In this document: piece after piece, positions 1 through 64,000 of the stretch
Numbering within the stretch: the stretch's first letter is position 1
Layout of the letters: the number at the start of each line of letters is the position of its first letter
NCBI GenBank assembly: GCA_958434805.1
Contig: CAUBDX010000006.1
Span: 28,728-92,727, forward strand
Origin: an uncultured Phocaeicola sp.
GTDB lineage: Bacteria; Bacteroidota; Bacteroidia; Bacteroidales; Bacteroidaceae
Reading direction: 5' to 3'
DNA: 64,000 bases
Notes under the pieces: generated by a model
The model's input: only the letters and a program-made list of their open reading frames with translations
What the model was told of the DNA's origin: nothing
The model's database searches: none
Program-made: the position numbers and the translations under genes

Positions 1-1
1 G

Positions 2-301
2 GAACCGTGCATCCTTGAAACCGTGGAAAAATACCGCCCTGATTATATCGTTGTAAACAGCGGCGGTGCGGTGTTCCCCGAATTTTCCAAGACAGACGGC
101 TGCATCATCCCCGACGAACAGGAAGTGATGGCGATGCTCGACACGCTCCCCGCACAAATCAAACTGATAGCCGTACACATGGATGCTATTGACCATTGCC
201 AGACAACACGCGAAATCCTGCGAAACGAAGCTCGCCATCACGGGACGGATATGAGCCGACTGATTATACCGGAAGACGGAGAAAGCATAACACTTAAATA
301 A
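2..301 (+). CDS. MBL-fold metallo-hydrolase, C-terminal part (runs off the window start)
   Basis: The reading frame is open from base 2, so the gene begins upstream; the GTG at 23 is only the first possible start inside the window. The visible part has the C-terminal pattern of metallo-beta-lactamase-fold hydrolases: a segment ending IVVNSGGAVF, then KLIAVHMDAIDHC, and a closing LIIPEDGESI. In that family the conserved His near AVHMDAIDHC belongs to the metal site. The substrate cannot be told. It stands 33 bp before the cupin gene on the same strand and is probably cargo of the same integrative element. The fold assignment is fairly secure; any specific activity would be a guess. Confidence 0.7.
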   Translation, partial: EPCILETVEKYRPDYIVVNSGGAVFPEFSKTDGCIIPDEQEVMAMLDTLPAQIKLIAVHMDAIDHCQTTREILRNEARHHGTDMSRLIIPEDGESITLK

Positions 302-334
302 CTGTATAAACAATCATTTCAAAATATTAGAAAG

Positions 335-799
335 ATGAAAAAGATTAGGAAAATCGCGGTAGAACAGAATTTCGCCGCGATCAGTGTCGGTAAGTTGAAT
401 GAACTGAATGAATACGAACTTCAGCTTGGCCCGGATGTGAAAATCCCCGGAAAAGTATTCTGCAGCACCGCTCTCGGAACTACGGGAAGCGAGTTTTCTT
501 TCCAGTCATTCGCCCCGGGTACAGAAACCGGATTTCTGCATAGTCACAAGAGTCATGAGGAGCTTTATTTTTTCCTCTCCGGTAAAGGTGAATTTCAAGT
601 AGACGGAACAGTGTTCCCAGTGGAAGAAGGTAGCGTTGTCAGGGTATCTCCTGCAGGAAAACGAAGTGTCCGTAACAACGGAACGACTCCGCTCCTCATG
701 CTCTGCATACAATATTGCAGCAATACATTCTCACAGGAGGATGCCACTGACGGAATCATACTGAAAGAACCGGTAAAATGGAAAGTCTCTCCGAAATGA
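335..799 (+). CDS. Small cupin-domain protein
   Basis: A 154-residue single-domain cupin. Cupin motif 1 is visible as a G-rich turn followed by HSHKSHEELYFFLSGKGEF (metal-binding His, His and Glu), and motif 2 as VEEGSVVRVSPAGKRSVRN. Such proteins bind a divalent metal and act as small-molecule enzymes or sensors; the substrate is unknown. Its TGA stop at 797-799 overlaps the ATG at 796 of the next gene, so it is probably co-translated with the radical SAM pair. Length and motifs are normal. The link to the radical SAM genes is read from the overlap, and a shared pathway is inference. Confidence 0.85.
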   Translation: MKKIRKIAVEQNFAAISVGKLNELNEYELQLGPDVKIPGKVFCSTALGTTGSEFSFQSFAPGTETGFLHSHKSHEELYFFLSGKGEFQVDGTVFPVEEGSVVRVSPAGKRSVRNNGTTPLLMLCIQYCSNTFSQEDATDGIILKEPVKWKVSPK

Positions 800-1491
800 T
801 TCTAAAAAGGAACTCTAAGCAGATGACTATCTGTATAAAATCCCTGATAAAGAATATGAACATAGTGATAGGCTGCTCAATAGGGTGCAGCTACTGCTAT
901 GCCCGTAATAACTGTCGCCGCTTCCATATCACGGACGATTTTTCTGTACCCGAATATATGGGGCGCAAGCTACACATCATCGACACTCCAAAACCTCACG
1001 TATGGCTGATGACCGGAATGAGCGACTTCTCCGATTGGAAGCCTGAATGGAACGCGGAGATTTTCGGAAGAATGAAAAGCAATCCGCAACACGCTTATAT
1101 CTTTCTTACGAAACGTCCGGATAAGGTCTGTTTTTCTACGGATGACGAAAATGTCTGGATGGGCGTGACCGTCACGCGCAGTTCCGAGAAAAAAAGGTTA
1201 GAAGATTTGAAAAGAAATATCAAGGCCAAACATTACCACGTCACCTTTGAACCTATCTTTGACGAAATCGGAGAGATAGACTTCGCGGGTATCGATTGGG
1301 TTGTCATAGGCACGGAAACGGGACATCGGAAAGGCAAAGTGGATTCCCGTCTCGAATGGGTGCTTCACATTGCCGACCAAGCCAAAGCGCAAGGAATCCC
1401 CGTATTTATGAAAGAGGATTTGCTGCTTATAATGGGGGAAGAAAGGATGATTCAGGAACTGCCGGAACAATTTATCAAACGCATACAATGA
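796..1491 (+). CDS. Radical SAM / DUF5131-like protein, first of a coupled pair
   Basis: The cluster motif CSIGCSYC (Cys-x3-Cys-x2-Cys) lies near the N-terminus, followed by YARN. Further on, VWLMTGMSDFSDW, FLTKRPDK and WVVIGTETG are typical of DUF5131 (phage Gp37/Gp68-like) radical SAM proteins, which would hold a 4Fe-4S cluster and cleave S-adenosylmethionine. I chose ATG 796 because it overlaps the cupin stop as ATGA; ATG 778 and ATG 823 are alternatives. The 3' end overlaps the next gene as ATGA at 1488-1491. From memory this matches the radical SAM mobile pair A family carried on Bacteroidales mobile elements. The reaction is unknown. Confidence 0.85.
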   Translation: MILKRNSKQMTICIKSLIKNMNIVIGCSIGCSYCYARNNCRRFHITDDFSVPEYMGRKLHIIDTPKPHVWLMTGMSDFSDWKPEWNAEIFGRMKSNPQHAYIFLTKRPDKVCFSTDDENVWMGVTVTRSSEKKRLEDLKRNIKAKHYHVTFEPIFDEIGEIDFAGIDWVVIGTETGHRKGKVDSRLEWVLHIADQAKAQGIPVFMKEDLLLIMGEERMIQELPEQFIKRIQ

Positions 1492-2363
1492 ATACTGAAA
1501 CAATCAAGGAAATAGACGTACAGAGCGTTATGACCAAATCCGCACTGCCAGTCGGAGGATATTCGGTCAATCCTTACGTGGGATGCCCTCACGCCTGCAA
1601 GTATTGCTACGCATCGTTTATGAAACGCTTCACCGGGCATACAGAACCGTGGGGCGCGTTTCAGGACGTGAAGAACTGGAAACCGATAGCCAATCCGCAC
1701 AAATATGACGGTGAGCGCATCGTGATAGGTTCCGTGACGGACGGTTACAACCCCTATGAGGAACAATTCCGCCGTACCCGCAGGCTGCTCGAAGAACTGC
1801 GCGGAAGCAACGCCGAGATTATGGTATGTACGAAGTCCGACCTCGTCCTTCGCGACCTCGACCTGTTGAAACGTTTTCCCAAAGTAACAGTGTCTTGGTC
1901 AATCAATACGCTTAACGAACAGTTTCGTGCGGATATGGACAACGCCGTGAGCATAGAACGCCGCCTGAAAGCAATGCGCCAAGTCTATGAGGCAGGCATC
2001 CGTACCGTGTGTTTCGTTTCGCCCATATTTCCGGGAATAACCGATGTAAAGACGATTATCAAGGAAGTGAAAGGATATGCCGATTTGATATGGCTTGAAA
2101 ATCTGAACCTGCGCGGACAATTCAAAGGAGAGATAATGGCATATATCCGTGAGAAGCATCCCGAACTCTTCCCATTATACGATGAGATTTACAACAAGAA
2201 AAGGCTTGATTACTGGCAGGCATTGGAGCAGGACATATCCCAATATGCACAGACGCAAGGATTTCCCTATCGGGTGAACGATTTGCCTTACGGACGCTCG
2301 GAAAAAGGAAAGCCTGTCATCGTAAATTATTTCTATCACGAAAAAATCAGGCTCAAAAAATAA
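1488..2363 (+). CDS. Radical SAM protein, SPL-like family, second of the pair
   Basis: A 291-residue protein from ATG 1488, which overlaps the preceding stop. An upstream in-frame extension exists but lies inside the other radical SAM gene and is rejected. The cluster motif is CPHACKYC (Cys-x3-Cys-x2-Cys) after YSVNPYVG, followed by IVIGSVTDGYNPYEE, a stretch resembling the spore photoproduct lyase-like radical SAM group. It fits the radical SAM mobile pair B family as I remember it. Tight coupling to the first radical SAM and cupin genes suggests one functional unit. Substrate and product are unknown. Confidence 0.85.
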   Translation: MNTETIKEIDVQSVMTKSALPVGGYSVNPYVGCPHACKYCYASFMKRFTGHTEPWGAFQDVKNWKPIANPHKYDGERIVIGSVTDGYNPYEEQFRRTRRLLEELRGSNAEIMVCTKSDLVLRDLDLLKRFPKVTVSWSINTLNEQFRADMDNAVSIERRLKAMRQVYEAGIRTVCFVSPIFPGITDVKTIIKEVKGYADLIWLENLNLRGQFKGEIMAYIREKHPELFPLYDEIYNKKRLDYWQALEQDISQYAQTQGFPYRVNDLPYGRSEKGKPVIVNYFYHEKIRLKK

Positions 2364-2778
2364 GATGTATATAAATTCCCGCTATGGGATGATAGCAAAC
2401 AGCTTCGGTATGCCCGAAACACAAACTTGCTACCATAAAAACAGAGTTCAGACTTTAAAACAACTCATAAACTTTGGGCAACTCAAAGGACTGCTCGCAG
2501 CTTCTTTCGGAAGCAAACGGGGGCGTTCAGGGGGCAACCCCACTGGCTCATTGGGGAGTTTTTAGCATGAGCGTCAGCGGTGCGTGAAGAAAACGCCATA
2601 ATGAGCTATGGCTTTTGTTCCCAAAAGTCTGCGGCGGTGTCGGTTTTCCCTTGTCGGTCGGCAGAACGGAAGTCCGTCTGGCCAGCCTGCGGATGGCGAT
2701 ACTCACCTCCGTTGCTTCCACAGCAGGCTTGATGATGAATGAAAATCCGATGAATTGATGAATGGACGACTTAACATA
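2364..2778. other. Non-coding GC-rich tail of the integrative element
   Basis: No credible gene is seen in these 415 bp. It holds short GC-rich inverted stretches such as GGGGCAACCCC (about 2528-2538) and a segment from about 2560 to 2720 that resembles the non-coding spacers of Bacteroidales conjugative elements. I looked for a transfer origin but cannot define a nick site. Confidence 0.4.
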
Positions 2779-3186
2779 CTAAAAGTCATAACGATACATG
2801 CTCAACATTCTTTCATCAAACCGCTTGGCAAACGCCTCATTCTCCTTGTCAAAGGCTCGTAACAATGTTTCATACTCCGTGCCGATGCCTTGATAGGCGT
2901 TGCGTACCATTTCAGCCGTGACAAATGCCTCACGGTCGGAAAGCCGCTGGTAGTGCTTCGTTATCTGCGCCTTGATGTTGTCAAGCGCATAGTTCACCGT
3001 CACCGCCTCGCGGCTCTTGCCTTTCGCCCTGTTGCCTTTAGCATCCCACAAATCCTTGGAGATACGCTACTTGCAACTGAACTGTGCGATAGTCCCGTTG
3101 ATTGTAACCCGTCCCATGATGGGGACAATTCCATTCTTTTCCTTGCTTCCGTTTACATAGAAGACGGTCCTGAAAGTACTCCTCAT
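2779..3186 (-). pseudogene. Tyrosine-type integrase, broken: internal TAG and missing catalytic domain
   Basis: Read from ATG 3184-3186, this is the N-terminal arm-binding and SAM-like part of a Bacteroidales tyrosine recombinase (MRSTFRTVFYVNG..., then KDLWDAKGNRAKGKSREAV). Codon 40 is TAG (3067-3069), where I recall related integrases having Gln in CKQRIS. After about 120 codons the homology stops (ending MLSMYRYDF), so the catalytic Arg/His/Tyr region is absent. The gene is therefore inactive by two independent lesions. It marks the end of the element that carries the radical SAM genes and suggests that the element, or this end of it, is no longer self-mobile. Confidence 0.85.
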
Positions 3187-3657
3187 AATCCTTGCTTTTT
3201 GTTTGGTGCAAAATTAGTTTATGGGAGTTGTAAAGGAAGAATGTAAACCTACGCAGAACGCAGAAATAGAGACCGTTAGTGTTAAACGTGCATCAGGTGT
3301 TGGGTAATGATTTGGAAGTGCATCTATTGCTGTAATCCGCCCAAATCCGTTTTTCCGCCCTTATGTCATTCCGTACCACCCGAAGTCAAACCCTCTGACC
3401 GTCAGTGAGAATGCTCAAATTCGCTTTATTCTGCGCTTTATTCTGCGTTTTATCCTATTATTTTCAATTAAAATCACTACATTGCAAAACATCTTCCTGC
3501 AAGAGTCATATCACAGCTTCAAATACAGGCCGACATGACTCTTACAAGTAAAAGCAGATGCAAAGCAAACCGTTCATTGAAGAAGAAGCCCCTTTCTCTT
3601 CTCCGGATATACACATTTGCAAGCTGTCTTTATAAACTTCTAAATCATGAAACGAAC
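3187..3657. other. Intergenic region between the element and GH89; short tandem repeat
   Basis: No gene is supported in these 471 bp. The likely attachment junction of the element lies here, but without an empty site I cannot place it. A 12-bp unit GCTTTATTCTGC occurs twice in tandem near 3424-3447, followed by a partial copy. ORF extensions of GH89 into this stretch are rejected because they would precede the signal peptide. Confidence 0.45.
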
Positions 3658-5811
3658 ATGAAAACGATTTGTCTTATTTGCATGCTTTGCATGGCAGTGG
3701 TTGTCAAAGCGGCTTCCCCCATACAAGGTTTGCTGGAACGCATTGACAAAGGAGCTTCGCGCAAGTTTGTCATTGAGCAGGTAAAGTCACCGGCCGATTT
3801 CTTTGAATTAGACCAGAAAGGTGACAAAGTAGTGATTCGTGGCAATAATTATGTGAGCATTGCCACAGGAGTGAACTGGTATCTGAAATACTATGCAGGT
3901 ATTCATCTTTCGTGGAATGGCATGACGGCGCAGCTCCCGGCCGTGCTTCCTGCCGTTCCCCGGAAAGAGCGTCATGAAACAGATATGAAATATCGTTATG
4001 ACTTCAATTACTGCACCTATTCCTATACCATGGCATTCTGGGACTGGAATCGCTGGGAGAAGGAAATAGACTGGATGGCATTGCATGGCATCAATCTTCC
4101 CTTGGCTGTAGTAGGTGCAGATGTGGTGTGGTATAATGTATTGACCCAGCTGGGTTATCCCAAAGACGAAATCAATGAATTTATTGCCGGTCCTGCTTTT
4201 CAGGGATGGTGGCTGATGAATAACCTCGAAGGTTGGGGCGGTCCCAATCCCGACAGCTGGTACAAGCAGCGTGAAACTTTACAGAAACAAATCCTCAAGC
4301 GTATGCGTGAATATGGCATCCAGCCGGTATTGCCAGGCTATTCGGGGATGGTTCCTCACAATGCCAAAGAGCGTCTGAAACTGAATGTTTCCGATCCGGG
4401 CTTGTGGTGCGGCTACCGGCGTCCTGCTTTCCTGCAGCCCACTGACTCACGCTTCAACGAGATAGCCGACCTTTATTACAAGGAGATGAACCGTCTTTAC
4501 GGCAAAGCCGATTTTTACAGTATGGATCCTTTCCACGAAGGAGGAAATGTGGCAAGTGTGGATTTGAATGCTGCAGGTCAAGCCATTTGGGGAGCAATGA
4601 AAAAGGCAAACCCGAAAGCTGTCTGGGTGATCCAGGCATGGCAGGCGAATCCGAGGCAGAAGATGATTGAAAATCTTCCTGCCGGAGATTTGATTGTACT
4701 CGACCTCTTTTCCGAGAGCCGCCCTCAATGGGGTGATTCAGAATCGACCTGGTACCGGAAGGAAGGTTTCGGAAAACATGACTGGCTCTACTGCATGCTG
4801 CTGAATTACGGCGGCAATGTAGGTCTGCACGGAAAGATGAAGCACGTCATTGATGAGTTCTACAAGGCAAAAACATCTTCTTTCAGCAAGACGATGAAAG
4901 GAGTGGGCATGACCATGGAAGGCACGGAAAATAATCCGGTCATGTTCGAACTGCTTTGCGAACTGCCTTGGCGTCCGGTGTGGTTTCACAAAGAGGAGTG
5001 GCTGAGGAACTATACAGTGGCACGTTACGGCAAGGTCGACAAAGCAATTCAGGATGCATGGCTGCTACTGAGTAATACCATTTATGACTGTCCGGCAAAG
5101 AATACTCAGCAGGGAACACATGAATCCGTCTTCTGCGCCCGACCGGGATACGATGTTTATCAGGTGTCCAGCTGGAGCGAGATGGAACCTTATTATAAAC
5201 CGGAAGATATTATCCGTGCCGCAGGCATGATGCTTTCGGCAGCCGACCGCTTCAAGGGAAATAATAATTTTGAGTATGACTTGACAGATATTGTCCGTCA
5301 GGCTGTGGCTGAAAAGGGTCGTCTGGTTTATCCCGTCATGATAGATGCGTATAAGGCAGGAGAAAAAGATCTGTTTGCAGCTGCTTCACAGCGCTTCCTC
5401 GACCTCATTCTCTTGCAGGATAAATTACTTGCCGTCCGCCCAGAGTTTAAGGTAGGCACATGGATTGGAAGCGCACGTAATTTAGGCACTACTCCCGAAG
5501 AAAAGGACTTGTATGAATGGAACGCACGCGTACAGATTACGACATGGGGGAACCGTGTGGCAGCTGATGAAGGCGGTCTGCGCGACTATGCACACAAGGA
5601 ATGGAACGGCTTGCTACGCGATTTTTATTACAACCGCTGGAAAGTGTGGATTGACCAGCAAAAAGCCCGGCTGGACGGTGCGCCGGTGAAAGAGATAGAT
5701 TTCTATGACATTGAAGAACAGTGGACAAAACAGACCCATCCTTATTCTTCGCAAGCCGAAGGCGATGTGATAGAGGTTGCCAAGGAAGTTTATGCCAAGA
5801 TTACCGAATAG
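3658..5811 (+). CDS. Alpha-N-acetylglucosaminidase, GH89
   Basis: A 717-residue secreted enzyme expected to release terminal alpha-linked GlcNAc from host glycans (mucin alpha1,4-GlcNAc caps, heparan-type chains). ATG 3658 starts a clean signal peptide (MKTICLICMLCMAVVVKAAS). The family pattern runs throughout: a small N-terminal alpha/beta domain, then a TIM barrel starting near WDWNRWEKEIDWMALHGIN. The predicted acid/base Glu294 is in DPFHEGG and the predicted nucleophile Glu421 is in GMTMEGTENNP; these are assigned by position against the known NAGLU/CpGH89 pattern. The C-terminal helical domain is complete and length is normal. It lies beside the remnant mobile element but looks intact. 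Confidence 0.92.
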   Translation: MKTICLICMLCMAVVVKAASPIQGLLERIDKGASRKFVIEQVKSPADFFELDQKGDKVVIRGNNYVSIATGVNWYLKYYAGIHLSWNGMTAQLPAVLPAVPRKERHETDMKYRYDFNYCTYSYTMAFWDWNRWEKEIDWMALHGINLPLAVVGADVVWYNVLTQLGYPKDEINEFIAGPAFQGWWLMNNLEGWGGPNPDSWYKQRETLQKQILKRMREYGIQPVLPGYSGMVPHNAKERLKLNVSDPGLWCGYRRPAFLQPTDSRFNEIADLYYKEMNRLYGKADFYSMDPFHEGGNVASVDLNAAGQAIWGAMKKANPKAVWVIQAWQANPRQKMIENLPAGDLIVLDLFSESRPQWGDSESTWYRKEGFGKHDWLYCMLLNYGGNVGLHGKMKHVIDEFYKAKTSSFSKTMKGVGMTMEGTENNPVMFELLCELPWRPVWFHKEEWLRNYTVARYGKVDKAIQDAWLLLSNTIYDCPAKNTQQGTHESVFCARPGYDVYQVSSWSEMEPYYKPEDIIRAAGMMLSAADRFKGNNNFEYDLTDIVRQAVAEKGRLVYPVMIDAYKAGEKDLFAAASQRFLDLILLQDKLLAVRPEFKVGTWIGSARNLGTTPEEKDLYEWNARVQITTWGNRVAADEGGLRDYAHKEWNGLLRDFYYNRWKVWIDQQKARLDGAPVKEIDFYDIEEQWTKQTHPYSSQAEGDVIEVAKEVYAKITE

Positions 5812-5911
5812 TCTGCCGGCGTGATAAAGAAGACACATGCTTTTTCCAAATAGCGAAATCATTCATCTGCGACAGTTCTTCCTTTTTACCACCCTTTAAC
5901 CCGAATGGATT

Positions 5912-6034
5912 ATGAATAAACACATCCTCTTCTTTCTGGCAAAGATAATTGCCTTATTCTGCCTTTCTTTTGCCGACTACCCAACGACAGTTACAAGAAC
6001 AGTGTCAGAAACCATTACGTTACTGCTCCAATGA
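5912..6034 (+). pseudogene. 40-codon ORF with a signal-peptide-like start, probably a gene fragment
   Basis: ATG 5912 opens MNKHILFFLAKIIALFCLSF, a textbook n-region and hydrophobic core, but the frame stops after 40 residues and its end overlaps the 3' end of the convergent EEP gene. It could be the stump of a secreted protein lost by deletion, or chance. No family can be named. Confidence 0.3.
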
Positions 6035-7048
6035 GAAAGTAACAAGCAGCCCTTTATGGTCGGTCGGCCAAACCCCTTGGGGCAACAGGAATTTATCTTT
6101 CGATTTGCTCGGCACCCGTTCGTTGTATGAAATGCTTCCTTCCGGACCGAACACAATCGCTTCCTTAAGTTTCAGTGACGGATGTGGATAATAAAACACA
6201 TAGTCAATACGTTCACGCTCATCGGCTTTCGGTGCCCAAGTCAGTTTTTCTAACGGCATCAGCGGATTGTCAGCAGGGAATGTAAATCCGGGATAATTTA
6301 CAACGTCAGGATAAAGCGTACGATAGGTGTCGATAAAGCCAGCATTGTCAAGAAGCAACGGAACAGTCCAGGGCACAATAAGTCCGTGGTGGTCAAACAG
6401 ATCTTTTGTTTCACGGGTCCAGTCCAGATGAGAAGGCTCGTTAAAATCACCACCCAATATGACAAGGGTTCCCCGGGCTATATCCTTGCGTGCTTCTTCA
6501 ATAAAGCAACGGATGGCATCATCGCGCAAAGATGCATCATTCACCTGCAAGACCTCAAGCACGGTCTGAGGGATAGGAATCTCTTTCCAAGTGGAACCAT
6601 CGTATCCACGCACATTGTAATAAGCATCGTTCAGATAATCCAGATGGGCTGTATAAACCGCTATCTCCTGATTGCCGATCCGGGATTTCATCTTGTAGAT
6701 ACTCCCGTGGTCATTGTTTTCGGGATATACAGTCAGGGAATCCGTGATAGGATGCCGGCTCAGCAACCCGGAATCATAGCTGTAGAATGAATAATAGGTT
6801 TCTCCAAATTGCTTCAGCGACTCTACAATCCGGTCACAAAACCTTGTCTGGTTATAGTTCCTTACCTCACTGAAAGTAACAAAATCCGGTTTCAGGCGCA
6901 CAATTTCCTGAACAATGGCATCATATCCTCCTTCCACAACGGTACCTTCCTGCCAGATGTTCCATTGCAGCACCGTAAAATTCTTTTGCCGGGCCGATAT
7001 ATTCAAGGCACAGCAAATCACACAAAACAAAGCAATTAATTTTTTCAT
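6020..7048 (-). CDS. Secreted endonuclease/exonuclease/phosphatase-family protein
   Basis: From ATG 7048 the protein (342 aa) starts with a signal peptide (MKKLIALFCVICCALNISA); the longer reading from 7069 would need a TTG start. It has the EEP order of motifs: VLQWNIWQ, then DFVTFSEV (metal Glu), a middle AVYTAHLDY, ILGGDFNEPSH, and a terminal WPTDHKGLLVTF with the catalytic Asp-His. Members hydrolyse phosphodiesters (nucleic acids, sphingomyelin, inositol phosphates) and the substrate is not evident. It faces GH89 tail to tail and diverges from the GH109-like gene upstream. A periplasmic or surface location is inferred from the signal peptide. Confidence 0.85.
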   Translation of the reverse strand: MKKLIALFCVICCALNISARQKNFTVLQWNIWQEGTVVEGGYDAIVQEIVRLKPDFVTFSEVRNYNQTRFCDRIVESLKQFGETYYSFYSYDSGLLSRHPITDSLTVYPENNDHGSIYKMKSRIGNQEIAVYTAHLDYLNDAYYNVRGYDGSTWKEIPIPQTVLEVLQVNDASLRDDAIRCFIEEARKDIARGTLVILGGDFNEPSHLDWTRETKDLFDHHGLIVPWTVPLLLDNAGFIDTYRTLYPDVVNYPGFTFPADNPLMPLEKLTWAPKADERERIDYVFYYPHPSLKLKEAIVFGPEGSISYNERVPSKSKDKFLLPQGVWPTDHKGLLVTFSLEQ

Positions 7049-7122
7049 CCTCTTGTTTATTTTCTCCAATAGTTATCCAAAATCAGCCTTCATAATGAAG
7101 GAAGATGAACAGCCACTCAAAA

Positions 7123-7166
7123 TCTCACCGCAAATCAGTAGTAGGAAAACCCGATTTGCGGTGAGA
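7123..7166. repeat. 14-bp perfect inverted repeat in a divergent intergenic region
   Basis: TCTCACCGCAAATC (7123-7136) pairs perfectly with GATTTGCGGTGAGA (7153-7166) across a 16-nt loop. It lies between the divergent EEP and GH109-like genes, so it could be an operator. On the minus strand the stem is followed by TTTT, so a terminator is also possible. Confidence 0.5.
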
Positions 7167-7293
7167 AAGAAGGCAGCTGTCATCCATGCAAAAATAGAAA
7201 AACCGAAGAAATATGCCAAGATTTAACTCACTTAAAGAGTACAGTTCAAACACTTTTTTCACTTCCTTCTGTCTGGGATGCTTAATATTCCAA

Positions 7294-7866
7294 TTGTCGC
7301 AAGCATGACAAAAACTTCATTTTTCATACAGACTTGAAAAGATAATGATAAAATCTTATAGCTTTGCATGCGGAAATCAAGAACGACAGAAATGAAAACA
7401 ATAAAAACGGTTTTAATAGGAGCCGGCTACCGGGGAATGCGGCTGCTGCGTCTGATGAAACAGATTCATGCTTACCGCATCACTGCGCTGTTCGACCCTT
7501 CGTCTGAGCTTCTGCCGGAAGAAAAAATCGAACGATTCTCCGGCGAGACAAACGGGTATAAGGAAATGATTCTCCGCCACCGCCCCGACCTTGTGGTCAT
7601 TGCCTCTCCGTGGAAATGGCATGTTGAGCAGGCTATGTATGCCTTGGAGCAAGGTTGCCATGTGGCTCTTGAAATAAAGGGAGGACTGAAAACAGATGAA
7701 TACTGCCCGCTGATTTCACTTGCCGAACAGAAAGGCTTGCGCATCTATCCGCTGGAGAACACGGTGTTCATGCGTGAAAACATGGCAATGCTGAATCTGG
7801 TACAAGCCGGAGTATTGGGCGACTTGGTTGCCCTTCGCGGAGGATACCGGCACGATTTGCGCGATA
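7294..7866 (+). repeat. Direct repeat, left copy (573 bp), border of the PUL island
   Basis: This segment recurs at 21357-21918. By eye the two copies differ only by an 11-bp deletion in the right copy (GAGCAGGCTAT, left 7626-7636) and one silent A/G change (7679 against 21731). It starts 98 bp upstream of the GH109-like start codon and ends inside that gene at CGCGATA. The sequences diverge completely on both outer sides, so the borders are sharp. Confidence 0.95.
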
Positions 7867-7901
7867 CAGCATATTTTTGGAAACAACGTAAAATCCATTA
7901 A
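7392..7901 (+). pseudogene. GH109-like Gfo/Idh/MocA protein, 5' half only (left copy)
   Basis: The N-terminal Rossmann domain is present (ATG 7392, TVLIGAGYRGMRLLRLMKQ, then DLVVIASPWKWHVEQA), but homology ends at the repeat border 7866 and the frame closes after a short foreign tail (TAYFWKQRKIH). About 160 of an expected 378 residues remain, so the C-terminal domain with the substrate pocket is lost. The frame here is intact, unlike the right copy. A protein of this length should bind NAD at best. The complementary damage in the two copies is described at 21455-22580. Confidence 0.9.
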
Positions 7902-7973
7902 AAAGCTAGGGGAGGGGGGTACATTATCAATCGTCATTTCCCATAAGCACATGATGACGAGCGTTATGAATAG

Positions 7974-8000
7974 GAAGGTTCAGTTTAACCCTGAACCTTC
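7974..8000. terminator. 10-bp perfect hairpin just inside the island
   Basis: GAAGGTTCAG (7974-7983) pairs with CTGAACCTTC (7991-8000) over a 7-nt loop. There is no clear T-run on either side, so termination is only likely. The rest of the 7902-8271 gap holds AT-rich sequence and the promoter-like box at 8118; no gene is seen. Confidence 0.45.
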
Positions 8001-8117
8001 TTGAAGTTAAAATTTCGAACGATTTTACCGATGCAAAACACCTAAAATGCAGCTAAAAGTTACTCCTGAGTTTATTCTTTAACTGAAAAAAATATTGGTA
8101 AGCTCATTTTAATTACC

Positions 8118-8125
8118 TATTTTTG
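8118..8125 (+). promoter_or_regulatory. Bacteroides -7 box before the sigma-factor gene
   Basis: TATTTTTG fits TAnnTTTG, the -7 consensus of the primary Bacteroides sigma factor. A convincing TTTG at the -33 position is not seen. The box sits about 150 bp upstream of the ECF sigma start. Confidence 0.4.
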
Positions 8126-8271
8126 TATTTTTAACAGCATTTTTACTTTCCATTGTAAATCTGTTTTATTCTCCCCTCTAAATTACGAAGAAAATTTGAA
8201 TTACTGTTACTTTCCATCCTCTTTATTAAAATAAGTGGAAAAATTAGTTACTAAATAGAAAAGAGACACGA

Positions 8272-8844
8272 ATGAAAAAACTCCAACCAGACATTGTATC
8301 ATTTAACCAACTTTACCGAGATTTCGAAAAACGCTTTATGCGATTTGCCAACTCATATGTAAAAGATGAATCGGTAGCAGAAGACATTACCATTGATTCC
8401 ATGCTGTATTATTGGGAGAACCGTGATTCCTTAAATGATGAAACAAACGTTCCAGCATACATTTTGACAACTATCAAGAGCAAATGTCTTAACTACTTGC
8501 GTCACGAGCGTATCTGTGAGAACTACTCGGAACAAGCTAAGGCATATTATGAATGGGAATTAAACACCCGCATCAACACACTTGAAGCTTGCGAGCCCTA
8601 TGAATTGTTGACCAATGAAATTCAGGAATTAGTTGACAAGGCATTGAATGAAATGCCCGAAAAAACCCGAAAAGTTTTCACGTTAAACCGGTATGAAGAC
8701 AAAACCTATAAAGAGATAGCCCTACTCATGGGAATATCAGATAAAGGAGTTGATTTCCACATCCAAAAAGCCCTAAAACTCCTTCGCAAGCATCTAAAAG
8801 ACTATTTTCCACTTTTTCTTTATTATTTTCTAAAAAGTCACTAG
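8272..8844 (+). CDS. ECF-type RNA polymerase sigma-70 factor of the PUL
   Basis: A 190-residue protein with sigma region 2 (FNQLYRDFEKRFMRFANSYV, then EDITIDSMLYYWENRD) and region 4 (ALNEMPEKTRKVFTLNRYED, then YKEIALLMGISDKGVDFHI), the helix-turn-helix that reads the -35 element. It belongs to the Bacteroidales group that works with a FecR anti-sigma and a SusC transducer. The next gene, 55 bp downstream, is that FecR, and the SusC that follows carries the signalling STN domain. By analogy, ligand passage through SusC frees this factor to switch on the SusCD operon. Confidence 0.92.
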   Translation: MKKLQPDIVSFNQLYRDFEKRFMRFANSYVKDESVAEDITIDSMLYYWENRDSLNDETNVPAYILTTIKSKCLNYLRHERICENYSEQAKAYYEWELNTRINTLEACEPYELLTNEIQELVDKALNEMPEKTRKVFTLNRYEDKTYKEIALLMGISDKGVDFHIQKALKLLRKHLKDYFPLFLYYFLKSH

Positions 8845-8899
8845 GAAGTCTTTCGTATGAAGTGCTATTCATATACAGGGAACTAAAAAAACCAAGATT

Positions 8900-9835
8900 A
8901 TGAATAGAGACACATTACATCGTTTTTTTGCAGGAAAGCTATCCATGCAAGAGGGATTATCCATCAAACAATGGATGGAATCTTCCAAAGAAAACGAACG
9001 TATCTTTCTACAAGAAAGACGTTTGTTTGATGCACTCTTGCTACACGATGAACACAAACAGATGCAACCCACACGCAACTTCCAACTTCGCAAACTGGCA
9101 TTAGAATGCATGAAAGTAGCAGCAGTAGCTCTCTTGACTTTGGCCTGTTATGGTCTCTATCAAAATATGCAATGGAACAACGAAGAGGTAAAAATGTACA
9201 CGGTTTCCGTCCCTGCAGGACAAAGAACACATCTTACGCTCCCAGATGGAACTACTGTATGGCTTAACGCACGCACAACACTTAGCTACCCGACCAGTTT
9301 CAACAGCAATGAACGTACGGTATTCTTACAGGGAGAAGCCTATTTTGAAGTAAGCAAAAACCTCCACAAGCCTTTTATTGTCCAAACTCAACAATACAAT
9401 ATTGAAGTACTAGGCACAAAATTTGATGTGGAAGCCTATCCTGACAGCAAGAATTTTGAAACCACCCTCATGCAAGGAAGCGTAAAAGTATCATCCCCTC
9501 AAAATCCCGAGCAGAGCCTCACACTAAAGCCTAACGAGAAAGTATTCCTAAAAGATGGCGTACTTACTTCTACCCAAGTAAGTGACTTCTCCTCTTACCG
9601 TTGGAAAGAAGGACTTATCTGCTTCAAGAACATCCCCTTTGAATATGTAATGGAAGAGTTTGAAAAATACTATGGAATGAAAATTGTTGTAAAGAATAAA
9701 TCTGTCCACTCCTATTCATATACGGGAAAATTCCGTCAGACTGATGGCATAGATTATGCACTTAATGTACTCCAGCGAGACATATATTTCAATTACGAAA
9801 AAGATACAGAAAATCAAATCATCTATATTAATTAA
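8900..9835 (+). CDS. FecR-family anti-sigma factor
   Basis: A 311-residue protein with an N-terminal cytoplasmic part that should hold the sigma factor, one membrane segment at about residues 70-90 (VAAVALLTLACYGLYQ), then the periplasmic FecR domain (QRTHLTLPDGTTVWLNART, VFLQGEAYFEVSKN) and a C-terminal DUF4974-like domain (FKNIPFEYVMEEFEKYYGMK). The periplasmic end would touch the SusC STN domain. Order and spacing with the sigma gene are standard for a host-glycan PUL. Nothing looks damaged. Confidence 0.92.
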   Translation: MNRDTLHRFFAGKLSMQEGLSIKQWMESSKENERIFLQERRLFDALLLHDEHKQMQPTRNFQLRKLALECMKVAAVALLTLACYGLYQNMQWNNEEVKMYTVSVPAGQRTHLTLPDGTTVWLNARTTLSYPTSFNSNERTVFLQGEAYFEVSKNLHKPFIVQTQQYNIEVLGTKFDVEAYPDSKNFETTLMQGSVKVSSPQNPEQSLTLKPNEKVFLKDGVLTSTQVSDFSSYRWKEGLICFKNIPFEYVMEEFEKYYGMKIVVKNKSVHSYSYTGKFRQTDGIDYALNVLQRDIYFNYEKDTENQIIYIN

Positions 9836-9977
9836 CACTTAAAAACAAAAAAGCCAATGAAGAACAAACACCGATAACTCTAAACAAGAAGAATGCCGGC
9901 TAGTGTCACAACACCCACCGGCTAAGATTCAATAACAATTATTCCTATTTAAATTTATATTAAATCAATACTAAGGT

Positions 9978-12900
9978 ATGAAAAAAAACACTTTGTCGGG
10001 GGTATATTTTACTAAAAATCCCCGATTTAAACAAATCTTTAGAACCATGCGAATTTCCACGTTCCTGCTGATGGCCGGGGCATTATGTTCCTATGCTGAA
10101 AATGCGCACTCCCAAAATGTAAAGGTCAGCCTACAAATGAATCAGGTAAAACTGGACAAAGTTCTGAACGAAATCGAAAACCAAACAGATTATCTTTTCA
10201 TTTACAACAATCAGGTAAATACCAACAAGGTAACTTCTGTCAATGCCAAAAATGAAACGGTAGCTAAAGTCCTAGACAAAATGCTAGATGGGACCGGCAT
10301 ACGATACGAACTAGCTGGTGAACACATCATTTTAACGACAGAGACTACACCAACTACTTCTGTTGCACAGCAGACAAATACTATCACGGGGCAAGTCGTA
10401 GACACCAATGGTGAAAGTATCATTGGCGCTAATGTACGCATAAAAGGAACGACAATAGGTACAATTACAGATCTAGACGGTAAATTCACACTTGATGCAG
10501 ACAGCAAAGCTATTATTGAAATTTCCTACATCGGTTATCTTACACAGGACATTGCACTGAACGGGAAAAAGACTTTGCGTTGTGTACTCAAGGAAGATAC
10601 CAAAACATTAGATGAAGTTGTAGTCGTAGGGTATGGCGTTCAGAAAAAAGCAGATTTGACTGGCTCTGTAGCCAACATCGGTGCCGACAAATTAACGACA
10701 CAAAGCAACACCAACATCGGCCAAGCGCTACAAGGTAAAATTGCAGGTGTGGACATCGTGTCACAGGGCGGCGCACCAGGATCAGGTGTACGCATCATGG
10801 TTCGCGGCATTGGTACACTCAACAATGCCAGTCCTTTGTATATTGTTGATGGCATGTACATGGGCAGTATCGACCACCTCAATCCAAACGACATTGAAAG
10901 CATTGATGTACTGAAAGATGCATCTTCTGCAGCTATTTATGGTTCACGTGCTGCAAATGGAGTCATTATTGTTACCACTAAATCAGGTTCCAACACTGAA
11001 GGAAAACCGATTATTGATGTTTCAGCCAACATCGGACTACAAACTCCCTCGAAATATCTTGACATGCTGAATGCCGAAGATTGGGCACGTTTAACAACGG
11101 AATCAAGAAAAGCTATAGAAGCCAAGCCGCTTGAAATGAGCCAGAACATGAAGGAAGACAATGACTGGCAAGATATCATGATGGGACCAGCTCTTATACA
11201 AAACTACAATCTGACCGTACGTGGTGGAACCAAATACTTCACCTATTACACAGGCTTGGGATATATTAATCAAGATGGGACTATTAAAGGAACTAACTTC
11301 GAACGTTTCAATGCCCAATTCAAGTCGGAATACAAACGTGGATTCTTCACATTTGGAAATAATGTAGTCTTTTCGGCCTACAAAGACAACCCCTTGTACG
11401 GATACGCACGTGGCGGCTACATAGGTATTATCTTGCAATCAATCCCATCTCTCCAAAAGTTCGACCCGGAAAATGACAAAGGCGGCTACGGTAAGGTATA
11501 TGGTGATGCTACAGATATCCCTAACCCGCTGGGAATTCTCGATGAAAACCTTACCCAACGTAAATCCAATACCTACAATGCCTATATCAACCTTTATGCA
11601 GAGTTGAAGCTTCCATTTGGCTTGAAATACAGGTTAAATGCAACGCCAGACTTTTCGTTTGACCGCAACACAGCCTATGAAAACATTTTTGACTTTGGGT
11701 TACGTAACAATATGGTTTCCAACATGCAGGAATACCGATACAACCGAAACAATTTCTTAATTGAAAACCTGTTGTCTTTCGACAAAACCTTTGGTAAACA
11801 TAAGGTAACAGCATTGCTGGGCTATTCTTTCCAAGAATATCATTCACGTTACATTATGGCTTCAGGTAAAGGGCTTCCTAACGGAATCCACGAAGTTGGA
11901 GCAGCTACCAAGGACCGAATGAACCATACAGAAAAAAAAGAAAGCGCAATGACCTCGATTATTTCGCGTGTGTTCTATTCTTATGATAACCGCTATCTGT
12001 TGACAGCTACCTATCGCCGCGACGGTTCCTCTAAATTTGCTAAGGGTAACCGATACGGACATTTTCCATCCGTATCAGTAGGGTGGAACGTGGCTGAAGA
12101 AAAGTTCATGAAAGGTACTCGCAATTGGCTGGATCAGTTCAAGCTACGCGGTGGTTACGGTATCTTAGGTAATCAAGAGATATCTGACTATATGTACACC
12201 AGCGTTATCACTTCAAACATCAACTACCCTGATGGTAACGGCAACCTCTATAATGGTGCATTCCCAAAAGAATTTGCCAATCCTGCTATTAAGTGGGAGG
12301 AAACAGCCATGACCAATGTGGGTGTAGACCTGGCTTTTTTTAATTCGCGACTAAGTGTTACAGCCGACTGGTACCGAAAGGACACCAAGGATATCCTACT
12401 TACCGTTCCCATCCCTGTATCTACAGGCGGAGCCAATGATCCAGTGCGCAATGCGGGTAAAATCAAGAATACAGGCTTCGAATGGACTGTGAATTGGAAT
12501 GACGCCCCTACTAAAGATTTTTCTTATGGATTAACTTTCACAGGAAATGCCATGAAGAACAAGGTTGTAGCTATGGGTGACGCCAATCAAGTAATTGAAG
12601 GTGGAGCCAATCGTACAGGAGTAGCCACAACACGTACCCTTGCCGGATATCCAATCGGTGGTTTTTGGTTGATTCCTACTGATGGTCTCTTCCAGAACGA
12701 AGAAGAAATCAATGCACATTCTTTGGATGGCAGCAAAATACAGCCCAACGCCAAGCCTGGAGATATTCGCTTTATTGATACGAACAAAGATGGCAAGATT
12801 ACCAATGCCGACCGCGTATACAAAGGCAGTCCATTCCCCAAACTTACCATGGGACTTAACTTCAATGCATCCTATAAAGGCTTTGATTTTCTGGTAGGTC

Positions 12901-13334
12901 TGCAAGGCGTATTCGGAAACAAGATTTACAATGCTACCCGTCTGGAACTCGAAGGAGTAGACAAAGGAACCAACTTCCTTTCATCTACATTAGACTATTG
13001 GACACCTGAGAACCGTGATGCTTCACACCCACGTCTAGTTTGGGATGACCCCAATCAAAATAACCGCCCGAACAGTGACCGATTCCTTGAAAACGGATCG
13101 TTCCTGCGCTTACGAAGTGTGCAGATAGGCTACACCTTCCCGAACCATTGGTTCCAAGACAAAATCCAGAAACTGCGTGTATATGTAAATGCAGAAAACT
13201 TATTCACAATTACCGACTACAGCGGTTATACACCAGACATTAACAATGCCGAGAGTGCTACTTCGCGAGGATTTGACAATTTTGTATACCCGACCAACCG
13301 TGTGTTCATGCTTGGTCTTAATCTTTCATTCTAA
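9978..13334 (+). CDS. SusC/RagA TonB-dependent outer-membrane transporter with STN domain
   Basis: An 1118-residue protein. An N-terminal extension and signal segment (RISTFLLMAGALCSYAENAH) precede an STN signalling domain (KVSLQMNQVKLDKVLNEIE) at about 48-120, a carboxypeptidase-D-like domain from about 134 (TITGQVVDTNGESIIGANVR), the TonB box and plug (DEVVVVGYGVQKKADLTGSV), and a long beta-barrel ending NRVFMLGLNLSF. It should import an oligosaccharide across the outer membrane with SusD and signal to FecR. The 142-bp gap before it contains only a weak GCCGG/CCGGC inverted repeat (about 9894-9924). It is intact, with full barrel length. Confidence 0.95.
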   Translation: MKKNTLSGVYFTKNPRFKQIFRTMRISTFLLMAGALCSYAENAHSQNVKVSLQMNQVKLDKVLNEIENQTDYLFIYNNQVNTNKVTSVNAKNETVAKVLDKMLDGTGIRYELAGEHIILTTETTPTTSVAQQTNTITGQVVDTNGESIIGANVRIKGTTIGTITDLDGKFTLDADSKAIIEISYIGYLTQDIALNGKKTLRCVLKEDTKTLDEVVVVGYGVQKKADLTGSVANIGADKLTTQSNTNIGQALQGKIAGVDIVSQGGAPGSGVRIMVRGIGTLNNASPLYIVDGMYMGSIDHLNPNDIESIDVLKDASSAAIYGSRAANGVIIVTTKSGSNTEGKPIIDVSANIGLQTPSKYLDMLNAEDWARLTTESRKAIEAKPLEMSQNMKEDNDWQDIMMGPALIQNYNLTVRGGTKYFTYYTGLGYINQDGTIKGTNFERFNAQFKSEYKRGFFTFGNNVVFSAYKDNPLYGYARGGYIGIILQSIPSLQKFDPENDKGGYGKVYGDATDIPNPLGILDENLTQRKSNTYNAYINLYAELKLPFGLKYRLNATPDFSFDRNTAYENIFDFGLRNNMVSNMQEYRYNRNNFLIENLLSFDKTFGKHKVTALLGYSFQEYHSRYIMASGKGLPNGIHEVGAATKDRMNHTEKKESAMTSIISRVFYSYDNRYLLTATYRRDGSSKFAKGNRYGHFPSVSVGWNVAEEKFMKGTRNWLDQFKLRGGYGILGNQEISDYMYTSVITSNINYPDGNGNLYNGAFPKEFANPAIKWEETAMTNVGVDLAFFNSRLSVTADWYRKDTKDILLTVPIPVSTGGANDPVRNAGKIKNTGFEWTVNWNDAPTKDFSYGLTFTGNAMKNKVVAMGDANQVIEGGANRTGVATTRTLAGYPIGGFWLIPTDGLFQNEEEINAHSLDGSKIQPNAKPGDIRFIDTNKDGKITNADRVYKGSPFPKLTMGLNFNASYKGFDFLVGLQGVFGNKIYNATRLELEGVDKGTNFLSSTLDYWTPENRDASHPRLVWDDPNQNNRPNSDRFLENGSFLRLRSVQIGYTFPNHWFQDKIQKLRVYVNAENLFTITDYSGYTPDINNAESATSRGFDNFVYPTNRVFMLGLNLSF

Positions 13335-13348
13335 TAACTGCAACAACA

Positions 13349-14869
13349 ATGAAAACTTATAAGTTAATAACATTAGCCCTGATGGCCCTGATGATGGGCA
13401 GCTGTGAAGGCAAATTGGAAATCGACAATCCCAACAAACCAACTGATAAGACTTTTTGGAAAACAAAAGACGATTTTCAACAAGCAATCACCTCTTGTTA
13501 CACACCACTAAAGAACTGGAACGGTGGTTATTACGGTACTCGTGGATTGATGACTCGAATCAGCCGTGCAGACGACATTGAATTCCGCAACGACATTCAA
13601 GACATCTATTCTATGCACCGCTTCACCAATGATCCCAACAATGGTGTAACACAGAACATATTCTATCAGTTCTATAATGCAATCTACCGCGCCAACTCCA
13701 TTCTTAAAGAAATTGAAGGGAAAGATTTTGGCAGCGAATTTTCTGACCAAGTCAGAGGTGAAGCACTATTCATCCGAGGCATGTATTATTTCCAACTAGC
13801 TAAAGAATTTGGGAACGTACCTTTGCGCTTGACTGCATCACAAGACCCTGCCACCTTTCAGTTGGCAAAGTCGGATCAGAAAGATGTCTATGCCCAAGCC
13901 GAAAAAGATTTCATTAAAGCAGCTAAACTTCTTCCCTTAACCAACGCCAAGGGAAAGCCGACCAAAGGAACATCTTTCGCTTATCTAGGAAAATTGTATG
14001 TATACCAAGAAAGATGGCAGGAAGCCAAGGATGTGCTCGAACCACTCACCCGCTCACCTTACACCTACAAATTAGTGGACGATTTCACCTGGAACTTCGA
14101 TGAGGAACATGAAAACAATGAAGAAAGCATCTTCGAAATACTTTATGAACCGGTTGGCGGTTCGAATCAGTGGGACAATGGTGAAACAGCCAACTCGGCA
14201 CAGTCAACAACCATTGCCGTAGAATATGCAGCAGGTGAAGTTGGAGGATGGTTTGAAGCCAAACCTACCCAAAAAATGATGGATATCTTCCTTAAAGAAA
14301 GAGCAGCTAATGGTGATTACGACTACCGTGCCCTGACGTCTGTAGCATGGGATTATCCTGGATGCATGTACTACAAGCGCCCCATTCAAGAGGTGTTTAA
14401 AAACAACCAAGAAGCATTAAAATCATATTGGATTCTGAAATATCAAAATTCACGGACACGTGAACAGGAAGTAGAGACACTACCGTCTTACATCAATGAG
14501 CGCGCTATGCGTTTTGCAGATGTCATCCTATTATTGGCTGAATGTGAGCTGAACCTAGGCGGTAGCGGTATTCCTACAGCTATTCAATACATCAACCAGA
14601 TTCGCACACGTGGTGGAAACCTGCTCCCTTATAGCGGTGCAACTGATGCTGTTTCCGTAAAGAACGAGCTCATTCACCAACGTGCCATAGAATTCTTCAA
14701 GGAAGGGGAACGCTTCTATGACCTGCGCCGTTGGGGACTACTTGAAAAAGCATTGGAAGAGCAAGACCCATTACGTTTTGCCAATTTCAAGAAACGTCAT
14801 TACTACCTACCTATTCCGTCTAAGGAAATCCAAACGAATTTGCTATGTACCCAAAATGAAGGTTGGTAA
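13349..14869 (+). CDS. SusD/RagB nutrient-binding lipoprotein
   Basis: 506 residues with a lipoprotein signal peptide ending at the lipobox GSC (MKTYKLITLALMALMMGSCE). The SusD fold is seen in its TPR-like segments (YNAIYRANSILKEIEG, GEALFIRGMYYFQLAKEFG) and the closing FADVILLLAECELNLGG, IQYINQIRTRGG and FYDLRRWG motifs. It caps the preceding SusC and captures glycan at the cell surface. It lies 14 bp after SusC and 30 bp before the GH123-like enzyme, so one transcript is likely. The ligand cannot be told from sequence. Confidence 0.95.
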   Translation: MKTYKLITLALMALMMGSCEGKLEIDNPNKPTDKTFWKTKDDFQQAITSCYTPLKNWNGGYYGTRGLMTRISRADDIEFRNDIQDIYSMHRFTNDPNNGVTQNIFYQFYNAIYRANSILKEIEGKDFGSEFSDQVRGEALFIRGMYYFQLAKEFGNVPLRLTASQDPATFQLAKSDQKDVYAQAEKDFIKAAKLLPLTNAKGKPTKGTSFAYLGKLYVYQERWQEAKDVLEPLTRSPYTYKLVDDFTWNFDEEHENNEESIFEILYEPVGGSNQWDNGETANSAQSTTIAVEYAAGEVGGWFEAKPTQKMMDIFLKERAANGDYDYRALTSVAWDYPGCMYYKRPIQEVFKNNQEALKSYWILKYQNSRTREQEVETLPSYINERAMRFADVILLLAECELNLGGSGIPTAIQYINQIRTRGGNLLPYSGATDAVSVKNELIHQRAIEFFKEGERFYDLRRWGLLEKALEEQDPLRFANFKKRHYYLPIPSKEIQTNLLCTQNEGW

Positions 14870-14899
14870 ACAACCTTCATTTTGATAAAAAAACAAATA

Positions 14900-16717
14900 A
14901 TGAATCAATTGAGAATAATAACATATTTACTTCTTTGCAGTGCCATAACAGGCACTGCAAGCATAGCACAAGACAAAATTGGAGTCACACATTCTGGTCA
15001 CCTAACCGGACAGGCACCCTTTCCAATTACAACCTACAATGAATTGGAAAACCCAGTAGCATCAGATGCTAAGATTTGGAGTAAAGTAAAAGAAGTAAAG
15101 CTAAGCTGGGGCTGCAAAGACACCCGGTATAAAAAAGAAGAACCTGCACCCATTCAGCATCTCAACCACAGCATTGACCTTGTAGCATGGCGTGGAGAGC
15201 GTGTATCGGCACAATGGGTTATATGGGGCAACCGTACTCTCGAAAATCTATCCTTCAACATTTCGGAATTAACCCATAGAGACCAAACACATAAAATTGG
15301 TAAACAAGCACTGCTGACCGGATTTGTTCGCTATGTATTGACTGACGAACTCAACAAAGACAAACGCGGCGGATGCGGGGCACGTCCGGATGCCGCTCTA
15401 TATGACTCTACCTTAGTAGCTGATCCTATTGACCATCTGACCAAACAGTTGACCATAGAAAAACATACGAGTCAAGGTGGCTGGGTGCGCATATGGGTAC
15501 CTCGCGATGCCCAGCCTGGATTTTACCAGGGCTTTGTGACTGTCAAAGACCAACAGGGAGAAATCGGTAAACTTAAGATTCGATTGCAGGTAAAGGATCG
15601 GACCCTCCCCGAGCCAAAGGACTGGGCTTTTCACTTAGACCTTTGGCAAAACCCCTTCGCTATCGCTCGTTATCATCAAGTAGAACCTTGGAGTAAGGCG
15701 CATTTTGAATGTATGCGCCCCTATATGGAAATGTATCGCGATGCAGGAGGCAAGGCCATTACCGCATCCATTATGCACAAACCATGGAACGGTCAGACCT
15801 ACGATTTCTTCGAAACCATGATTACTTGGATGAAGAAGGCTGATGGCACATGGAGCTTTGACTACACGGTATTTGACCGTTGGGTGAAATTTATGATTGA
15901 CTTGGGTATACAAAAGGAAATCACTTGCTATTCGATGATTCCCTGGAAGCTCTCATTCCAGTATTATGACCAAGCAACTAATACCCTGCGTGAAATAAAA
16001 GCCAAACCAGGAGAACAGGCATTCGAAGATCTTTGGTTACCGATGTTGAAATCCTTTGCCGCCCATCTCAAAGAGAAAGGGTGGTTCTCGATTGCTCATA
16101 TTTCCATGGACGAACGCCCTATGCCTGACATGAAAGAAACCATCAAAGTCATTCGCAAAGCAGACCCAAACTTCAAGATTTCATTGTCTGGAGCCTTGCA
16201 TGAAGAATTATCAGACGAACTGGATGACTATTGTGTAGCTTTGCGTATGAAACATTCCAACCAAATGAAAGCCAAGCGTAAATCTGAAGGAAAGGTTACC
16301 ACATTTTATACGAGTTGCGAAGAGCCTTACCCTAACACCTTTACTTTCTGCCCTCCAACAGAATGCGCATGGTTTGGATGGTATGCCGCCAAAGCAGAAC
16401 TTGACGGATATCTACGTTGGGCATACAACAGTTGGGTTATTGAACCCTTGCTAGACAGTCGATTCTATACTTGGGCTGCAGGTGATACCTATTTAGTCTA
16501 TCCAGGTGCCCGAACTTCCTTGCGATTTGAACATCTGATTGAGGGTATACAAGCATATGAAAAAATCAAGATACTCAAAGAAGAGTGTAAACATACCCAA
16601 AACAAGGCAAAGCTCAAAAAAATAGAAAAAATGCTGGAATTCTTTGACGAGCAAAAACTTCCTGAAACTCCTGCAGCTGTCCTTATTAAGCGAGGCAATA
16701 AGATACTGAATCAATAA
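14900..16717 (+). CDS. GH123-like (DUF4091) glycoside hydrolase
   Basis: ATG 14900 gives 605 residues with a signal peptide (MNQLRIITYLLLCSAITGTA); the longer frame would start at TTG. After an N-terminal beta-sandwich (about 1-235) comes a TIM-barrel catalytic domain of the family formerly called DUF4091. The adjacent Asp404-Glu405 in HISMDERPMP matches the Asp-Glu pair used in GH123 for substrate-assisted cleavage. GH123 enzymes remove beta-linked GalNAc, for example from glycosphingolipids. Here that activity is inferred from family only. A hairpin terminator follows at 16749. Confidence 0.8.
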   Translation: MNQLRIITYLLLCSAITGTASIAQDKIGVTHSGHLTGQAPFPITTYNELENPVASDAKIWSKVKEVKLSWGCKDTRYKKEEPAPIQHLNHSIDLVAWRGERVSAQWVIWGNRTLENLSFNISELTHRDQTHKIGKQALLTGFVRYVLTDELNKDKRGGCGARPDAALYDSTLVADPIDHLTKQLTIEKHTSQGGWVRIWVPRDAQPGFYQGFVTVKDQQGEIGKLKIRLQVKDRTLPEPKDWAFHLDLWQNPFAIARYHQVEPWSKAHFECMRPYMEMYRDAGGKAITASIMHKPWNGQTYDFFETMITWMKKADGTWSFDYTVFDRWVKFMIDLGIQKEITCYSMIPWKLSFQYYDQATNTLREIKAKPGEQAFEDLWLPMLKSFAAHLKEKGWFSIAHISMDERPMPDMKETIKVIRKADPNFKISLSGALHEELSDELDDYCVALRMKHSNQMKAKRKSEGKVTTFYTSCEEPYPNTFTFCPPTECAWFGWYAAKAELDGYLRWAYNSWVIEPLLDSRFYTWAAGDTYLVYPGARTSLRFEHLIEGIQAYEKIKILKEECKHTQNKAKLKKIEKMLEFFDEQKLPETPAAVLIKRGNKILNQ

Positions 16718-16748
16718 CCATTAAACTACAAGCTGTTTTAGTCGTTTC

Positions 16749-16791
16749 AAAGCCTCAGAGTTCCTGATAATCTCAGTGTCTCTGAGGCTTT
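16749..16791 (+). terminator. Rho-independent terminator after the GH123-like gene
   Basis: AAAGCCTCAGAG (16749-16760) pairs perfectly over 12 bp with CTCTGAGGCTTT (16780-16791), followed by TATAAAAT. It would separate SusCD-GH123 from the GH2 gene, or attenuate read-through into it. Confidence 0.75.
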
Positions 16792-16827
16792 TATAAAATC
16801 CGTTTAAACCAAATAAATACAATACCT

Positions 16828-19506
16828 ATGAAAAGAAGCTCTATTATATTCCTACTTGTCATTCTTTTGTTTATGACCAAGCAGGTACAGGGAGCATATC
16901 AACCTCAGTTTTCTACGGCAGGTTTTTATGAACTTCCCCACTCGGGACGAACTGTCTATTCACTGAATCCAGCCTGGCGTTTTTACAAAGGAAAAGTTTC
17001 TGGAGCAGAAGTACCAACCTTTGAGGATAGCCTGTGGAATGTTATTTCCCTACCTCACAGTCTGGAGTACCTACCCGTCGAAGCCAGCGGCTGCGTCAAC
17101 TACCAAGGCGAAGCCTGGTACCGCAAACATTTCACACCCGCCCCCGAACTGAAAGGGCAGAAACTATTTCTACATTTCGAAGCCATCATGGGCAAAAGCA
17201 AGGTCTTCGTCAACGGTCGGTTACTAGCCGAACATTACGGCGGATACTTACCCGTAGTGGTAGACGTAACCGATGCGTTACAATGGGACCGCGACAACGT
17301 GATCGCCGTATGGACCGACAACAGCAACGATCCCAATTACCCTCCCGGCAAAGCCCAGGAAGTTCTCGACTTCAGCTACTTCGGAGGTATCTACCGCGAC
17401 TGTTGGCTCATTGCCCATCGTACTGTTTACATCACCGACCCCAACCAAGCGCAGGAAACAGCCGGCGGCGGATTGTTCGTAGCCTACGATCAGGTATCGG
17501 AAGCCTCGGCCACCGTTCTGTTACAGACACAGGTACGCAATGAAAGCCACCAGGCCTTCCAGGGAGTCATCGAATATGAACTGCAACAGCCCGATGGACA
17601 TACAGCAGCTTTGGTAAGCACCAACTTCCGGGTGCAGTCTGGAAAAGCAGTCACCACCCGAGATAAAGTCACCCTGAAGACACCTCAACTCTGGAGTCCC
17701 GAACAGCCGAATCTCTATAACCTCTTTGTCCGCATCCGCGATACAAAAGGCCAGGTAGTAGACGGGTATCGCCGTCGCATCGGCATCCGCAGCATCGAGT
17801 TCAAAGGCAAGGACGGCTTCTGGCTCAACGGAAAGCCCTACGGCCAACCCCTCATCGGTGCTAACCGTCACCAGGATTTTGCCCTCATTGGCAATGCGCT
17901 TTCCAACGGCTTGCACTGGCGTGATGCCAAGAAACTGCGCGATGCCGGGCTTAAGGTCATCCGCAATGCTCATTGTCCACAGGATCCCGCCTTCATGGAT
18001 GCCTGCGATGAACTGGGACTATTTGTCATCGTCAACACCCCCGGCTGGCAATTCTGGAACGAAACGCCCGTCTTTGCCGAACGGGTGTACGATGACATCC
18101 GCCAGCTGGTCCGCCGCGACCGCAACCATCCTTGTGTCTGGCTATGGGAACCTATCCTGAACGAAACCTGGTATCCGGCCGACTTCGCCCAACGCACCCA
18201 GAACATCGTCCGTGAGGAATACCCTTATCCTTACTGTTATTCCGGCTGTGACAGCGAAGCCCGCGGACATGAATCTTATCCCGTACAATTTGCTCACCCC
18301 AGCAATGCTGACAAAGACTGGCCCCTACAGCAACTCGATCCGAAAGTAACTTACTTTACCCGTGAATGGGGAGACAACGTGGACGACTGGAACTCGCACA
18401 ACTCCCCCAGCCGGACAGCCCGCAACTGGGGCGAGCAAGCCATGCTGGTACAGGCACAACATTATGCTGCCCCCAACTATCCCTATACCAGCTACGATGC
18501 CCTCTATCGCACCCCTGCACAACACGTAGGCGGCTGCCTATGGCACTCATTCGACCACCAACGAGGTTACCACCCCGACCCATTCTATGGCGGTCTGATG
18601 GATGCATTCCGTCAACCCAAATATGCCTACTATATGTTCAAGGCCCAACGCAGTCCTGAGCCTCAGGAACACCTCTTTGAAACCGGTCCTATGGTGTATA
18701 TCGCCCACGAGATGACTCCCTTCTCACCGAAAGATGTCACCGTCTACTCCAACTGCGAAGAAGTGCACCTCATCTATAACCAAGGAGGAAAGACCTGGAC
18801 CTACACTCATCCGCAAACTTCAGAAGGCATGCCATCGCCCATTATTACGTTTAAAGACGTGTACGATTTCATGATAGACAAAAACCTGTCGATGCGGGAG
18901 CACAAACAGGAAGAAGTCTTCCTACGAGCTGAAGGAAGAATAGACGGAAAAATCGTTGCTACCCACGAAATACGTCCTGCCCGCCGTCCCGAAAAACTCC
19001 TGCTGTGGGTCGACCATGAAGGCATGGACTTGCAAGCCGACGGCTCCGACCTGGTAACTGTCATCGCTGCCGTAGCCGACAAGAACGGGAACATCAAGCG
19101 ACTAAACAATTACCGCATCTTGTTCCAGGTGGAGGGCGAAGGACGTATACTCGGCGATGCCCATATCGGCGCCAATCCCGCACCGGTACAATGGGGTACC
19201 GCTCCGGTTCTGATTCAATCAACATTGAAACCCGGCAAAGTCCGCGTTATAGCCAGCGTATGGTGGAAAGGCTCACAGATGCCAACCAGTGCTGTATTGG
19301 AACTAGAAAGCAAACCTGCCGCCCATCCCATGATTTATTCAACAACAGAAGCTGCACATATCCCACTACACAACCTATCCAAGGAAAAGTCTACTGCCAA
19401 ACTTCCTGCTATTGACCTAGAAGCCGAACAGCGCCAAAAAGCGGAAAATGACCTTAAGCTAAAGGAAGTAGAACAGCAACAGGCTGACTTTGGAGAAAAG
19501 AAATAA
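16828..19506 (+). CDS. GH2 beta-galactosidase-like enzyme
   Basis: 892 residues with a signal peptide. Domains run: sugar-binding jelly roll (WRFYKGKVSG, WYRKHFTP), Ig-like domain, GH2 TIM barrel (LIGANRHQDF, KVIRNAHCPQDP), then C-terminal beta domains. Acid/base Glu446 is in the LNE of WEPILNETW and the probable nucleophile Glu513 is in TREWGDN, which replaces the common SEYG. The protein ends in an unusual charged helix rich in Lys, Glu and Gln from about residue 865. GH2 covers beta-galactosidase, glucuronidase and mannosidase, so the specificity is open. The gene is GC-richer in its middle (from about 17050) than at its ends, which may reflect recombination. Confidence 0.85.
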   Translation: MKRSSIIFLLVILLFMTKQVQGAYQPQFSTAGFYELPHSGRTVYSLNPAWRFYKGKVSGAEVPTFEDSLWNVISLPHSLEYLPVEASGCVNYQGEAWYRKHFTPAPELKGQKLFLHFEAIMGKSKVFVNGRLLAEHYGGYLPVVVDVTDALQWDRDNVIAVWTDNSNDPNYPPGKAQEVLDFSYFGGIYRDCWLIAHRTVYITDPNQAQETAGGGLFVAYDQVSEASATVLLQTQVRNESHQAFQGVIEYELQQPDGHTAALVSTNFRVQSGKAVTTRDKVTLKTPQLWSPEQPNLYNLFVRIRDTKGQVVDGYRRRIGIRSIEFKGKDGFWLNGKPYGQPLIGANRHQDFALIGNALSNGLHWRDAKKLRDAGLKVIRNAHCPQDPAFMDACDELGLFVIVNTPGWQFWNETPVFAERVYDDIRQLVRRDRNHPCVWLWEPILNETWYPADFAQRTQNIVREEYPYPYCYSGCDSEARGHESYPVQFAHPSNADKDWPLQQLDPKVTYFTREWGDNVDDWNSHNSPSRTARNWGEQAMLVQAQHYAAPNYPYTSYDALYRTPAQHVGGCLWHSFDHQRGYHPDPFYGGLMDAFRQPKYAYYMFKAQRSPEPQEHLFETGPMVYIAHEMTPFSPKDVTVYSNCEEVHLIYNQGGKTWTYTHPQTSEGMPSPIITFKDVYDFMIDKNLSMREHKQEEVFLRAEGRIDGKIVATHEIRPARRPEKLLLWVDHEGMDLQADGSDLVTVIAAVADKNGNIKRLNNYRILFQVEGEGRILGDAHIGANPAPVQWGTAPVLIQSTLKPGKVRVIASVWWKGSQMPTSAVLELESKPAAHPMIYSTTEAAHIPLHNLSKEKSTAKLPAIDLEAEQRQKAENDLKLKEVEQQQADFGEKK

Positions 19507-19532
19507 AGAATTTAAATAAACTAGTAAACTAC

Positions 19533-20413
19533 ATGATATATCTTTTAAACTTTTTACTTTGTTTTACTATCAGCCTTGCAGATAGCAAAGCGCAAAACTC
19601 CATCATTAAGCTATTTCCTCAAGGAGCACCTAACGAACAGATTTCCCTAAAGGAAAAGCTGCATAACAACGGCAATAAAATAGGAGGAAAAACAGTATTA
19701 CGCATCACAGACGTCAGTACTCCTACCCTCACTATTTATCCAGCAAAAGCAGATTTAGCCACAGAAACAGCTATTATTGTATGCCCAGGAGGTGGCTATA
19801 ATTAGCATATGATTTGGAAGGAACAGAAATTTGTGAATGGCTCAACAATCAGGGAATAACAGCTTGTCTACTAAAGTATCGAGTTCCTCGTCGTGCCAAC
19901 CGATTAAAACATGAAGCTCCCCTGGAAGATCTTCAACAAGCCATCCGTTACATTCGTATCCATGCTAACAATCTACACATAAAGTCTAACCAAATAGGTG
20001 TAATCGGGTTCTCTGCGGGTGCACATCTTGCTGCAATGGCCAGTAATTGTTTCACTACAAAAAGTGATTCAGCTATTGAAGCTAAAGAGCCTATTAACTG
20101 TCGACCAGATTTTTGCATGCTCATCTATCCCGCCTATCTAGATGGCACAAACTTTCAAGTAGCAAAAGACATTCACGTTTCATCTGAAACACCTCCCACT
20201 TTTCTGATTCAGGCAAAAGACGATGAAAACTATATCAACAGCAGCCTATTCTACTACTATGCACTGAAGGCTAACAAGGTTCCTGCGGAGCTACATCTGT
20301 ACAGTAGTGGCGGACACGGATATGGCATACGAAATACTGCGCATCCTGTTAATGAGTGGCCCTATAGAGCTATCACATGGCTTAGTAATCTGGGACTTCT
20401 AAACAAACTATAA
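19533..20413 (+). pseudogene. Acetyl-esterase-like alpha/beta hydrolase, frameshifted
   Basis: Two frames make one gene. The first (ATG 19533) runs through a signal peptide to IIVCPGGGYN and hits TAG at 19803. The second picks up at once with LAYDLEGTEICEWLNNQG, which is how the family normally continues (GGGY-x-LAYDxEG). The gap fits loss of one base near 19800. The oxyanion motif PGGGY, the nucleophile motif GFSAGAHLA and the late Asp/His regions (IQAKDDENY, SSGGHGYG) are all present, so a one-base repair would give a plausible carbohydrate acetyl-esterase of the PUL. As written, full-length protein is not made unless frameshifting occurs. Confidence 0.85.
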
Positions 20414-20421
20414 CATATTAT

Positions 20422-20469
20422 ACAACCGAGGATGACACTACCTGTATGGATGATATAATCCTCGGTTGT
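20422..20469 (+). terminator. Terminator at the end of the PUL genes
   Basis: ACAACCGAGGAT (20422-20433) pairs perfectly with ATCCTCGGTTGT (20458-20469), followed by TTTAT. It closes the island's coding part. Confidence 0.8.
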
Positions 20470-20590
20470 TTATATTCATAATCCTTAAGCTATAGTAAAT
20501 AGTAATAAGCAGTCAAAAGACAGAATAAGTCATGATTAGGAATACTAATCCTTCATTTCAGTAAGCCGCCGAAAAGCCTCTTGCAAAATC

Positions 20591-20975
20591 TCCGGTCATC
20601 CCAATGGGTTCGGCATCGTATCCAGCGCTAACCGCCACTTATCAAACAGGATCTCCAACTCGTCCATGGTATACTTGAATTTAGGCATTTCCACGTAGAG
20701 GTAAGTCCTGCTTGTCATAAAAATCTTTTGGGAATCCAAATCCATCAGTCTTACTTCCTCAAAAATACGAATCGGCATCTCCCTTGGTGTTGACGATGTC
20801 CAGAATACCGATATTGCAGATACCCACCGGGAAACCAATACAAGTAGAATAATACACGCTGCGGGCTTGAAAAAGCGTGACACCCCCCAACTAAATCTCA
20901 ACCAGCAGTCTTTCTCCCGGTTCAGTTTCGAACACACAGCCGTAGGTATTGGAAGGAAACAGATTTCATAATCTG
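20591..20975 (-). pseudogene. Remnant of an Rpn / PD-(D/E)XK transposase-family nuclease
   Basis: On the minus strand, pieces of an Rpn-type protein can be read across stops and frame changes: VFETEPGERLLVEI, then ARSVYYSTCIGFPVGICNIG, then in another frame SRTYLYVEMPKFKYTMDELE and FDKWRLALDTMPN. In the family these are the catalytic VEIQ strand, the YYS(T) helix and the YLEMPKF-x-DKW tail. At least two frameshifts and a stop kill it. It lies between the PUL and the right direct repeat. Such genes are frequent in Bacteroidales variable regions, so it supports a history of rearrangement. The rest of 20976-21356 shows no gene. Confidence 0.75.
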
Positions 20976-21356
20976 ATATTTTTATGATATCAAGGAGATT
21001 ACTGAGACTGTAAAGAAAGCTGTGTTTTTCTATAAGACTAAACAACTTGACATGAGTATCCATAGGATGATACCTCAGGAGGCTGCCACTCATACAGGCG
21101 AAATAAAGAAAGGATAAACCAGTTATAGAGATATTGCCATAAAAATATACAAACAGAGAACATCATTCCCTATAAATGTCTATATTTGAGAGCATAAGTT
21201 GTTCTATAAAGGCACTGATGAAGATCCTATTGGGACCTACCTTTTCCATAGGATGACAAGAAACTTTAGGATAACAAACTATAGGGATAAGATAGAGAAG
21301 TCAACAGACTTCAGATTTAATGTAAAAATAGTCAACCTTTTTTAGGCTAAGACGGG

Positions 21357-21918
21357 TTGTCGCAAGCATGACAAAAACTTCATTTTTCATACAGACTTGA
21401 AAAGATAATGATAAAATCTTATAGCTTTGCATGCGGAAATCAAGAACGACAGAAATGAAAACAATAAAAACGGTTTTAATAGGAGCCGGCTACCGGGGAA
21501 TGCGGCTGCTGCGTCTGATGAAACAGATTCATGCTTACCGCATCACTGCGCTGTTCGACCCTTCGTCTGAGCTTCTGCCGGAAGAAAAAATCGAACGATT
21601 CTCCGGCGAGACAAACGGGTATAAGGAAATGATTCTCCGCCACCGCCCCGACCTTGTGGTCATTGCCTCTCCGTGGAAATGGCATGTTGTATGCCTTGGA
21701 GCAAGGTTGCCATGTGGCTCTTGAAATAAAAGGAGGACTGAAAACAGATGAATACTGCCCGCTGATTTCACTTGCCGAACAGAAAGGCTTGCGCATCTAT
21801 CCGCTGGAGAACACGGTGTTCATGCGTGAAAACATGGCAATGCTGAATCTGGTACAAGCCGGAGTATTGGGCGACTTGGTTGCCCTTCGCGGAGGATACC
21901 GGCACGATTTGCGCGATA
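21357..21918 (+). repeat. Direct repeat, right copy (562 bp), border of the PUL island
   Basis: Same sequence as 7294-7866 less 11 bp. The unit continues here without a break into the rest of the GH109-like gene, so this right copy is joined to the 3' half while the left copy is joined to the island. The enclosed unique sequence is 7867-21356 (13,490 bp). Confidence 0.95.
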
Positions 21919-22580
21919 TGCTGATTGACGAGCGGGGGATTCCGGGAAATCCTCATAAACCTGAGGGTATATGGAGAAGCCGGTTTTATCTGGAAGAGAA
22001 CGGGGACCTTTATCCTACACACGGACTGGCACCTCTCTGTCTGGCTGCCGGAGTGGGACGAACCGACCGGATTACTGAACTCACCTCGTTTGCCTCACGG
22101 GCTTGTGGCTTGAAAGAACTGATAGCCCGCCGGGGAGGTGACTCCTCACTGAAGGTTGCCATGGGTGACATCGTGATTACACAAATGCGCACCGCTGCCG
22201 GCATATTGATTACTCTGACACACGACACCACTTTGCCTCGCCCGCGAAGCCTGGACTTTGAGCTGCAAGGGTCGAAAGGAATCTGGCGCGGAGAGTTCCG
22301 ACAAATTTACATCGAAGGAGTATCTCCTGATGAGGCTTGGGAGGACGACGGAAAATACATCGAACGCTTTGAACATGTCTTCTGGAGACAATGGGGAGAA
22401 GAAGCTCTGAAGCACGATGTGCATCATCGGGGCATGGACTATATCATGCTACGCGCACTGGCTGCCGATATGCAAGGGGAAGCCGTATATCCGGCAACGG
22501 GTGAAGACCTGGCTTTATGGACTTCAATCACGCCTCACTCCAAATTATCTATTGCAGAAAAACGAACGGTTTTCTTTTAA
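21455..22580 (+). pseudogene. GH109-like oxidoreductase-fold glycosidase, frameshifted by an 11-bp deletion (right copy)
   Basis: From ATG 21455 the frame is correct until about 21686, where the left copy has 11 extra bases; here the frame shifts and stops at 21724. The remaining gene is in the other frame to TAA 22580. Adding 11 bp gives 379 codons, a normal length. The C-terminal half carries GH109 hallmarks: YPTHGLAPL, THDTTLPRPRS, LQGSKGIW and HHRGMDYI. GH109 enzymes use bound NAD to remove alpha-GalNAc, and many have signal peptides; this one has none, so it may be cytoplasmic. Without frameshifting or recombination with the left copy no full protein is made. Confidence 0.88.
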
Positions 22581-22629
22581 AACCCGAAACAGAGTGAGGA
22601 AAAACAGAATTTTCTCCGATCGTTTTTCA

Positions 22630-22688
22630 AAACAAAAGCTTTGGCTGTATAAACAAAGGCTTTGTTTTTACAGCCAAAGCTTTTGTTT
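22630..22688. terminator. Perfect 20-bp hairpin with a nested palindrome
   Basis: AAACAAAAGCTTTGGCTGTA (22630-22649) is exactly complementary to 22669-22688. The loop contains a second palindrome, AAACAAA-GGC-TTTGTTT (22651-22667). It lies between the GH109-like gene and the alcohol dehydrogenase and would serve as a strong terminator. The stem is long enough to fold as a cruciform as well. Confidence 0.8.
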
Positions 22689-22828
22689 ATAGAAACAGAG
22701 TCTCTGTTTTAAGAATACATCCCGAAAGGTGCATGTTTTTATACCGCTAACCGGAAGATTCCGGCACAAGAACGAAAGTTTTTTCTCAAATCGAAGCCAC
22801 TCTCTGCCTGCGAAACGGGAAATAATTG

Positions 22829-22836
22829 TATTTTTG
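22829..22836 (+). promoter_or_regulatory. -7 box for the alcohol dehydrogenase
   Basis: TATTTTTG fits the Bacteroides TAnnTTTG box and lies 39 bp before ATG 22876. The -33 TTTG is not clear. Confidence 0.5.
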
Positions 22837-22875
22837 TCGTATAATCATTTTAACTTAAACGCAAATTTCAGAACC

Positions 22876-24021
22876 ATGATGAATAATTTCAAATTTCAGA
22901 ATCCTACCAAACTGGTAATGGGCAAAGGAACTATAGCTGAACTCAGCAACGAAATACCTGCCGGAAAAAAAATCATGATTACTTTCGGAGGCGGAAGTGT
23001 CAAGAAGAATGGTGTATATGACCAGGTAAAAGCTGCACTAGGTCAATATGACACTGTAGAGTTCTGGGGCATTGAGCCGAATCCTGCCATTGAAACATTG
23101 CGCAAAGCCATCGCCTTAGGAAAAGAGGAAAAAGTAGACTTCCTGTTGGCTGTAGGCGGGGGTTCGGTGATTGACGGAACCAAACTGATTGCTGCGGGAC
23201 TGCTTTACGAGGGCGATGCATGGGACTTGGTGAAAAATGGAAAAGCTACTCAAACCATTCCGTTGGGAACGGTGCTGACCTTACCGGCTACCGGCTCTGA
23301 AATGAACAACGGGGCAGTTATCTCTTGCCGTGAAACCAAAGAAAAATATCCTTTCTTTGCCAATTTCCCCGTATTTTCTATCCTCGACCCGGAGGTGACT
23401 TTTTCTTTACCCGACCGTCAGATAGCTTGCGGCATCGCAGACACATTCGTTCATGTACTGGAACAATACCTTACCAAAGCCGGAGAATCTCGACTGATGG
23501 ACCGCTGGGCAGAAAGTATCTTGCAAACGCTGGTAGAAATTGCTCCGAAAATCAAAGAAAACAAACAAGATTATCAGCTAATGGCGGATTTCATGATGTC
23601 GGCTACCATGGCTCTGAACGGATTTATTGCCTTAGGCGTCACAGAAGACTGGTCCACTCACATGATTGGTCATGAGCTTACAGCTCTTACCGGACTTACC
23701 CATGGTCATACCCTTGCTATCGTCATGCCGGGTACCATGCAGGTATTACGCAAAGAAAAAAGCGAAAAAATCATGCAGTTCGGTGCACGCGTATTCGGCG
23801 TGGTTTCGGGTACGCATGACTTCCGTATTGACGAAACCATCCGAAAAACGGAGGCTTTTTTCCGCTCCTTAGGTCTTACTACACGCTTAAGTGAAGAACA
23901 TATCGGTATAGAGGTCATCAATGAAATCGAACGACGCTTTACAGAACGCGATGTACATTTCGGAGAAGACGGACTAGTTAACGGAAAGGTGGCCAAAGAA
24001 ATTCTCACCCAAGTGATGTAA
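22876..24021 (+). CDS. Iron-type (group III) alcohol dehydrogenase
   Basis: ATG 22876 gives 381 residues; the longer frame from 22729 has no family support and crosses the promoter. NAD(P)-binding signature GGGSVIDGTKLIA is preceded by EPNPAIETLRKA, and the metal ligands are seen as ADTFVHVLEQY (Asp, His), GHELTALTGLTHGHTLA (His) and the later His. It looks like the NADPH-dependent butanol/aldehyde reductase (YqhD/BdhA-like) branch, reducing short aldehydes in the cytoplasm. It appears to be transcribed alone, with its own promoter and the strong hairpin upstream. The preferred substrate is unknown. Confidence 0.9.
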   Translation: MMNNFKFQNPTKLVMGKGTIAELSNEIPAGKKIMITFGGGSVKKNGVYDQVKAALGQYDTVEFWGIEPNPAIETLRKAIALGKEEKVDFLLAVGGGSVIDGTKLIAAGLLYEGDAWDLVKNGKATQTIPLGTVLTLPATGSEMNNGAVISCRETKEKYPFFANFPVFSILDPEVTFSLPDRQIACGIADTFVHVLEQYLTKAGESRLMDRWAESILQTLVEIAPKIKENKQDYQLMADFMMSATMALNGFIALGVTEDWSTHMIGHELTALTGLTHGHTLAIVMPGTMQVLRKEKSEKIMQFGARVFGVVSGTHDFRIDETIRKTEAFFRSLGLTTRLSEEHIGIEVINEIERRFTERDVHFGEDGLVNGKVAKEILTQVM

Positions 24022-24078
24022 TGAAAAGGACAAAAGAACTTATTTCATCTTTTTCAGACAGAAGAACAGAAGAAAATA

Positions 24079-24456
24079 TGGAAATAGAAAGTCTGATAAA
24101 AACCATTATTCAATGCGCCTATTAATGTAAGAATGCATCTTGCCGCGGGTTTTCTTGAAAACGTCTATCAGAAAGCACTGATAATCGAATTAAAGGAAAA
24201 AGGTATCCATGCAGATATAGAAACACCTATAAATGTATATTACAAAAATGAAGTCGTGGGAGAATTCAGAGCAGACATAATCGTAGAAGGAGAAATAATC
24301 GTCGAACTTAAAGCGGTGCAGCATCTCCTTCCCATACACGAAACCCAATTAGTAAATTACTTAACCGCTACTCATACAGACCACGGCTTATTAATAAACT
24401 TTGGAGGTGAACGCATTGAAATAAAAAGAAAATTCAGAGAATATAAACATCCATAA
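24079..24456 (+). pseudogene. GxxExxY protein with a 5' frameshift
   Basis: The family signature GFLENVYQKAL (G-x-x-E-x-x-Y) and the PD-(D/E)XK-like core FRADIIVEGEIIVELKAV are intact. The usual N-terminus (MEIESLIKTIIQCAY) is also present from ATG 24079 but is cut off by TAA at 24124, just before VRMHLAAGF in the neighbouring frame, consistent with one inserted base. Translation from ATG 24133 would give a 107-residue protein lacking about 17 residues. The function of GxxExxY proteins is not established. Confidence 0.75.
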
Positions 24457-24486
24457 TCAGCCATAAGAGAAATATCTTATATCCAA

Positions 24487-24600
24487 AGAATTAAGTTCTT
24501 TTGTCCTTATGTTCTTATGTCCAAAGGATAGATTCTTATGTCCAAAGAATAGATTCTTTTGTCTGAACAATCTGAACAATAAGTTCTTTTGTCTAAAAAA
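24487..24600. repeat. Degenerate TTCTTTTGTCC / TTCTTATGTCC repeats
   Basis: About six imperfect copies of an 11-17 bp unit (TTCTTATGTCCAAAG and TTCTTTTGTCT variants) fill the spacer before the AlaX-like gene. The same words recur at 39890-39939 and 42912-42945, so they belong to a dispersed intergenic family. Confidence 0.7.
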
Positions 24601-24613
24601 TAAAAACAAAATC

Positions 24614-25075
24614 ATGGAACAACAACCTCAACTTAACGAACATAACAAACAAGAGCATCCGCCCATGCACACCTGCGAACATATCGTAAACCGAACCATG
24701 GTAAACCTCTTCGGATGCGGACGGGCTGTATCAGCACATATCGAACGGAAAAAGAGCAAACTTGACTTTGCCTTGCCTCAAGCACTTGCTCCGGATGAAA
24801 TAGTCCGAATAGAAACTGTGGTCAATGAGGTCATAGCTCGCCACTTACCGGTAACTACCGAATTTATCTCTCAAGCAGAGGCTACCGGACGCTTCGACTT
24901 GAAACGGCTGCCGGATGGTGCATCTGAAACGGTGCGGGTGGTTCATGTGGGCGACTACGATGAATGCCTCTGCATTGGTCAACATGTAAACAATACATCT
25001 GAAATAGGTACTTTCAAAATTATCAGCTCCGACTATAAAGAAGGTATTTTCCGGATGCGGTTTAAATTAATCTAA
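24614..25075 (+). CDS. AlaX-like aminoacyl-tRNA editing-domain protein
   Basis: ATG 24614 gives 153 residues; upstream in-frame codons are repeat DNA. The protein matches the second additional domain (SAD) of alanyl- and threonyl-tRNA synthetases: MHTCEHIVNRTMVNLFG holds the first metal motif (H-x3-H) and DECLCIGQHVNNTSEIGTFK the second (C-x3-H). Such free-standing proteins hydrolyse mischarged tRNA, typically Ser- or Gly-tRNA(Ala), in the cytoplasm. The stop is 2 bp before the nuclease start, so the two genes are probably co-transcribed. The specific tRNA is not deduced. Confidence 0.8.
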   Translation: MEQQPQLNEHNKQEHPPMHTCEHIVNRTMVNLFGCGRAVSAHIERKKSKLDFALPQALAPDEIVRIETVVNEVIARHLPVTTEFISQAEATGRFDLKRLPDGASETVRVVHVGDYDECLCIGQHVNNTSEIGTFKIISSDYKEGIFRMRFKLI

Positions 25076-25077
25076 TT

Positions 25078-26073
25078 ATGACTACCCGAAAAAAAAGAAA
25101 ACAATCCTCGCCAAGTGGAGGTGGAATGAAGAGTTTTCTCGTCTTTGTGCTTCTGGCCGTGGGAGCAATCTGGCTCTACCAAAGCCAACGTAACGGAACT
25201 GATTTCCCTAAACCGGAAAAGATAGAAGATATTGTTACGGAAACCATTGATAAAGCCAAAGAGCAAGTTCCGGAAAAGCTGAAAGAAATTGCTTCAAAGG
25301 CGGAAAACTTGAAAGAGAAACAAACTGAGACTTCTCAAAAGAAGACAGAAGAGAAACCGTTGGCTGTCTCATCTGTGAAACCATCCGACAAACTGGAGAT
25401 TCCAGTGGCACTGACCAAACGAAATGACCCGGTACTGAAACGAAGCGGATACACAGTTTCATATAACCTGTTCTACAAGAACCCGAACTGGGTGGCATGG
25501 GAACTCACCCGAAGAGAAACCAAAGGAATGAATGTGCGTATCAACCGTTTCTCACCTGACCCTGACCTTCCGGAACCGCGTGTTACCCATGCCGACTACA
25601 CACACTCCGGATATGACCGGGGACACATGGCTCCGGCTGCAGATATGAAATGGAGTCAGCAAGCCATGCTGGAGTCTTTTTATATGAGTAATGTGTGTCC
25701 GCAAAACCAAAAACTAAACCGCGACGACTGGAATGACCTGGAAGAAACCTGCCGCATGTGGGCAAAAAAATACGGAGCGGTTTACATAGCCTGCGGACCG
25801 GTATACGACCAGAAAAAGCCAAAGCGCATCGGAAAAAGTAAGGTGGCTGTTCCCGACCGTTTCTTTAAAGTCGTATTAATCAATGATGCCAAAAATCCGG
25901 TTGCCATGGGATTTATTTTTCCCAACAAGGCTAATCATCAAAAGCTGGAAAAATACATGCATAGCGTAGACGCTGTAGAGAAAATAACCGGACTGGATTT
26001 CTTTTCCAAACTTCCGGACAGTACGGAGAAACGTATCGAGGCCATCATTCCCCCTCTCCCTGCTACCCGATAA
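25078..26073 (+). CDS. Membrane-anchored DNA/RNA non-specific endonuclease
   Basis: 331 residues. A Lys/Arg-rich start is followed by one membrane segment (about 16-36, SFLVFVLLAVGAIWLYQS), a charged Lys/Glu-rich linker (about 45-110), then an NUC1-type nuclease domain. The signature YDRGHMAPAADM contains the catalytic His183; NVCPQNQKLNRDDWNDLEE supplies the Mg-binding Asn. The domain should face the periplasm and cut nucleic acids there, for nutrient salvage or DNA degradation. It is directly downstream of the AlaX-like gene. Family is secure; biological role is inferred. Confidence 0.92.
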   Translation: MTTRKKRKQSSPSGGGMKSFLVFVLLAVGAIWLYQSQRNGTDFPKPEKIEDIVTETIDKAKEQVPEKLKEIASKAENLKEKQTETSQKKTEEKPLAVSSVKPSDKLEIPVALTKRNDPVLKRSGYTVSYNLFYKNPNWVAWELTRRETKGMNVRINRFSPDPDLPEPRVTHADYTHSGYDRGHMAPAADMKWSQQAMLESFYMSNVCPQNQKLNRDDWNDLEETCRMWAKKYGAVYIACGPVYDQKKPKRIGKSKVAVPDRFFKVVLINDAKNPVAMGFIFPNKANHQKLEKYMHSVDAVEKITGLDFFSKLPDSTEKRIEAIIPPLPATR

Positions 26074-26171
26074 TACACACCTTTTCCCCATGAAACATCC
26101 GTATAAACAAAGTGATGGACATGGGGAATCTTTTTCTTGATACCTGTCTGGAAAGAAGTACAGATTTGACT

Positions 26172-26936
26172 TTACGCTGGTTTAGAAGACTTAAAAATAT
26201 ACTGTCCCTTCTTACCGGTTTGACTTCCATAAGCTACCGCATGCTTCGGACAATGATGATAGCAAGCCAGACACATACTGCACCGAGTACCCCACTCCGG
26301 CTTCCCTTCTTTCATCTGAATGTTATGCATCGGACAAACCTGCTTACACTTTCCACATGAAATACAAGTATCCATTACATGAAACCGTGCAGCCGAAACC
26401 AGAAAACGATTAAAAAGAGGACGCAATAAATAACTCTTCATATAGGGAACTCCTCCCTCATGACAGTCAAACCGACAGTTTTTTCTGTCAATCCATCCAG
26501 TTATCTGTGTAATGCGAGACTGGGCATCGCATATCTTTTGCTTTTCAACCTCAACTGAATCGACATCAAATCCCGGTAGGCAAACATACGTATTGGGCAT
26601 AGTAACCGAAAAGCCAGCCTTACAAGCCCACCCCCGTCTTTCTGCTACCTTGCTGAAAAGAAGAGCTGTCTTGCCAGCATCATCCCCACAAGTGCATACG
26701 AAATAGAGATAAGAAGGAGTTTCACTGCACTGCAAACGTGCCAACCATTCCAGCACCACGGGAGGAGGTCCCCAAGAATAAACCGGAAAGACAAAGCCTA
26801 ACCGTTCCCCGTGCTGAAGCGTATAAATTTGATTCGGTAAATTATCTGTAATGCGATGAACAGCCTCATGTAACGCTTCACCTAACTGTTGCGCTACCCA
26901 TGCTGAGTTACCTGTTCCTGAGAAATAAAATATCAT
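26172..26936 (-). CDS. EFR1-type flavodoxin plus 4Fe-4S ferredoxin protein
   Basis: ATG 26936 gives 254 residues beginning MIFYFSGTGNSAWVAQQLGE, the FMN phosphate loop of a flavodoxin domain. Two classic 4Fe-4S motifs sit near the C-terminus: CISCGKCKQVCP and CSMCLACYHHCP. Longer frames upstream are not supported. The protein should carry electrons between FMN and ferredoxin-like clusters in the cytoplasm; its partners are unknown. Since the window also encodes Rnf, a shared ferredoxin pool is possible, but they are not linked. Confidence 0.88.
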   Translation of the reverse strand: MIFYFSGTGNSAWVAQQLGEALHEAVHRITDNLPNQIYTLQHGERLGFVFPVYSWGPPPVVLEWLARLQCSETPSYLYFVCTCGDDAGKTALLFSKVAERRGWACKAGFSVTMPNTYVCLPGFDVDSVEVEKQKICDAQSRITQITGWIDRKNCRFDCHEGGVPYMKSYLLRPLFNRFLVSAARFHVMDTCISCGKCKQVCPMHNIQMKEGKPEWGTRCSMCLACYHHCPKHAVAYGSQTGKKGQYIFKSSKPA

Positions 26937-27218
26937 GGTGAGAAAAAGGAGAAGCCGTACCCGAGGCGTGACGAAACTCCGAATGACAGGTTTTGAGTGC
27001 TCTCCCCCTTTGTAATCCACCGGCATAAATGCTACCCGAAGGCGTGGCCCGCCATTGGAGGATGAAGCTTGTCTCGGTATTTCTTTTGATTTGATGAGTT
27101 TCCCGATTCTGCAAGTACGGCTTCATTTTTGTATTACAAATCTACAATAAATATTTGAATAATCAAAATAAAACAAGAAAAAGGAAGAAAGCGGGGTGAA
27201 TTTTAACTATTATCCCAC

Positions 27219-27992
27219 TTACTTGTCTCTATCCTCACAACCGCTTTCTCCCTGCCCTTTCTGCTGAATGATGTTCATGAAAGAAGAACTGATGATACCG
27301 GTTGGAATAGCTACCATCGCTACTCCTATCAGACAGATAAAACATCCCAATAATTTACCTAACGCAGTAACCGGATAAATATCACCATACCCCACTGTGG
27401 CAAAGGTTATAATTGCCCACCATATCCCGTCGCCAATGTTGTCAAACACGTCGGGCTGGGCAGTCCTCTCTATATAATACATCAGAATGGCTGAGAAGCA
27501 AACCATTATAAAGCTGGCAGTATAGGCAGTAACCAATTCCTCTCTGACAGAATAGAGTGCCTTCCCGATCAGCCTGAAAGAGCGTGAATGCCGGATGAGT
27601 TTGAATATAATGAAGATATAAGGAAGAATAATGATGTGCGACACTTCCGTATCCCAAAAAGCATAAGTCAGGATGCAAGGCAATACCGCCACAAAATCAA
27701 CAAAGCCGTAAAAAGAAAAAACATACTTCAAGCGGGCTTTTATGGCTTTCACTTCCGGATAAAGCGTAGGGGCAGCCAAGAAACGGACCACGTATTCGAG
27801 CAAAAAAATAAACGACGAAACATAGGTTATTCCAAACAAAGTTACCTTATAAGTCGCCATCTCCTCGAAAGAACTTGCAATAACAGCCGTAATGGATATG
27901 AAAATAAAAAACAACACAAAATAATGAACAAACTTTCCTTCAAGGAAATGGTGAATCAAGGTCAGCAGCTTCATATAAATCTTATTTTTCAT
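27219..27992 (-). CDS. Voltage-gated-type potassium channel (ion transport protein)
   Basis: 257 residues with six membrane segments. An S4-like basic stretch (IFKLIRHSRSFRLIGKAL) and the pore helix and filter ATVGYGDIYPV identify a K+ channel. The C-terminus is short with no RCK domain. It sits next to a histidine kinase and TrkH on the same strand, 70 bp downstream of the kinase, suggesting a potassium homeostasis cluster. Leak or voltage-controlled K+ release is the expected role. Confidence 0.9.
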   Translation of the reverse strand: MKNKIYMKLLTLIHHFLEGKFVHYFVLFFIFISITAVIASSFEEMATYKVTLFGITYVSSFIFLLEYVVRFLAAPTLYPEVKAIKARLKYVFSFYGFVDFVAVLPCILTYAFWDTEVSHIIILPYIFIIFKLIRHSRSFRLIGKALYSVREELVTAYTASFIMVCFSAILMYYIERTAQPDVFDNIGDGIWWAIITFATVGYGDIYPVTALGKLLGCFICLIGVAMVAIPTGIISSSFMNIIQQKGQGESGCEDRDK

Positions 27993-28062
27993 GAATATTT
28001 TTCAGATGGTTTTATCATACAAACAAATTTAACCAGAAAATTCCTTCCCCCATCCGTAAAAT

Positions 28063-29520
28063 TCAGCTAAAAGATAGTCTGATTTTCAGCCGAAGGGTAA
28101 AACAACTGCCCTTTCCCAGTTCACTTTCCACAGTCAGCGTTCCCCCATGCGCCTCAACAAAGTCTTTAGAGATAGAAAGTCCCAGTCCGCTTCCTTGCAC
28201 CTTGGTTCCCGGCACACGAAAATAATGATCAAAAATACTCTGATGATAACGAGGGTCTATTCCTTTTCCAAAGTCACGGACGAACAATTCAATATACTCA
28301 CCTTCCGTCTGACGTGCACCAATGATAATCCGTCCGTTTTCCGGTGAATAACGGATTGCATTAGAAAGCAAGTTGGTCAGCACCCAGGCAATCTTTTCAC
28401 TGTCAACAAACAGCTTTGCGATTTTTTCTTCCGGATATGCCACCTCTACCTGTATATTAAATTTCTCAGCCTGTACTCTGTTCGCCTTAATCGCATACTC
28501 TATCAGCTCTATCGGCTTAGTAACCCGCGGCTTCAGCTGCAGTTTTCCCGACTCCACCTGCGTCATATTCAGCAATTCGCTGGTGATACTCAGCAAACGG
28601 TCGCTATTATCCTGTATGCTTTGAGCCAACTCTTTCTGTTCCTCATTCAGACGACCGATACGGCTGTCTTCCAGTAATTGCAAGCTCATCAGGATGGCAG
28701 AAATCGGTGTTTTCAACTCATGAGATATCGTAGAAATAAAGGTATTCTTAGCCGAATCAAGTTCTTTAAACTCTGTGATATTTTTCAGCAAAATCACATA
28801 TCCTTCTTTTTCAGAAGTACCTTCCTTGCCCGTACGCATACATTTTATCTGAAAATAGCTTTCTTTATTATCTGCATAAATTTTCAACGGTTCCTTTGAA
28901 GCCGCATTCCCGCCTTTTACCGAGTCAATTACGCCTCGTATGAGCCGGCGGAACAAATCATTACGCAAAGCTATTTCTTGGGCTGACTGATGCAGGACTT
29001 CTTCACGCTCCAAATTCAAGATATTCAGGGCCTCATCATTGATAAACAAAACGGTCATTTCGTTATCCAGACCGATAACCGGCTCTTTCACACTATTGAC
29101 AAGCGTTTCCATATAATTTTTCGCTGCTTTGATTTCAGCCAGCGTACTGGAATGATAATCAGCCAGTCGCTTTGCCATCCGGTTGAAGTTGTCCGATACT
29201 TCCTCAAATTCCAATCCCTCCAAGCTGAGTCTTTTCTCATAATTATGGTTGGCAATTTCCTTGATACCATCTGCAATGTCTTGTATCGGTCTGTTAATGG
29301 AAGCCGGCAACTGTTTCAGCATAAACAAACCGCAAACAATACAGATTCCACCTATCATCGAAATCCACAGCAAAGCCCGCTTCAACCCTGGCTCTGCTGC
29401 CGGGCTGGTGGGCTCCGTAGCAGTAAGTATCTGTAAGTTAACGATTGACAATGATACCAGCAACACGATCATAGCCACCAATATCCCTATATTCAGGGTC
29501 AGTTTTGTTTTTATATTCAT
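28063..29520 (-). CDS. Membrane sensor histidine kinase (HAMP-PAS-HisKA-HATPase)
   Basis: ATG 29520 gives 485 residues; the longer frame would start at TTG. Two membrane segments (about 7-25 and 48-70) flank a very short periplasmic loop, then HAMP, a PAS domain (VKEPVIGLDNEMTVLFINDE), the HisKA box with the phospho-acceptor His in STISHELKTPISAI, and the ATPase N and G boxes (NLLSNAIRYSPENG, GSGLGLSISKDF). With almost no extracytoplasmic part it probably senses a membrane or internal signal. It lies just after trkH, and its likely partner is the NtrC-type regulator at 31757-33082. A -7 box (TATTTTTG, 29542-29549 on the minus strand) may give it separate expression. Confidence 0.9.
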   Translation of the reverse strand: MNIKTKLTLNIGILVAMIVLLVSLSIVNLQILTATEPTSPAAEPGLKRALLWISMIGGICIVCGLFMLKQLPASINRPIQDIADGIKEIANHNYEKRLSLEGLEFEEVSDNFNRMAKRLADYHSSTLAEIKAAKNYMETLVNSVKEPVIGLDNEMTVLFINDEALNILNLEREEVLHQSAQEIALRNDLFRRLIRGVIDSVKGGNAASKEPLKIYADNKESYFQIKCMRTGKEGTSEKEGYVILLKNITEFKELDSAKNTFISTISHELKTPISAILMSLQLLEDSRIGRLNEEQKELAQSIQDNSDRLLSITSELLNMTQVESGKLQLKPRVTKPIELIEYAIKANRVQAEKFNIQVEVAYPEEKIAKLFVDSEKIAWVLTNLLSNAIRYSPENGRIIIGARQTEGEYIELFVRDFGKGIDPRYHQSIFDHYFRVPGTKVQGSGLGLSISKDFVEAHGGTLTVESELGKGSCFTLRLKIRLSFS

Positions 29521-29616
29521 AATGTTTTCTTCTTTTTTCTGCAAAAATAAAATTTATTTCATACTCATTTCTGAAACCGGCTCAAAAGATAAGTTTCTCA
29601 ATACACTTTCATCCGC

Positions 29617-31131
29617 TTATTCGTCTCTCCAATATCCCTGATAAAACAAAAGTAAAATACCAAATATCTCCAAACGCCCGATAAACATCAGCACAGAAAG
29701 AATCCATTTGGCCGCATCAGGAAGTGCAGCCCATGAATAGGCCGGTCCGAAGTCTCCCAGTCCGGGACCTACGTTTCCAATAGCAGAGATAACTGTACTC
29801 ATCGACTCCTCCAACCCCACTCCACACATCATCAAGAGCGTCCATCCTATAAAGATACAGACTAAATAAGTCACAAGAAAAGTATATACAATAGCAGAAG
29901 TCTGCACCGGTATATTAATCTGACTGACCCGTACAGCAAGTACAGCACGAGGGTGAAGCATCTGTTTAAACTGATTACGGATATTACGCGCAACTATAAG
30001 TAAGCGCAAGTTTTTTATTCCTCCGCTTGTTGAACCTGTACATCCGCCCGAAATCATGGCAAACATAAGCAGCATCCACGTGAAAGGAGGCCAAAGATTA
30101 TAGTCGTCTGTAGCAAAGCCACACGATGTATGAAGGGTAGCCACCTGAAAAAGAGCCTTGCGGAATGATGTTTCAAAATCATAATAGTCATTCAGAAAAA
30201 GGGCAAACGTAATAATCAGGGTAAGAATGCCGACCGACTTGAGGAACCAATGCAGTTCTTCGTCTTTAAGAAGATGCGTACAGCTGCCACGCACAGCCGA
30301 TAAATAGTAGAGCGAAAAGTTTACTCCCGACAAAATCATAAACACTGATATGACGTATTCTATATAAGGAGAATTCCAGTAAGCAACACTGGCCTGTTTA
30401 GTAGAGAAGCCACCCGTTGCCGTAGTAGAAAACGAATGACATACCGCATCAAACAAACTCATTCCTCCGAACAACAGCAAAATAATTTCAAGTCCGGTCA
30501 ATCCGATATAGATCATCCAGAGCCAGCGTGCCATTACCTTGATTTTAGGATGAATCTTATCATGGCTCACTCCGGTGGCTTCAGAAAGAAAAAGTTGCTG
30601 ACTACTTCCAGAGAACAAAGGCAATAAAGCGATGGTAAAAAGTACAATACCCAGCCCGCCAATCCATTGCGTCAGACTTCTCCAAAACAGCAATCCATGC
30701 GGTAAAGATTCAATATCATCCAGAATGGTAGCTCCGGTGGTAGTAAAACCCGACATAGTTTCAAAGAAAGCATCTGCCACAGAAGGAATATGTCCGCTGA
30801 AGATAAAAGGAAGCATGCCCAATGCAGTAAACAGCAGCCACGATATACTGACAATAAAATACCCGTCGCGCTGATTCATTCCCTTTTCGTTTTTCTTTCC
30901 TGCTCCTATCAAGATAGCTCCCAAAACTCCGTTAATAAAAAAAGTCTGCACGAAACTCATATACTCTTGCTCCTGGTAAAAAAGAGAGACTCCTGCACAA
31001 AGAGCCAGAAGTCCTGCTTCTACAAGTACCAATACACCCAATGCGTAAGCTATAAGCCGGCAGTTAATTAAACACTTATTTCGCTTGCCCCATCCACGCT
31101 TTTCATCACAATAAAGTTGCTCTTTATTCAT
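29617..31131 (-). CDS. trkH: TrkH-family potassium uptake protein
   Basis: 504 residues with many hydrophobic segments in the repeated M1-P-M2 arrangement. The selectivity-loop regions are visible (MSGFTTTGATIL, STTATGGFSTKQ, TLHTSCGFATDD, SAIGNVGPGLGD), with the conserved Gly in each loop. TrkH normally works with the NAD-binding TrkA; no trkA lies in this window. A candidate sigma-54 promoter is placed with its start point about 14 bp upstream, and paired palindromes lie 67-106 bp further upstream. Control by the neighbouring NtrC-type activator is therefore inferred. Confidence 0.92.
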   Translation of the reverse strand: MNKEQLYCDEKRGWGKRNKCLINCRLIAYALGVLVLVEAGLLALCAGVSLFYQEQEYMSFVQTFFINGVLGAILIGAGKKNEKGMNQRDGYFIVSISWLLFTALGMLPFIFSGHIPSVADAFFETMSGFTTTGATILDDIESLPHGLLFWRSLTQWIGGLGIVLFTIALLPLFSGSSQQLFLSEATGVSHDKIHPKIKVMARWLWMIYIGLTGLEIILLLFGGMSLFDAVCHSFSTTATGGFSTKQASVAYWNSPYIEYVISVFMILSGVNFSLYYLSAVRGSCTHLLKDEELHWFLKSVGILTLIITFALFLNDYYDFETSFRKALFQVATLHTSCGFATDDYNLWPPFTWMLLMFAMISGGCTGSTSGGIKNLRLLIVARNIRNQFKQMLHPRAVLAVRVSQINIPVQTSAIVYTFLVTYLVCIFIGWTLLMMCGVGLEESMSTVISAIGNVGPGLGDFGPAYSWAALPDAAKWILSVLMFIGRLEIFGILLLFYQGYWRDE

Positions 31132-31155
31132 AATCTTGTTTGTTTCAAACAGCCA

Positions 31156-31171
31156 GGCAAGGAGTATGCCA
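31156..31171 (-). promoter_or_regulatory. Candidate sigma-54 promoter of trkH
   Basis: On the minus strand the sequence is TGGCAT-ACTCC-TTGCC, against TGGCAC-N5-TTGCA. The invariant GG and GC are 12 bases apart, as required for -24/-12 elements. The predicted start is near 31145 and trkH begins at 31131. Confidence 0.7.
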
Positions 31172-31237
31172 GTTTATAGAGCTGAAATTAAAAAGCTGAA
31201 TATCAGAACGGTTTCAAGCAAGGAGACCTTAGCCTGT

Positions 31238-31277
31238 TTCTCATTTTGAGAAGGTAACCGCTTTCAATTTGAGAAAG
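31238..31277. promoter_or_regulatory. Paired palindromic activator sites upstream of trkH
   Basis: TTCTCATTTTGAGAA (31238-31252) is a perfect palindrome with a 3-nt centre. A weaker version, CTTTCAATTTGAGAAAG (31261-31277), lies about two helical turns away. Location and pairing fit enhancer sites for an NtrC-family activator; a matching pair lies at 31695-31731. Confidence 0.6.
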
Positions 31278-31324
31278 GACATTCAACGGGACAGGGCTTA
31301 GGCATCAGCACAAGCGCAGTTAAT

Positions 31325-31356
31325 CATAGTAACAACCGGACGTGGTCGTTACTATG
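31325..31356. repeat. Inverted repeat with GTAAC/GTTAC words
   Basis: CATAGTAACAACC (31325-31337) faces GGTCGTTACTATG (31344-31356) with one mismatch. The GTTACTA-CGACC word recurs at 47645-47708 and 63644-63755. It lies downstream of the small ORF, where it could end its transcript. Confidence 0.5.
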
Positions 31357-31442
31357 ACCGAGCTGTGTCCTTACCAACGACCTCCGACTTTCATTTCCGG
31401 AGAGGACAGTGTCTGTCACCGGACCGCCCCCTCTCTACCCGT

Positions 31443-31556
31443 TCACGAATCCTCCCGGAATACACACTTTTCAAGTGCACTGATACATTTCTTCGCAAAC
31501 AGCAAACAAGCCCATCCGCTCACCACAGCTATCAAAATTCCTAATATACTCAGCAT
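31443..31556 (-). CDS. Small 37-residue membrane peptide ORF, putative
   Basis: ATG 31556 opens a 37-codon ORF: a hydrophobic stretch of about 20 residues (MLSILGILIAVVSGWACLLF) followed by a charged tail ending EDS. It stands between the NtrC-type regulator and trkH on their strand, with a candidate sigma-54 promoter about 45 bp upstream of its start and paired activator sites beyond. A single-span regulatory subunit for a transporter (KdpF-like in style, not by sequence) is a possibility. No family is recognised; it is supported only by composition and context. Confidence 0.4.
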   Translation of the reverse strand: MLSILGILIAVVSGWACLLFAKKCISALEKCVFREDS

Positions 31557-31565
31557 ATCGCTCTT

Positions 31566-31616
31566 GTCTTTATATGTTATTACGCATCGTAACATATAAA
31601 GACAACTCGCATGCCA
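31566..31616 (-). promoter_or_regulatory. Second candidate sigma-54 promoter with an overlapping 14-bp inverted repeat
   Basis: On the minus strand 31616-31601 reads TGGCAT-GCGAG-TTGTC: correct spacing, but the -12 GC is GT. A perfect inverted repeat, GTCTTTATATGTTA (31566-31579) with TAACATATAAAGAC (31590-31603), overlaps the -12 element and the predicted start (about 31590). The repeat may be an operator. Downstream is the 37-codon ORF. Confidence 0.5.
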
Positions 31617-31694
31617 AGATGCTGGATAGACAGATAACCCTCTAATTACAAGACATATGCGTATTGCCACCAATACAAACGAAAAAGAGCAAAT

Positions 31695-31731
31695 CTCTCA
31701 CTTTGAGAAATCTGCCCTTCCATTTTGAACA
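31695..31731. promoter_or_regulatory. Second pair of palindromic activator sites
   Basis: CTCTCACTTTGAGAA (31695-31709) differs from the trkH palindrome's arms at one base. A weak relative, CTTCCATTTTGAACA (31717-31731), is spaced 22 bp away. The pair lies 79-115 bp upstream of the second candidate sigma-54 promoter, the same geometry as at trkH. Confidence 0.5.
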
Positions 31732-31756
31732 AGTGACTCCGGCACGGCGGATAGAG

Positions 31757-33082
31757 TCACTGAATTTGATAAGCCTCAATTTTACGATATAAAGTTGCCA
31801 GTCCTATCTTCAGCAGGCGGGCCGTTTCAGTCTTATTACCATGCGTATATTGCAATACTTTCGTGATGTGTTTCCGCTCAATGGCCGCCAGTTCAAACTC
31901 ATCTGCACCATTCGTATCGCTGCATAAATGACCTTGAAACTCTATTGGCAAATCTTCCAATGCAATCTGCCCGTCACATATAATGGCACTCCGCTCTATC
32001 ACATTTCTAAGCTCACGCACATTCCCCCTCCACTCTCCTTTCTGCAAAGCCGAGAGTACCTTCCCATTAATAGCATCTATATGCTTCCCAAGCTTTAATG
32101 AAAACCTTTCCAAAAACAAGTTAGCCAGTTCTTCAATATCTTCTTTACGCTCACGAAGTGAAGGAAGCTGTATCTGAAAAACAGAAAGACGGAAATAAAG
32201 GTCTTCACGGAAATTACCTTTTTTAATTTCCTCCTTCAAATTACGGTTCGTTGCCGAAATGATACGCACATCTACCTTAGTAGGCTGAGTATCCCCTATT
32301 TTGATATACTCTCCGGTTTCAATCACACGCAACAAACGAGCTTGCAACTCGAATGCCATCTCACCTATTTCATCCAAGAAAAGCGTACCTTGGTGAGCCA
32401 CTTCAAACAATCCTTTCTTATCTTTCACTGCACCGGTAAATGCACCCGCTTTATACCCAAACAGTTCACTTTCCAACAAATCTTTACTGAAAGCCGAACA
32501 GTTGATATCTATGATGGGATAAGAAGAGCGGCTACTAGCCGCATGAATGGCATGAGCAAAAACCTCCTTACCCGTTCCCGTTTCCCCGGTAAGCAATACA
32601 GGAACATCGGTCACAGCAACTTTCTGAGCCAACTTGACCGCTTGCTGCACACAAGCAGAATGTCCGGTAACCGATTGAAAGGAATAAGCAGGCAAAGGTC
32701 GTGTTTTTCCCCGTTGCTTTTCCACTTCCTCTACCGCACGGCTCAAGGTAGGAATTATTTTCCGGTTATCATCTCCCTTGGTAATATAATCAAATGCCCC
32801 GTTCTTGATGGCCTGTACTCCATCGGCAATATTCCCGTGAGCGGTAAGTAATATAATTGCAGCTTCAGGCAGACATTTCCGGATATCTGCAATAAAATCT
32901 ACTCCGTTACCATCGGGTAAGAATACGTCACACAGCACGACGTCAAATCGCTGTGTTTTCATCAGCATCAAAGCCGACTGGCAATCGGCAGCTTTGAAAG
33001 CCTTATATCCTTCCAGCTCAATCATGCGTGCCAGCAAGTTACGGATAGGCTCTTCATCATCAATTACTAATATCTGTATCAT
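31757..33082 (-). CDS. NtrC-family sigma-54-dependent response regulator
   Basis: 441 residues in three domains. The receiver (1-120) has the phospho-acceptor Asp in LCDVFLPDGNG. The AAA+ domain (about 140-375) has Walker A GETGTGKEVF, the sigma-54 contact loop GAFTGA and Walker B-like LFLDEIGEM. A Fis-type helix-turn-helix lies at the C-terminus (GNKTETARLLKIGLATLYRK). It should activate sigma-54 promoters when phosphorylated. The nearest kinase is at 28063-29520, with trkH between. Candidate target promoters and palindromes lie immediately downstream (31156-31731), which suggests local control of potassium uptake. Confidence 0.95.
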   Translation of the reverse strand: MIQILVIDDEEPIRNLLARMIELEGYKAFKAADCQSALMLMKTQRFDVVLCDVFLPDGNGVDFIADIRKCLPEAAIILLTAHGNIADGVQAIKNGAFDYITKGDDNRKIIPTLSRAVEEVEKQRGKTRPLPAYSFQSVTGHSACVQQAVKLAQKVAVTDVPVLLTGETGTGKEVFAHAIHAASSRSSYPIIDINCSAFSKDLLESELFGYKAGAFTGAVKDKKGLFEVAHQGTLFLDEIGEMAFELQARLLRVIETGEYIKIGDTQPTKVDVRIISATNRNLKEEIKKGNFREDLYFRLSVFQIQLPSLRERKEDIEELANLFLERFSLKLGKHIDAINGKVLSALQKGEWRGNVRELRNVIERSAIICDGQIALEDLPIEFQGHLCSDTNGADEFELAAIERKHITKVLQYTHGNKTETARLLKIGLATLYRKIEAYQIQ

Positions 33083-33160
33083 TTCTTTATTGAGGTTTTA
33101 AATAAGCGAACTTACTTGGCTTGTGCTACGCTATTAAACATCAATCGATTTCCTGCAAAA

Positions 33161-33199
33161 AAAGAGGGATCCAAAGTAGAATACCTTTGGTCCCTCTTT
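33161..33199 (-). terminator. Terminator of the thrS-infC-rpmI-rplT operon
   Basis: AAAGAGGGATCCAAAG (33161-33176) pairs with CTTTGGTCCCTCTTT (33185-33199) with one bulged T. On the minus strand the stem is followed by TTTTTTTGCAGG. It lies 33 bp after rplT. Confidence 0.8.
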
Positions 33200-33231
33200 C
33201 CTATTTCTTAATTCCGTATAACCAGGGAAAA

Positions 33232-33582
33232 TTAAGCAGCTTTTGCTTTAGCAACAACAGCCTTGAATGCTTCCGGATGGTTCATAGCTAAGTCAGCCAA
33301 AACCTTACGGTTGATTTCAATACCTGCTTTGTGCAATGCACCCATCAACTTAGAGTAAGACATACCTTCCAGACGAGCTGCAGCATTGATACGCTGAATC
33401 CACAATGCACGGAAGTTACGTTTTTTGTTCTTACGGTCACGGTATGCATAAGTCAAACCTTTTTCCCATGTGTTTTTAGCAACGGTCCAAACGTTTTTTC
33501 TTGCACCAAAATAACCTCTGGTTAAACCTAAAATTTTCTTTCTTCTTGCTCTTGAAGCAACATGATTTACTGATCTTGGCAT
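33232..33582 (-). CDS. rplT: 50S ribosomal protein L20
   Basis: 116 residues, normal length for L20. It starts [18 protein letters not shown], continues [19 protein letters not shown] and [20 protein letters not shown], and ends in the rRNA-binding C-terminal region. It assembles early on 23S rRNA. It is last in the thrS-infC-rpmI-rplT order, the common bacterial arrangement. In other bacteria L20 represses this operon through an mRNA site; no such site could be defined here. Confidence 0.98.
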
Positions 33583-33687
33583 AGTTTTAATTCTTTTTTG
33601 AATGATAGCGCCGATGTTTCACAACCGGACTTGAGGCTAATACATTCGGTTAATAATTTAAATGATACGTTTACGCTTTTTCTAAGA

Positions 33688-33885
33688 TTACTTCATGCAA
33701 AGAAGTTCTTTCACTGAGTTAAGGTTAGCACTGTGAACCAAACCAGTGTGAACCAAGTTTCTTTTTTGCTTTTTAGTTTTCTTAGTCAGGATGTGACTGT
33801 GAAAAGCGTGCTTTCTTTTGATTTTACCTGTTCCGGTAAGAGCGAATCTTTTTTTAGCACCGGAGTTAGTCTTGATCTTTGGCAT
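33688..33885 (-). CDS. rpmI: 50S ribosomal protein L35
   Basis: 65 residues of typical length and composition ([20 protein letters not shown], then [20 protein letters not shown]). It binds 23S rRNA in the large subunit. It sits between infC and rplT, 80 and 105 bp away respectively. No oddities. Confidence 0.98.
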
Positions 33886-33965
33886 CTTGTTAAATTTTTA
33901 ATAAATAGTTATTATTCAACTGGTGGCAACGCACTATACCGGCGCGTTACGCACTCTTTTTCATC

Positions 33966-34544
33966 TTAGTCTTTCTTTTCAGCTTTCGGAGCTTCCGGCT
34001 TTGCGGGTTTCTTCGGAGCTGCGGCTTTTTTCGGAGCCAATGAAATAGTCATTCGCTTTCCTTCCAAAAGAGGCATCTGTTCTACCTTTGCATATTCCTC
34101 CAAGTCGTTGGCAAAACGCAGCAATAAAACTTCGCCTTGTTCTTTGAACAGGATAGAACGTCCTTTAAAGAAAACATAAGCTTTCACTTTATCGCCATCC
34201 TGCAAAAAACCGACAGCGTGTTTCAGCTTGAAGTTATAATCGTGTTCGTCAGTCTGAGGTCCGAAACGGATTTCCTTCACATTCACTTTCACCTGTTTTG
34301 CTTTTTGCTCCTTTGCACGTTTCTTCAGCTGATAAAGAAACTTAGAATAATCTATAATTCTACAAACGGGAGGAACAGCATTGGGTGAAATTTCTACTAA
34401 ATCAGCTTCATGTTCTTCCGCCATTCTCAAAGCCTGAGCTATTGGATAAACTGCTGACTCAACCTCATCGCCCACGATACGGACTTCTTTGGCACGAATC
34501 TGTTCATTGATTCTGTGTTGCCCTTTTAAAGTATCATTCTTCAT
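33966..34544 (-). CDS. infC: Translation initiation factor IF-3
   Basis: 192 residues from ATG 34544; there is no sign of the AUU start used in E. coli. The N-domain ([18 protein letters not shown]), the linker with [19 protein letters not shown], and the C-domain ([31 protein letters not shown]) are all visible. A Lys/Pro/Ala-rich tail of about 20 residues extends the C-terminus, as often in Bacteroidetes. It blocks premature subunit joining and checks the start codon. It lies 103 bp downstream of thrS. Confidence 0.97.
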
Positions 34545-34647
34545 TAAAATTCTTCTTCCTAAGTTTGTTTTTTAGAGTTATAAATTATTTTTTTGTCTTT
34601 ACATTTTTGCGGAAGTTTATTTCACCTTCCGCAACTTGGCTGCAAAG

Positions 34648-36588
34648 TTACCATTTATTTATCATATTATGAACTTCTTCTGCAATATTTTTTGCAAAAT
34701 CTGCTATTTTCATGCTTCCTTTATCGCCTTCTCCCTGCTTACGAACTGAAACTTCACCGTTTTCAGCTTCTTTCTCTCCTACAATCAGCATATAAGGGAT
34801 GCGTTTCATTTCGTTATCGCGAATCTTACGGCCGATTTTTTCGTTACGGTCGTCAACGATGGCACGGATGTCGCTCTTACGCAATTCCAGACGGACCTGA
34901 TCAGCATATTCGTTGAATTTTTCTGAAATAGGAAGGATGGCTACCTGATCAGGAGTCAGCCACAACGGGAACTTACCGGCAGTATGTTCAATCAACACGG
35001 CTACGAAACGTTCCATTGAACCGAAGGGAGCGCGGTGAATCATAACCGGACGGTGCTTCTGATTATCAGAGCCCATGTATTCCAACTGGAAGCGTTCAGG
35101 CAAGTTATAGTCTACCTGAATAGTTCCCAACTGCCAACGGCGTCCGATGGCATCTTTCACCATGAAGTCGAGTTTAGGACCATAGAATGCAGCTTCGCCG
35201 TATTCTACTTTTGCCTTCAGACCTTTTTCTTCACAAGCTTCCACGATGGCCTGTTCTGCTCTTTCCCAGTTTTCATCGCTACCGATGTATTTTTCACGGT
35301 TTTCTTTGTCGCGCAGTGAAATCTGTGCTTCAAAGTTTTCCAGTCCCATTGAGGTAAATACAATAGAAATGATATCCATCACACGGAGGAATTCATCTTT
35401 CACCTGATCCGGACGGCAGAAGATATGCGCATCATCCTGTGTAAAGCTGCGCACACGAGTCAGCCCGTGAAGTTCCCCGCTCTGCTCGTAACGGCAAACC
35501 GTACCGAATTCAGCGATACGCAACGGAAGGTCACGGTATGAGTGCGGTGTATTCTTGTAAATCATACAGTGATGCGGACAGTTCATCGGTTTCAGGAAGT
35601 ATTCTTCTCCTTCTTCCGGAGTATGAATAGGCTGGAATGCATCCTTACCATATTTAGCATAGTGACCGGAAGTTACATACAGCAATTTATTTCCAATAGG
35701 CGGACACATTACTTCCTGATAATCGTAACGAGCCTGAATACGGCGCAAGAAGTCTTGCAGACGGATACGCAATGCGGTTCCTTTCGGCAACCACATAGGC
35801 AATCCTTTACCTACCGTATCAGAGAACATGAACAGGTCCATTTCCTTACCAATCTTACGGTGATCGCGTTTCTTGGCTTCTTCCAGCATAGCCAGATATT
35901 CATCCAGCATTTTCTTTTTCGGGAAAGACACACCGTAGATACGGGTCATCTGTTTGCGGTCTTCCTGTCCTCTCCAGTAAGCTCCTGCTACTGACAACAG
36001 CTTAATAGCCTTGATAGGAGCCGTAGAAGGCAAGTGAGGTCCACGACACAAATCGGTAAACGCGCCCTGTGTATAAGTTGTGATATGACCGTCTTCAAGT
36101 TCTGAGATCAACTCACACTTGTAAGTTTCTCCACGGTCACCGAACATTTTCAATGCATCTTCTTTTGTAATGCTCTGACGAACCAGCGTTTCTTTTTTAG
36201 CCACCAGTTCAGCCATTTTCTTTTCGATGGCAGGCAGGTCGCCTTCTTTGATCACGGCTTCTCCCGGATCAACATCATAATAGAAACCGTTTTCAATAGC
36301 CGGACCGATACCGAATTGGATACCCGGATAAAGTTCCTGCAACGCTTCAGCCAGCAGGTGAGCGCTGGTATGCCAGAAAGCGTGTTTACCTTGTTCGTCT
36401 TCCCATTTATAAAGTACGAAGTTTGCATCTTCATTTATAGGACGGTTCAAATCAACCGTCTCACCATTAACGCCACAAGCCAGAACATCCTGCGCCAGAC
36501 GTGAGCTGATGCTCTCTGCAATTTGCAGACCGGTAACTCCTTCGTTATACTCACGAATAGAGCCATCAGGAAAAGTTATCTTAATCAT
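34648..36588 (-). CDS. thrS: Threonyl-tRNA synthetase
   Basis: 646 residues with the full set of domains: TGS (1-60), the editing domain with [14 protein letters not shown], the class II catalytic core with [13 protein letters not shown] (Zn ligand Cys), [15 protein letters not shown] (motif 2) and [13 protein letters not shown] (motif 3), then the anticodon-binding domain. It charges tRNA-Thr and heads the ribosomal-protein operon, with a -7 box just upstream at 36621. Nothing unusual is seen. Confidence 0.98.
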
Positions 36589-36620
36589 AGTCTTATTGTT
36601 AGTATTCTTTTAATAAGATG

Positions 36621-36628
36621 CAAAAGTA
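36621..36628 (-). promoter_or_regulatory. -7 box for thrS
   Basis: The minus strand reads TACTTTTG (TAnnTTTG) 32 bp before the thrS start. The expected TTTG about 19-21 bp further upstream is not clear. Confidence 0.5.
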
Positions 36629-36684
36629 AACAAAACTTTTGGGAATGTAAAGTTATCGCACGGAAATTCATAGGGAGTATAAAA

Positions 36685-36724
36685 AAAACGCTCTGATATT
36701 TCGTTTGAAACATCAAAGCGTTTT
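36685..36724 (-). terminator. Terminator after the TPR gene
   Basis: AAAACGCTCTGAT (36685-36697) pairs imperfectly with ATCAAAGCGTTTT (36712-36724). On the minus strand it is followed by TTTTATAC. It separates the ruvX-def-TPR cluster from thrS. Confidence 0.7.
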
Positions 36725-36775
36725 CTTTATCATGTCAAGGCATTCAGCGCTTGACGTCTAATCGTTTTCCCTGTC

Positions 36776-38779
36776 TTACTTGCGGGTCGTAAATCGCTTA
36801 ATGACATTATAGGCAGAGAAGATTCCCAGCTCACCTGCCTTACTCAAATCACTGATTCCCTCCCGGTTATTTCCCAGAAAGATGTTGGTCAAACCCCGGT
36901 TATAATAAGCATCGGCAAAGCGCGGGTCTAATTCAATAGCCTTATTATAGTCAGCCAGTGCACCGCGGTAATCTTTCAGCACTGCCAAAATATTTCCCCG
37001 GTTATAATAAGCATATACAAACTCCGGATTCAGCCGGATTACTTCATCGAGGTCTTCACGCACACGGGTATAGTCATAAGAGTACACCTGAGGTGCTTTA
37101 TCTGCTACCACTTCTACATCATATTCCCGGTCTCGCTTGCGGAATTCCAGCTGCTTGTAATGGATTACCGCCCGTGTGAAATAGGCAGGAAAAAAAGTAG
37201 AATCGCGGGCGATGGCCTCATCTAAGTCGGAAAGTGCATTATCAAAGTCCTGCACCAGATAAAAATCGAGAGCTCTGGCATAATAATGATATACATTATC
37301 CGGTTCGTTTAAGATAACTGCCGTCTCATTATCAATCGACTCAAAATGCTGTTTCACCTGCTTCTCTGTAAGCGGAGTTTCGTTATTGGTAAGCAACAGA
37401 CGGCGGGGCAACACATGGCGGCTGTTCAAATCGTCAATCGATTTGGAGTAATTCACCTGACGTTTCACCTCCTCCTGCCGCTCGTAATAGGTAAGTACAA
37501 ACATCGGCTGTGGCAAAATGGTCACATTCCGGTCTTGCACCCTTCCACGATAATCGGCTTTATAATGGCTGCCGTCTTCTGTTTCATCGGCCACCACAAT
37601 CTTACGATAATTGTCTACATTCTTATCCGACTCTTTTCGCGTCTTGTCATTCGAAGCGGATGTCTGGCTCTTGCTTTTTCCGTTTTGCGCATCCAGCTGA
37701 GCCTGCAGCACTTTAAATTCATCGGCATCTGCTCCTTTCAAATCTCCCACCTTCCGGCGTGCCTGCGCACGATACTGATAACCGGCAAGAAAATTGGGGT
37801 ATTCATCGATAACCCTTGAGTAATCAGAGATAGCCCCTGAAAAATCACCCGTCCGGTCACGCAGCAATCCCCGGTTAAACACAGCCATCAGGTTATCCGG
37901 TTCCGCCTGAATAACAAAGTTGAAGTCTTCAATCGCCCGATTGTCATCGCCCACTTGCGCACGGAGCAAACCCCGGTTATAGTGACCTATCAGGTTTTCC
38001 TTATCAATATCAAGCGCCACATCATAATCAGCCATTGCCCCGCGGAAGTTATTCTGGTGATAACGCGCCAAAGCCCGGTTGATATAAGCCGATGTATTGC
38101 GTACTGAGAGCCGGATAGACTCCGTCAGGTCTTGCTCGGCATCCGGATATTTTTCGCGCTGCAGAAAGAGCATCGCCCGTGAGGCCCATGTATCTGGATT
38201 ATAGCGGTCTATTTCAATCGCTTTATCAGCATCGGTCATCGCCTGAATGGTATCTTTCTGCTTCATTGAAACTTCCGTACGCATGAGGTAAGCATCCGTA
38301 TAGCGCGGAGCAATGCGTATCAGCGTATCCAGTCCGGCATGTGCTGCCTGATAATCTTTCCGGTTTATTTGACATAAAGCCAAGTTATGCCATAAACTGA
38401 TGTTTTCCGGGTCCATCTTCAAGGCTTTCCGATAGTCTTGAATCGCTCCTTCATAGTTTTTCTGACGGATGCGCGAAATACCCCGCACCTGATAGGCATT
38501 TACCACAAAAGGATTCCGCTGCAGAGCCTCTGTACAGTCGGCCTCGGCACCTTGAAAATCATCCAGATTCATTTTAGCCAGCCCCCGGTAAAAATAAGGC
38601 TCAGCCAAATAAGGCTTCGCATTGATTATCTGGTTAAAATACTGGATAGACAGCACATAATCCTCAAAGTATAACGCATTCTTCGCTATCGCCATCACCC
38701 GGTCGGTATTGATTTGCGACAGGGCGGCAACGGGAAGCAAACAGCTCACAACCAAGAAGCGTAAGATTCGGGCTATCAT
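36776..38779 (-). CDS. Secreted tetratricopeptide-repeat protein
   Basis: 667 residues with a signal peptide ([20 protein letters not shown]). At least nine TPR units run through it; repeated words include [37 protein letters not shown] and [18 protein letters not shown] middle segment (about 360-440) with a Ser/Lys-rich stretch and [13 protein letters not shown] breaks the repeats into two blocks. TPR arrays bind other proteins, so a periplasmic scaffold is likely. Its ATG overlaps the def stop (38776-38779), so the two are translationally coupled. The partner is unknown. Confidence 0.88.
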
Positions 38780-39330
38780 TTCAGTGTCTTCACCTTATAA
38801 GAACAACGCGCTTTTCCTTTCACCATATTGTTGAGTTTACCACGAATCATCTGCTTGCGCAAAGCCGACAAATGGTCGATAAACATCGTTCCTTCCAGAT
38901 GGTCAAACTCATGCTGCATGACGCGTGCCAGATAGCCTTCCACCCATTCATCGTGTGGATTCATTTCTTCATCAAGGTAAGTTACATGAATCTTGGTAGG
39001 ACGCTTCACGCTTTCATGTACGCCCGGCAGGCTTAAGCAACCTTCTTCCATGGAGGTCATCTCTTCTCCGGTTTCCAGAATATGCGGATTGATATAAGTG
39101 CGTCTGAATCCCTTAAACTCAGGCATATCGTCCGACAAAACATCCAAGTCGACCACAACCACCCGGATAGGCAATCCTATCTGTGGAGCAGCCAGTCCCA
39201 CTCCGTCGGCACGTTCCATGGTTTCAAACATATTGGCGATTAATTCTTTCAGATTCGGATAATCCGGAGTAATATCTTCGGCCTCCTGACGCAATACAGG
39301 CTGACCATATACATAAATAGGTAAAATCAT
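38776..39330 (-). CDS. def: Peptide deformylase
   Basis: 184 residues with the three family motifs: [20 protein letters not shown] (metal Cys) and QHEFDHLEG (two metal His and the catalytic Glu). It removes the formyl group from new proteins in the cytoplasm. It lies 17 bp after ruvX and overlaps the TPR gene by 4 bp, forming one probable operon. Confidence 0.97.
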
Positions 39331-39347
39331 TTCTTCAAATTAGTATG

Positions 39348-39770
39348 TTAAAAATTCATTCGTTTCGTTTCCATGTACGATTGCAGAATAATCGTGGCAC
39401 TGATTTCATCAACCAGTGCTTTATTTTGCCGCGCTTTTTTCTTCAGCCCTCCATCAAGCATGGCCTGATGAGCCAGCACAGAGGTAAACCGTTCATCTAC
39501 CAATTCTACCGGTATGGACGGCAGCTTTTTTTTCAACAGATTGATAAACGGAATGATGCGCTTCATATTTTCAGAATCTTCATTATTCATCTGTTTAGGG
39601 TGTCCCACAATGATGCGTTCCACCTTTTCCTGTGCCACATATTTCAGAATAAAATCCATTAATTCTGTCGTAGCCACCGTGGTCAGACCGCTTGCTATAA
39701 TCTGCATCGGGTCTGTCACAGCAAGCCCCGTACGCTTTTTTCCGTAATCTATTGCTAATATTCTACTCAT
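39348..39770 (-). CDS. ruvX: YqgF/RuvX-family RNase H-like nuclease
   Basis: 140 residues of the RNase H fold: RILAIDYGKKRTGLAVTD carries the first catalytic Asp, VERIIVGHPKQMN the second strand, and VELVDERFTSVLA the third acidic residue. The family is a putative Holliday junction resolvase or 16S rRNA 5' processing nuclease. It leads the def-TPR operon, with -7 boxes about 10-24 bp upstream. Confidence 0.93.
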   Translation of the reverse strand: MSRILAIDYGKKRTGLAVTDPMQIIASGLTTVATTELMDFILKYVAQEKVERIIVGHPKQMNNEDSENMKRIIPFINLLKKKLPSIPVELVDERFTSVLAHQAMLDGGLKKKARQNKALVDEISATIILQSYMETKRMNF

Positions 39771-39778
39771 ACCATCGG

Positions 39779-39794
39779 CAAAAATACAAATTTA
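39779..39794 (-). promoter_or_regulatory. Two -7 boxes before ruvX
   Basis: The minus strand has TAAATTTG (39794-39787) and TATTTTTG (39786-39779), both fitting TAnnTTTG. They lie immediately before the ruvX start, so the 5' leader would be very short. Confidence 0.45.
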
Positions 39795-39800
39795 TTCGGT

Positions 39801-39939
39801 TGTTAGTTCTAAGTTTTTGAGTTTTTAAGTTTTTTGAGTTTGCAAGTTTGCAAGTTTTTGAGTTTGCAAGTTTTTGAGTTTGCAAGTTCTTATGTCCTTT
39901 TGTTCTTATGTCTAAAAAACTTTATGTCCTTATGTCCCC
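39801..39939. repeat. Degenerate GAGTTTTT/GAGTTTGCAAG repeat block, joined to TTATGTCC words
   Basis: About nine units of 9-10 bp (AAGTTTTTGAGTTTGCAAG) are followed by TTCTTATGTCCTTTTGTTC-type words. It fills the gap between ruvX and the MATE gene and is a member of family B, also at 41340, 42684, 42946, 57989, 58938 and 61385. No gene is seen in 39795-39970. Confidence 0.8.
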
Positions 39940-39970
39940 CAAAAAACACATCTCGCACAAAGTCGTCCAT

Positions 39971-41338
39971 TCAGGCAGCGGAAGCTTTCCTCTCCTTCTC
40001 CACAATCACCAGCAAACGCCGATATACATAGTGGAAAGCAGGTATCAGAAATGCTACGGCAAATACCCAAGCCAACGGGTCACCAAAGCATACTGCCCAA
40101 AATCCCCATAACGGAACTGCAATTACACTGACCAGTATACGGGCTATCATTTCGGCTACGCCCGAAAACATGGCAAACTGGGTATAACCTGCCCCTTGAA
40201 TGGAATAGCGCAGGATACAGAGTATGCCCAAAAACGGAAAGAAGGTGGCAGAGACATGCAGAAACAGTGCAGAGTCGGCTATAATCTCCTGTTCGGAAGC
40301 GTCTACAAAAAGCAAGGTGAACTCCTCGGAGTAAGTCCATAAGATGAGGTTTACCATAATGACATACACACTCATCAGCCCTACTGCTGCCTTGACACCC
40401 TGCCAGATACGCTCCGGCTTTCCGGCTCCATAATTCTGTCCGCAGAAAGTTGCCATCGCCATGCCCAGACTCTCCAGCATACACAAGAAGAACATCTTAA
40501 TGCGCATGGCTGCAGTAAAGGCTGCCACACAAGCCGTTCCTAAAGCATTGTTTGCACTTTGCAGCATGATGCTGCCGATGGCGGTGATAGAGAACTGCAG
40601 TCCCATGGGGGCTCCTATGAGTAAAAGCTGTTTGGCCAAGTCCCAGCGGAAACGGCGTTCGGAAGGAGTGGTCCGCAATATTTCAAACTTACGGTTCATA
40701 TAAAAATAGCACAATACAGCCGAAACACCTTGCGAAAAGACGGTTGCCACGGCAGCCCCACACACGCCCCAGTTAAACACGATGATACAGAGCAAATCGA
40801 GCAGAATATTCAAGATGGTAGAAAACAGCAGAAACCAGAAAGGAGTCTTGCTGTCGCCCAACGCCCGAATGATACTTGAGAGCAAGTTATAGTAAAACGT
40901 ACAGGGTACTCCAAGGAAAGTAACCAGCAGATAGATATAGGCATCTGAAAAAATAGCCTCGGGAGTTTGCATCAGATGCAGGATATAAGCACACAGTAAG
41001 CTGGTAACAAGAGCAATGATTACCGACATCCCACCGGAAAGCTTCAGACTTACCGCCACAAACTTACGCATCGTTACATAGTCTTTCGCCCCGAACTTCT
41101 GAGCTATCGGAATACCGAATCCGCCACAACATCCGTTACAGAAGCCCAGAATCAGAAAGACAACGGAAGTGCTTGCTCCTACGGCTGCCAAAGCGTTAAT
41201 TCCCAAGAAATGACCTACAATAGCCGAATCGACTAAGTAATAGGTCTGTTGCAACAAATTGCCTAACAGCAGAGGTACGGTAAATTGAAAAATGAGCGGC
41301 AAGCAATTGCCTGTCGTCATATCTTTTGATTGTGCCAT
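39971..41338 (-). CDS. MATE-family multidrug/Na+ antiporter
   Basis: ATG 41338 gives 455 residues. A longer frame from 41386 adds residues (LKNLQTQKLK) that are translated repeat DNA and is rejected. Twelve membrane segments are expected; MATE landmarks include the first-helix region PLLLGNLLQQTYYLVDSAIVG and the halfway repeat GAPMGLQFSITAIGSIMLQ. It should export cationic drugs or metabolites with Na+ or H+. It is transcribed alone or with the upstream ClC gene, with a repeat block in between. Substrate unknown. Confidence 0.9.
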   Translation of the reverse strand: MAQSKDMTTGNCLPLIFQFTVPLLLGNLLQQTYYLVDSAIVGHFLGINALAAVGASTSVVFLILGFCNGCCGGFGIPIAQKFGAKDYVTMRKFVAVSLKLSGGMSVIIALVTSLLCAYILHLMQTPEAIFSDAYIYLLVTFLGVPCTFYYNLLSSIIRALGDSKTPFWFLLFSTILNILLDLLCIIVFNWGVCGAAVATVFSQGVSAVLCYFYMNRKFEILRTTPSERRFRWDLAKQLLLIGAPMGLQFSITAIGSIMLQSANNALGTACVAAFTAAMRIKMFFLCMLESLGMAMATFCGQNYGAGKPERIWQGVKAAVGLMSVYVIMVNLILWTYSEEFTLLFVDASEQEIIADSALFLHVSATFFPFLGILCILRYSIQGAGYTQFAMFSGVAEMIARILVSVIAVPLWGFWAVCFGDPLAWVFAVAFLIPAFHYVYRRLLVIVEKERKASAA

Positions 41339-41339
41339 T

Positions 41340-41384
41340 GGTTTGAGTTTTTGAGTTTGTAAGTTTTTGAGTTTTTGAATTGAC
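41340..41384. repeat. Family B repeat between ClC and MATE genes
   Basis: Units TTTGAGTTTTTGAGTTTGTAAG are tandemly arranged right before the MATE start. Read on the minus strand they encode the spurious LKNLQTQKLK extension. Confidence 0.75.
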
Positions 41385-41415
41385 AAGATGATAAGTTGAC
41401 AAGACTTTCTTCATT

Positions 41416-42681
41416 TCAAAGCGTATGTCCTTTTTTACGCAGATACAAGGCATGCTTGGGACTTCCTATAACCTGAGAAGTATAAATGCCCGTATGCCCG
41501 GAAAACAAATAGGCTATAACGCAGGATATCCCCAAAAAGACTCCTGCCTCAATGCCAAACAGTTCCAATCCCATCAATGTGCAAGCTATCGGAGTATTGG
41601 TTGCCCCGGCAAAAACTGCCACAAATCCCATACCAGCCAACAAGGATATGGGCAGAGGGATGATGGCAGACAAAGCACTCCCCAATGTAGCTCCCACAAA
41701 AAACAGCGGAGTTACTTCACCTCCCTTAAATCCCACACCGATTGTAAATGTAGTTAAAAGAAGTTTGATGAAAAAATCATAGGCAGCCTGTTGCTCTGTA
41801 AATGAAGCCACAATCGTAGGAACTCCCAAACCAATATACTTAGTAGTTCCCAATATCCATACAGCCAAGGCAATCATAACTCCTCCAAACAAGGGGCGCA
41901 AAGGAGGATAGGCGACATAACGTTTTGCTAATTTTCCCCAAAATACAACCGAACGGGAAAACACCATTGCTACCACTCCGAAACAGATTGCGGCAAGAAT
42001 GACCCAAAGAACTGTAACAACGGTCAAGGATGGTATTTCCGGAACGGGATAATGCGTATGAGCAATTCCCCATGCTTCACAGGTGAGATGAGCAAAAACC
42101 GCAGAAAGAAAAGAAGGAAGGAGGGCTTCATAACGCATACGTCCGATGACAATGACTTCCAAACCGAAAACAGCACCGGCAAGCGGCGTTCCAAAGACGG
42201 AAGCAAATCCCGCACTGATGCCTATCACCACCATCATCTTACGGTTATAACGATTCATCTGAAGTACGCGCGAAAACTGATCGGCTATGGCACCACCCAT
42301 TTGCACTCCGGTTCCTTCTCTACCGGCAGAGCCGCCAAACAAGTGAGTCAGCACCGTTCCTATGTAAACAAGGGGAGCCATCCTAAAAGGAATAATATCA
42401 CGGGGAGAACGAATTTCTTCTATCAGAAAGTTATTTCCCTTTGCTGAAGTCCCAGCCCAATAATGATACATCAGTCCGATAAGCAAACCGGCTATCGGCA
42501 AGAGGGCAATAATCCAAAGGTGGTGTTCGCGATAGTCTGTTGCCCAATTAAGAGAAACCAGCAAGAGTGCTGAAGCTGAACCGATCAGACTGCCTGACAG
42601 GAGGGATAAAATAAACCATTTTACAAGGAATAATAACATAGGAAGCTGTTCGAACAGTTTGTATTGCTTCTTGAAAAACAT
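41416..42681 (-). CDS. ClC-family chloride channel or transporter
   Basis: ATG 42681 gives 421 residues; upstream in-frame codons come from repeat DNA. The ClC signature GSAGREGTGVQMG (the GREGP-like motif) and the selectivity region near GVGFKGGEVTPLF are seen, and the hydrophobic pattern fits 14 or more helices. Short N- and C-termini and no CBS domains match the bacterial H+/Cl- exchanger class. It probably moves chloride or fluoride-like anions; the fluoride-specific ClC motifs were not identified. No operon partner is certain. Confidence 0.9.
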   Translation of the reverse strand: MFFKKQYKLFEQLPMLLFLVKWFILSLLSGSLIGSASALLLVSLNWATDYREHHLWIIALLPIAGLLIGLMYHYWAGTSAKGNNFLIEEIRSPRDIIPFRMAPLVYIGTVLTHLFGGSAGREGTGVQMGGAIADQFSRVLQMNRYNRKMMVVIGISAGFASVFGTPLAGAVFGLEVIVIGRMRYEALLPSFLSAVFAHLTCEAWGIAHTHYPVPEIPSLTVVTVLWVILAAICFGVVAMVFSRSVVFWGKLAKRYVAYPPLRPLFGGVMIALAVWILGTTKYIGLGVPTIVASFTEQQAAYDFFIKLLLTTFTIGVGFKGGEVTPLFFVGATLGSALSAIIPLPISLLAGMGFVAVFAGATNTPIACTLMGLELFGIEAGVFLGISCVIAYLFSGHTGIYTSQVIGSPKHALYLRKKGHTL

Positions 42682-42683
42682 AT

Positions 42684-42736
42684 GTTTGAGTTTTTGAGTT
42701 TGTAAGTTTTTGAGTTCGTAAGTTTTTGAGTTTTTA
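42684..42736. repeat. Family B repeat upstream of ClC
   Basis: Five GAGTTTTT/GAGTTTGTAAG units directly abut the ClC start. They again encode a LKNLQTQKLK-like extension in the ClC frame. Confidence 0.75.
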
Positions 42737-42777
42737 TAGTAAAACAAAATTAGTTTGCGAAAGATATTTCAGTGATT

Positions 42778-42877
42778 TGTCATCCTGAACGTAGTGAAGA
42801 AACAACGTTCGGCATAGCCAATCTCGTGAGTGTCCACGTGGAAGCATTCGAGATGCTTCGCTTCGCTCTGCATGACA
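42778..42877. repeat. CHAERSEAS-type dispersed repeat (100 bp, imperfect terminal inverted repeats)
   Basis: The ends TGTCATCCTGAACGTAGTGA (42778-42797) and CTTCGCTTCGCTCTGCATGACA (42856-42877) are imperfect inverted repeats. Read on the minus strand it encodes the well-known spurious word CHAERSEASRM. It is probably a non-autonomous mobile repeat; not a gene. Confidence 0.85.
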
Positions 42878-42911
42878 ACTGATTTTTTTGCAAATCATTT
42901 TAATTTGAGTA

Positions 42912-42968
42912 TATGTCCTTTTATTCTTATGTCTAAAGAAAGAATATATTCTTGAGTTTGAGTTTACA
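42912..42968. repeat. TTATGTCC words and a short family B block
   Basis: ATGTCCTTTTATTCTTATGT is followed by AAGAAAGAATATATTCTTGA and TTGAGTTTGAGTTT. It joins the two repeat vocabularies also seen together at 39801-39939. Confidence 0.55.
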
Positions 42969-42979
42969 TACATAAAAAA

Positions 42980-43007
42980 CTGTTCCCCGGCTCACGCCGG
43001 AGAACAG
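42980..43007 (-). terminator. GC-rich hairpin downstream of galE
   Basis: CTGTTCCCCGGC (42980-42991) pairs with GCCGGAGAACAG (42996-43007) with one mismatch, and the minus strand continues TTTTTTATG. It fits the galE terminator. A smaller hairpin, ATAACACCA-ctc-TGGTGTTAT, lies at 43137-43157 with a T-rich flank on the plus strand. No gene is seen in 43008-43249. Confidence 0.75.
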
Positions 43008-43249
43008 CCACAACACAAACACAAAATAAAACACGACAAAACTACTATGCAATCAGCACTTTCTATTTCACGATTGAAATAGAGGACACTTGTCTATATT
43101 CACATACCCACAAGCATCAAATGCGCTGCACGTTATATAACACCACTCTGGTGTTATTTGTTTTTATGAAAAATGTATTCTTTTTCCTTTTTCACATTCT
43201 TTAATAAATCATCCGGAATTCAGGAACCCGAACTATCTGGAAAAGGCTT

Positions 43250-44284
43250 TTACATAATGCCTTTTTCACGCAAATGCAACTGCCATTTCCATGCTGAACA
43301 CAGCGTATCTTCAATCGAAGTATCAGCTTTCCAGCCTAATTCATTATTAGCATATGAAGGATCAGCCCATACCTGTTCAATATCTCCGGCACGACGTCCT
43401 ACAATCTGATAATTCAATTTAACACCTGTTGCAGCCTCAAATGCATGAATCAATTCCAAAACAGAAAGACCGCGTCCGGTACCGATATTGAATACCTCCA
43501 CTTTCTCTTTTTGTTTATCTTCCAAGATGCGGTTCATCGCAATTACGTGTGCCTTCGCCAAATCAACTACATAAATATAGTCACGGATACAAGAACCATC
43601 AGGCGTATTATAATCATCACCGAACACACTCAACTTTTCGCGGATTCCCATAGCTGTCTGAGTCAGATAAGGAATCAAGTTCTGCGGAACTCCGTTCGGC
43701 AATTCACCAATCAAAGTAGAAGGATGAGCACCAATCGGGTTGAAGTAGCGCAGCAAAATAGCTTGAATCGGAGAACCTGAAGCCACGGTATCACGAACAA
43801 TTTCTTCGTTTACCTGCTTGGTATTACCATAAGGTGATTCTGCCTTCTTGATTGGAGCTTCTTCTGTTACCGGCAGTTTATCGGGCTGTCCGTAAACTGT
43901 ACATGAAGAAGAGAAAATAATACCTTTTACTCCATGCTTAGGCATCAATTCAAGCAAATTGATTAAAGACACTAAGTTGTTACGGTAATACAGCAAAGGT
44001 TTCTGTACCGATTCGCCTACAGCTTTACTTGCTGCAAAGTGAATAATACCTTTTATTCCCGGATATTTGGTAAACACAGCATCCAGTCCTTCATAATCCA
44101 AACAATCAAGATGTTCAAAAGCCGGACGTATACCTGTTATCTGCTCAATATTGTCAACAACGTCTGCACGTGAATTTGAAAGATTATCTACTATGATAAC
44201 TTCATAACCACTATTCTGCAATTCAACAACAGTGTGTGAGCCTATGTATCCGGTTCCACCTGTTACCAGGATTCTCTCTTTCAT
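43250..44284 (-). CDS. galE: UDP-glucose 4-epimerase
   Basis: 344 residues. The NAD-binding GGTGYIGSHTVVEL motif, the catalytic Ser region FSSSCTVYG and YGNTK with the catalytic Tyr-xxx-Lys are present, followed by the substrate loop IGAHPSTLIGELPNG. It interconverts UDP-glucose and UDP-galactose (and perhaps the GlcNAc/GalNAc pair) in the cytoplasm for glycan synthesis and galactose use. It appears monocistronic, with a -7 box at 44338 and the hairpin at 42980. Confidence 0.97.
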   Translation of the reverse strand: MKERILVTGGTGYIGSHTVVELQNSGYEVIIVDNLSNSRADVVDNIEQITGIRPAFEHLDCLDYEGLDAVFTKYPGIKGIIHFAASKAVGESVQKPLLYYRNNLVSLINLLELMPKHGVKGIIFSSSCTVYGQPDKLPVTEEAPIKKAESPYGNTKQVNEEIVRDTVASGSPIQAILLRYFNPIGAHPSTLIGELPNGVPQNLIPYLTQTAMGIREKLSVFGDDYNTPDGSCIRDYIYVVDLAKAHVIAMNRILEDKQKEKVEVFNIGTGRGLSVLELIHAFEAATGVKLNYQIVGRRAGDIEQVWADPSYANNELGWKADTSIEDTLCSAWKWQLHLREKGIM

Positions 44285-44315
44285 AATAAAAAGATATTTT
44301 TTCTATGTAAATCGA

Positions 44316-44724
44316 TTAATTAGATTTTTCGTATGAGCAAATGTAAGCATAATAAATGAATCTGCAAGGCTTTCTAATGTGAAAATTTACAAAAACACAG
44401 TGAATGCTGTTTTTGCACGATTCATATTCTCTGTATATATCCAAAAGGATTTCCAGTGTGTCTTCGTGAATAATCAGATATGGCGTGCGACCAACATGCT
44501 GGAATATGGTCACTATGGCGATAGTTAATGCACACGTCGGGAAAAAGAGAAACGGCAAGATACCACCAAATACTTTTGTCGGCCAATCTGTGCTTAGGTC
44601 TGTGAAGATAAAAATATCCACCTACTCCAAATGCCAAACCTACGGCTACCAAAAGCATATTTTTCCATAGGCTTTGGTAGGCACAGATTTCTGATGTGTT
44701 CAGATTATTATCGGTCAGTTTCAT
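44316..44724 (-). pseudogene. STM3941-like small membrane protein, frameshifted
   Basis: The first frame (ATG 44724) gives a hydrophobic start ending near VGGYFYLHR. The second, beginning about 44611, supplies the natural continuation STDWPTKVFGGILPFLFFP, then VGRTPYLIIHEDTLEILLD. Together they look like the two-helix PH-like STM3941 family, with one frame change near 44610 and a short C-terminus. The galE promoter lies within its 3' end. Its decay matches that of the KilA-N gene at the other side of this patch. Confidence 0.55.
44338..44345 (-). promoter_or_regulatory. Promoter of galE (-7 box)
   Basis: The minus strand has TACATTTG (TAnnTTTG), and CTTG lies 19 bp upstream near the TTTG consensus of the -33 element. 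The box is 53 bp before the galE start. Confidence 0.55.
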
Positions 44725-44760
44725 TGTTTCGTATTTCCAACTAAGTACACATTTATTGGA

Positions 44761-45348
44761 TTACACAGGAATTGTCGGAGTGGATTCGTCAAACTCAACT
44801 CCATTATCATCAAACAACAAGTAAATTCTTTGTATCTCAGATGAGAGGAAATCGTCCAGAGAAGCCCATTCTTTCAGAGATGTACTGTCGTCTGAAGTGC
44901 AAAAATGAACTTTACCATCATCTGTGAGATAGACTTGAGAGCCGTCCCAATCATATCCGCCAAAGAAGAAAAGGTCTGAAGTGGCATTTGGGGGTCGTTC
45001 CGATTTATATCTATTTAGAGTCACTAAGTCAAAAGGCTGACGAGATGCTATAATATTCCTGCCAATCATTGTACGGCATCCAAACAGACACAATGTCGTT
45101 GATGTAATATTCAGACCATTTGAGCAATTCAGGAGGAAGTCACGATATTGGACAGGAATCATCCGTTTCATTGACTTTTCCATTTCCACAATATCATCTT
45201 CTGTTATGGGGTTATAAATGACATTGAGCCATGCTTCCGACCCTATGTGCGGAGCACGACCGATGAGCGTAGCACCTGTCTCTGGCACATATTCCAAGCC
45301 TAAATGCCTATATTTCCCAATTAAGTCTAACAATGTTTCTCTTTTCAT
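44761..45348 (-). CDS. SMI1/KNR4-family protein, possible immunity protein
   Basis: 195 residues. The SMI1/KNR4 pattern is seen in ITEDDIVEMEKSMKRMIPVQ, YRDFLLNCSNGLN and the late DLFFFGGYDWDGSQVYLTD. In bacteria this superfamily often provides immunity against polymorphic or contact-delivered toxins. It is the first of four adjacent minus-strand genes with no toxin beside them. It looks intact and cytoplasmic. Immunity function is inferred from family and from the company of small membrane proteins. Confidence 0.75.
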   Translation of the reverse strand: MKRETLLDLIGKYRHLGLEYVPETGATLIGRAPHIGSEAWLNVIYNPITEDDIVEMEKSMKRMIPVQYRDFLLNCSNGLNITSTTLCLFGCRTMIGRNIIASRQPFDLVTLNRYKSERPPNATSDLFFFGGYDWDGSQVYLTDDGKVHFCTSDDSTSLKEWASLDDFLSSEIQRIYLLFDDNGVEFDESTPTIPV

Positions 45349-45377
45349 AGTTCAATTTCAAAATTAGGGTTCTGTTG

Positions 45378-45872
45378 TTACTCCATGAAAATCGGAGTCC
45401 CTATATTCTTCAATGCTATAATTATTTCGGGTTCGTTGTCGCAATTCTGAGAGTATCTGATTTCATAGCCCGATGTTCTTTTCGTTTCGAGGTAATCAAG
45501 CCACTCCTTACGATTTAGTGTCGGTGTTTTTGACACATCGGTAAATACCATCGGAAAATCATTGAAGTCACTATTGGGAGTATGAACATACATTACAATC
45601 TGACAGCCGTAGTTCCTTTGCAGGCATATATATCCCCATACTTGAAAAGGTGAGCTAATTGTTTCTGAATGAATTCTGAATGTGTCAAGCTGGCTAAACA
45701 GGACATCAAGATGTTGTTTGATTTCAGCCCATTTTGTCAGCGGGTATCCGTCCAAATGGATATGCTCGTAATCGTATTCCACCGTTCCGCTTTTTAGCCC
45801 TGCGATTATCTTTTCAGCAAAGTTCTCTTTGGAGATATTGCGGTAATATCTTTTTAATCCTCGCTTTTTCAT
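45378..45872 (-). CDS. Uncharacterised 164-residue protein
   Basis: No family is recognised. It starts with a very basic segment (MKKRGLKRYYRNISKENFAE) and continues as a mixed alpha/beta soluble protein with aromatic-rich strands (FQVWGYICLQRNYGCQIVMY). It has no signal peptide. Its ATG overlaps the stop of the small membrane gene upstream (45869-45872), so the two are probably made together. Position between an SMI1/KNR4 gene and membrane genes suggests an immunity or accessory role, but this is inference. Confidence 0.6.
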   Translation of the reverse strand: MKKRGLKRYYRNISKENFAEKIIAGLKSGTVEYDYEHIHLDGYPLTKWAEIKQHLDVLFSQLDTFRIHSETISSPFQVWGYICLQRNYGCQIVMYVHTPNSDFNDFPMVFTDVSKTPTLNRKEWLDYLETKRTSGYEIRYSQNCDNEPEIIIALKNIGTPIFME

Positions 45873-46108
45873 TTCTTACCTCCTTTTCGCCAAAGACATA
45901 TGAAGAGGAAGATAGCTAATGCGACGTTCAGGAACATCCCGAATAACAGTGAATCGACACGCATATACATACACTCTTCCAGCATATTGTTTCCAATAGG
46001 TTCTACTATATACTTCAAATCAACATAGGCATTTGCCCATATCAATAATTCATAGATGATGATTATTGCAAATGCGATTATGCCGGTTATTTTCTGCCAC
46101 TTTTTCAT
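45869..46108 (-). CDS. Small two-helix membrane protein
   Basis: 79 residues with two predicted membrane segments (about 7-25, IIAFAIIIIYELLIWA, and 55-72, LFGMFLNVALAIFLFICLW) and a basic tail. It overlaps the 164-residue gene by 4 bp and lies 9 bp after the 175-residue membrane gene. It is not recognised as a family. A role with its neighbours is likely from the tight spacing. Confidence 0.55.
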   Translation of the reverse strand: MKKWQKITGIIAFAIIIIYELLIWANAYVDLKYIVEPIGNNMLEECMYMRVDSLLFGMFLNVALAIFLFICLWRKGGKK

Positions 46109-46117
46109 AAGAGGGGT

Positions 46118-46645
46118 TTATTGTCTGGTTTTGTCTTTTATGACGGGGATATTGAAGAAGCCGTTTTGGAGGGTGAAGATGTAGGTGTCGCCTATTTGGG
46201 CTTGGTCATAAAAATCCGAGTTCCAATTAAAGTTTTGTTCACCGAATTTTTCATTCTCAAAATTGAATATTACATGATATGTTTGATGTCCTCGGTAATG
46301 CCCAATAAACTTGTCTACAACCACTGACTTTTCCGTATATAATTTTTTGTTTGCCGGGATATAATAATTAGCCAAGCTAATACAACTAGTGATAACGGCA
46401 CAAATCACTACAGCTGCGATTATAAATGCTATGGTATATAAAAAGCCTAAAGCATACTTTTCCCATTTCTTTTTCATTTTTTTGCTTTTGATTTTCTCGT
46501 AACGGAACAGACAAATAATACCCGCAATAAATCCGACTATTGAAAAGAAAAGATACCACCAAGTAAAATTACGAATCATTTCCTCTTCAATCCGCATATC
46601 CAAGAAACATATAACGAAGACAACCAGAATTATCCACGAATACAA
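46118..46645 (-). CDS. Membrane protein of unknown function (175 residues)
   Basis: Three hydrophobic segments (near residues 2-16, 28-47 and 70-92) precede a soluble domain with FIGHYRGHQTYHVIFNFENE. The ORF starts at TTG 46645; ATG 46597 is the first ATG in frame. Plausible coding continues upstream of the TTG to a TGA, and an ATG in a nearby frame (about 46696) hints at a small 5' frameshift, so the true start is uncertain. It leads the tight cluster with the genes downstream. No family is recognised. Confidence 0.55.
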   Translation of the reverse strand: MYSWIILVVFVICFLDMRIEEEMIRNFTWWYLFFSIVGFIAGIICLFRYEKIKSKKMKKKWEKYALGFLYTIAFIIAAVVICAVITSCISLANYYIPANKKLYTEKSVVVDKFIGHYRGHQTYHVIFNFENEKFGEQNFNWNSDFYDQAQIGDTYIFTLQNGFFNIPVIKDKTRQ

Positions 46646-46723
46646 AGTATCGAACAGGTCTTTTTTCAGTTTTATTATGCTGTTTCCGCTGTTTCATACA
46701 ACATTGAAATTTATGATTAGTAA

Positions 46724-47541
46724 CTATTTCAGCAACTTTCTGTCACGATTGATGTCGCTTTCCAAAACACACATCTGATGAATGGCTATTTGGTTTAATT
46801 TAACAAGTCGCTCACCTTGTGATATGCCTTGCTCTATAAATACGGCATTTAGGTTTTCCATATTCGACAGACAGATAAACTCGTTGATAGTGGCATAATC
46901 CCGAATATTCCCTTTCAAGTCGGGATTGGCTTCTCGCCATTGTTTTGCTGTCATGCCAAACAACGCCACATTCAGCACATCGGCTTCATTGGCATAAATG
47001 ACGCTCGCCTGTTTGGAGTTACTTCTGCCGGAATAAGATTCTGTTTGATTGTATCGGTATGTATGCGGTAGTTGATTTTCGACAATTCCCGTTTGGCAGA
47101 CCATCCCAACAAGTGTTGCTCCTCTGTTTTAAGTCGCTGAAACTCCTTGATGATGTAAAGTTCAAATTCGACTGAAATCCAACTGGCAAACTTCAGTGCA
47201 ATATCTTTATGTGCATACGTTCCGCCATAACGCCCTGACTTGGCCATTATACCAATGGCATTTGTCGCTTCCGTCCACTTCTTTGGCGAGAGCGTAAATG
47301 CGTTCAGCCCGGCCTGTCGTCTAAACCCCTCGAATTCGGTGGGTTTGAAATCAGGATTGTAAAGTTGTTCCCAAATGCCTAAATACTCTATCGTATTGCG
47401 GTTACGTAACCAGTTCGCAATCACGGCATTTGGATCGTCACTTTTATGCCGAGCCAAATCGGTTAATGAAATATAGTCGTCACCGTTGACGGCTATAATT
47501 GTTATTTCAGTATTTTGAACTGTTATCTTTGTCATACGCAT
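46724..47541 (-). pseudogene. KilA-N domain protein, frameshifted
   Basis: ATG 47541 opens a KilA-N protein: VNGDDYISLTDLARHK, then IEYLGIWEQLYNPDFK, SGRYGGTYAHKDIALKFASW and KINYRIHTDTIKQNLIPAE. Near 47015 the frame is lost, and the rest (QASVIYANEADVLNVALFGM, then AKQWREANPDLKGNIRDYA) is read in the neighbouring frame to 46724. The two parts join smoothly, so the break is a recent single-base loss or a sequencing error. KilA-N proteins are DNA-binding proteins of phage and mobile origin; the exact role is unknown. Confidence 0.85.
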
Positions 47542-47658
47542 TTGACACTTTCGTTTTGTTTACAAAATTACTCTTTTTTTTATCCGATTACATGTCAAAA
47601 TATTACAATTATTATTGCTTATTGCTGATACGAAGATGCAAAGTCATAGTAACGACGA

Positions 47659-47708
47659 CGCCTCGCCGTTAGTAACAACCCAGCTTGGTCGTTACTAACG
47701 GCGAGGCG
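47659..47708. terminator. Perfect 18-bp hairpin after the rnf operon
   Basis: CGCCTCGCCGTTAGTAAC (47659-47676) is fully complementary to GTTACTAACGGCGAGGCG (47691-47708) around a 14-nt loop. It lies 79 bp past the rnfA stop, as an operon terminator would, though no T-run follows. It uses the same GTTACTAACG word as 31325 and 63644. Confidence 0.7.
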
Positions 47709-47786
47709 AAATCTTTTATAGAAGGAATCCGACTTCTCTTCCGGATGGAAACCCGGCATCTGAAGCCCTGTCACCCAGCGAAGCTA

Positions 47787-48389
47787 TCAACTCAAGCCAA
47801 ACAAAACCGACAGTCCTTTATCTACTCCCGAGAAACCCATGAATGCCATGGCCAGCAGTCCGGCAGTCACCAGTGCGATTGACATACCCTGCATCCCCTT
47901 CGGGATATTAACCAAGCTGAGTTGCTCGCGAATACCGGCAAAGACAATCAGAGCCAGAGCAAAGCCCAGTGCGGTAGAGAACGCATAAACCACTCCGGTC
48001 AGCAGGTCATAGTCATTCTGAATAACCAAGATGGTCACACCTAAGATACAGCAGTTCGTTGTAATCAGAGGCAAGAATACACCCAGAGCCTGATATAGCG
48101 AAGGAGAAACCTTCTTCAAGATAATTTCCACCATCTGCACCAAAGCTGCAATAACCAAGATGAAGGCAATGGTCTGTAGATAAGCCAGCCCGAATGCATC
48201 CAAAACAAATTTCTGTATCACATAAGTTACAATCGTAGCCAGTGTCAACACGAAAGCCACAGCTGCCCCCATGCCCATAGCGGTTTCTACTTTTTTAGAA
48301 ACACCTAAAAACGGACAGATACCGAGAAATTGCGACAACACTACGTTGTTCACAAAAATAGCCGTAATAAATATCAATATATATTCCAT
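47787..48389 (-). CDS. rnfA: Rnf complex membrane subunit RnfA
   Basis: 200 residues with six membrane helices. Typical RnfA/NqrE features are visible: FVNNVVLSQFLGICPFLGVS at the N-terminus and the conserved TTNCCILGVTILV with the Cys pair that binds the intramembrane Fe-S centre. RnfA and RnfE form the ion-conducting core that couples electron flow from ferredoxin to NAD with Na+ or H+ export. It is last in the rseC-rnfBCDGEA order. Confidence 0.96.
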   Translation of the reverse strand: MEYILIFITAIFVNNVVLSQFLGICPFLGVSKKVETAMGMGAAVAFVLTLATIVTYVIQKFVLDAFGLAYLQTIAFILVIAALVQMVEIILKKVSPSLYQALGVFLPLITTNCCILGVTILVIQNDYDLLTGVVYAFSTALGFALALIVFAGIREQLSLVNIPKGMQGMSIALVTAGLLAMAFMGFSGVDKGLSVLFGLS

Positions 48390-48410
48390 ATCTTTTCTGT
48401 TTAATAGAAT

Positions 48411-48995
48411 TTACGCTTTCTTCAAACGGTTCACAATAGCGATTAAATAACCTAATGCGATAAATGCACCCGGAGCCAGAACGAATACCAGCATTCCGTA
48501 TTGTTCAGGCATGATGGCAATATCAAACAACTTGCCTGTTCCGAGGAATTCACGGATACCGCCCAATACAGTCAAGGCAATGGTAAAACCAAGTCCCATT
48601 CCCAATCCGTCGAAGAAAGAAGCCAACGGAGAATTCTTGGCTGCAAAAGCTTCCGCACGTCCCAACAGAATACAGTTTACTACAATCAAGGGGATAAACA
48701 AGCCTAAAGTAGCATACAAAGCCGGCACATAAGCCTGCATCAACATTTGCAGCACCGTCACAAACGAAGCAATTACCACGATGAAGATGGGAATACGCAC
48801 CATATCGGGCACCACGCGCTTGATAGACGAAATAACCACATTCGAACAAATCAATACAAACATAGTCGCCAATCCCATACCCATACCATTAATGGCAGAA
48901 GAAGTGGTTCCCAAAGTAGGACACATACCTAAAAGGAGTACGAACGTAGGATTTTCCTTGATAATCCCGTTCATCAATACTTTAAAATAATTCAT
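48411..48995 (-). CDS. rnfE: Rnf complex membrane subunit RnfE
   Basis: 194 residues, the inverted-topology partner of RnfA. Motifs include IIKENPTFVLLLGMCPTLGT and LFIPLIVVNCILLGRAEAFA, with the conserved Cys residues of the membrane Fe-S site. It lies 21 bp before rnfA and 17 bp after rnfG. Length and helix pattern are normal. It contributes half of the Fe-S site and ion path. Confidence 0.96.
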   Translation of the reverse strand: MNYFKVLMNGIIKENPTFVLLLGMCPTLGTTSSAINGMGMGLATMFVLICSNVVISSIKRVVPDMVRIPIFIVVIASFVTVLQMLMQAYVPALYATLGLFIPLIVVNCILLGRAEAFAAKNSPLASFFDGLGMGLGFTIALTVLGGIREFLGTGKLFDIAIMPEQYGMLVFVLAPGAFIALGYLIAIVNRLKKA

Positions 48996-49012
48996 AGTCT
49001 TTCCCTCCTTTT

Positions 49013-49654
49013 TTATTTAGTTTCAACATTATTTGCTGCATCGGCAGAAGTTTTCTGAGCAGTTGCTCCGCTGGCCCCGTCCACATGCTGGTTTTTATAA
49101 GCCGCATACGCATTGTTCACAGCCAGCAAGAAAGCACGGCTGGTGATGGTAGAAGCCGTAATAGCATCCACCTGTCCTCCGTCCTTACTTACAGTCAGCG
49201 GCTTTTCGCCCGGATTCATTCCCGTGATATCTCCTTTGGCACCTTTCTTAAACCAGTCGGCAGCCTTTGAGCCTAATCCCGGAGTTTCAGCATGTTTCAG
49301 CAGCGAGTAGTCAATGATATTACCTTCAGGATCGAAGCCCACCAGAACGGTCAGTGTTCCTCCGAAAGCATTCGATGACGCCTCAACGGCTGCCCCGATA
49401 AACTCCCCGTCTTTTGTAGCCTTGTAAATCTTATAAGAAGCTCCTTCCATTTCTACCATTTCGGGAGACTCTGCCGGATTATTGTCGAATCCGGGAACCA
49501 CTACGGCAATCGCATCACTCAATATCTTGGCATTCGCCTGCGCAATCGGTTCGGCTGTAACGTCGTTTACCCAGCCTAAAACCCCTCCGGCTATAACCGA
49601 AAATCCGGTCAAAGCCAGAGCCATATTCTTTAATGACGATTCTAACTTTTTCAT
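49013..49654 (-). CDS. rnfG: Rnf complex FMN-binding subunit RnfG
   Basis: 213 residues with one N-terminal membrane helix (residues about 9-28) and a periplasmic FMN-binding domain. The flavinylation signal is DAITASTITSRAF, where a Thr takes covalent FMN. The protein continues past the usual end with a Ser/Ala/Gly-rich tail (HVDGASGATAQKTS). It overlaps rnfD by 4 bp (ATGA), indicating coupling. It carries electrons on the outer side of the membrane. Confidence 0.95.
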   Translation of the reverse strand: MKKLESSLKNMALALTGFSVIAGGVLGWVNDVTAEPIAQANAKILSDAIAVVVPGFDNNPAESPEMVEMEGASYKIYKATKDGEFIGAAVEASSNAFGGTLTVLVGFDPEGNIIDYSLLKHAETPGLGSKAADWFKKGAKGDITGMNPGEKPLTVSKDGGQVDAITASTITSRAFLLAVNNAYAAYKNQHVDGASGATAQKTSADAANNVETK

Positions 49655-50658
49655 TTTTTCGCTACCTCCCCGAAACGTTTAGGTTTACAATAAGTATTAA
49701 TCAACGGAGTAAATGCATTCATAATCAAAATAGCGAATGACATTCCTTCCGGATATGCACCGAAATTACGGATAATCACAGTCAGGAAGCCGATTGCCAC
49801 CCCGTAAACCAGCATGCCTTTATGGGTCATGGGTGAGGTAACATAGTCGGTTGCCATGAAAATAGCTCCCAGCATCAAACCACCTGTCAGCAGGTGAGTC
49901 AGTCCGTCGGCATACTTGGCAGGGTCAATCATGTGTAAAGCACAGCTGCACACCAAGACGGTAGCCATGATTGATACCGGAATGTGCCAAGTAATAATTT
50001 TCTTCCACAGCATATAACCCAGACCGAACAACAGAGCCAGTGCGCTGAACTCTCCCAGACATCCTACTCCAAGCTGACAGTCATCCGGCATTCCGAGCAG
50101 CAAACTCAAGCTGTCTGGCAGTTGGCTTAAAGCTGCCGTATCACCATGAACCGCCTGTTTCATCAGTGCCAGCGGAGTAGCTCCCGTTTCTGCATCCAGA
50201 TAAGCTCCCCACTGTCCGGCTTGCGGCCAAGAAGTCATCTGTACGGGGAAAGAAATCAGCAAGAACACACGTCCCACCAAAGCCGGATTAAACGGATTAC
50301 ATCCCAGTCCACCAAATGTCATCTTGCCGATACCGATAGCCACCAGTGCACCGATAAGGATAATCCATACCGGAAGATTAGAAGGGAGATTGAAGGCAAG
50401 CAACAATCCGGTCAAGGCTGCCGAACCATCAAGAATGGTAGAACGTTCTCTTTTCATTATAAATTTAGTGATTGCCCACTCAAAAAACATACAGGCAAGC
50501 ACTGAAGTCAGCGTTACGATAACAGCCCCCAAGCCAAAGACGAACCATGATACGAGTAAGGCCGGCACTAATGCGATAATCACACCGTACATGTTTTTCT
50601 GTACACTGTCACCGCTATGCACGTGAGGGGATAATGATACAATTAATTTATTTGACAT
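49651..50658 (-). CDS. rnfD: Rnf complex membrane flavoprotein RnfD
   Basis: 335 residues, about nine membrane helices. The covalent FMN site is in DAETGATPLALM. Other family motifs: SPHVHSGDSVQKNMYGV near the start, GKMTFGGLGCNPFNPALVGR, and YVTSPMTHKGMLVYG. It is the B-subunit-type partner of RnfG. Between it and rnfC is a mirrored family A repeat (50680-50826) rather than a normal short spacer. Confidence 0.96.
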   Translation of the reverse strand: MSNKLIVSLSPHVHSGDSVQKNMYGVIIALVPALLVSWFVFGLGAVIVTLTSVLACMFFEWAITKFIMKRERSTILDGSAALTGLLLAFNLPSNLPVWIILIGALVAIGIGKMTFGGLGCNPFNPALVGRVFLLISFPVQMTSWPQAGQWGAYLDAETGATPLALMKQAVHGDTAALSQLPDSLSLLLGMPDDCQLGVGCLGEFSALALLFGLGYMLWKKIITWHIPVSIMATVLVCSCALHMIDPAKYADGLTHLLTGGLMLGAIFMATDYVTSPMTHKGMLVYGVAIGFLTVIIRNFGAYPEGMSFAILIMNAFTPLINTYCKPKRFGEVAKK

Positions 50659-50679
50659 ATGTATTAAGTTTTATTTGTT

Positions 50680-50826
50680 AGTTGACTAGGTTTCTTCTTT
50701 TCAGTTGACAAGGTTTCAGGTGACTAGTTGACTAGGTTTTAGATAGCTTAAGTAAATCATTTCAAAGCCTTGTCAACTTGTCAACTCGTCAACTTGTCAA
50801 CTAGTTTCCCTGTCAACTAGTTACCT
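50680..50826. repeat. Mirrored intergenic repeat A1 (rnfC-rnfD gap)
   Basis: The left arm has repeats of GTTGACTAGG/AGTTGACAAGG, the core is AAATCATTTCAAAGCC (50754-50769), and the right arm is TTGTCAACT-TGTCAACTCG-type units. AGTTGACAAGG (50703-50713) is exactly complementary to CCTTGTCAACT (50768-50778), so the transcript could fold into a long hairpin. It is the clearest member of an eight-copy family (A1-A8). Confidence 0.85.
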
Positions 50827-50830
50827 CATG

Positions 50831-52168
50831 TTACTTCTTCGCATTACGGGCACGGATGATTCCACCCACCTTACCCTTTCCTAAACGAATATAATCAAGC
50901 ATCGGGCGGTGTGACGGACAGGTAAACTGACAAGAACCACACTCAATACATGACATAATCATCTCATGCTCTACACGTTCCCAGTCACCCTTAGCCGAAC
51001 AGGTAGCCAACAAGAAGGGTTCCAGTCCCATCGGACATACACCCACACACTTGGCACAACGGATACAAGGCTGCGGTTCAGCTCTGCGGGCTTCTTTGTC
51101 GTTCATAAGTAAGACACCCGAAGTACCCTTGCAGACAGGAACTTCTGTGTTCGCCAAGGCCTTACCCATCATCGGACCACCTCCAATCACCTTTCCGGTA
51201 TCTTCAGGCAATCCGCCGGCAGCTTCAATCAGCTGACTCATCGGAGTACCCATACGAATCAGGAAGTTAGAAGGATTCTTCAATGACTTTCCTGTAACCG
51301 TAACCACGCGTTCAAACAAGGGTTTGTTTTTCTGTACAGCTTCGTAAACCGCATAGGCTGTTCCTACATTCTGTACTACAGCACCCACATGGATAGGGAT
51401 GGCAGGAGGAGCAGGAACCTGACGGCCTATTACAGCATCAATTAACTGTTTTTCACCTCCTTGCGGATATTTCACTTTCAGCGGAACAATCTCGATACCC
51501 GGATATTGAGCCGCTTTTTCGGTCATGCGCTCTATAGCATCGGGCTTATTGTTTTCAATACCAATATAAGCCTTACTTACTTTTGCAGCACGCATCAGAA
51601 TGCTTACCCCAATTAAGATTTCATCGGTTTTCTCCAGCATCAGCCGGTGATCGGCAGTAAGATAAGGCTCACATTCCACCGCATTGATAATCACACACTC
51701 TGCACGGCATCCCGGAGGAGGAGTCAGTTTCACATGGGTAGGGAAACAAGCTCCACCCATACCTACAATACCTGCATTTTTTATCTTAGCTACAATTTCT
51801 TCCGGAGTCAGTTCACACTTCGCTTCCAGCACATTGCTGCGGTCGATGGTTTCTTCCCATTCATCTCCTTCCACGTCAATAAAGATAGCCGGCTTGCGGT
51901 ATCCGCTTGCATCGATTACACTATCAACTTTATTTACTTTTCCTGAAACGGATGAGAAAACAGGAGCCGAGACAAAGCCTCCGGCTTCTGCTATTTTGGT
52001 ACCGACTTTTACAAGGTCTCCCTTTTTCACTATGGGAAGAGCGGGAGCACCGATATGCTGAGATAAGGGGAAAACAGCCTGTTTAGGAAGTCCCAAGGTC
52101 TCGATGGCTTTTCCCGCCGACAATTTATTTTCTGCCGGATGAACTCCGCCAATTCTAAATGTCTTCAC
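50831..52168 (-). CDS. rnfC: Rnf complex subunit RnfC
   Basis: 445 residues. The N-terminal barrel-sandwich domain (FRIGGVHPAENKLSAGKAIE) is followed by the NADH/FMN-binding Rossmann domain (GMGGACFPTHVKL, VINAVECEPYLTADHRLMLE), a SLBB domain, then two 4Fe-4S motifs (CIRCAKCVGVCPMGL and CIECGSCQFTCPSHRP). It is the NAD-side cytoplasmic subunit. It is separated from rnfB and rnfD by family A repeats, unusual inside a core operon. The protein itself is normal. Confidence 0.96.
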   Translation of the reverse strand: MKTFRIGGVHPAENKLSAGKAIETLGLPKQAVFPLSQHIGAPALPIVKKGDLVKVGTKIAEAGGFVSAPVFSSVSGKVNKVDSVIDASGYRKPAIFIDVEGDEWEETIDRSNVLEAKCELTPEEIVAKIKNAGIVGMGGACFPTHVKLTPPPGCRAECVIINAVECEPYLTADHRLMLEKTDEILIGVSILMRAAKVSKAYIGIENNKPDAIERMTEKAAQYPGIEIVPLKVKYPQGGEKQLIDAVIGRQVPAPPAIPIHVGAVVQNVGTAYAVYEAVQKNKPLFERVVTVTGKSLKNPSNFLIRMGTPMSQLIEAAGGLPEDTGKVIGGGPMMGKALANTEVPVCKGTSGVLLMNDKEARRAEPQPCIRCAKCVGVCPMGLEPFLLATCSAKGDWERVEHEMIMSCIECGSCQFTCPSHRPMLDYIRLGKGKVGGIIRARNAKK

Positions 52169-52203
52169 TGTTATATCGTTTTTTTGTTATACATTCTTTT
52201 TTT

Positions 52204-52390
52204 AGGTGACGAAACTTTTAGGTGACGAGGCAACGAGGTGACTGGGTGACAAGGCTCTGAACACCTTGTTTATGTATAGCCTCACTGCTTCATTTCAAAG
52301 CCTTGTCAACTCGTCAACTCGTCAACTTTCTAAAACCTTGTCAACTTGTCAACTCGTCAACTTGTCAACTTTCTAAAGCCTTGTCAACTA
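52204..52390. repeat. Mirrored intergenic repeat A2 (rnfB-rnfC gap)
   Basis: Left arm: GGTGACGAGG and CAACGAGGTGACTGGGTGAC. Core: GCTTCATTTCAAAGCCTTG. The right arm has six or more GTCAACTCGTC/GTCAACTTGTC units up to the end of rnfB, with a second AAAACCTTGTCAAC restart in the middle. Confidence 0.85.
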
Positions 52391-52393
52391 TTA

Positions 52394-53350
52394 TCACGCC
52401 TTCGGAGCCTCCTCTGCCTTTGGAGCAGCTACAGCTTCTGCTTTCGGAGCAGCCTCTACTTTCGGAGCAACCGGAGCTTCAGCCTTCGGAGCAGCTGCCT
52501 TCGGAGTTGCCGGAGTTTCCGGTTTCGGCTTACGAGGCGGGAAATTGACAGCAACAATAGCCTGCTGCGGACATTCCATCTCACACTTGCGGCAAGATTT
52601 ACATTTTGCCGGATCAATGTATGCCAAGTTGTTTTCCAAAGTTATTGCTTCGAACGGGCAGACTTTCACACACTTACCGCAGCCGATACAAGAAGTCGCA
52701 CAAGCCTTGCGAGCCACTGCACCCTTATCTTTATTTACACACTGAACATAAACCCGGCGGTTATTCTTACCCTTCGGACGAATTTCAATAATATTACGCG
52801 GACAGGCTTTGCTACATGCACCGCATGCCGTACACTTCGCTTCATCTACCTCCGGAAGACCGGTTTCAGGATTCATGCGGATAGCATCAAACTGGCAAGC
52901 CGATACGCAGTCGCCACATCCCAAACAGCCGAATGTACATCCGGTTTCACCGCCATAAGTAGAATTAGCCACTACGCATGAGCGAACACCGTCATACTGG
53001 GTTATCCGGGGACGGTTGGCGCATGTACCGTTACACCGTACTACAGCCACTTTCGGTTCGGATGCTGTAGCTTCCAGCCCTAAAATAGCTGCAACTTTTT
53101 CCATCGTAGGCTGACCACCCACCGGACAAAGCTTACCTTCCAGCGACCCCGCCTTTACACAAGCAGCGGCAAAGCCCGAACATCCCGGGTAGCCACATCC
53201 TCCACAGTTAGCTTGAGGAAGCACTTCTGCCACCTGAGCTATTCGTGGGTCTTCATACACAGCAAACTTCTTCGAAGCCACATATAAGATTACCGCGGCT
53301 ATCAAGCCGATGGCTCCTAATGAAATTACTGCAACCAAAATTAAGTTCAT
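52394..53350 (-). CDS. rnfB: Rnf complex ferredoxin-accepting subunit RnfB
   Basis: 318 residues: one N-terminal membrane helix, a 4Fe-4S domain with CGGCGYPGCSGFAAAC, then several ferredoxin-type motifs (CNGTC, CLGCGDCVSACQFDA, CTACGACSKACPRN, CIGCGKCVKVCPFEA, CKSCRKCEMECPQQA). It accepts electrons from reduced ferredoxin. The last 50 residues are a low-complexity Ala/Pro/Lys/Glu tail of repeated PKAE and APKV words, longer than in most RnfB. rseC lies upstream and rnfC downstream, each across a family A repeat. Confidence 0.96.
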   Translation of the reverse strand: MNLILVAVISLGAIGLIAAVILYVASKKFAVYEDPRIAQVAEVLPQANCGGCGYPGCSGFAAACVKAGSLEGKLCPVGGQPTMEKVAAILGLEATASEPKVAVVRCNGTCANRPRITQYDGVRSCVVANSTYGGETGCTFGCLGCGDCVSACQFDAIRMNPETGLPEVDEAKCTACGACSKACPRNIIEIRPKGKNNRRVYVQCVNKDKGAVARKACATSCIGCGKCVKVCPFEAITLENNLAYIDPAKCKSCRKCEMECPQQAIVAVNFPPRKPKPETPATPKAAAPKAEAPVAPKVEAAPKAEAVAAPKAEEAPKA

Positions 53351-53384
53351 AAGATATTTAGTTTATTATTAGTTTCTTCTTTCG

Positions 53385-53541
53385 GGTGGCTAGGTGTTTC
53401 AGTTGACCAGATAACTAGTTGACCAGGTTCTGAATACCTTTGTTTATGTACCTCACTTTATCATTTCAAAGCCTCGTCAACTTGTCAACTCGTCAACTTG
53501 TCAACTTTCATAAGCCTCGTCAACTTGTCAACTTGTCAACT
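53385..53541. repeat. Mirrored intergenic repeat A3 (rseC-rnfB gap)
   Basis: Left arm: GTGGCTAGGTG, AGTTGACCAG and TAGTTGACCAGG. Core: TATCATTTCAAAGCCTCG. The right arm of GTCAACTTGTC units ends inside the rseC stop region (53536-53538), so the repeat reaches the coding end. Confidence 0.85.
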
Positions 53542-53961
53542 TAAAGCTTCCAAGGTAAACACAAACGTACGGCTAAAATGCCCACGACATAAAAACAATA
53601 TTATATAATAAGGTACCAGCATGAGAAGAGCTATCAAAGCCGAAAGAACTTCATCGTGCTGCGTGAGTTTCATCGAAACAAAAAGGGAGACAAGCAAGAT
53701 TAGAAAAGGCATGATAAAAGCCCACCCCACAGCTTTCATTCCCATGGAAGTAGCTCCTGTTATGATAACCCGCTGCCCCACTTGAGGATTCAGAGACGGA
53801 TTAGGATTATAAACATCTATCAGCTTTTCTTTTGTTTCCGAAGCACTGCAATGCCCCTTGATACTACAAGATGAACAGGCAGAGATCTGCACTATTCTGA
53901 CTTTCAGATGAAAGCCATCGATGTTTTCCACAATACCCAGATGTTTTATGTTGTTAGTCAT
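53536..53961 (-). CDS. rseC: RseC/MucC-like protein of the Rnf operon
   Basis: ATG 53961 gives 141 residues; the ATG at 54006 would lie within the promoter region. The N-terminal Cys cluster CSSCSIKGHC and two membrane helices (GWAFIMPFLILLVSLFVS, LIALLMLVPYYIILFL) mark the RseC/MucC family, linked to SoxR reduction and Rnf assembly elsewhere. Its gene heads the rnf operon here, as in other Bacteroidales. The exact role in anaerobes without SoxR is not known. Confidence 0.85.
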   Translation of the reverse strand: MTNNIKHLGIVENIDGFHLKVRIVQISACSSCSIKGHCSASETKEKLIDVYNPNPSLNPQVGQRVIITGATSMGMKAVGWAFIMPFLILLVSLFVSMKLTQHDEVLSALIALLMLVPYYIILFLCRGHFSRTFVFTLEALS

Positions 53962-53992
53962 GTTTTGCAAACTGCACCTTACATTTTTGCAG

Positions 53993-54000
53993 CAAATGTA
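53993..54000 (-). promoter_or_regulatory. -7 box of the rseC-rnf operon
   Basis: The minus strand reads TACATTTG (TAnnTTTG) 31 bp before the rseC start. A correctly spaced TTTG was not found. Confidence 0.45.
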
Positions 54001-54229
54001 GCACAAATATTGTTTCGTTGCTCATGTTAACAGAGAAATTGTTTTAAAAAAAGCAAATTGCAACGGATGTTTTAAGCCTTATGTACCCGCAAAAAGAATA
54101 CATATAGACAGTATTTCCATTCATTCCCCAAACAAACAGAAAGTATACTCTGTAATTTATCTTACTTTTAACAGAATATCCCGAAAAATACATTACCTTT
54201 ACACAGCAATCGGTTAACAGAGTCCTATC

Positions 54230-54314
54230 AGGTGACAAGCTGACGAGGTTCCGGATACCTTGAGCTAATCATTTCAAAACCTCGTCAACTCGTCACCTCA
54301 TTACCTCGTCAACT
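54230..54314. repeat. Mirrored intergenic repeat A4 (before hisB)
   Basis: Short member: GGTGACAAGCTGACGAGG, then AATCATTTCAAAACCTCG, then GTCAACTCGTCACCTC and CCTCGTCAACT. It lies about 30 bp upstream of hisB. Confidence 0.8.
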
Positions 54315-54343
54315 AAAAAATCAACTTAAAAACTCAAACAACC

Positions 54344-55468
54344 ATGAAAAAGCTTTTATTTATAGACCGAGACGGAACTTTAGTCATTGAACCTCCCGTA
54401 GATTACCAGCTCGACTCATTTGAAAAGTTGGAATTTTACCCTAACGTATTCCGTAACCTGCATTTTATCCGTAAGAAACTGGATTTCGACCTCGTGATGG
54501 TAACCAACCAAGACGGATTAGGCACCGATGCCTTCCCTGAAGATACGTTTTGGCCCGTACATAACCTTATCCTGAAAACGTTTGAAAACGAAGGCATCAC
54601 CTTCGATGACATCCAAATAGATCGCTCCTTCCCGGAAGACAACGCCCCCACCCGGAAACCCCGCACCGGTATGCTGACGCATTATCTGAATCATCCGGAA
54701 ACCTATGACCTTGCCGGAAGTTTCGTTATAGGCGACCGCCTTACCGATGTGGAACTGGCAAAAAACCTGGGATGCCGGGCCATCTTACTGCAAAACAGCC
54801 GGAAGGGACTGACTGAAAAAGGGTTGGAACAGGTATGTGCACTCGCCACTACCGACTGGGATAAAATCACTGAATTTCTCTTTGCCGGAGAACGGACTTC
54901 CCAAGTGAAGCGTACAACCAAAGAAACAGATATTGAAATCAGTGTAAACCTTGACGGCAACGGCCGCTGCGATATTCATACCGGCTTAGGCTTTTTCGAC
55001 CACATGCTGGAACAGATAGGCAAGCACGGAGGACTGGATTTAACCATCCGTGTAAAAGGCGACTTGGAGGTGGATGAACATCACACCATTGAAGATACTG
55101 CCATCGCCTTGGGCGAATGCCTGCGCAAAGCCTTAGGAAACAAGCGCGGCATCGAGCGCTACGGCTATTGCCTGCCGATGGACGATTGCCTCTGCTCGGT
55201 CGCCCTCGACTTTGGAGGTCGCCCCTGGCTGGTTTGGGATGCCGAATTTCACCGCGAATACATCGGTGACATGCCTACCGAAATGTTTCTTCATTTTTTC
55301 AAGTCGCTGAGCGATGCAGCACAGATGAACCTGAACATCCGTGCAGAAGGTGTCAATGAACACCACAAGATAGAGGGCATATTCAAGGCACTTGCCCGAA
55401 GCATCAAGATGGCAGTGCGCCGTGACATCTATCATTATGAGGTTCCTTCGAGCAAAGGAATGCTATAG
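54344..55468 (+). CDS. hisB: Bifunctional histidinol-phosphatase / imidazoleglycerol-phosphate dehydratase
   Basis: 374 residues with two enzymes of histidine synthesis. The HAD-type phosphatase has FIDRDGTLV (nucleophile and acid Asp) and [13 protein letters not shown]. The dehydratase has [15 protein letters not shown] and [16 protein letters not shown], the paired His motifs that bind Mn. The two activities are steps 6 and 8 of the pathway. In many Bacteroidales hisB follows hisG, hisD and hisC; here it stands alone after a repeat, so the other his genes must be elsewhere. The protein is intact. Confidence 0.96.
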
Positions 55469-55529
55469 ATTTTTGTTTCATAACCCAACACTAAAAAATC
55501 AGATACAGAGTTCCGGTTTTGCCTTCAGA

Positions 55530-55586
55530 CTTTTGCGGTATTTGCCAGAATCTTTTTCTACAAAAATTCTGAAATGTCTGCAAAAG
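55530..55586. terminator. Long imperfect hairpin after hisB
   Basis: CTTTTGC (55530-55536) pairs with GCAAAAG (55580-55586), and inside it CAGAATCTTTTT pairs with AAAAATTCTG. The rest of 55469-55752 shows no gene. Confidence 0.5.
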
Positions 55587-55752
55587 GATAAAAAACAAAA
55601 CAACAGAGTTCCAATCAACAAAGCAACAAAATTTCAGCTCACATAATTCAAGTCGGTTTTGCTTCTAAGATTTTAGCTGCGAACTTTAGTCTGCAAGATT
55701 TGGCAGTGTTACCTTTTTTACGTTCCTTTGCCGCAAACTAAATTTCAATAAA

Positions 55753-56160
55753 ATGATAAAACGAAACATATACCATCTTTTAACTGGTATCTTCTTTTCT
55801 TTCCTTGCTTCTGGCTGTGAAAGCGATTTTGACGGAAATATAACTGGCACATATAGCAATCAAACCGATACATCTATTACCACCATCCATGTTCAGGCTA
55901 TAAGCCAAGGATATCGTTTCTCTTGTATCTTTGATGACAACCGGGAAAGCAACTTAGGGGCATCTTACGAATGGAAAGGTACGTTCCAGAATGTACCAGC
56001 CGATAAGGTTTTGGATGCTGACTCACAGGAAATAGGAACGATAGAGTTTTCGGAAGGGGAAGTGACATTTAAGGCGAAGACCAAACGTCCCGGCACTTAC
56101 AAGGCTTATGCAGACGATATGGCAGACATCATGGGACGCAAGGCTAAAGGTAAAAGATGA
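55753..56160 (+). CDS. Small lipoprotein of unknown function
   Basis: 135 residues. The lipobox ASGC at residues 20-23 (FFSFLASGCES) makes it a lipoprotein. The mature part is beta-rich (TTIHVQAISQGYRFSCIFDD, ASYEWKGTFQNV), resembling an eight-stranded barrel or lipocalin-like fold, but no family is recognised. The end is basic (MGRKAKGKR). It stands alone; no signal of control is seen. Confidence 0.7.
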   Translation: MIKRNIYHLLTGIFFSFLASGCESDFDGNITGTYSNQTDTSITTIHVQAISQGYRFSCIFDDNRESNLGASYEWKGTFQNVPADKVLDADSQEIGTIEFSEGEVTFKAKTKRPGTYKAYADDMADIMGRKAKGKR

Positions 56161-56255
56161 CGAGATAACAAGGTGACAAGGCTCTGAAATGTCTGATAAC
56201 TTGTTTAATCTGGAAAGACTTTCTGAAACCTTGTCAACTGAAAACTTGTTCACTC
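56157..56255. repeat. Mirrored intergenic repeat A5 (divergent member)
   Basis: Units GACGAGATAACAAGGTGACAAGG and GAAACCTTGTCAACTG surround a more degraded core (no clear CATTTCAAAG). It lies between the convergent lipoprotein and nitroreductase genes. Confidence 0.6.
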
Positions 56256-56260
56256 ACGAG

Positions 56261-56785
56261 TTAGCGGATTATCCGGTAATAATCGGCTTTACGCGGCTTG
56301 GGTTGTCCGGGCGCATCGGCTGGATAGCCTATAGCCAAAGCCCCTATTCCTATCAGACCAACCGGCAATTCCCATTCATCCATCAACTTCCGACCTTCTT
56401 CTGTGGCAAACATCTCACGTTCGCGGTGTATCCAGCAACTTCCTAATCCAATGGCATGAGCCGCCAACATCATGTTTTCCAATACCAGACTACCGTCTTG
56501 TACCGGATTATTTGCTTTTTCGGGAGCAAATACCAAAATATAGGTGGGCGCATCATAATAAGGATTCGAATTAGTTCCCATTATCTGGGCATTCATTTCT
56601 CCCAACACACGACGCAATACTTCATTTTGAACAGCTACGATGTAAGGAGATTGCATACCGCGCGATGTCGGCGCATAGGTTCCGGCTTCGAGCACGGCAG
56701 TCAGTTCTTCGTCTTTTATCTGCTCCGGCTTAAAAGACCGGCAGCTACGGCGCGTCTTGATTACTTCTAATATTTTATTTTCCAT
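56261..56785 (-). CDS. Nitroreductase-family NAD(P)H oxidoreductase
   Basis: 174 residues, FMN-dependent nitroreductase family. The N-terminal KTRRSCRSFKPEQI binds FMN phosphate, followed by PTSRGMQSPYIVAVQ, GSLVLENMMLAAHAIGLG and the closing GYPADAPGQPKPRKADYY. It could reduce nitro-compounds or quinones in the cytoplasm. The length is typical. It is downstream of ilvC on the same strand across a repeat, so it may be co-transcribed. Confidence 0.92.
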   Translation of the reverse strand: MENKILEVIKTRRSCRSFKPEQIKDEELTAVLEAGTYAPTSRGMQSPYIVAVQNEVLRRVLGEMNAQIMGTNSNPYYDAPTYILVFAPEKANNPVQDGSLVLENMMLAAHAIGLGSCWIHREREMFATEEGRKLMDEWELPVGLIGIGALAIGYPADAPGQPKPRKADYYRIIR

Positions 56786-56802
56786 CTATCTTTGATAAAA
56801 TT

Positions 56803-56936
56803 CAGTTGATGAGGTTTCTTATTTAGTTGACAAGATAACAAGGTAACAAGGCAACAAGGTAACAAGACCTTAAATTCCTTTAGCAAATCAGGTTAAAGCC
56901 TCGTCACCTTGTCAACTGGTCAACTCGTCACCTTTC
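56803..56936. repeat. Mirrored intergenic repeat A6 (ilvC-nitroreductase gap)
   Basis: Left arm: AGTTGACAAGATAACAAGG with further AACAAGG units. Core: CAAATCAGGTTAAAGCCTCG. Right arm: TCACCTTGTCAACTGGTC and CAACTCGTCACC. Confidence 0.8.
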
Positions 56937-56943
56937 TGAAATA

Positions 56944-57987
56944 TTAATTATTTTCCGGACGGAGCTGGCGTACGGTTACAGCCGTCTGCCACATTTCACT
57001 CTCACGCAAAGCCTTTAATTCTTCATTCAGCTTTTCACGGTAATCCGGCTGTGAGTTACTGTCAATCGAAATTTGAGCCTCATTACCCGATTTAACACTT
57101 TCATATAGTTTCTGAACCACCGGCTTGATGGCATCGTGGAACGGAGTCATCCAGTCGAGTGCACCACGCTGTGCCGTAGTTGAACAGTTAGCATACATCC
57201 AGTCCATTCCATTCTTAGCGAACAATGGCATCAATGACTGAGTCAGTTCTTCAACCGTTTCATTGAATGCTTCCGACGGAGTGTGTCCATTTTCACGCAA
57301 CACTTCATACTGAGCCAACAGCAATCCCTGGATAGCCCCCATCAACGAACCGCGTTCACCGGTCAAATCGGAAGTAGCTTCACGCTGGAAGGTAGTTTCA
57401 AACAAATAGCCTGAACCGATACCGATACCCAAAGCGATGGTACGTTCATAAGCTTTTCCGGTTACATCCTGATAAATAGCATACGATGAATTCAAGCCAC
57501 GACCTTCAAGGAACATGGTACGCAAAGAAGTACCCGATCCTTTAGGAGCTACCATAATCACGTCAATATCTGCAGGAGGAACTACACCTGTACGATCGTT
57601 CCAAGTAATAGCAAATCCGTGTGAGAAATATAATGCTTTACCTGCGGTAAGATAAGGTTTCAAGGTAGGCCATACTGACATTACAGCTGCATCTGAAAGC
57701 AAGCACATAATTATGGTACCGCGCTGGCAAGCTTCTTCAATGCTGAACAAGGTTTCTCCGGGAACCCATCCGTCGGCTACTGCCTTTTCGTAAGTTTTTC
57801 CCTGACGCTGTCCTACAATCACATTGAATCCGTTATCACGCAAGTTCAATGACTGACCGGGACCTTGTACTCCATATCCGATTACTGCTATTGTTTCGTT
57901 TTTCAAAACTTCACGCGCTTTTTCCAAAGAAAATTCTTCGCGGGTTACTACATTTTCGATAACACCGCCAAAATTCAACTGTGCCAT
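56944..57987 (-). CDS. ilvC: Ketol-acid reductoisomerase
   Basis: 347 residues. The N-domain has the Rossmann motif TIAVIGYGVQGPGQSLNLRD, and the C-domain helices hold the Mg ligands in LFETTFQREATSDLTGERGS and later. It converts acetolactate or acetohydroxybutyrate to dihydroxy acids with NADPH, the second step of Ile/Val synthesis. It is the last pathway gene of the ilvD-B-N-thioesterase-C cluster, separated from its neighbour by a composite repeat. Confidence 0.97.
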   Translation of the reverse strand: MAQLNFGGVIENVVTREEFSLEKAREVLKNETIAVIGYGVQGPGQSLNLRDNGFNVIVGQRQGKTYEKAVADGWVPGETLFSIEEACQRGTIIMCLLSDAAVMSVWPTLKPYLTAGKALYFSHGFAITWNDRTGVVPPADIDVIMVAPKGSGTSLRTMFLEGRGLNSSYAIYQDVTGKAYERTIALGIGIGSGYLFETTFQREATSDLTGERGSLMGAIQGLLLAQYEVLRENGHTPSEAFNETVEELTQSLMPLFAKNGMDWMYANCSTTAQRGALDWMTPFHDAIKPVVQKLYESVKSGNEAQISIDSNSQPDYREKLNEELKALRESEMWQTAVTVRQLRPENN

Positions 57988-57988
57988 T

Positions 57989-58061
57989 TGTTTAAGTTTT
58001 TTAGTTTATTAGTTCTTTAGTTTATCAGTTTTTAAGTTTGTAAGTTTATAAGTTTGTGAGT
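57989..58061. repeat. Family B repeat before ilvC
   Basis: Units AGTTTTTTAGTTTATTAG and AGTTTGTAAGTTTATAAGTT run up to repeat A7. It lies directly upstream of the ilvC start. Confidence 0.7.
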
Positions 58062-58069
58062 TTTCTATC

Positions 58070-58162
58070 TGTTGACGAAGCTTTAAGAAGTTTTTCTATA
58101 TGCCGACAAGCAAGCGAGCATTTCAGAGCTTCGTTACTTGTCAACTCGTCCTCTGTCAACTT
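58070..58162. repeat. Mirrored intergenic repeat A7
   Basis: Left: GTTGACGAAGCTTTAAGAAG. Core: GAGCATTTCAGAGCTTCG. Right: ACTTGTCAACTCGTC and TGTCAACTT. The words TGC-CGACAAGCAAGCGAGC before the core are shared with A8. Confidence 0.8.
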
Positions 58163-58183
58163 AAGAGAAAGCTTCGTCCCTTC

Positions 58184-58930
58184 CTACATAAATTCCACTT
58201 TACTGCGAACCACTACCTCCGTATCATTTTTTATCACTTCGATGTTATACTCATTTTCTCCTACCTGCTGGCGGCAGAATGTCAGTTTATCACCGTAATA
58301 GCTTTCGGCTACATAAGCCATCTCAAAGCGCCGGATTCTTTGTTCGCGAAAGGTCTCCATCGGGAATAAATCAAGAATGTGCTCAATATATTTTATACTG
58401 TTTACATGCCCGTTAATGTCAATGTCGCTGTATTTTGCCACATAATCGCCTTCTGCCTTCCGCTCTGTGAGCTTAATCCGCCCGGGTTTTTCGACCGGAC
58501 ATTCTTTCTCCGTACAGACGTAATCAGTAATGGTGCCTCCATGAAGCGTCAGCAAATCGGCAGGCTTACGGTCTTCCATACTTATCATCGCCCATACGGA
58601 ACGGGCATAACCGATTGCTTTTCCATCGGCATTCAGGATTGCAAAATTACGGTCGGTGAACAATCGGTACACATTTTCCACCCATGTTTCTATACTGAAC
58701 TTTTCATAAGCACGGGGCATATCGTATAACTCTATTGCGAGACGAGACAAAACCCAAGTGTAATGGTTTTCATTCAGCGTTGCAATACCAAAACCGCGCT
58801 CTTCTGCATGAAATCCTGCACAGTTTAACAGGTGATTGCCCAATACGCCCATAGTCAGACGTTCGGTAAAATCTACATGAAAAGGTTCGGCTACAAACGA
58901 ATAAGTTCCAACTTTATTGTTTTCCATCAT
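58184..58930 (-). CDS. Acyl-ACP thioesterase (fat-type, double hot-dog)
   Basis: 248 residues in two hot-dog halves. The first has TYSFVAEPFHVDFTERLTMG; the second has YSDIDINGHVNSIKYIEH, where the Asp-Asn-His triad of acyl-ACP thioesterases is visible. It should free fatty acids from acyl-ACP in the cytoplasm. It lies between ilvN and ilvC, inside the branched-chain amino acid cluster. Since the branched keto acids are primers for branched fatty acids, this may join the two pathways; that link is inference. Confidence 0.9.
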   Translation of the reverse strand: MMENNKVGTYSFVAEPFHVDFTERLTMGVLGNHLLNCAGFHAEERGFGIATLNENHYTWVLSRLAIELYDMPRAYEKFSIETWVENVYRLFTDRNFAILNADGKAIGYARSVWAMISMEDRKPADLLTLHGGTITDYVCTEKECPVEKPGRIKLTERKAEGDYVAKYSDIDINGHVNSIKYIEHILDLFPMETFREQRIRRFEMAYVAESYYGDKLTFCRQQVGENEYNIEVIKNDTEVVVRSKVEFM

Positions 58931-58937
58931 GTGAGGT

Positions 58938-58980
58938 ATGTTTTTTAGTTCTTAAGTTATTGAGTTTTTAAGTTCTTTAG
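58938..58980. repeat. Family B repeat before the thioesterase
   Basis: TTTTTTAGTTCTTAAGTTATTGAGTTTTTAAGTTC runs directly into repeat A8, giving the same B-then-A order as at 57989-58162. Confidence 0.65.
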
Positions 58981-59103
58981 TCGACGAGGCTTCAGGTAAT
59001 AAGTTGACAAGGCTTTAGAGTGTTTTCTGTATGTTTGCAAGCAAACGGGCATTTCAGAACCTCGTCCACTTGTCAACTTGTCCACTTGTTAACTTGTCAA
59101 CTA
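58980..59103. repeat. Mirrored intergenic repeat A8 (ilvN-thioesterase gap)
   Basis: Left arm: GTCGACGAGGC and AAGTTGACAAGGC. Core: GGGCATTTCAGAACCTCG. Right arm: CCACTTGTCAACTTGTCC, then TTAACTTGTCAACT. Confidence 0.8.
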
Positions 59104-59114
59104 GAAAGCAAAAC

Positions 59115-59672
59115 TTACGAAGCCTTCGAATGTTCATAACGTTCCTCACGATGGGCCAGATACTCATTTACCCGTTCAAAACAACTGGTAGATACAGCCA
59201 CACGCCCGGAGCGCACAAACTGCAATACACATTTCAGCGATTTCAAATCTTGATAAAGTGAGGTAATGTCATCACTCATTCCCGTCAGTTCCACGATAGA
59301 GAAAGTAGGATTTACCTCAACGATATGAGCGCTGTAACGGCGAATTACTTTCGAGGCCTCAGGGTTTGACTGAAACTCAGGCGTGGAAACCTTATACATG
59401 GCTACCTCACGCTGGAATATTTCATCATCAGTAAAATAATGTGCCTGAATAACATCGAGCTTTTTCTCAATCTGCTTCACCACTTTCTCTATGATATCAC
59501 GAGTAGTCCAGCATGTGATGGTATATTTATGTACTCCCTTGATTGAGGAAGCCGATACATTCAAACTTTCAATATTAATCTGCCGGCGGGTGAAAACAGC
59601 GGTTACCTGATTGAGAATACCTGCCAGGTTTTCAGAATGAACGATGATTGTATATAACGTCTTATTTTCCAT
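59115..59672 (-). CDS. ilvN: Acetolactate synthase small (regulatory) subunit
   Basis: 185 residues. The N-terminal ACT domain (TIIVHSENLAGILNQVTAVF, RQINIESLNVS) senses valine, and the C-terminal extension (FSIVELTGMSDDITSLYQDL) matches IlvH/IlvN. It activates and gives feedback control to the catalytic subunit encoded 9 bp upstream. Length is slightly above the short forms. Confidence 0.95.
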   Translation of the reverse strand: MENKTLYTIIVHSENLAGILNQVTAVFTRRQINIESLNVSASSIKGVHKYTITCWTTRDIIEKVVKQIEKKLDVIQAHYFTDDEIFQREVAMYKVSTPEFQSNPEASKVIRRYSAHIVEVNPTFSIVELTGMSDDITSLYQDLKSLKCVLQFVRSGRVAVSTSCFERVNEYLAHREERYEHSKAS

Positions 59673-59681
59673 AATCTTTCC

Positions 59682-61382
59682 TCAACATTCCATTAGCATA
59701 TAGTTAACCGAGCTTCCCGGAGGAGTCATCGGCAATACATTTCCTTCTTCAATTACGCAAGCCTCCAGCAAGAACGGACCATCTGTTTCCAACATCTCCC
59801 GGATGGCTTCCTCCAAATCTTTACGCTCAACTACCCGGCGCGACGGAATCGCATAGGCGGAAGCAATCTGCATATAATCAGGATTCATCATCGGAGTAAA
59901 TGAGTAGCGGTGATTGAAAAACATCGCCTGCCACTGGCGTACATTTCCCAGATAATTATTATTCAACAGAATAATTTTCACCGAAGCTTTCTGTTCCATT
60001 ATGGTTCCTAACTCCTGCATGGTCATCTGAAGTCCGCCATCACCCATGAATGCGCAGACGGTACGGTCCGGACAACCGAATGTGGCTCCGATAGCAGCCG
60101 GAAGGCCAAAGCCCATGGTTCCCATTCCGCCGGAGGTTACCACACTGCGTTCTTTAGTGTATTTAAAATAACGGCAAGCCATCATCTGATTTTGCCCTAC
60201 ATCGGTCACCAGTATGGCTTCGTGATGAGTTGCTTCACTTACGGCACGCACTACTTCACCCATATTCAGCGGTCCCTCTTGGGGATAGACTTCCTTTTCT
60301 ATTACTTCAGTATATTCTTTTTGTTCATACGGCTTGAAACTTTCCACCCACTCTGTGTGAGTTTGCTTCTGAATCAGTTCGGCGAGCAATGCCAAGGTAC
60401 GTTTACAGTTTCCTAAAACCGGCACATCTACAGCTACATTCTTTCCTATTTCAGAAGGGTCAATATCTAAATGGATAATTTTAGCTTGCTTGGCATAGGT
60501 TTCCAACTTTCCGGTCACGCGGTCATCAAAACGCATTCCCACAGCAATCAATACATCGCATTCATTCGTTTTGACATTCGGCCCTAAGTTTCCATGCATT
60601 CCAAGCATTCCTTTATTCAGGTAATGATCAGTAGGCAATGCCGAAAGCCCCAACAAGGTACACCCGCAAGGGATATCTGCCTTTTCTACAAAATCTTTCA
60701 GTTCTTGCTGCGCATTTCCCAGCTCTACTCCCTGTCCTACTAACACCAAAGGCTTCTTTGAATCATTTATCAAAGCTACTGCCTCTGCCAGTGCTTTCGG
60801 GTCGGTTTCCGGGTCGGGGTCATAGCTACGGATAAAATCTACATCGACCGGTTCAAACTCTGTCATCTCCAATTGTGCATTTTTAGCAAAGTCAAGGACA
60901 ACCGGTCCCGGACGTCCGCTACGGGCAATATAAAAAGCACGCGATACTGCCCATGCCACATCTTCTGCTTTCCGAATCTGATAGCTCCATTTCGAAATAG
61001 GTTGGGTAATACCTACCAAATCGACTTCCTGAAAGGCATCTGTTCCTAAAAGCCCGGCTCCTACCTGACCGGCTATCACCACCAAAGGAGTACTGTCGAT
61101 CATGGCATCCGCAATGCCGGTAATGGTATTTGTGGCACCCGGTCCGCTGGTAACCAAGCATACTCCCACTTTACCCGAAACGCGGGCGAATCCCTGAGCT
61201 GCATGTGCTGCCCCTTGCTCGTGACGGACCAAGATATGATTCAGTTTCTCTCGATGGTCGTACAGCGCATCGAATACAGGCATGATGGCTCCTCCCGGAT
61301 AACCGAAGATGGTTTTTACACCTTGGTATTCAAGTGAGCGCATCAACGCTTCCGAACCTGTTATTTTTTCTTTTGGTATCAT
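59682..61382 (-). CDS. ilvB: Acetolactate synthase large (catalytic) subunit
   Basis: 566 residues of the ThDP family. The catalytic Glu is in ILVRHEQGAAHAAQG, the FAD/PYR region follows (LVTSGPGATNTITGIADA), and the cofactor motif is FMGDGGLQMTMQELG to ILLNNNYLGNVRQWQ. It joins two pyruvates, or pyruvate and oxobutyrate, at the first common step of branched-chain synthesis. It is followed by ilvN at 9 bp and preceded by ilvD across a family B repeat. Confidence 0.97.
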   Translation of the reverse strand: MIPKEKITGSEALMRSLEYQGVKTIFGYPGGAIMPVFDALYDHREKLNHILVRHEQGAAHAAQGFARVSGKVGVCLVTSGPGATNTITGIADAMIDSTPLVVIAGQVGAGLLGTDAFQEVDLVGITQPISKWSYQIRKAEDVAWAVSRAFYIARSGRPGPVVLDFAKNAQLEMTEFEPVDVDFIRSYDPDPETDPKALAEAVALINDSKKPLVLVGQGVELGNAQQELKDFVEKADIPCGCTLLGLSALPTDHYLNKGMLGMHGNLGPNVKTNECDVLIAVGMRFDDRVTGKLETYAKQAKIIHLDIDPSEIGKNVAVDVPVLGNCKRTLALLAELIQKQTHTEWVESFKPYEQKEYTEVIEKEVYPQEGPLNMGEVVRAVSEATHHEAILVTDVGQNQMMACRYFKYTKERSVVTSGGMGTMGFGLPAAIGATFGCPDRTVCAFMGDGGLQMTMQELGTIMEQKASVKIILLNNNYLGNVRQWQAMFFNHRYSFTPMMNPDYMQIASAYAIPSRRVVERKDLEEAIREMLETDGPFLLEACVIEEGNVLPMTPPGSSVNYMLMEC

Positions 61383-61384
61383 AT

Positions 61385-61438
61385 TTCTTAAGTTTTTGAG
61401 TTCTTAAGTTTTTGAGTCCTTACAAACTCAAAAACTGA
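61385..61438. repeat. Family B repeat with self-complementary end (ilvD-ilvB gap)
   Basis: TTAAGTTTTTGAGTTCTTAA and AAGTTTTTGAGTCCTTAC are followed by ACAAACTCAAAAACT, the reverse of the unit, so a hairpin can form between ilvD and ilvB. Confidence 0.65.
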
Positions 61439-61443
61439 TAAAA

Positions 61444-63243
61444 TCAAATCATTCTTACCCCTCCCTTATCAGCCGAACTTACCATATTGGCATATGCCCG
61501 TAATGCTTTTGAAACCTCACGGTGACGAGTCATCGGTGTCATCGGCCGGGAGGCCAAGTCCTCATCGCTCAGTTTTACATTAATACGCCGGTTGGGAATA
61601 TCTATTTCAATTATATCTCCATCCATTATCTTACCGATATTTCCTCCTGCAGCGGCTTCGGGAGAGATGTGACCGATACTGAGTCCCGAAGTTCCCCCGC
61701 TGAAACGGCCGTCGGTTATCAACGCACACTCTTTACCTAAATGCTTTGATTTGATATACGAAGTGGGATATAGCATTTCCTGCATACCCGGTCCTCCTTT
61801 CGGACCTTCATGGGTAATGACTACTACATCTCCGCTCACTACCTTCCCGCTCAGTATCCCCTCACACGCTGCTTCCTGTGAGTCGAACACCTTAGCCGGA
61901 CCGGAGAATTTCCAAATGCTTTCATCCACACCTGCTGTTTTTACCACACAGCCATCTTGTGCAATGTTTCCTTTCAAAACAGCCAGTCCGCCGTCTTTGC
62001 TGTATGCATGTTCTAAATCGCGGATACATCCCGCAGTGCGGTCCGTATCAAGTGCATCGTATACCGCATCTTGTGAACCTAACTGAATATTGAACTTCCC
62101 TCCCGGGGCACTGGTATAAATTCGTAAAGCTTCTGCATCAGGAGCCGATGTAGCAACCGCATATTTCTGAATGGCTTCTGCCAATGTCATTCCGTCAACC
62201 CGATGTACCGAAGTATCGAGCAGCCCTCCTTTTGCCAGTTCTCCCAAAATATTCAGAATGCCTCCGGCACGGTTTACATCTTGTATATGATATTTCTGTG
62301 TATTGGGAGCCACTTTACACAGACAGGGAACCCGGCGTGAAAGCATGTCGATATCATCCATTTTAAAATCAACCTCTGCCTCATGAGCAACAGCCAATAA
62401 ATGGAGTACGGTATTGGTAGAACCGCCCATGGCAATGTCTAAAGTCATGGCATTCAAGAAAGCCTGACGGGTAGCGATGCTTCTCGGCAATACACTGTCA
62501 TCGCCTTCTTCATAATATTTATAGGCATTGTTTACTATCAGCGCAGCAGCATCCTTGAAAAGCCGGCGACGGTTTACATGGGTAGCTACAATGGTTCCAT
62601 TACCGGGAAGAGCCAAGCCAATGGCTTCATTCAAGCAGTTCATCGAATTTGCGGTAAACATTCCCGAACAACTTCCGCATCCCGGACAGGCATGACGCTC
62701 TATTTCATCTACTTCCGCATCGCTGACGGTAGGATCGGCCGACTTAATCATGGCATCAATCAGGTCAAGATGTTGGCCTCTCCACTCACCTGCTTCCATC
62801 GGACCGCCCGATACAAAAACAGTCGGGATATTCAAGCGCATGGCTGCCATCAGCATCCCCGGAGTAATCTTATCGCAGTTTGAAATGCAAATCATGGCAT
62901 CCGCCTTATGCGCATTCACCATATATTCCACACTGTCGGCAATGATGTCACGTGAAGGTAAAGAATATAACATTCCGTCATGCCCCATGGCAATACCGTC
63001 GTCTATGGCTATCGTATTAAACTCTGCAGCAAAACATCCCAGTTTCTCTATTTCCGATTTTACCTGCTGACCGATTTCATGCAGATGCGTATGTCCGGGA
63101 ACGAATTGGGTAAAAGAGTTTACAATAGCAATGATAGGTTTTCCCATCATCTCTTTCTTCATTCCATTGGCTACCCACAGGGCTCTTGCTCCTGCCATAC
63201 GGCGGCCCACCGTACTCATTGAACTGCGCAATTGATGTTTCAT
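61444..63243 (-). CDS. ilvD: Dihydroxy-acid dehydratase
   Basis: 599 residues. Fe-S ligands are seen as [15 protein letters not shown] and [20 protein letters not shown], and the C-terminal Ser region as [17 protein letters not shown]. It dehydrates dihydroxy acids to the keto acids of Val and Ile. It is the first structural gene of the ilv cluster. Its start lies 23 bp after the terminator-like hairpin of the leader, so expression is probably set by attenuation. Confidence 0.97.
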
Positions 63244-63266
63244 CTTTCTGTCTCCCTATTTCTTAA

Positions 63267-63302
63267 TTAAAAAGCCCTTCTCATCATCTGTGAGAAAGGC
63301 TT
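63267..63302 (-). terminator. Attenuator-type terminator between the leader peptide and ilvD
   Basis: On the minus strand AAGCCTTTCTC (63302-63292) pairs with GAGAAGGGCTT (63282-63272) through 11 pairs including one G-U, followed by TTTAATTAA (63271-63263). It lies after the leader peptide stop and before ilvD. Confidence 0.8.
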
Positions 63303-63341
63303 CAACATATACCATTTATTCTTTGATTACATGCACGAACC

Positions 63342-63416
63342 TTACTCACCTCTTGGCGATACGACCACGACGCGAATAATATACAGGACTGCCAAACGAT
63401 TCATAAATCTATTCAT
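63342..63416 (-). CDS. ilv leader peptide, 24 codons
   Basis: ATG 63416 opens a 24-codon ORF ending at TAA 63342-63344. After MNRFMNRLA comes VLYIIRVVVVS, so 8 of 11 consecutive residues are Val, Leu or Ile, the three products of the operon it precedes. It ends SPRGE. The layout is promoter, peptide, terminator, ilvD. The segments just before the ATG (TTTGATTAC) and just after the stop (GTAATCAAA, 63330-63322) are complementary and could form a stem enclosing the peptide. It is too short to be found by ordinary gene callers. Confidence 0.75.
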   Translation of the reverse strand: MNRFMNRLAVLYIIRVVVVSPRGE

Positions 63417-63461
63417 TGTAATCAAAAGTTTATATTCTTGTTTATTTCTGTTTCACAAGTG

Positions 63462-63492
63462 CAAAGGTAAAGGGTTTTTTGTAACAAACAAA
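63462..63492 (-). promoter_or_regulatory. Promoter of the ilv operon
   Basis: The minus strand has TTTG (63492-63489), 19 bp, then TACCTTTG (63469-63462): both elements of the Bacteroides primary promoter with the right spacing. Transcription would start near 63455, about 39 bp before the leader ATG. Confidence 0.8.
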
Positions 63493-63643
63493 TAAATTGA
63501 TAGTTTTTTTTCTTTTTAATTATTATCCGTAAATCCACATTTGATTTTTATTGTCAGTTTATCACGGAATAAACATCAGGGACCAGACACCAGAGAGTAA
63601 GCACCAGACTCCAGAGACGAGACCTTATACTTGAGGCGACAAA

Positions 63644-63755
63644 AGCTTTGCCGTTACTAACGACCGAGCTTTGCCATTACTAACGACCGAGCCTTGCCAT
63701 TACTAACGACCGAGCCTTGCCGTTACTAACGACCGGACTCTGACATTACCAAGAA
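63644..63755. repeat. Tandem 23-bp repeat, four to five copies
   Basis: The unit GCCATTACTAACGACCGAGC-CTT occurs in near-perfect tandem from about 63652 (variants with CCGTTACTAACGACCG), ending in degraded ATTACCAAGAACC. There are no spacers between copies, so it is not a CRISPR array. The GTTACTAACGACC word is shared with 47691 and 31344. The whole 63493-63885 stretch has no gene. Confidence 0.8.
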
Positions 63756-63885
63756 CCACGCCCGACTGCCAGCCCGTATTAACTTATCATTCATTAAAGG
63801 AGAAGCGAAAGAAAGCCTACAAGGCACTCGCAAACCAATCCGTTGGCAAAAAAAGAAAAGGGAAAAGAGAAGATGATATAACAAA

Positions 63886-63919
63886 AAAAGTGTTTCAAGC
63901 CTAAGCTAAAAACACTTTT
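63886..63919 (-). terminator. Terminator after the tRNA
   Basis: AAAAGTGTTT (63886-63895) pairs with AAACACTTTT (63910-63919). On the minus strand, the direction of the tRNA, the stem is followed by TTTGTTATATC. Confidence 0.7.
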
Positions 63920-63922
63920 AAG

Positions 63923-63996
63923 TGACCGCGACAGGATTCAAACCTGTAACCGGCTGATCCGTAGTCAGCTACTCTATTCAGTTGAGCTACGCGGCC
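63923..63996 (-). tRNA. tRNA-Arg(ACG)
   Basis: The cloverleaf folds completely on the minus strand: acceptor GGCCGCG with CGCGGTC, D-arm GCTC...GAGT, anticodon stem GCTGA/TCAGC around loop CTACGGA (anticodon ACG, read with inosine for CGN), T-arm ACAGG-TTTGAAT-CCTGT. The discriminator is A and no CCA is encoded. 74 nt. Confidence 0.95.
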
Positions 63997-64000
63997 ATTC

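Follow-up and report, generated by a model that had tools for sequence, protein, structure and literature searches.

Here, we describe a PUL that lies between two broken, directly repeated parts of a GH109-like gene in the 64,000-nucleotide stretch of Phocaeicola DNA that we analyzed (hereafter, the window). We propose, with a probability of roughly 0.6, that the locus is what an illegitimate rearrangement around the gene and the PUL has left behind, and is neither a mobile element nor a switch. Our verdict is that a duplication or insertion joined at microhomology left this residue, which would still be open to ordinary homologous deletion.

The strongest repeat detected by self-BLAST of the window is direct and pairs positions 7294-7866 with 21357-21918, both on the plus strand. 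The left copy spans 573 bp and the right copy 562 bp, and their alignment shows one mismatch and a single 11-bp gap. Chance does not account for this repeat, since the longest non-self match in ten mononucleotide shuffles of the window was 21-57 bp. Self-BLAST and alignment thus confirm what an earlier note had read from the letters, that the 5′ part of a gene is present twice. The left copy contains 98 bp of upstream sequence and the first 158 GH109-like codons, counted from the ATG at 7392. Its frame begins at this ATG or at another at 7368 and stays open until a stop at 7899-7901, giving a truncated ORF of 177 amino acids (7368-7901, plus strand) whose final 11 codons are foreign to the GH109-like gene. 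In the right copy, the gap falls after about 21687 and causes the 5′ frame that opens at ATG 21455 to end at a stop at 21722 (21455-21724, plus strand); the 3′ half of the gene lies in an open frame at 21654-22580 (plus strand) with a PF21252 match. This gap, where 11 bp were deleted between repeats of 2 bp, is neither an invertible nor a simple-repeat tract. The lesions are complementary, as the note had also described: the left copy is open but truncated, and the right copy retains the 3′ half but is frameshifted. Because positions 7866 and 21918 have identical codon phase, a crossover between the copies would remove the island and yield a gene that looks intact. The recombinant of 379 codons predicted in the note is arithmetically right, at 378 amino acids plus a stop, and 378 amino acids is the length of many intact relatives. 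In Pfam searches, the pieces of the gene carry PF01408 (Rossmann) and PF21252 (the GH109 C-terminal domain).

Judged from its sequence, the island is an ECF-sigma/FecR/SusC/SusD/GH123/GH2/esterase PUL, with a SusC/SusD pair, a regulator of the ECF sigma/anti-sigma type and glycoside hydrolases. All of its PUL genes lie on the plus strand: an ECF sigma factor (8272-8844; TIGR02985) is followed by genes identified by domain scan as a FecR-type anti-sigma factor (8900-9835), a SusC-like TonB-dependent transporter (9978-13334), a SusD-like protein (13349-14869), a GH123-domain protein (14882-16717) and a GH2 protein (16828-19506), and then by an alpha/beta-hydrolase (esterase-like) gene (19533-20413) whose frame is broken at about 19.80 kb. 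Beyond these, on the minus strand at 20596-21093, is a weak remnant of the PDDEXK_2 transposase family (PF12784; 25.3 bits, under the cut-off of 27.4). A Pfam scan of eight of the island's reading frames, all outside the overlapping antisense ORFs, and of two short pieces found no integrase, recombinase, relaxase or replication protein, and thus none of the recombinase, transfer or replication genes of an integrative element in the frames tested.

We also considered a plasmid or phage origin of the island and an RNA element near the repeats, and rejected each on the searches that follow. A near-identity search with positions 1-25000 found 25 plasmid records, of which the 15 listed match only at 823-2347 or 3577-5811, and a single phage record, which matches at 20-2347. 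A search for more distant plasmid relatives, made with 7600-15500 and 19500-24100, returned short stretches of SusC/TonB receptors, an alcohol dehydrogenase and one hydrolase among the matches listed (12 out of 38 records for the first stretch, 12 out of 13 for the second), and IMG/VR scans made with three proteins turned up no relative. Near the repeats, Rfam yielded just three sub-threshold miRNA-like matches, all to a hairpin at 22.62-22.70 kb.

The edges of the repeats coincide on both sides with insertion sequence (IS) remnants, and not with a crossover core. At the left edge, the GH109-like gene is joined to a dead fragment of one element, IS-A, at a 9-bp word, TGCGCGATA (7858-7866, plus strand), that is common to the gene and the IS-A family. 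The fossil runs on the minus strand from 7858 to approximately 8250, comprises the IS end and the stretch of a DDE transposase gene that encodes the N-terminal part, and has stops in all three minus-strand frames; a complete IS-A transposase frame is found at L071:1793-3226. At the right edge, the terminus of a second element, IS-B, was placed at 21330-21353 (plus strand) by matching it against 14 other copies, in all 14 of which an A follows before the flanks diverge. The right repeat begins 3 bp past this terminus, and the bases just upstream are GGG there, between IS-B and the right copy, versus CAA before the left repeat. Remnants at both island ends might suggest that two ISs brought the PUL in as a composite transposon and split the gene, but we consider this extremely unlikely and reject it: IS-A and IS-B are different elements by terminus and by sequence, IS-A is cut internally, and the 573-bp duplication far exceeds IS target duplications. 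Apart from the split 573-bp repeat, no repeat of at least 25 bp links the two ends of the island.

Intact and broken alleles of the gene, seen as proteins, occur in other samples. The best intact relative is the protein P0001, from a cluster of 202 members. The window's left junction, with the same ending, is present in an independent metagenome protein, P0121, which is a diverged allele (14 of 165 residues changed) and belongs to a cluster of four members. This recurrence means that the left junction is not an artifact of assembly and is not confined to the window. Repeats of 573 bp are longer than short reads and could in principle have caused one locus to be mis-joined as two copies, but such an error is highly improbable, given that a SNP and the 11-bp gap distinguish the copies, that the left junction, though it alone, is seen independently (in P0121), and that the right junction stops at an IS terminus known elsewhere. 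Other broken versions exist (P0122, P0144, P0145 and P0146), and P0123, which is Phocaeicola coprophilus-like and has ten cluster members, is likewise frameshifted, showing that broken forms are not special to the window's lineage; several of them, each from a single short contig, could be sequencing errors. Relatives' proteins were examined one by one for 6 of 22 in the set that includes P0121 and 4 of 6 in another set, and none of the latter four carried the window's 11-bp lesion.

Comparison with P0001 also points to recent exchange. The window differs from this protein at 1 of 165 residues in the 5′ half versus 14 of 221 in the 3′ half (Fisher p=0.0029), a contrast that, at the protein level and against this one cluster representative, suggests recent homogenization or import. 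In six other comparisons, not mutually independent, the 5′ half was more changed than the 3′ half. At the corresponding chromosomal position in six relatives, neither the PUL nor the GH109-like gene was found. Distant relatives did not reveal which flank is native, as neither 6900-7420 nor 20414-21480 had a match at E<=1e-3 among the 74 loci compared.

Together, these observations can be arranged into a model of the locus's history. The first event is the join seen today at TGCGCGATA: at the PUL's left border, one GH109-like copy is broken off in its middle and runs straight into the middle of an IS transposase. This join may be the new junction formed by a tandem duplication from which the other PUL copy has since been lost or, alternatively, a deletion within a longer duplication; the direct repeat would then be what is left. 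The end of the second IS, whose position is plain, probably determined where the right copy's repeat starts on its upstream side. If IS-B had simply inserted into a duplicate of the left flank, the mismatch between CAA and GGG would leave 2-3 bp without explanation. A recent homologous exchange may then have homogenized the pair or introduced a common allele, after which the 11 bp now missing from the right copy would have been lost, leaving both copies broken. One point against our model is that its ancestral order is inferred and not observed. Ordinary homologous deletion should still be able to act on the repeats, taking out the PUL and restoring a gene that looks intact. Such a loss could be reversed only by the re-entry of a circle or donor DNA.

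The earlier note had instead proposed a Campbell-type integration, in which a circle with both the PUL and a 5′ piece of a GH109-like gene entered the resident gene by one crossover and can leave again, so that island and intact gene alternate. The direct-repeat geometry of that proposal stands, and the in-phase halves, the complementary lesions, the existence of intact genes elsewhere and the difference between CAA and GGG, which two independent flanks would give, are all in its favor. We nonetheless judge it unlikely: it requires a prior circle with the gene fragment already fused to IS-A at the 9-mer, integrase, replication and transfer genes were not found in the island frames tested, the left junction is present in a second, diverged lineage, and there is decay on both sides, affecting the PUL esterase, the IS-A fragment and both GH109-like copies. 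With no recombinase in those frames and IS remnants at the edges, a defined Campbell-type element is not upheld. These same features, with the junction shared with P0121 and the decay, leave the suggested reversible switch unsupported, and the case for it is weak; of the usual bases of phase variation, neither a dedicated recombinase in the tested island frames nor a hypermutable tract at the gap was found. It is very unlikely that the repeats are maintained in nature as a trade-off gated by recombination, in which a cell with the GH123 PUL has no GH109-like enzyme, PUL deletion by homologous exchange restores it, and allele exchange between the copies keeps the option available across strains. 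A highly improbable alternative is that the left copy owes its retention to a promoter that would now drive the PUL's ECF sigma/anti-sigma genes: the left repeat includes the gene's upstream region and is directed toward the sigma gene some 0.4 kb downstream, and the junction is retained in P0121's lineage, but about 400 bp of IS debris lie in between and the P0121 cluster has just four members.

Under our preferred model of illegitimate rearrangement, the locus offers a clear natural example of how microhomology joins, dead ISs and homogenizing recombination can shape PUL neighborhoods in gut Bacteroidota, and cautions that complementary broken gene halves need not mean a switch. In gene content and order, the island resembles other Bacteroidota ECF-sigma/anti-sigma PULs. 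A related PUL (L073, in genome G061) shares its sigma, FecR, SusC, SusD and GH2 proteins at 58-76% amino-acid identity and has no match to the window's GH123 or GH109-like genes; unlike L073, the window's PUL is flanked by GH109-like fragments and IS remnants. Similarity to the GH109 alpha-N-acetylgalactosaminidase 2ixa is seen through the intact relative P0001, which matches it over 372 residues (E=2.8e-64) and, with the domains, places the gene in GH109. In Bacteroides thetaiotaomicron, the GH109 enzyme BT4243 also works alongside a GH2 (PMC11992087). Unlike in 2ixa and BT4243, both window copies are broken, and the enzyme that the gene would encode is a putative alpha-N-acetylgalactosaminidase.

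The closest parallel for the predicted deletion is an assay in Deinococcus radiodurans (PMC4627823). There, 438-bp repeats rebuilt tetA at a median frequency of 6.5e-4 in the wild type with a 1,479-bp spacer, and repeat distances up to 10.5 kb made no difference. By analogy, homologous deletion between repeats of the window's size should be ordinary. As in the assay, 5′ and 3′ gene parts share a few hundred bp around a kilobase-scale insert, and a crossover rebuilds the gene. Mutations in one repeat lowered the frequency in a MutS-dependent manner in the same account (PMC4627823), an effect that would be expected to apply to the window's repeats. Unlike the engineered, selectable tetA construct, the window's locus is natural, spans 13.5 kb and has lesions in both copies, and its deletion is a prediction. 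If this deletion occurs at a useful frequency, the locus would do in nature what repeat-deletion assays do in the laboratory, trading one glycan locus for another enzyme.

The window holds a single long direct repeat (7294-7866 and 21357-21918; the longest match across 10 shuffled control windows was 57 bp). It takes in codons 1-158 of a GH109-like gene (domains PF01408 and PF21252), together with the 98 bp that precede the ATG at 7392. Its copies differ by one synonymous substitution (G at 7679 on the left, A at 21731 on the right) and by an 11-bp gap that shortens the right copy. The left frame is open and continues for 11 codons into foreign sequence to a stop at 7899; the right copy meets a stop at 21722, after the gap, and its 3' half is open to 22580. 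Self-comparison and frame analysis thus bear out in full the earlier note's description of a repeat pair with complementary broken halves. The 379-codon recombinant it predicted is consistent with the frames: because codon phase is identical at both repeat ends, the product would have 378 codons plus a stop, and many intact relatives are equally long. A strong hairpin lies just after the GH109-like stop codon (22622-22696; inverted-repeat arms of 37 nt that are 89% complementary and separated by 1 nt), with only sub-threshold miRNA-like matches in Rfam. Self-comparison also revealed short repeats of 29-137 bp, dispersed in families whose members are 79-100% alike, at 39811-42735 and 50716-59104, in the window's conserved part.

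Dead insertion sequences form the edges of the island, the polysaccharide utilization locus (PUL) at 7867-21356. The first 370 bp inward from the left junction resemble, at 75%, three loci in two genus genomes (two in G009 and one in G026, among the matches listed), where the matching region is an insertion sequence (IS) end and the start of a transposase gene with DDE domains (PF13546, PF01609). The window's fragment is truncated within the transposase, and each of its three minus-strand frames is interrupted by stops. The cut falls in TGCGCGATA, a word common to the right copy's intact GH109-like sequence and the IS family, which makes the left junction a 9-bp microhomology join. The right edge carries the terminus of a different IS, a 24-base word (21330-21353). 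When as many as 2 mismatches are allowed, 7 of 61 genus genomes contain this word, at 14 places in all (reversed control, 1 place). An A adjoins it at all 14 places, with flanks diverging beyond; in the window GGG follows, and then the right repeat copy. The two elements have unlike termini and no significant stretch in common, and a weak match to a PDDEXK_2 transposase remnant lies farther inside the island. With an IS end on one side and a microhomology joint on the other, neither repeat boundary looks like a crossover core, which argues against the Campbell-type integration proposed earlier.

Protein searches recovered both intact and broken forms. The 3' half matched 709 of 2700 candidates at E<=1e-50; among the best 120 are P0001, an intact protein of 386 aa (95% identity, representing 202 sequences), and P0002 (320 aa, 37 sequences), whose start lies within the gene. 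With the truncated left ORF as query, 22 of 109 candidate proteins matched. P0121 (177 aa, 4 members) ranks first; its last 11 residues are identical to the left copy's foreign ending, yet it differs from that copy at 14 of the first 165. This shared ending on a diverged allele indicates that the left junction is real and common to different lineages; the junction probably predates the near-identity of the window's two copies. A query with the right copy's broken 5' frame matched 6 of 9 candidates, and the 11-bp lesion is in none of the four compared in detail: P0144, P0145 and P0146 are frameshifted by different lesions, and P0143 stops prematurely. P0122, from the left-ORF search, is frameshifted in its 3' half. 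The P. coprophilus-like P0123 is frameshifted too, which implies that broken forms are not special to the window's lineage; some broken forms, moreover, are single short contigs and could be errors. Both points lessen the weight that the broken forms can bear.

Between the window and P0001, the repeat part differs at 1 of 165 residues and the remainder at 14 of 221 (p=0.0029), the first of these 14 being the sixth residue past the repeat. Six further comparisons have sequences in common and are not independent; in these the faster half is the 5' one (12.7-31.8% vs 7.2-20.8%; two significant at 0.05). To us this contrast suggests that the copies were recently homogenised or that a common allele was imported. 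Since representatives hide cluster members, an excised form of the locus, if one exists, could lie within the P0001 cluster.

The window's threonyl-tRNA synthetase gene matches 60 of 61 genus genomes, at no more than 87% identity, which suggests a Phocaeicola species not represented among them. The downstream tRNA_SAD and NS-endonuclease genes are kept together in six relatives (L076, L081, L082, L083, L085 and L086), adjoined by an iron-alcohol dehydrogenase in G016 (L076) only. Searched with window proteins over 13-18 kb upstream (leaving aside L084, a short contig end), the corresponding region lacks both the GH109-like gene and the PUL in all six; the nearest trace is a 33%-identical SusC piece ~16 kb away in L082 and L083. 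Strong matches to the GH109-like protein (E<=1e-60) occur in 17 of 399 family genomes. Among five GH109-bearing loci another window protein lies nearby only in L035 (a SusC-like piece, 43%); L035-L037 each span under 4 kb. Neither repeat flank matches any of the 74 loci compared.

The interval 20-2400 holds genes for a cupin and for a radical SAM pair; 823-2347 is ~81% identical to 'radical SAM mobile pair' A/B stretches of plasmids from Bacteroides and Parabacteroides, and a 5.5-kb contig labelled Bacteriophage sp. shares 91% identity with 20-2347. A DUF5131 protein here is assigned by PADLOC to candidate models PDC-M30B/M41B. The adjoining 468 bp (3000-3467) are 96% identical to a place in G016, vs 78-87% for other genes, and are by this measure probably recently mobile. 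The GH89 (NAGLU) gene at 3535-5811 has 88.8% DNA identity to a record described as a P. massiliensis plasmid. This is marginally more than the 87% that the synthetase gene reaches at best, and transfer of the GH89 gene is possible.

The most economical history, in an order that we infer, would combine a microhomology-joined duplication, or a deletion within a longer duplication, producing the repeat pair; IS insertion and decay at the island; homologous homogenisation of the two copies; and a late 11-bp loss from the right copy. The PUL's esterase gene is also frameshifted. There is no recombinase among the island frames tested. Of the reversible switch envisaged earlier, loss of the PUL by recombination is plausible on the analogy of Deinococcus repeats, and regular regain is not supported. 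Judged by the Deinococcus assay, the present structure would be a passive substrate for recombination, and Phocaeicola may behave differently. In that assay a gene was rebuilt from 438-bp repeats flanking an insert at a median frequency of 6.5e-4 in wild type and 8e-4 without RecA; repeat distances up to 10.5 kb had no influence, and mutations in one repeat lowered the frequency (PMC4627823). In B. thetaiotaomicron, BT4240-4250 is known to link GH109, GH2 and a PUL (PMC11992087), and by this comparison the GH109-like enzyme and the PUL described here could serve related glycans.
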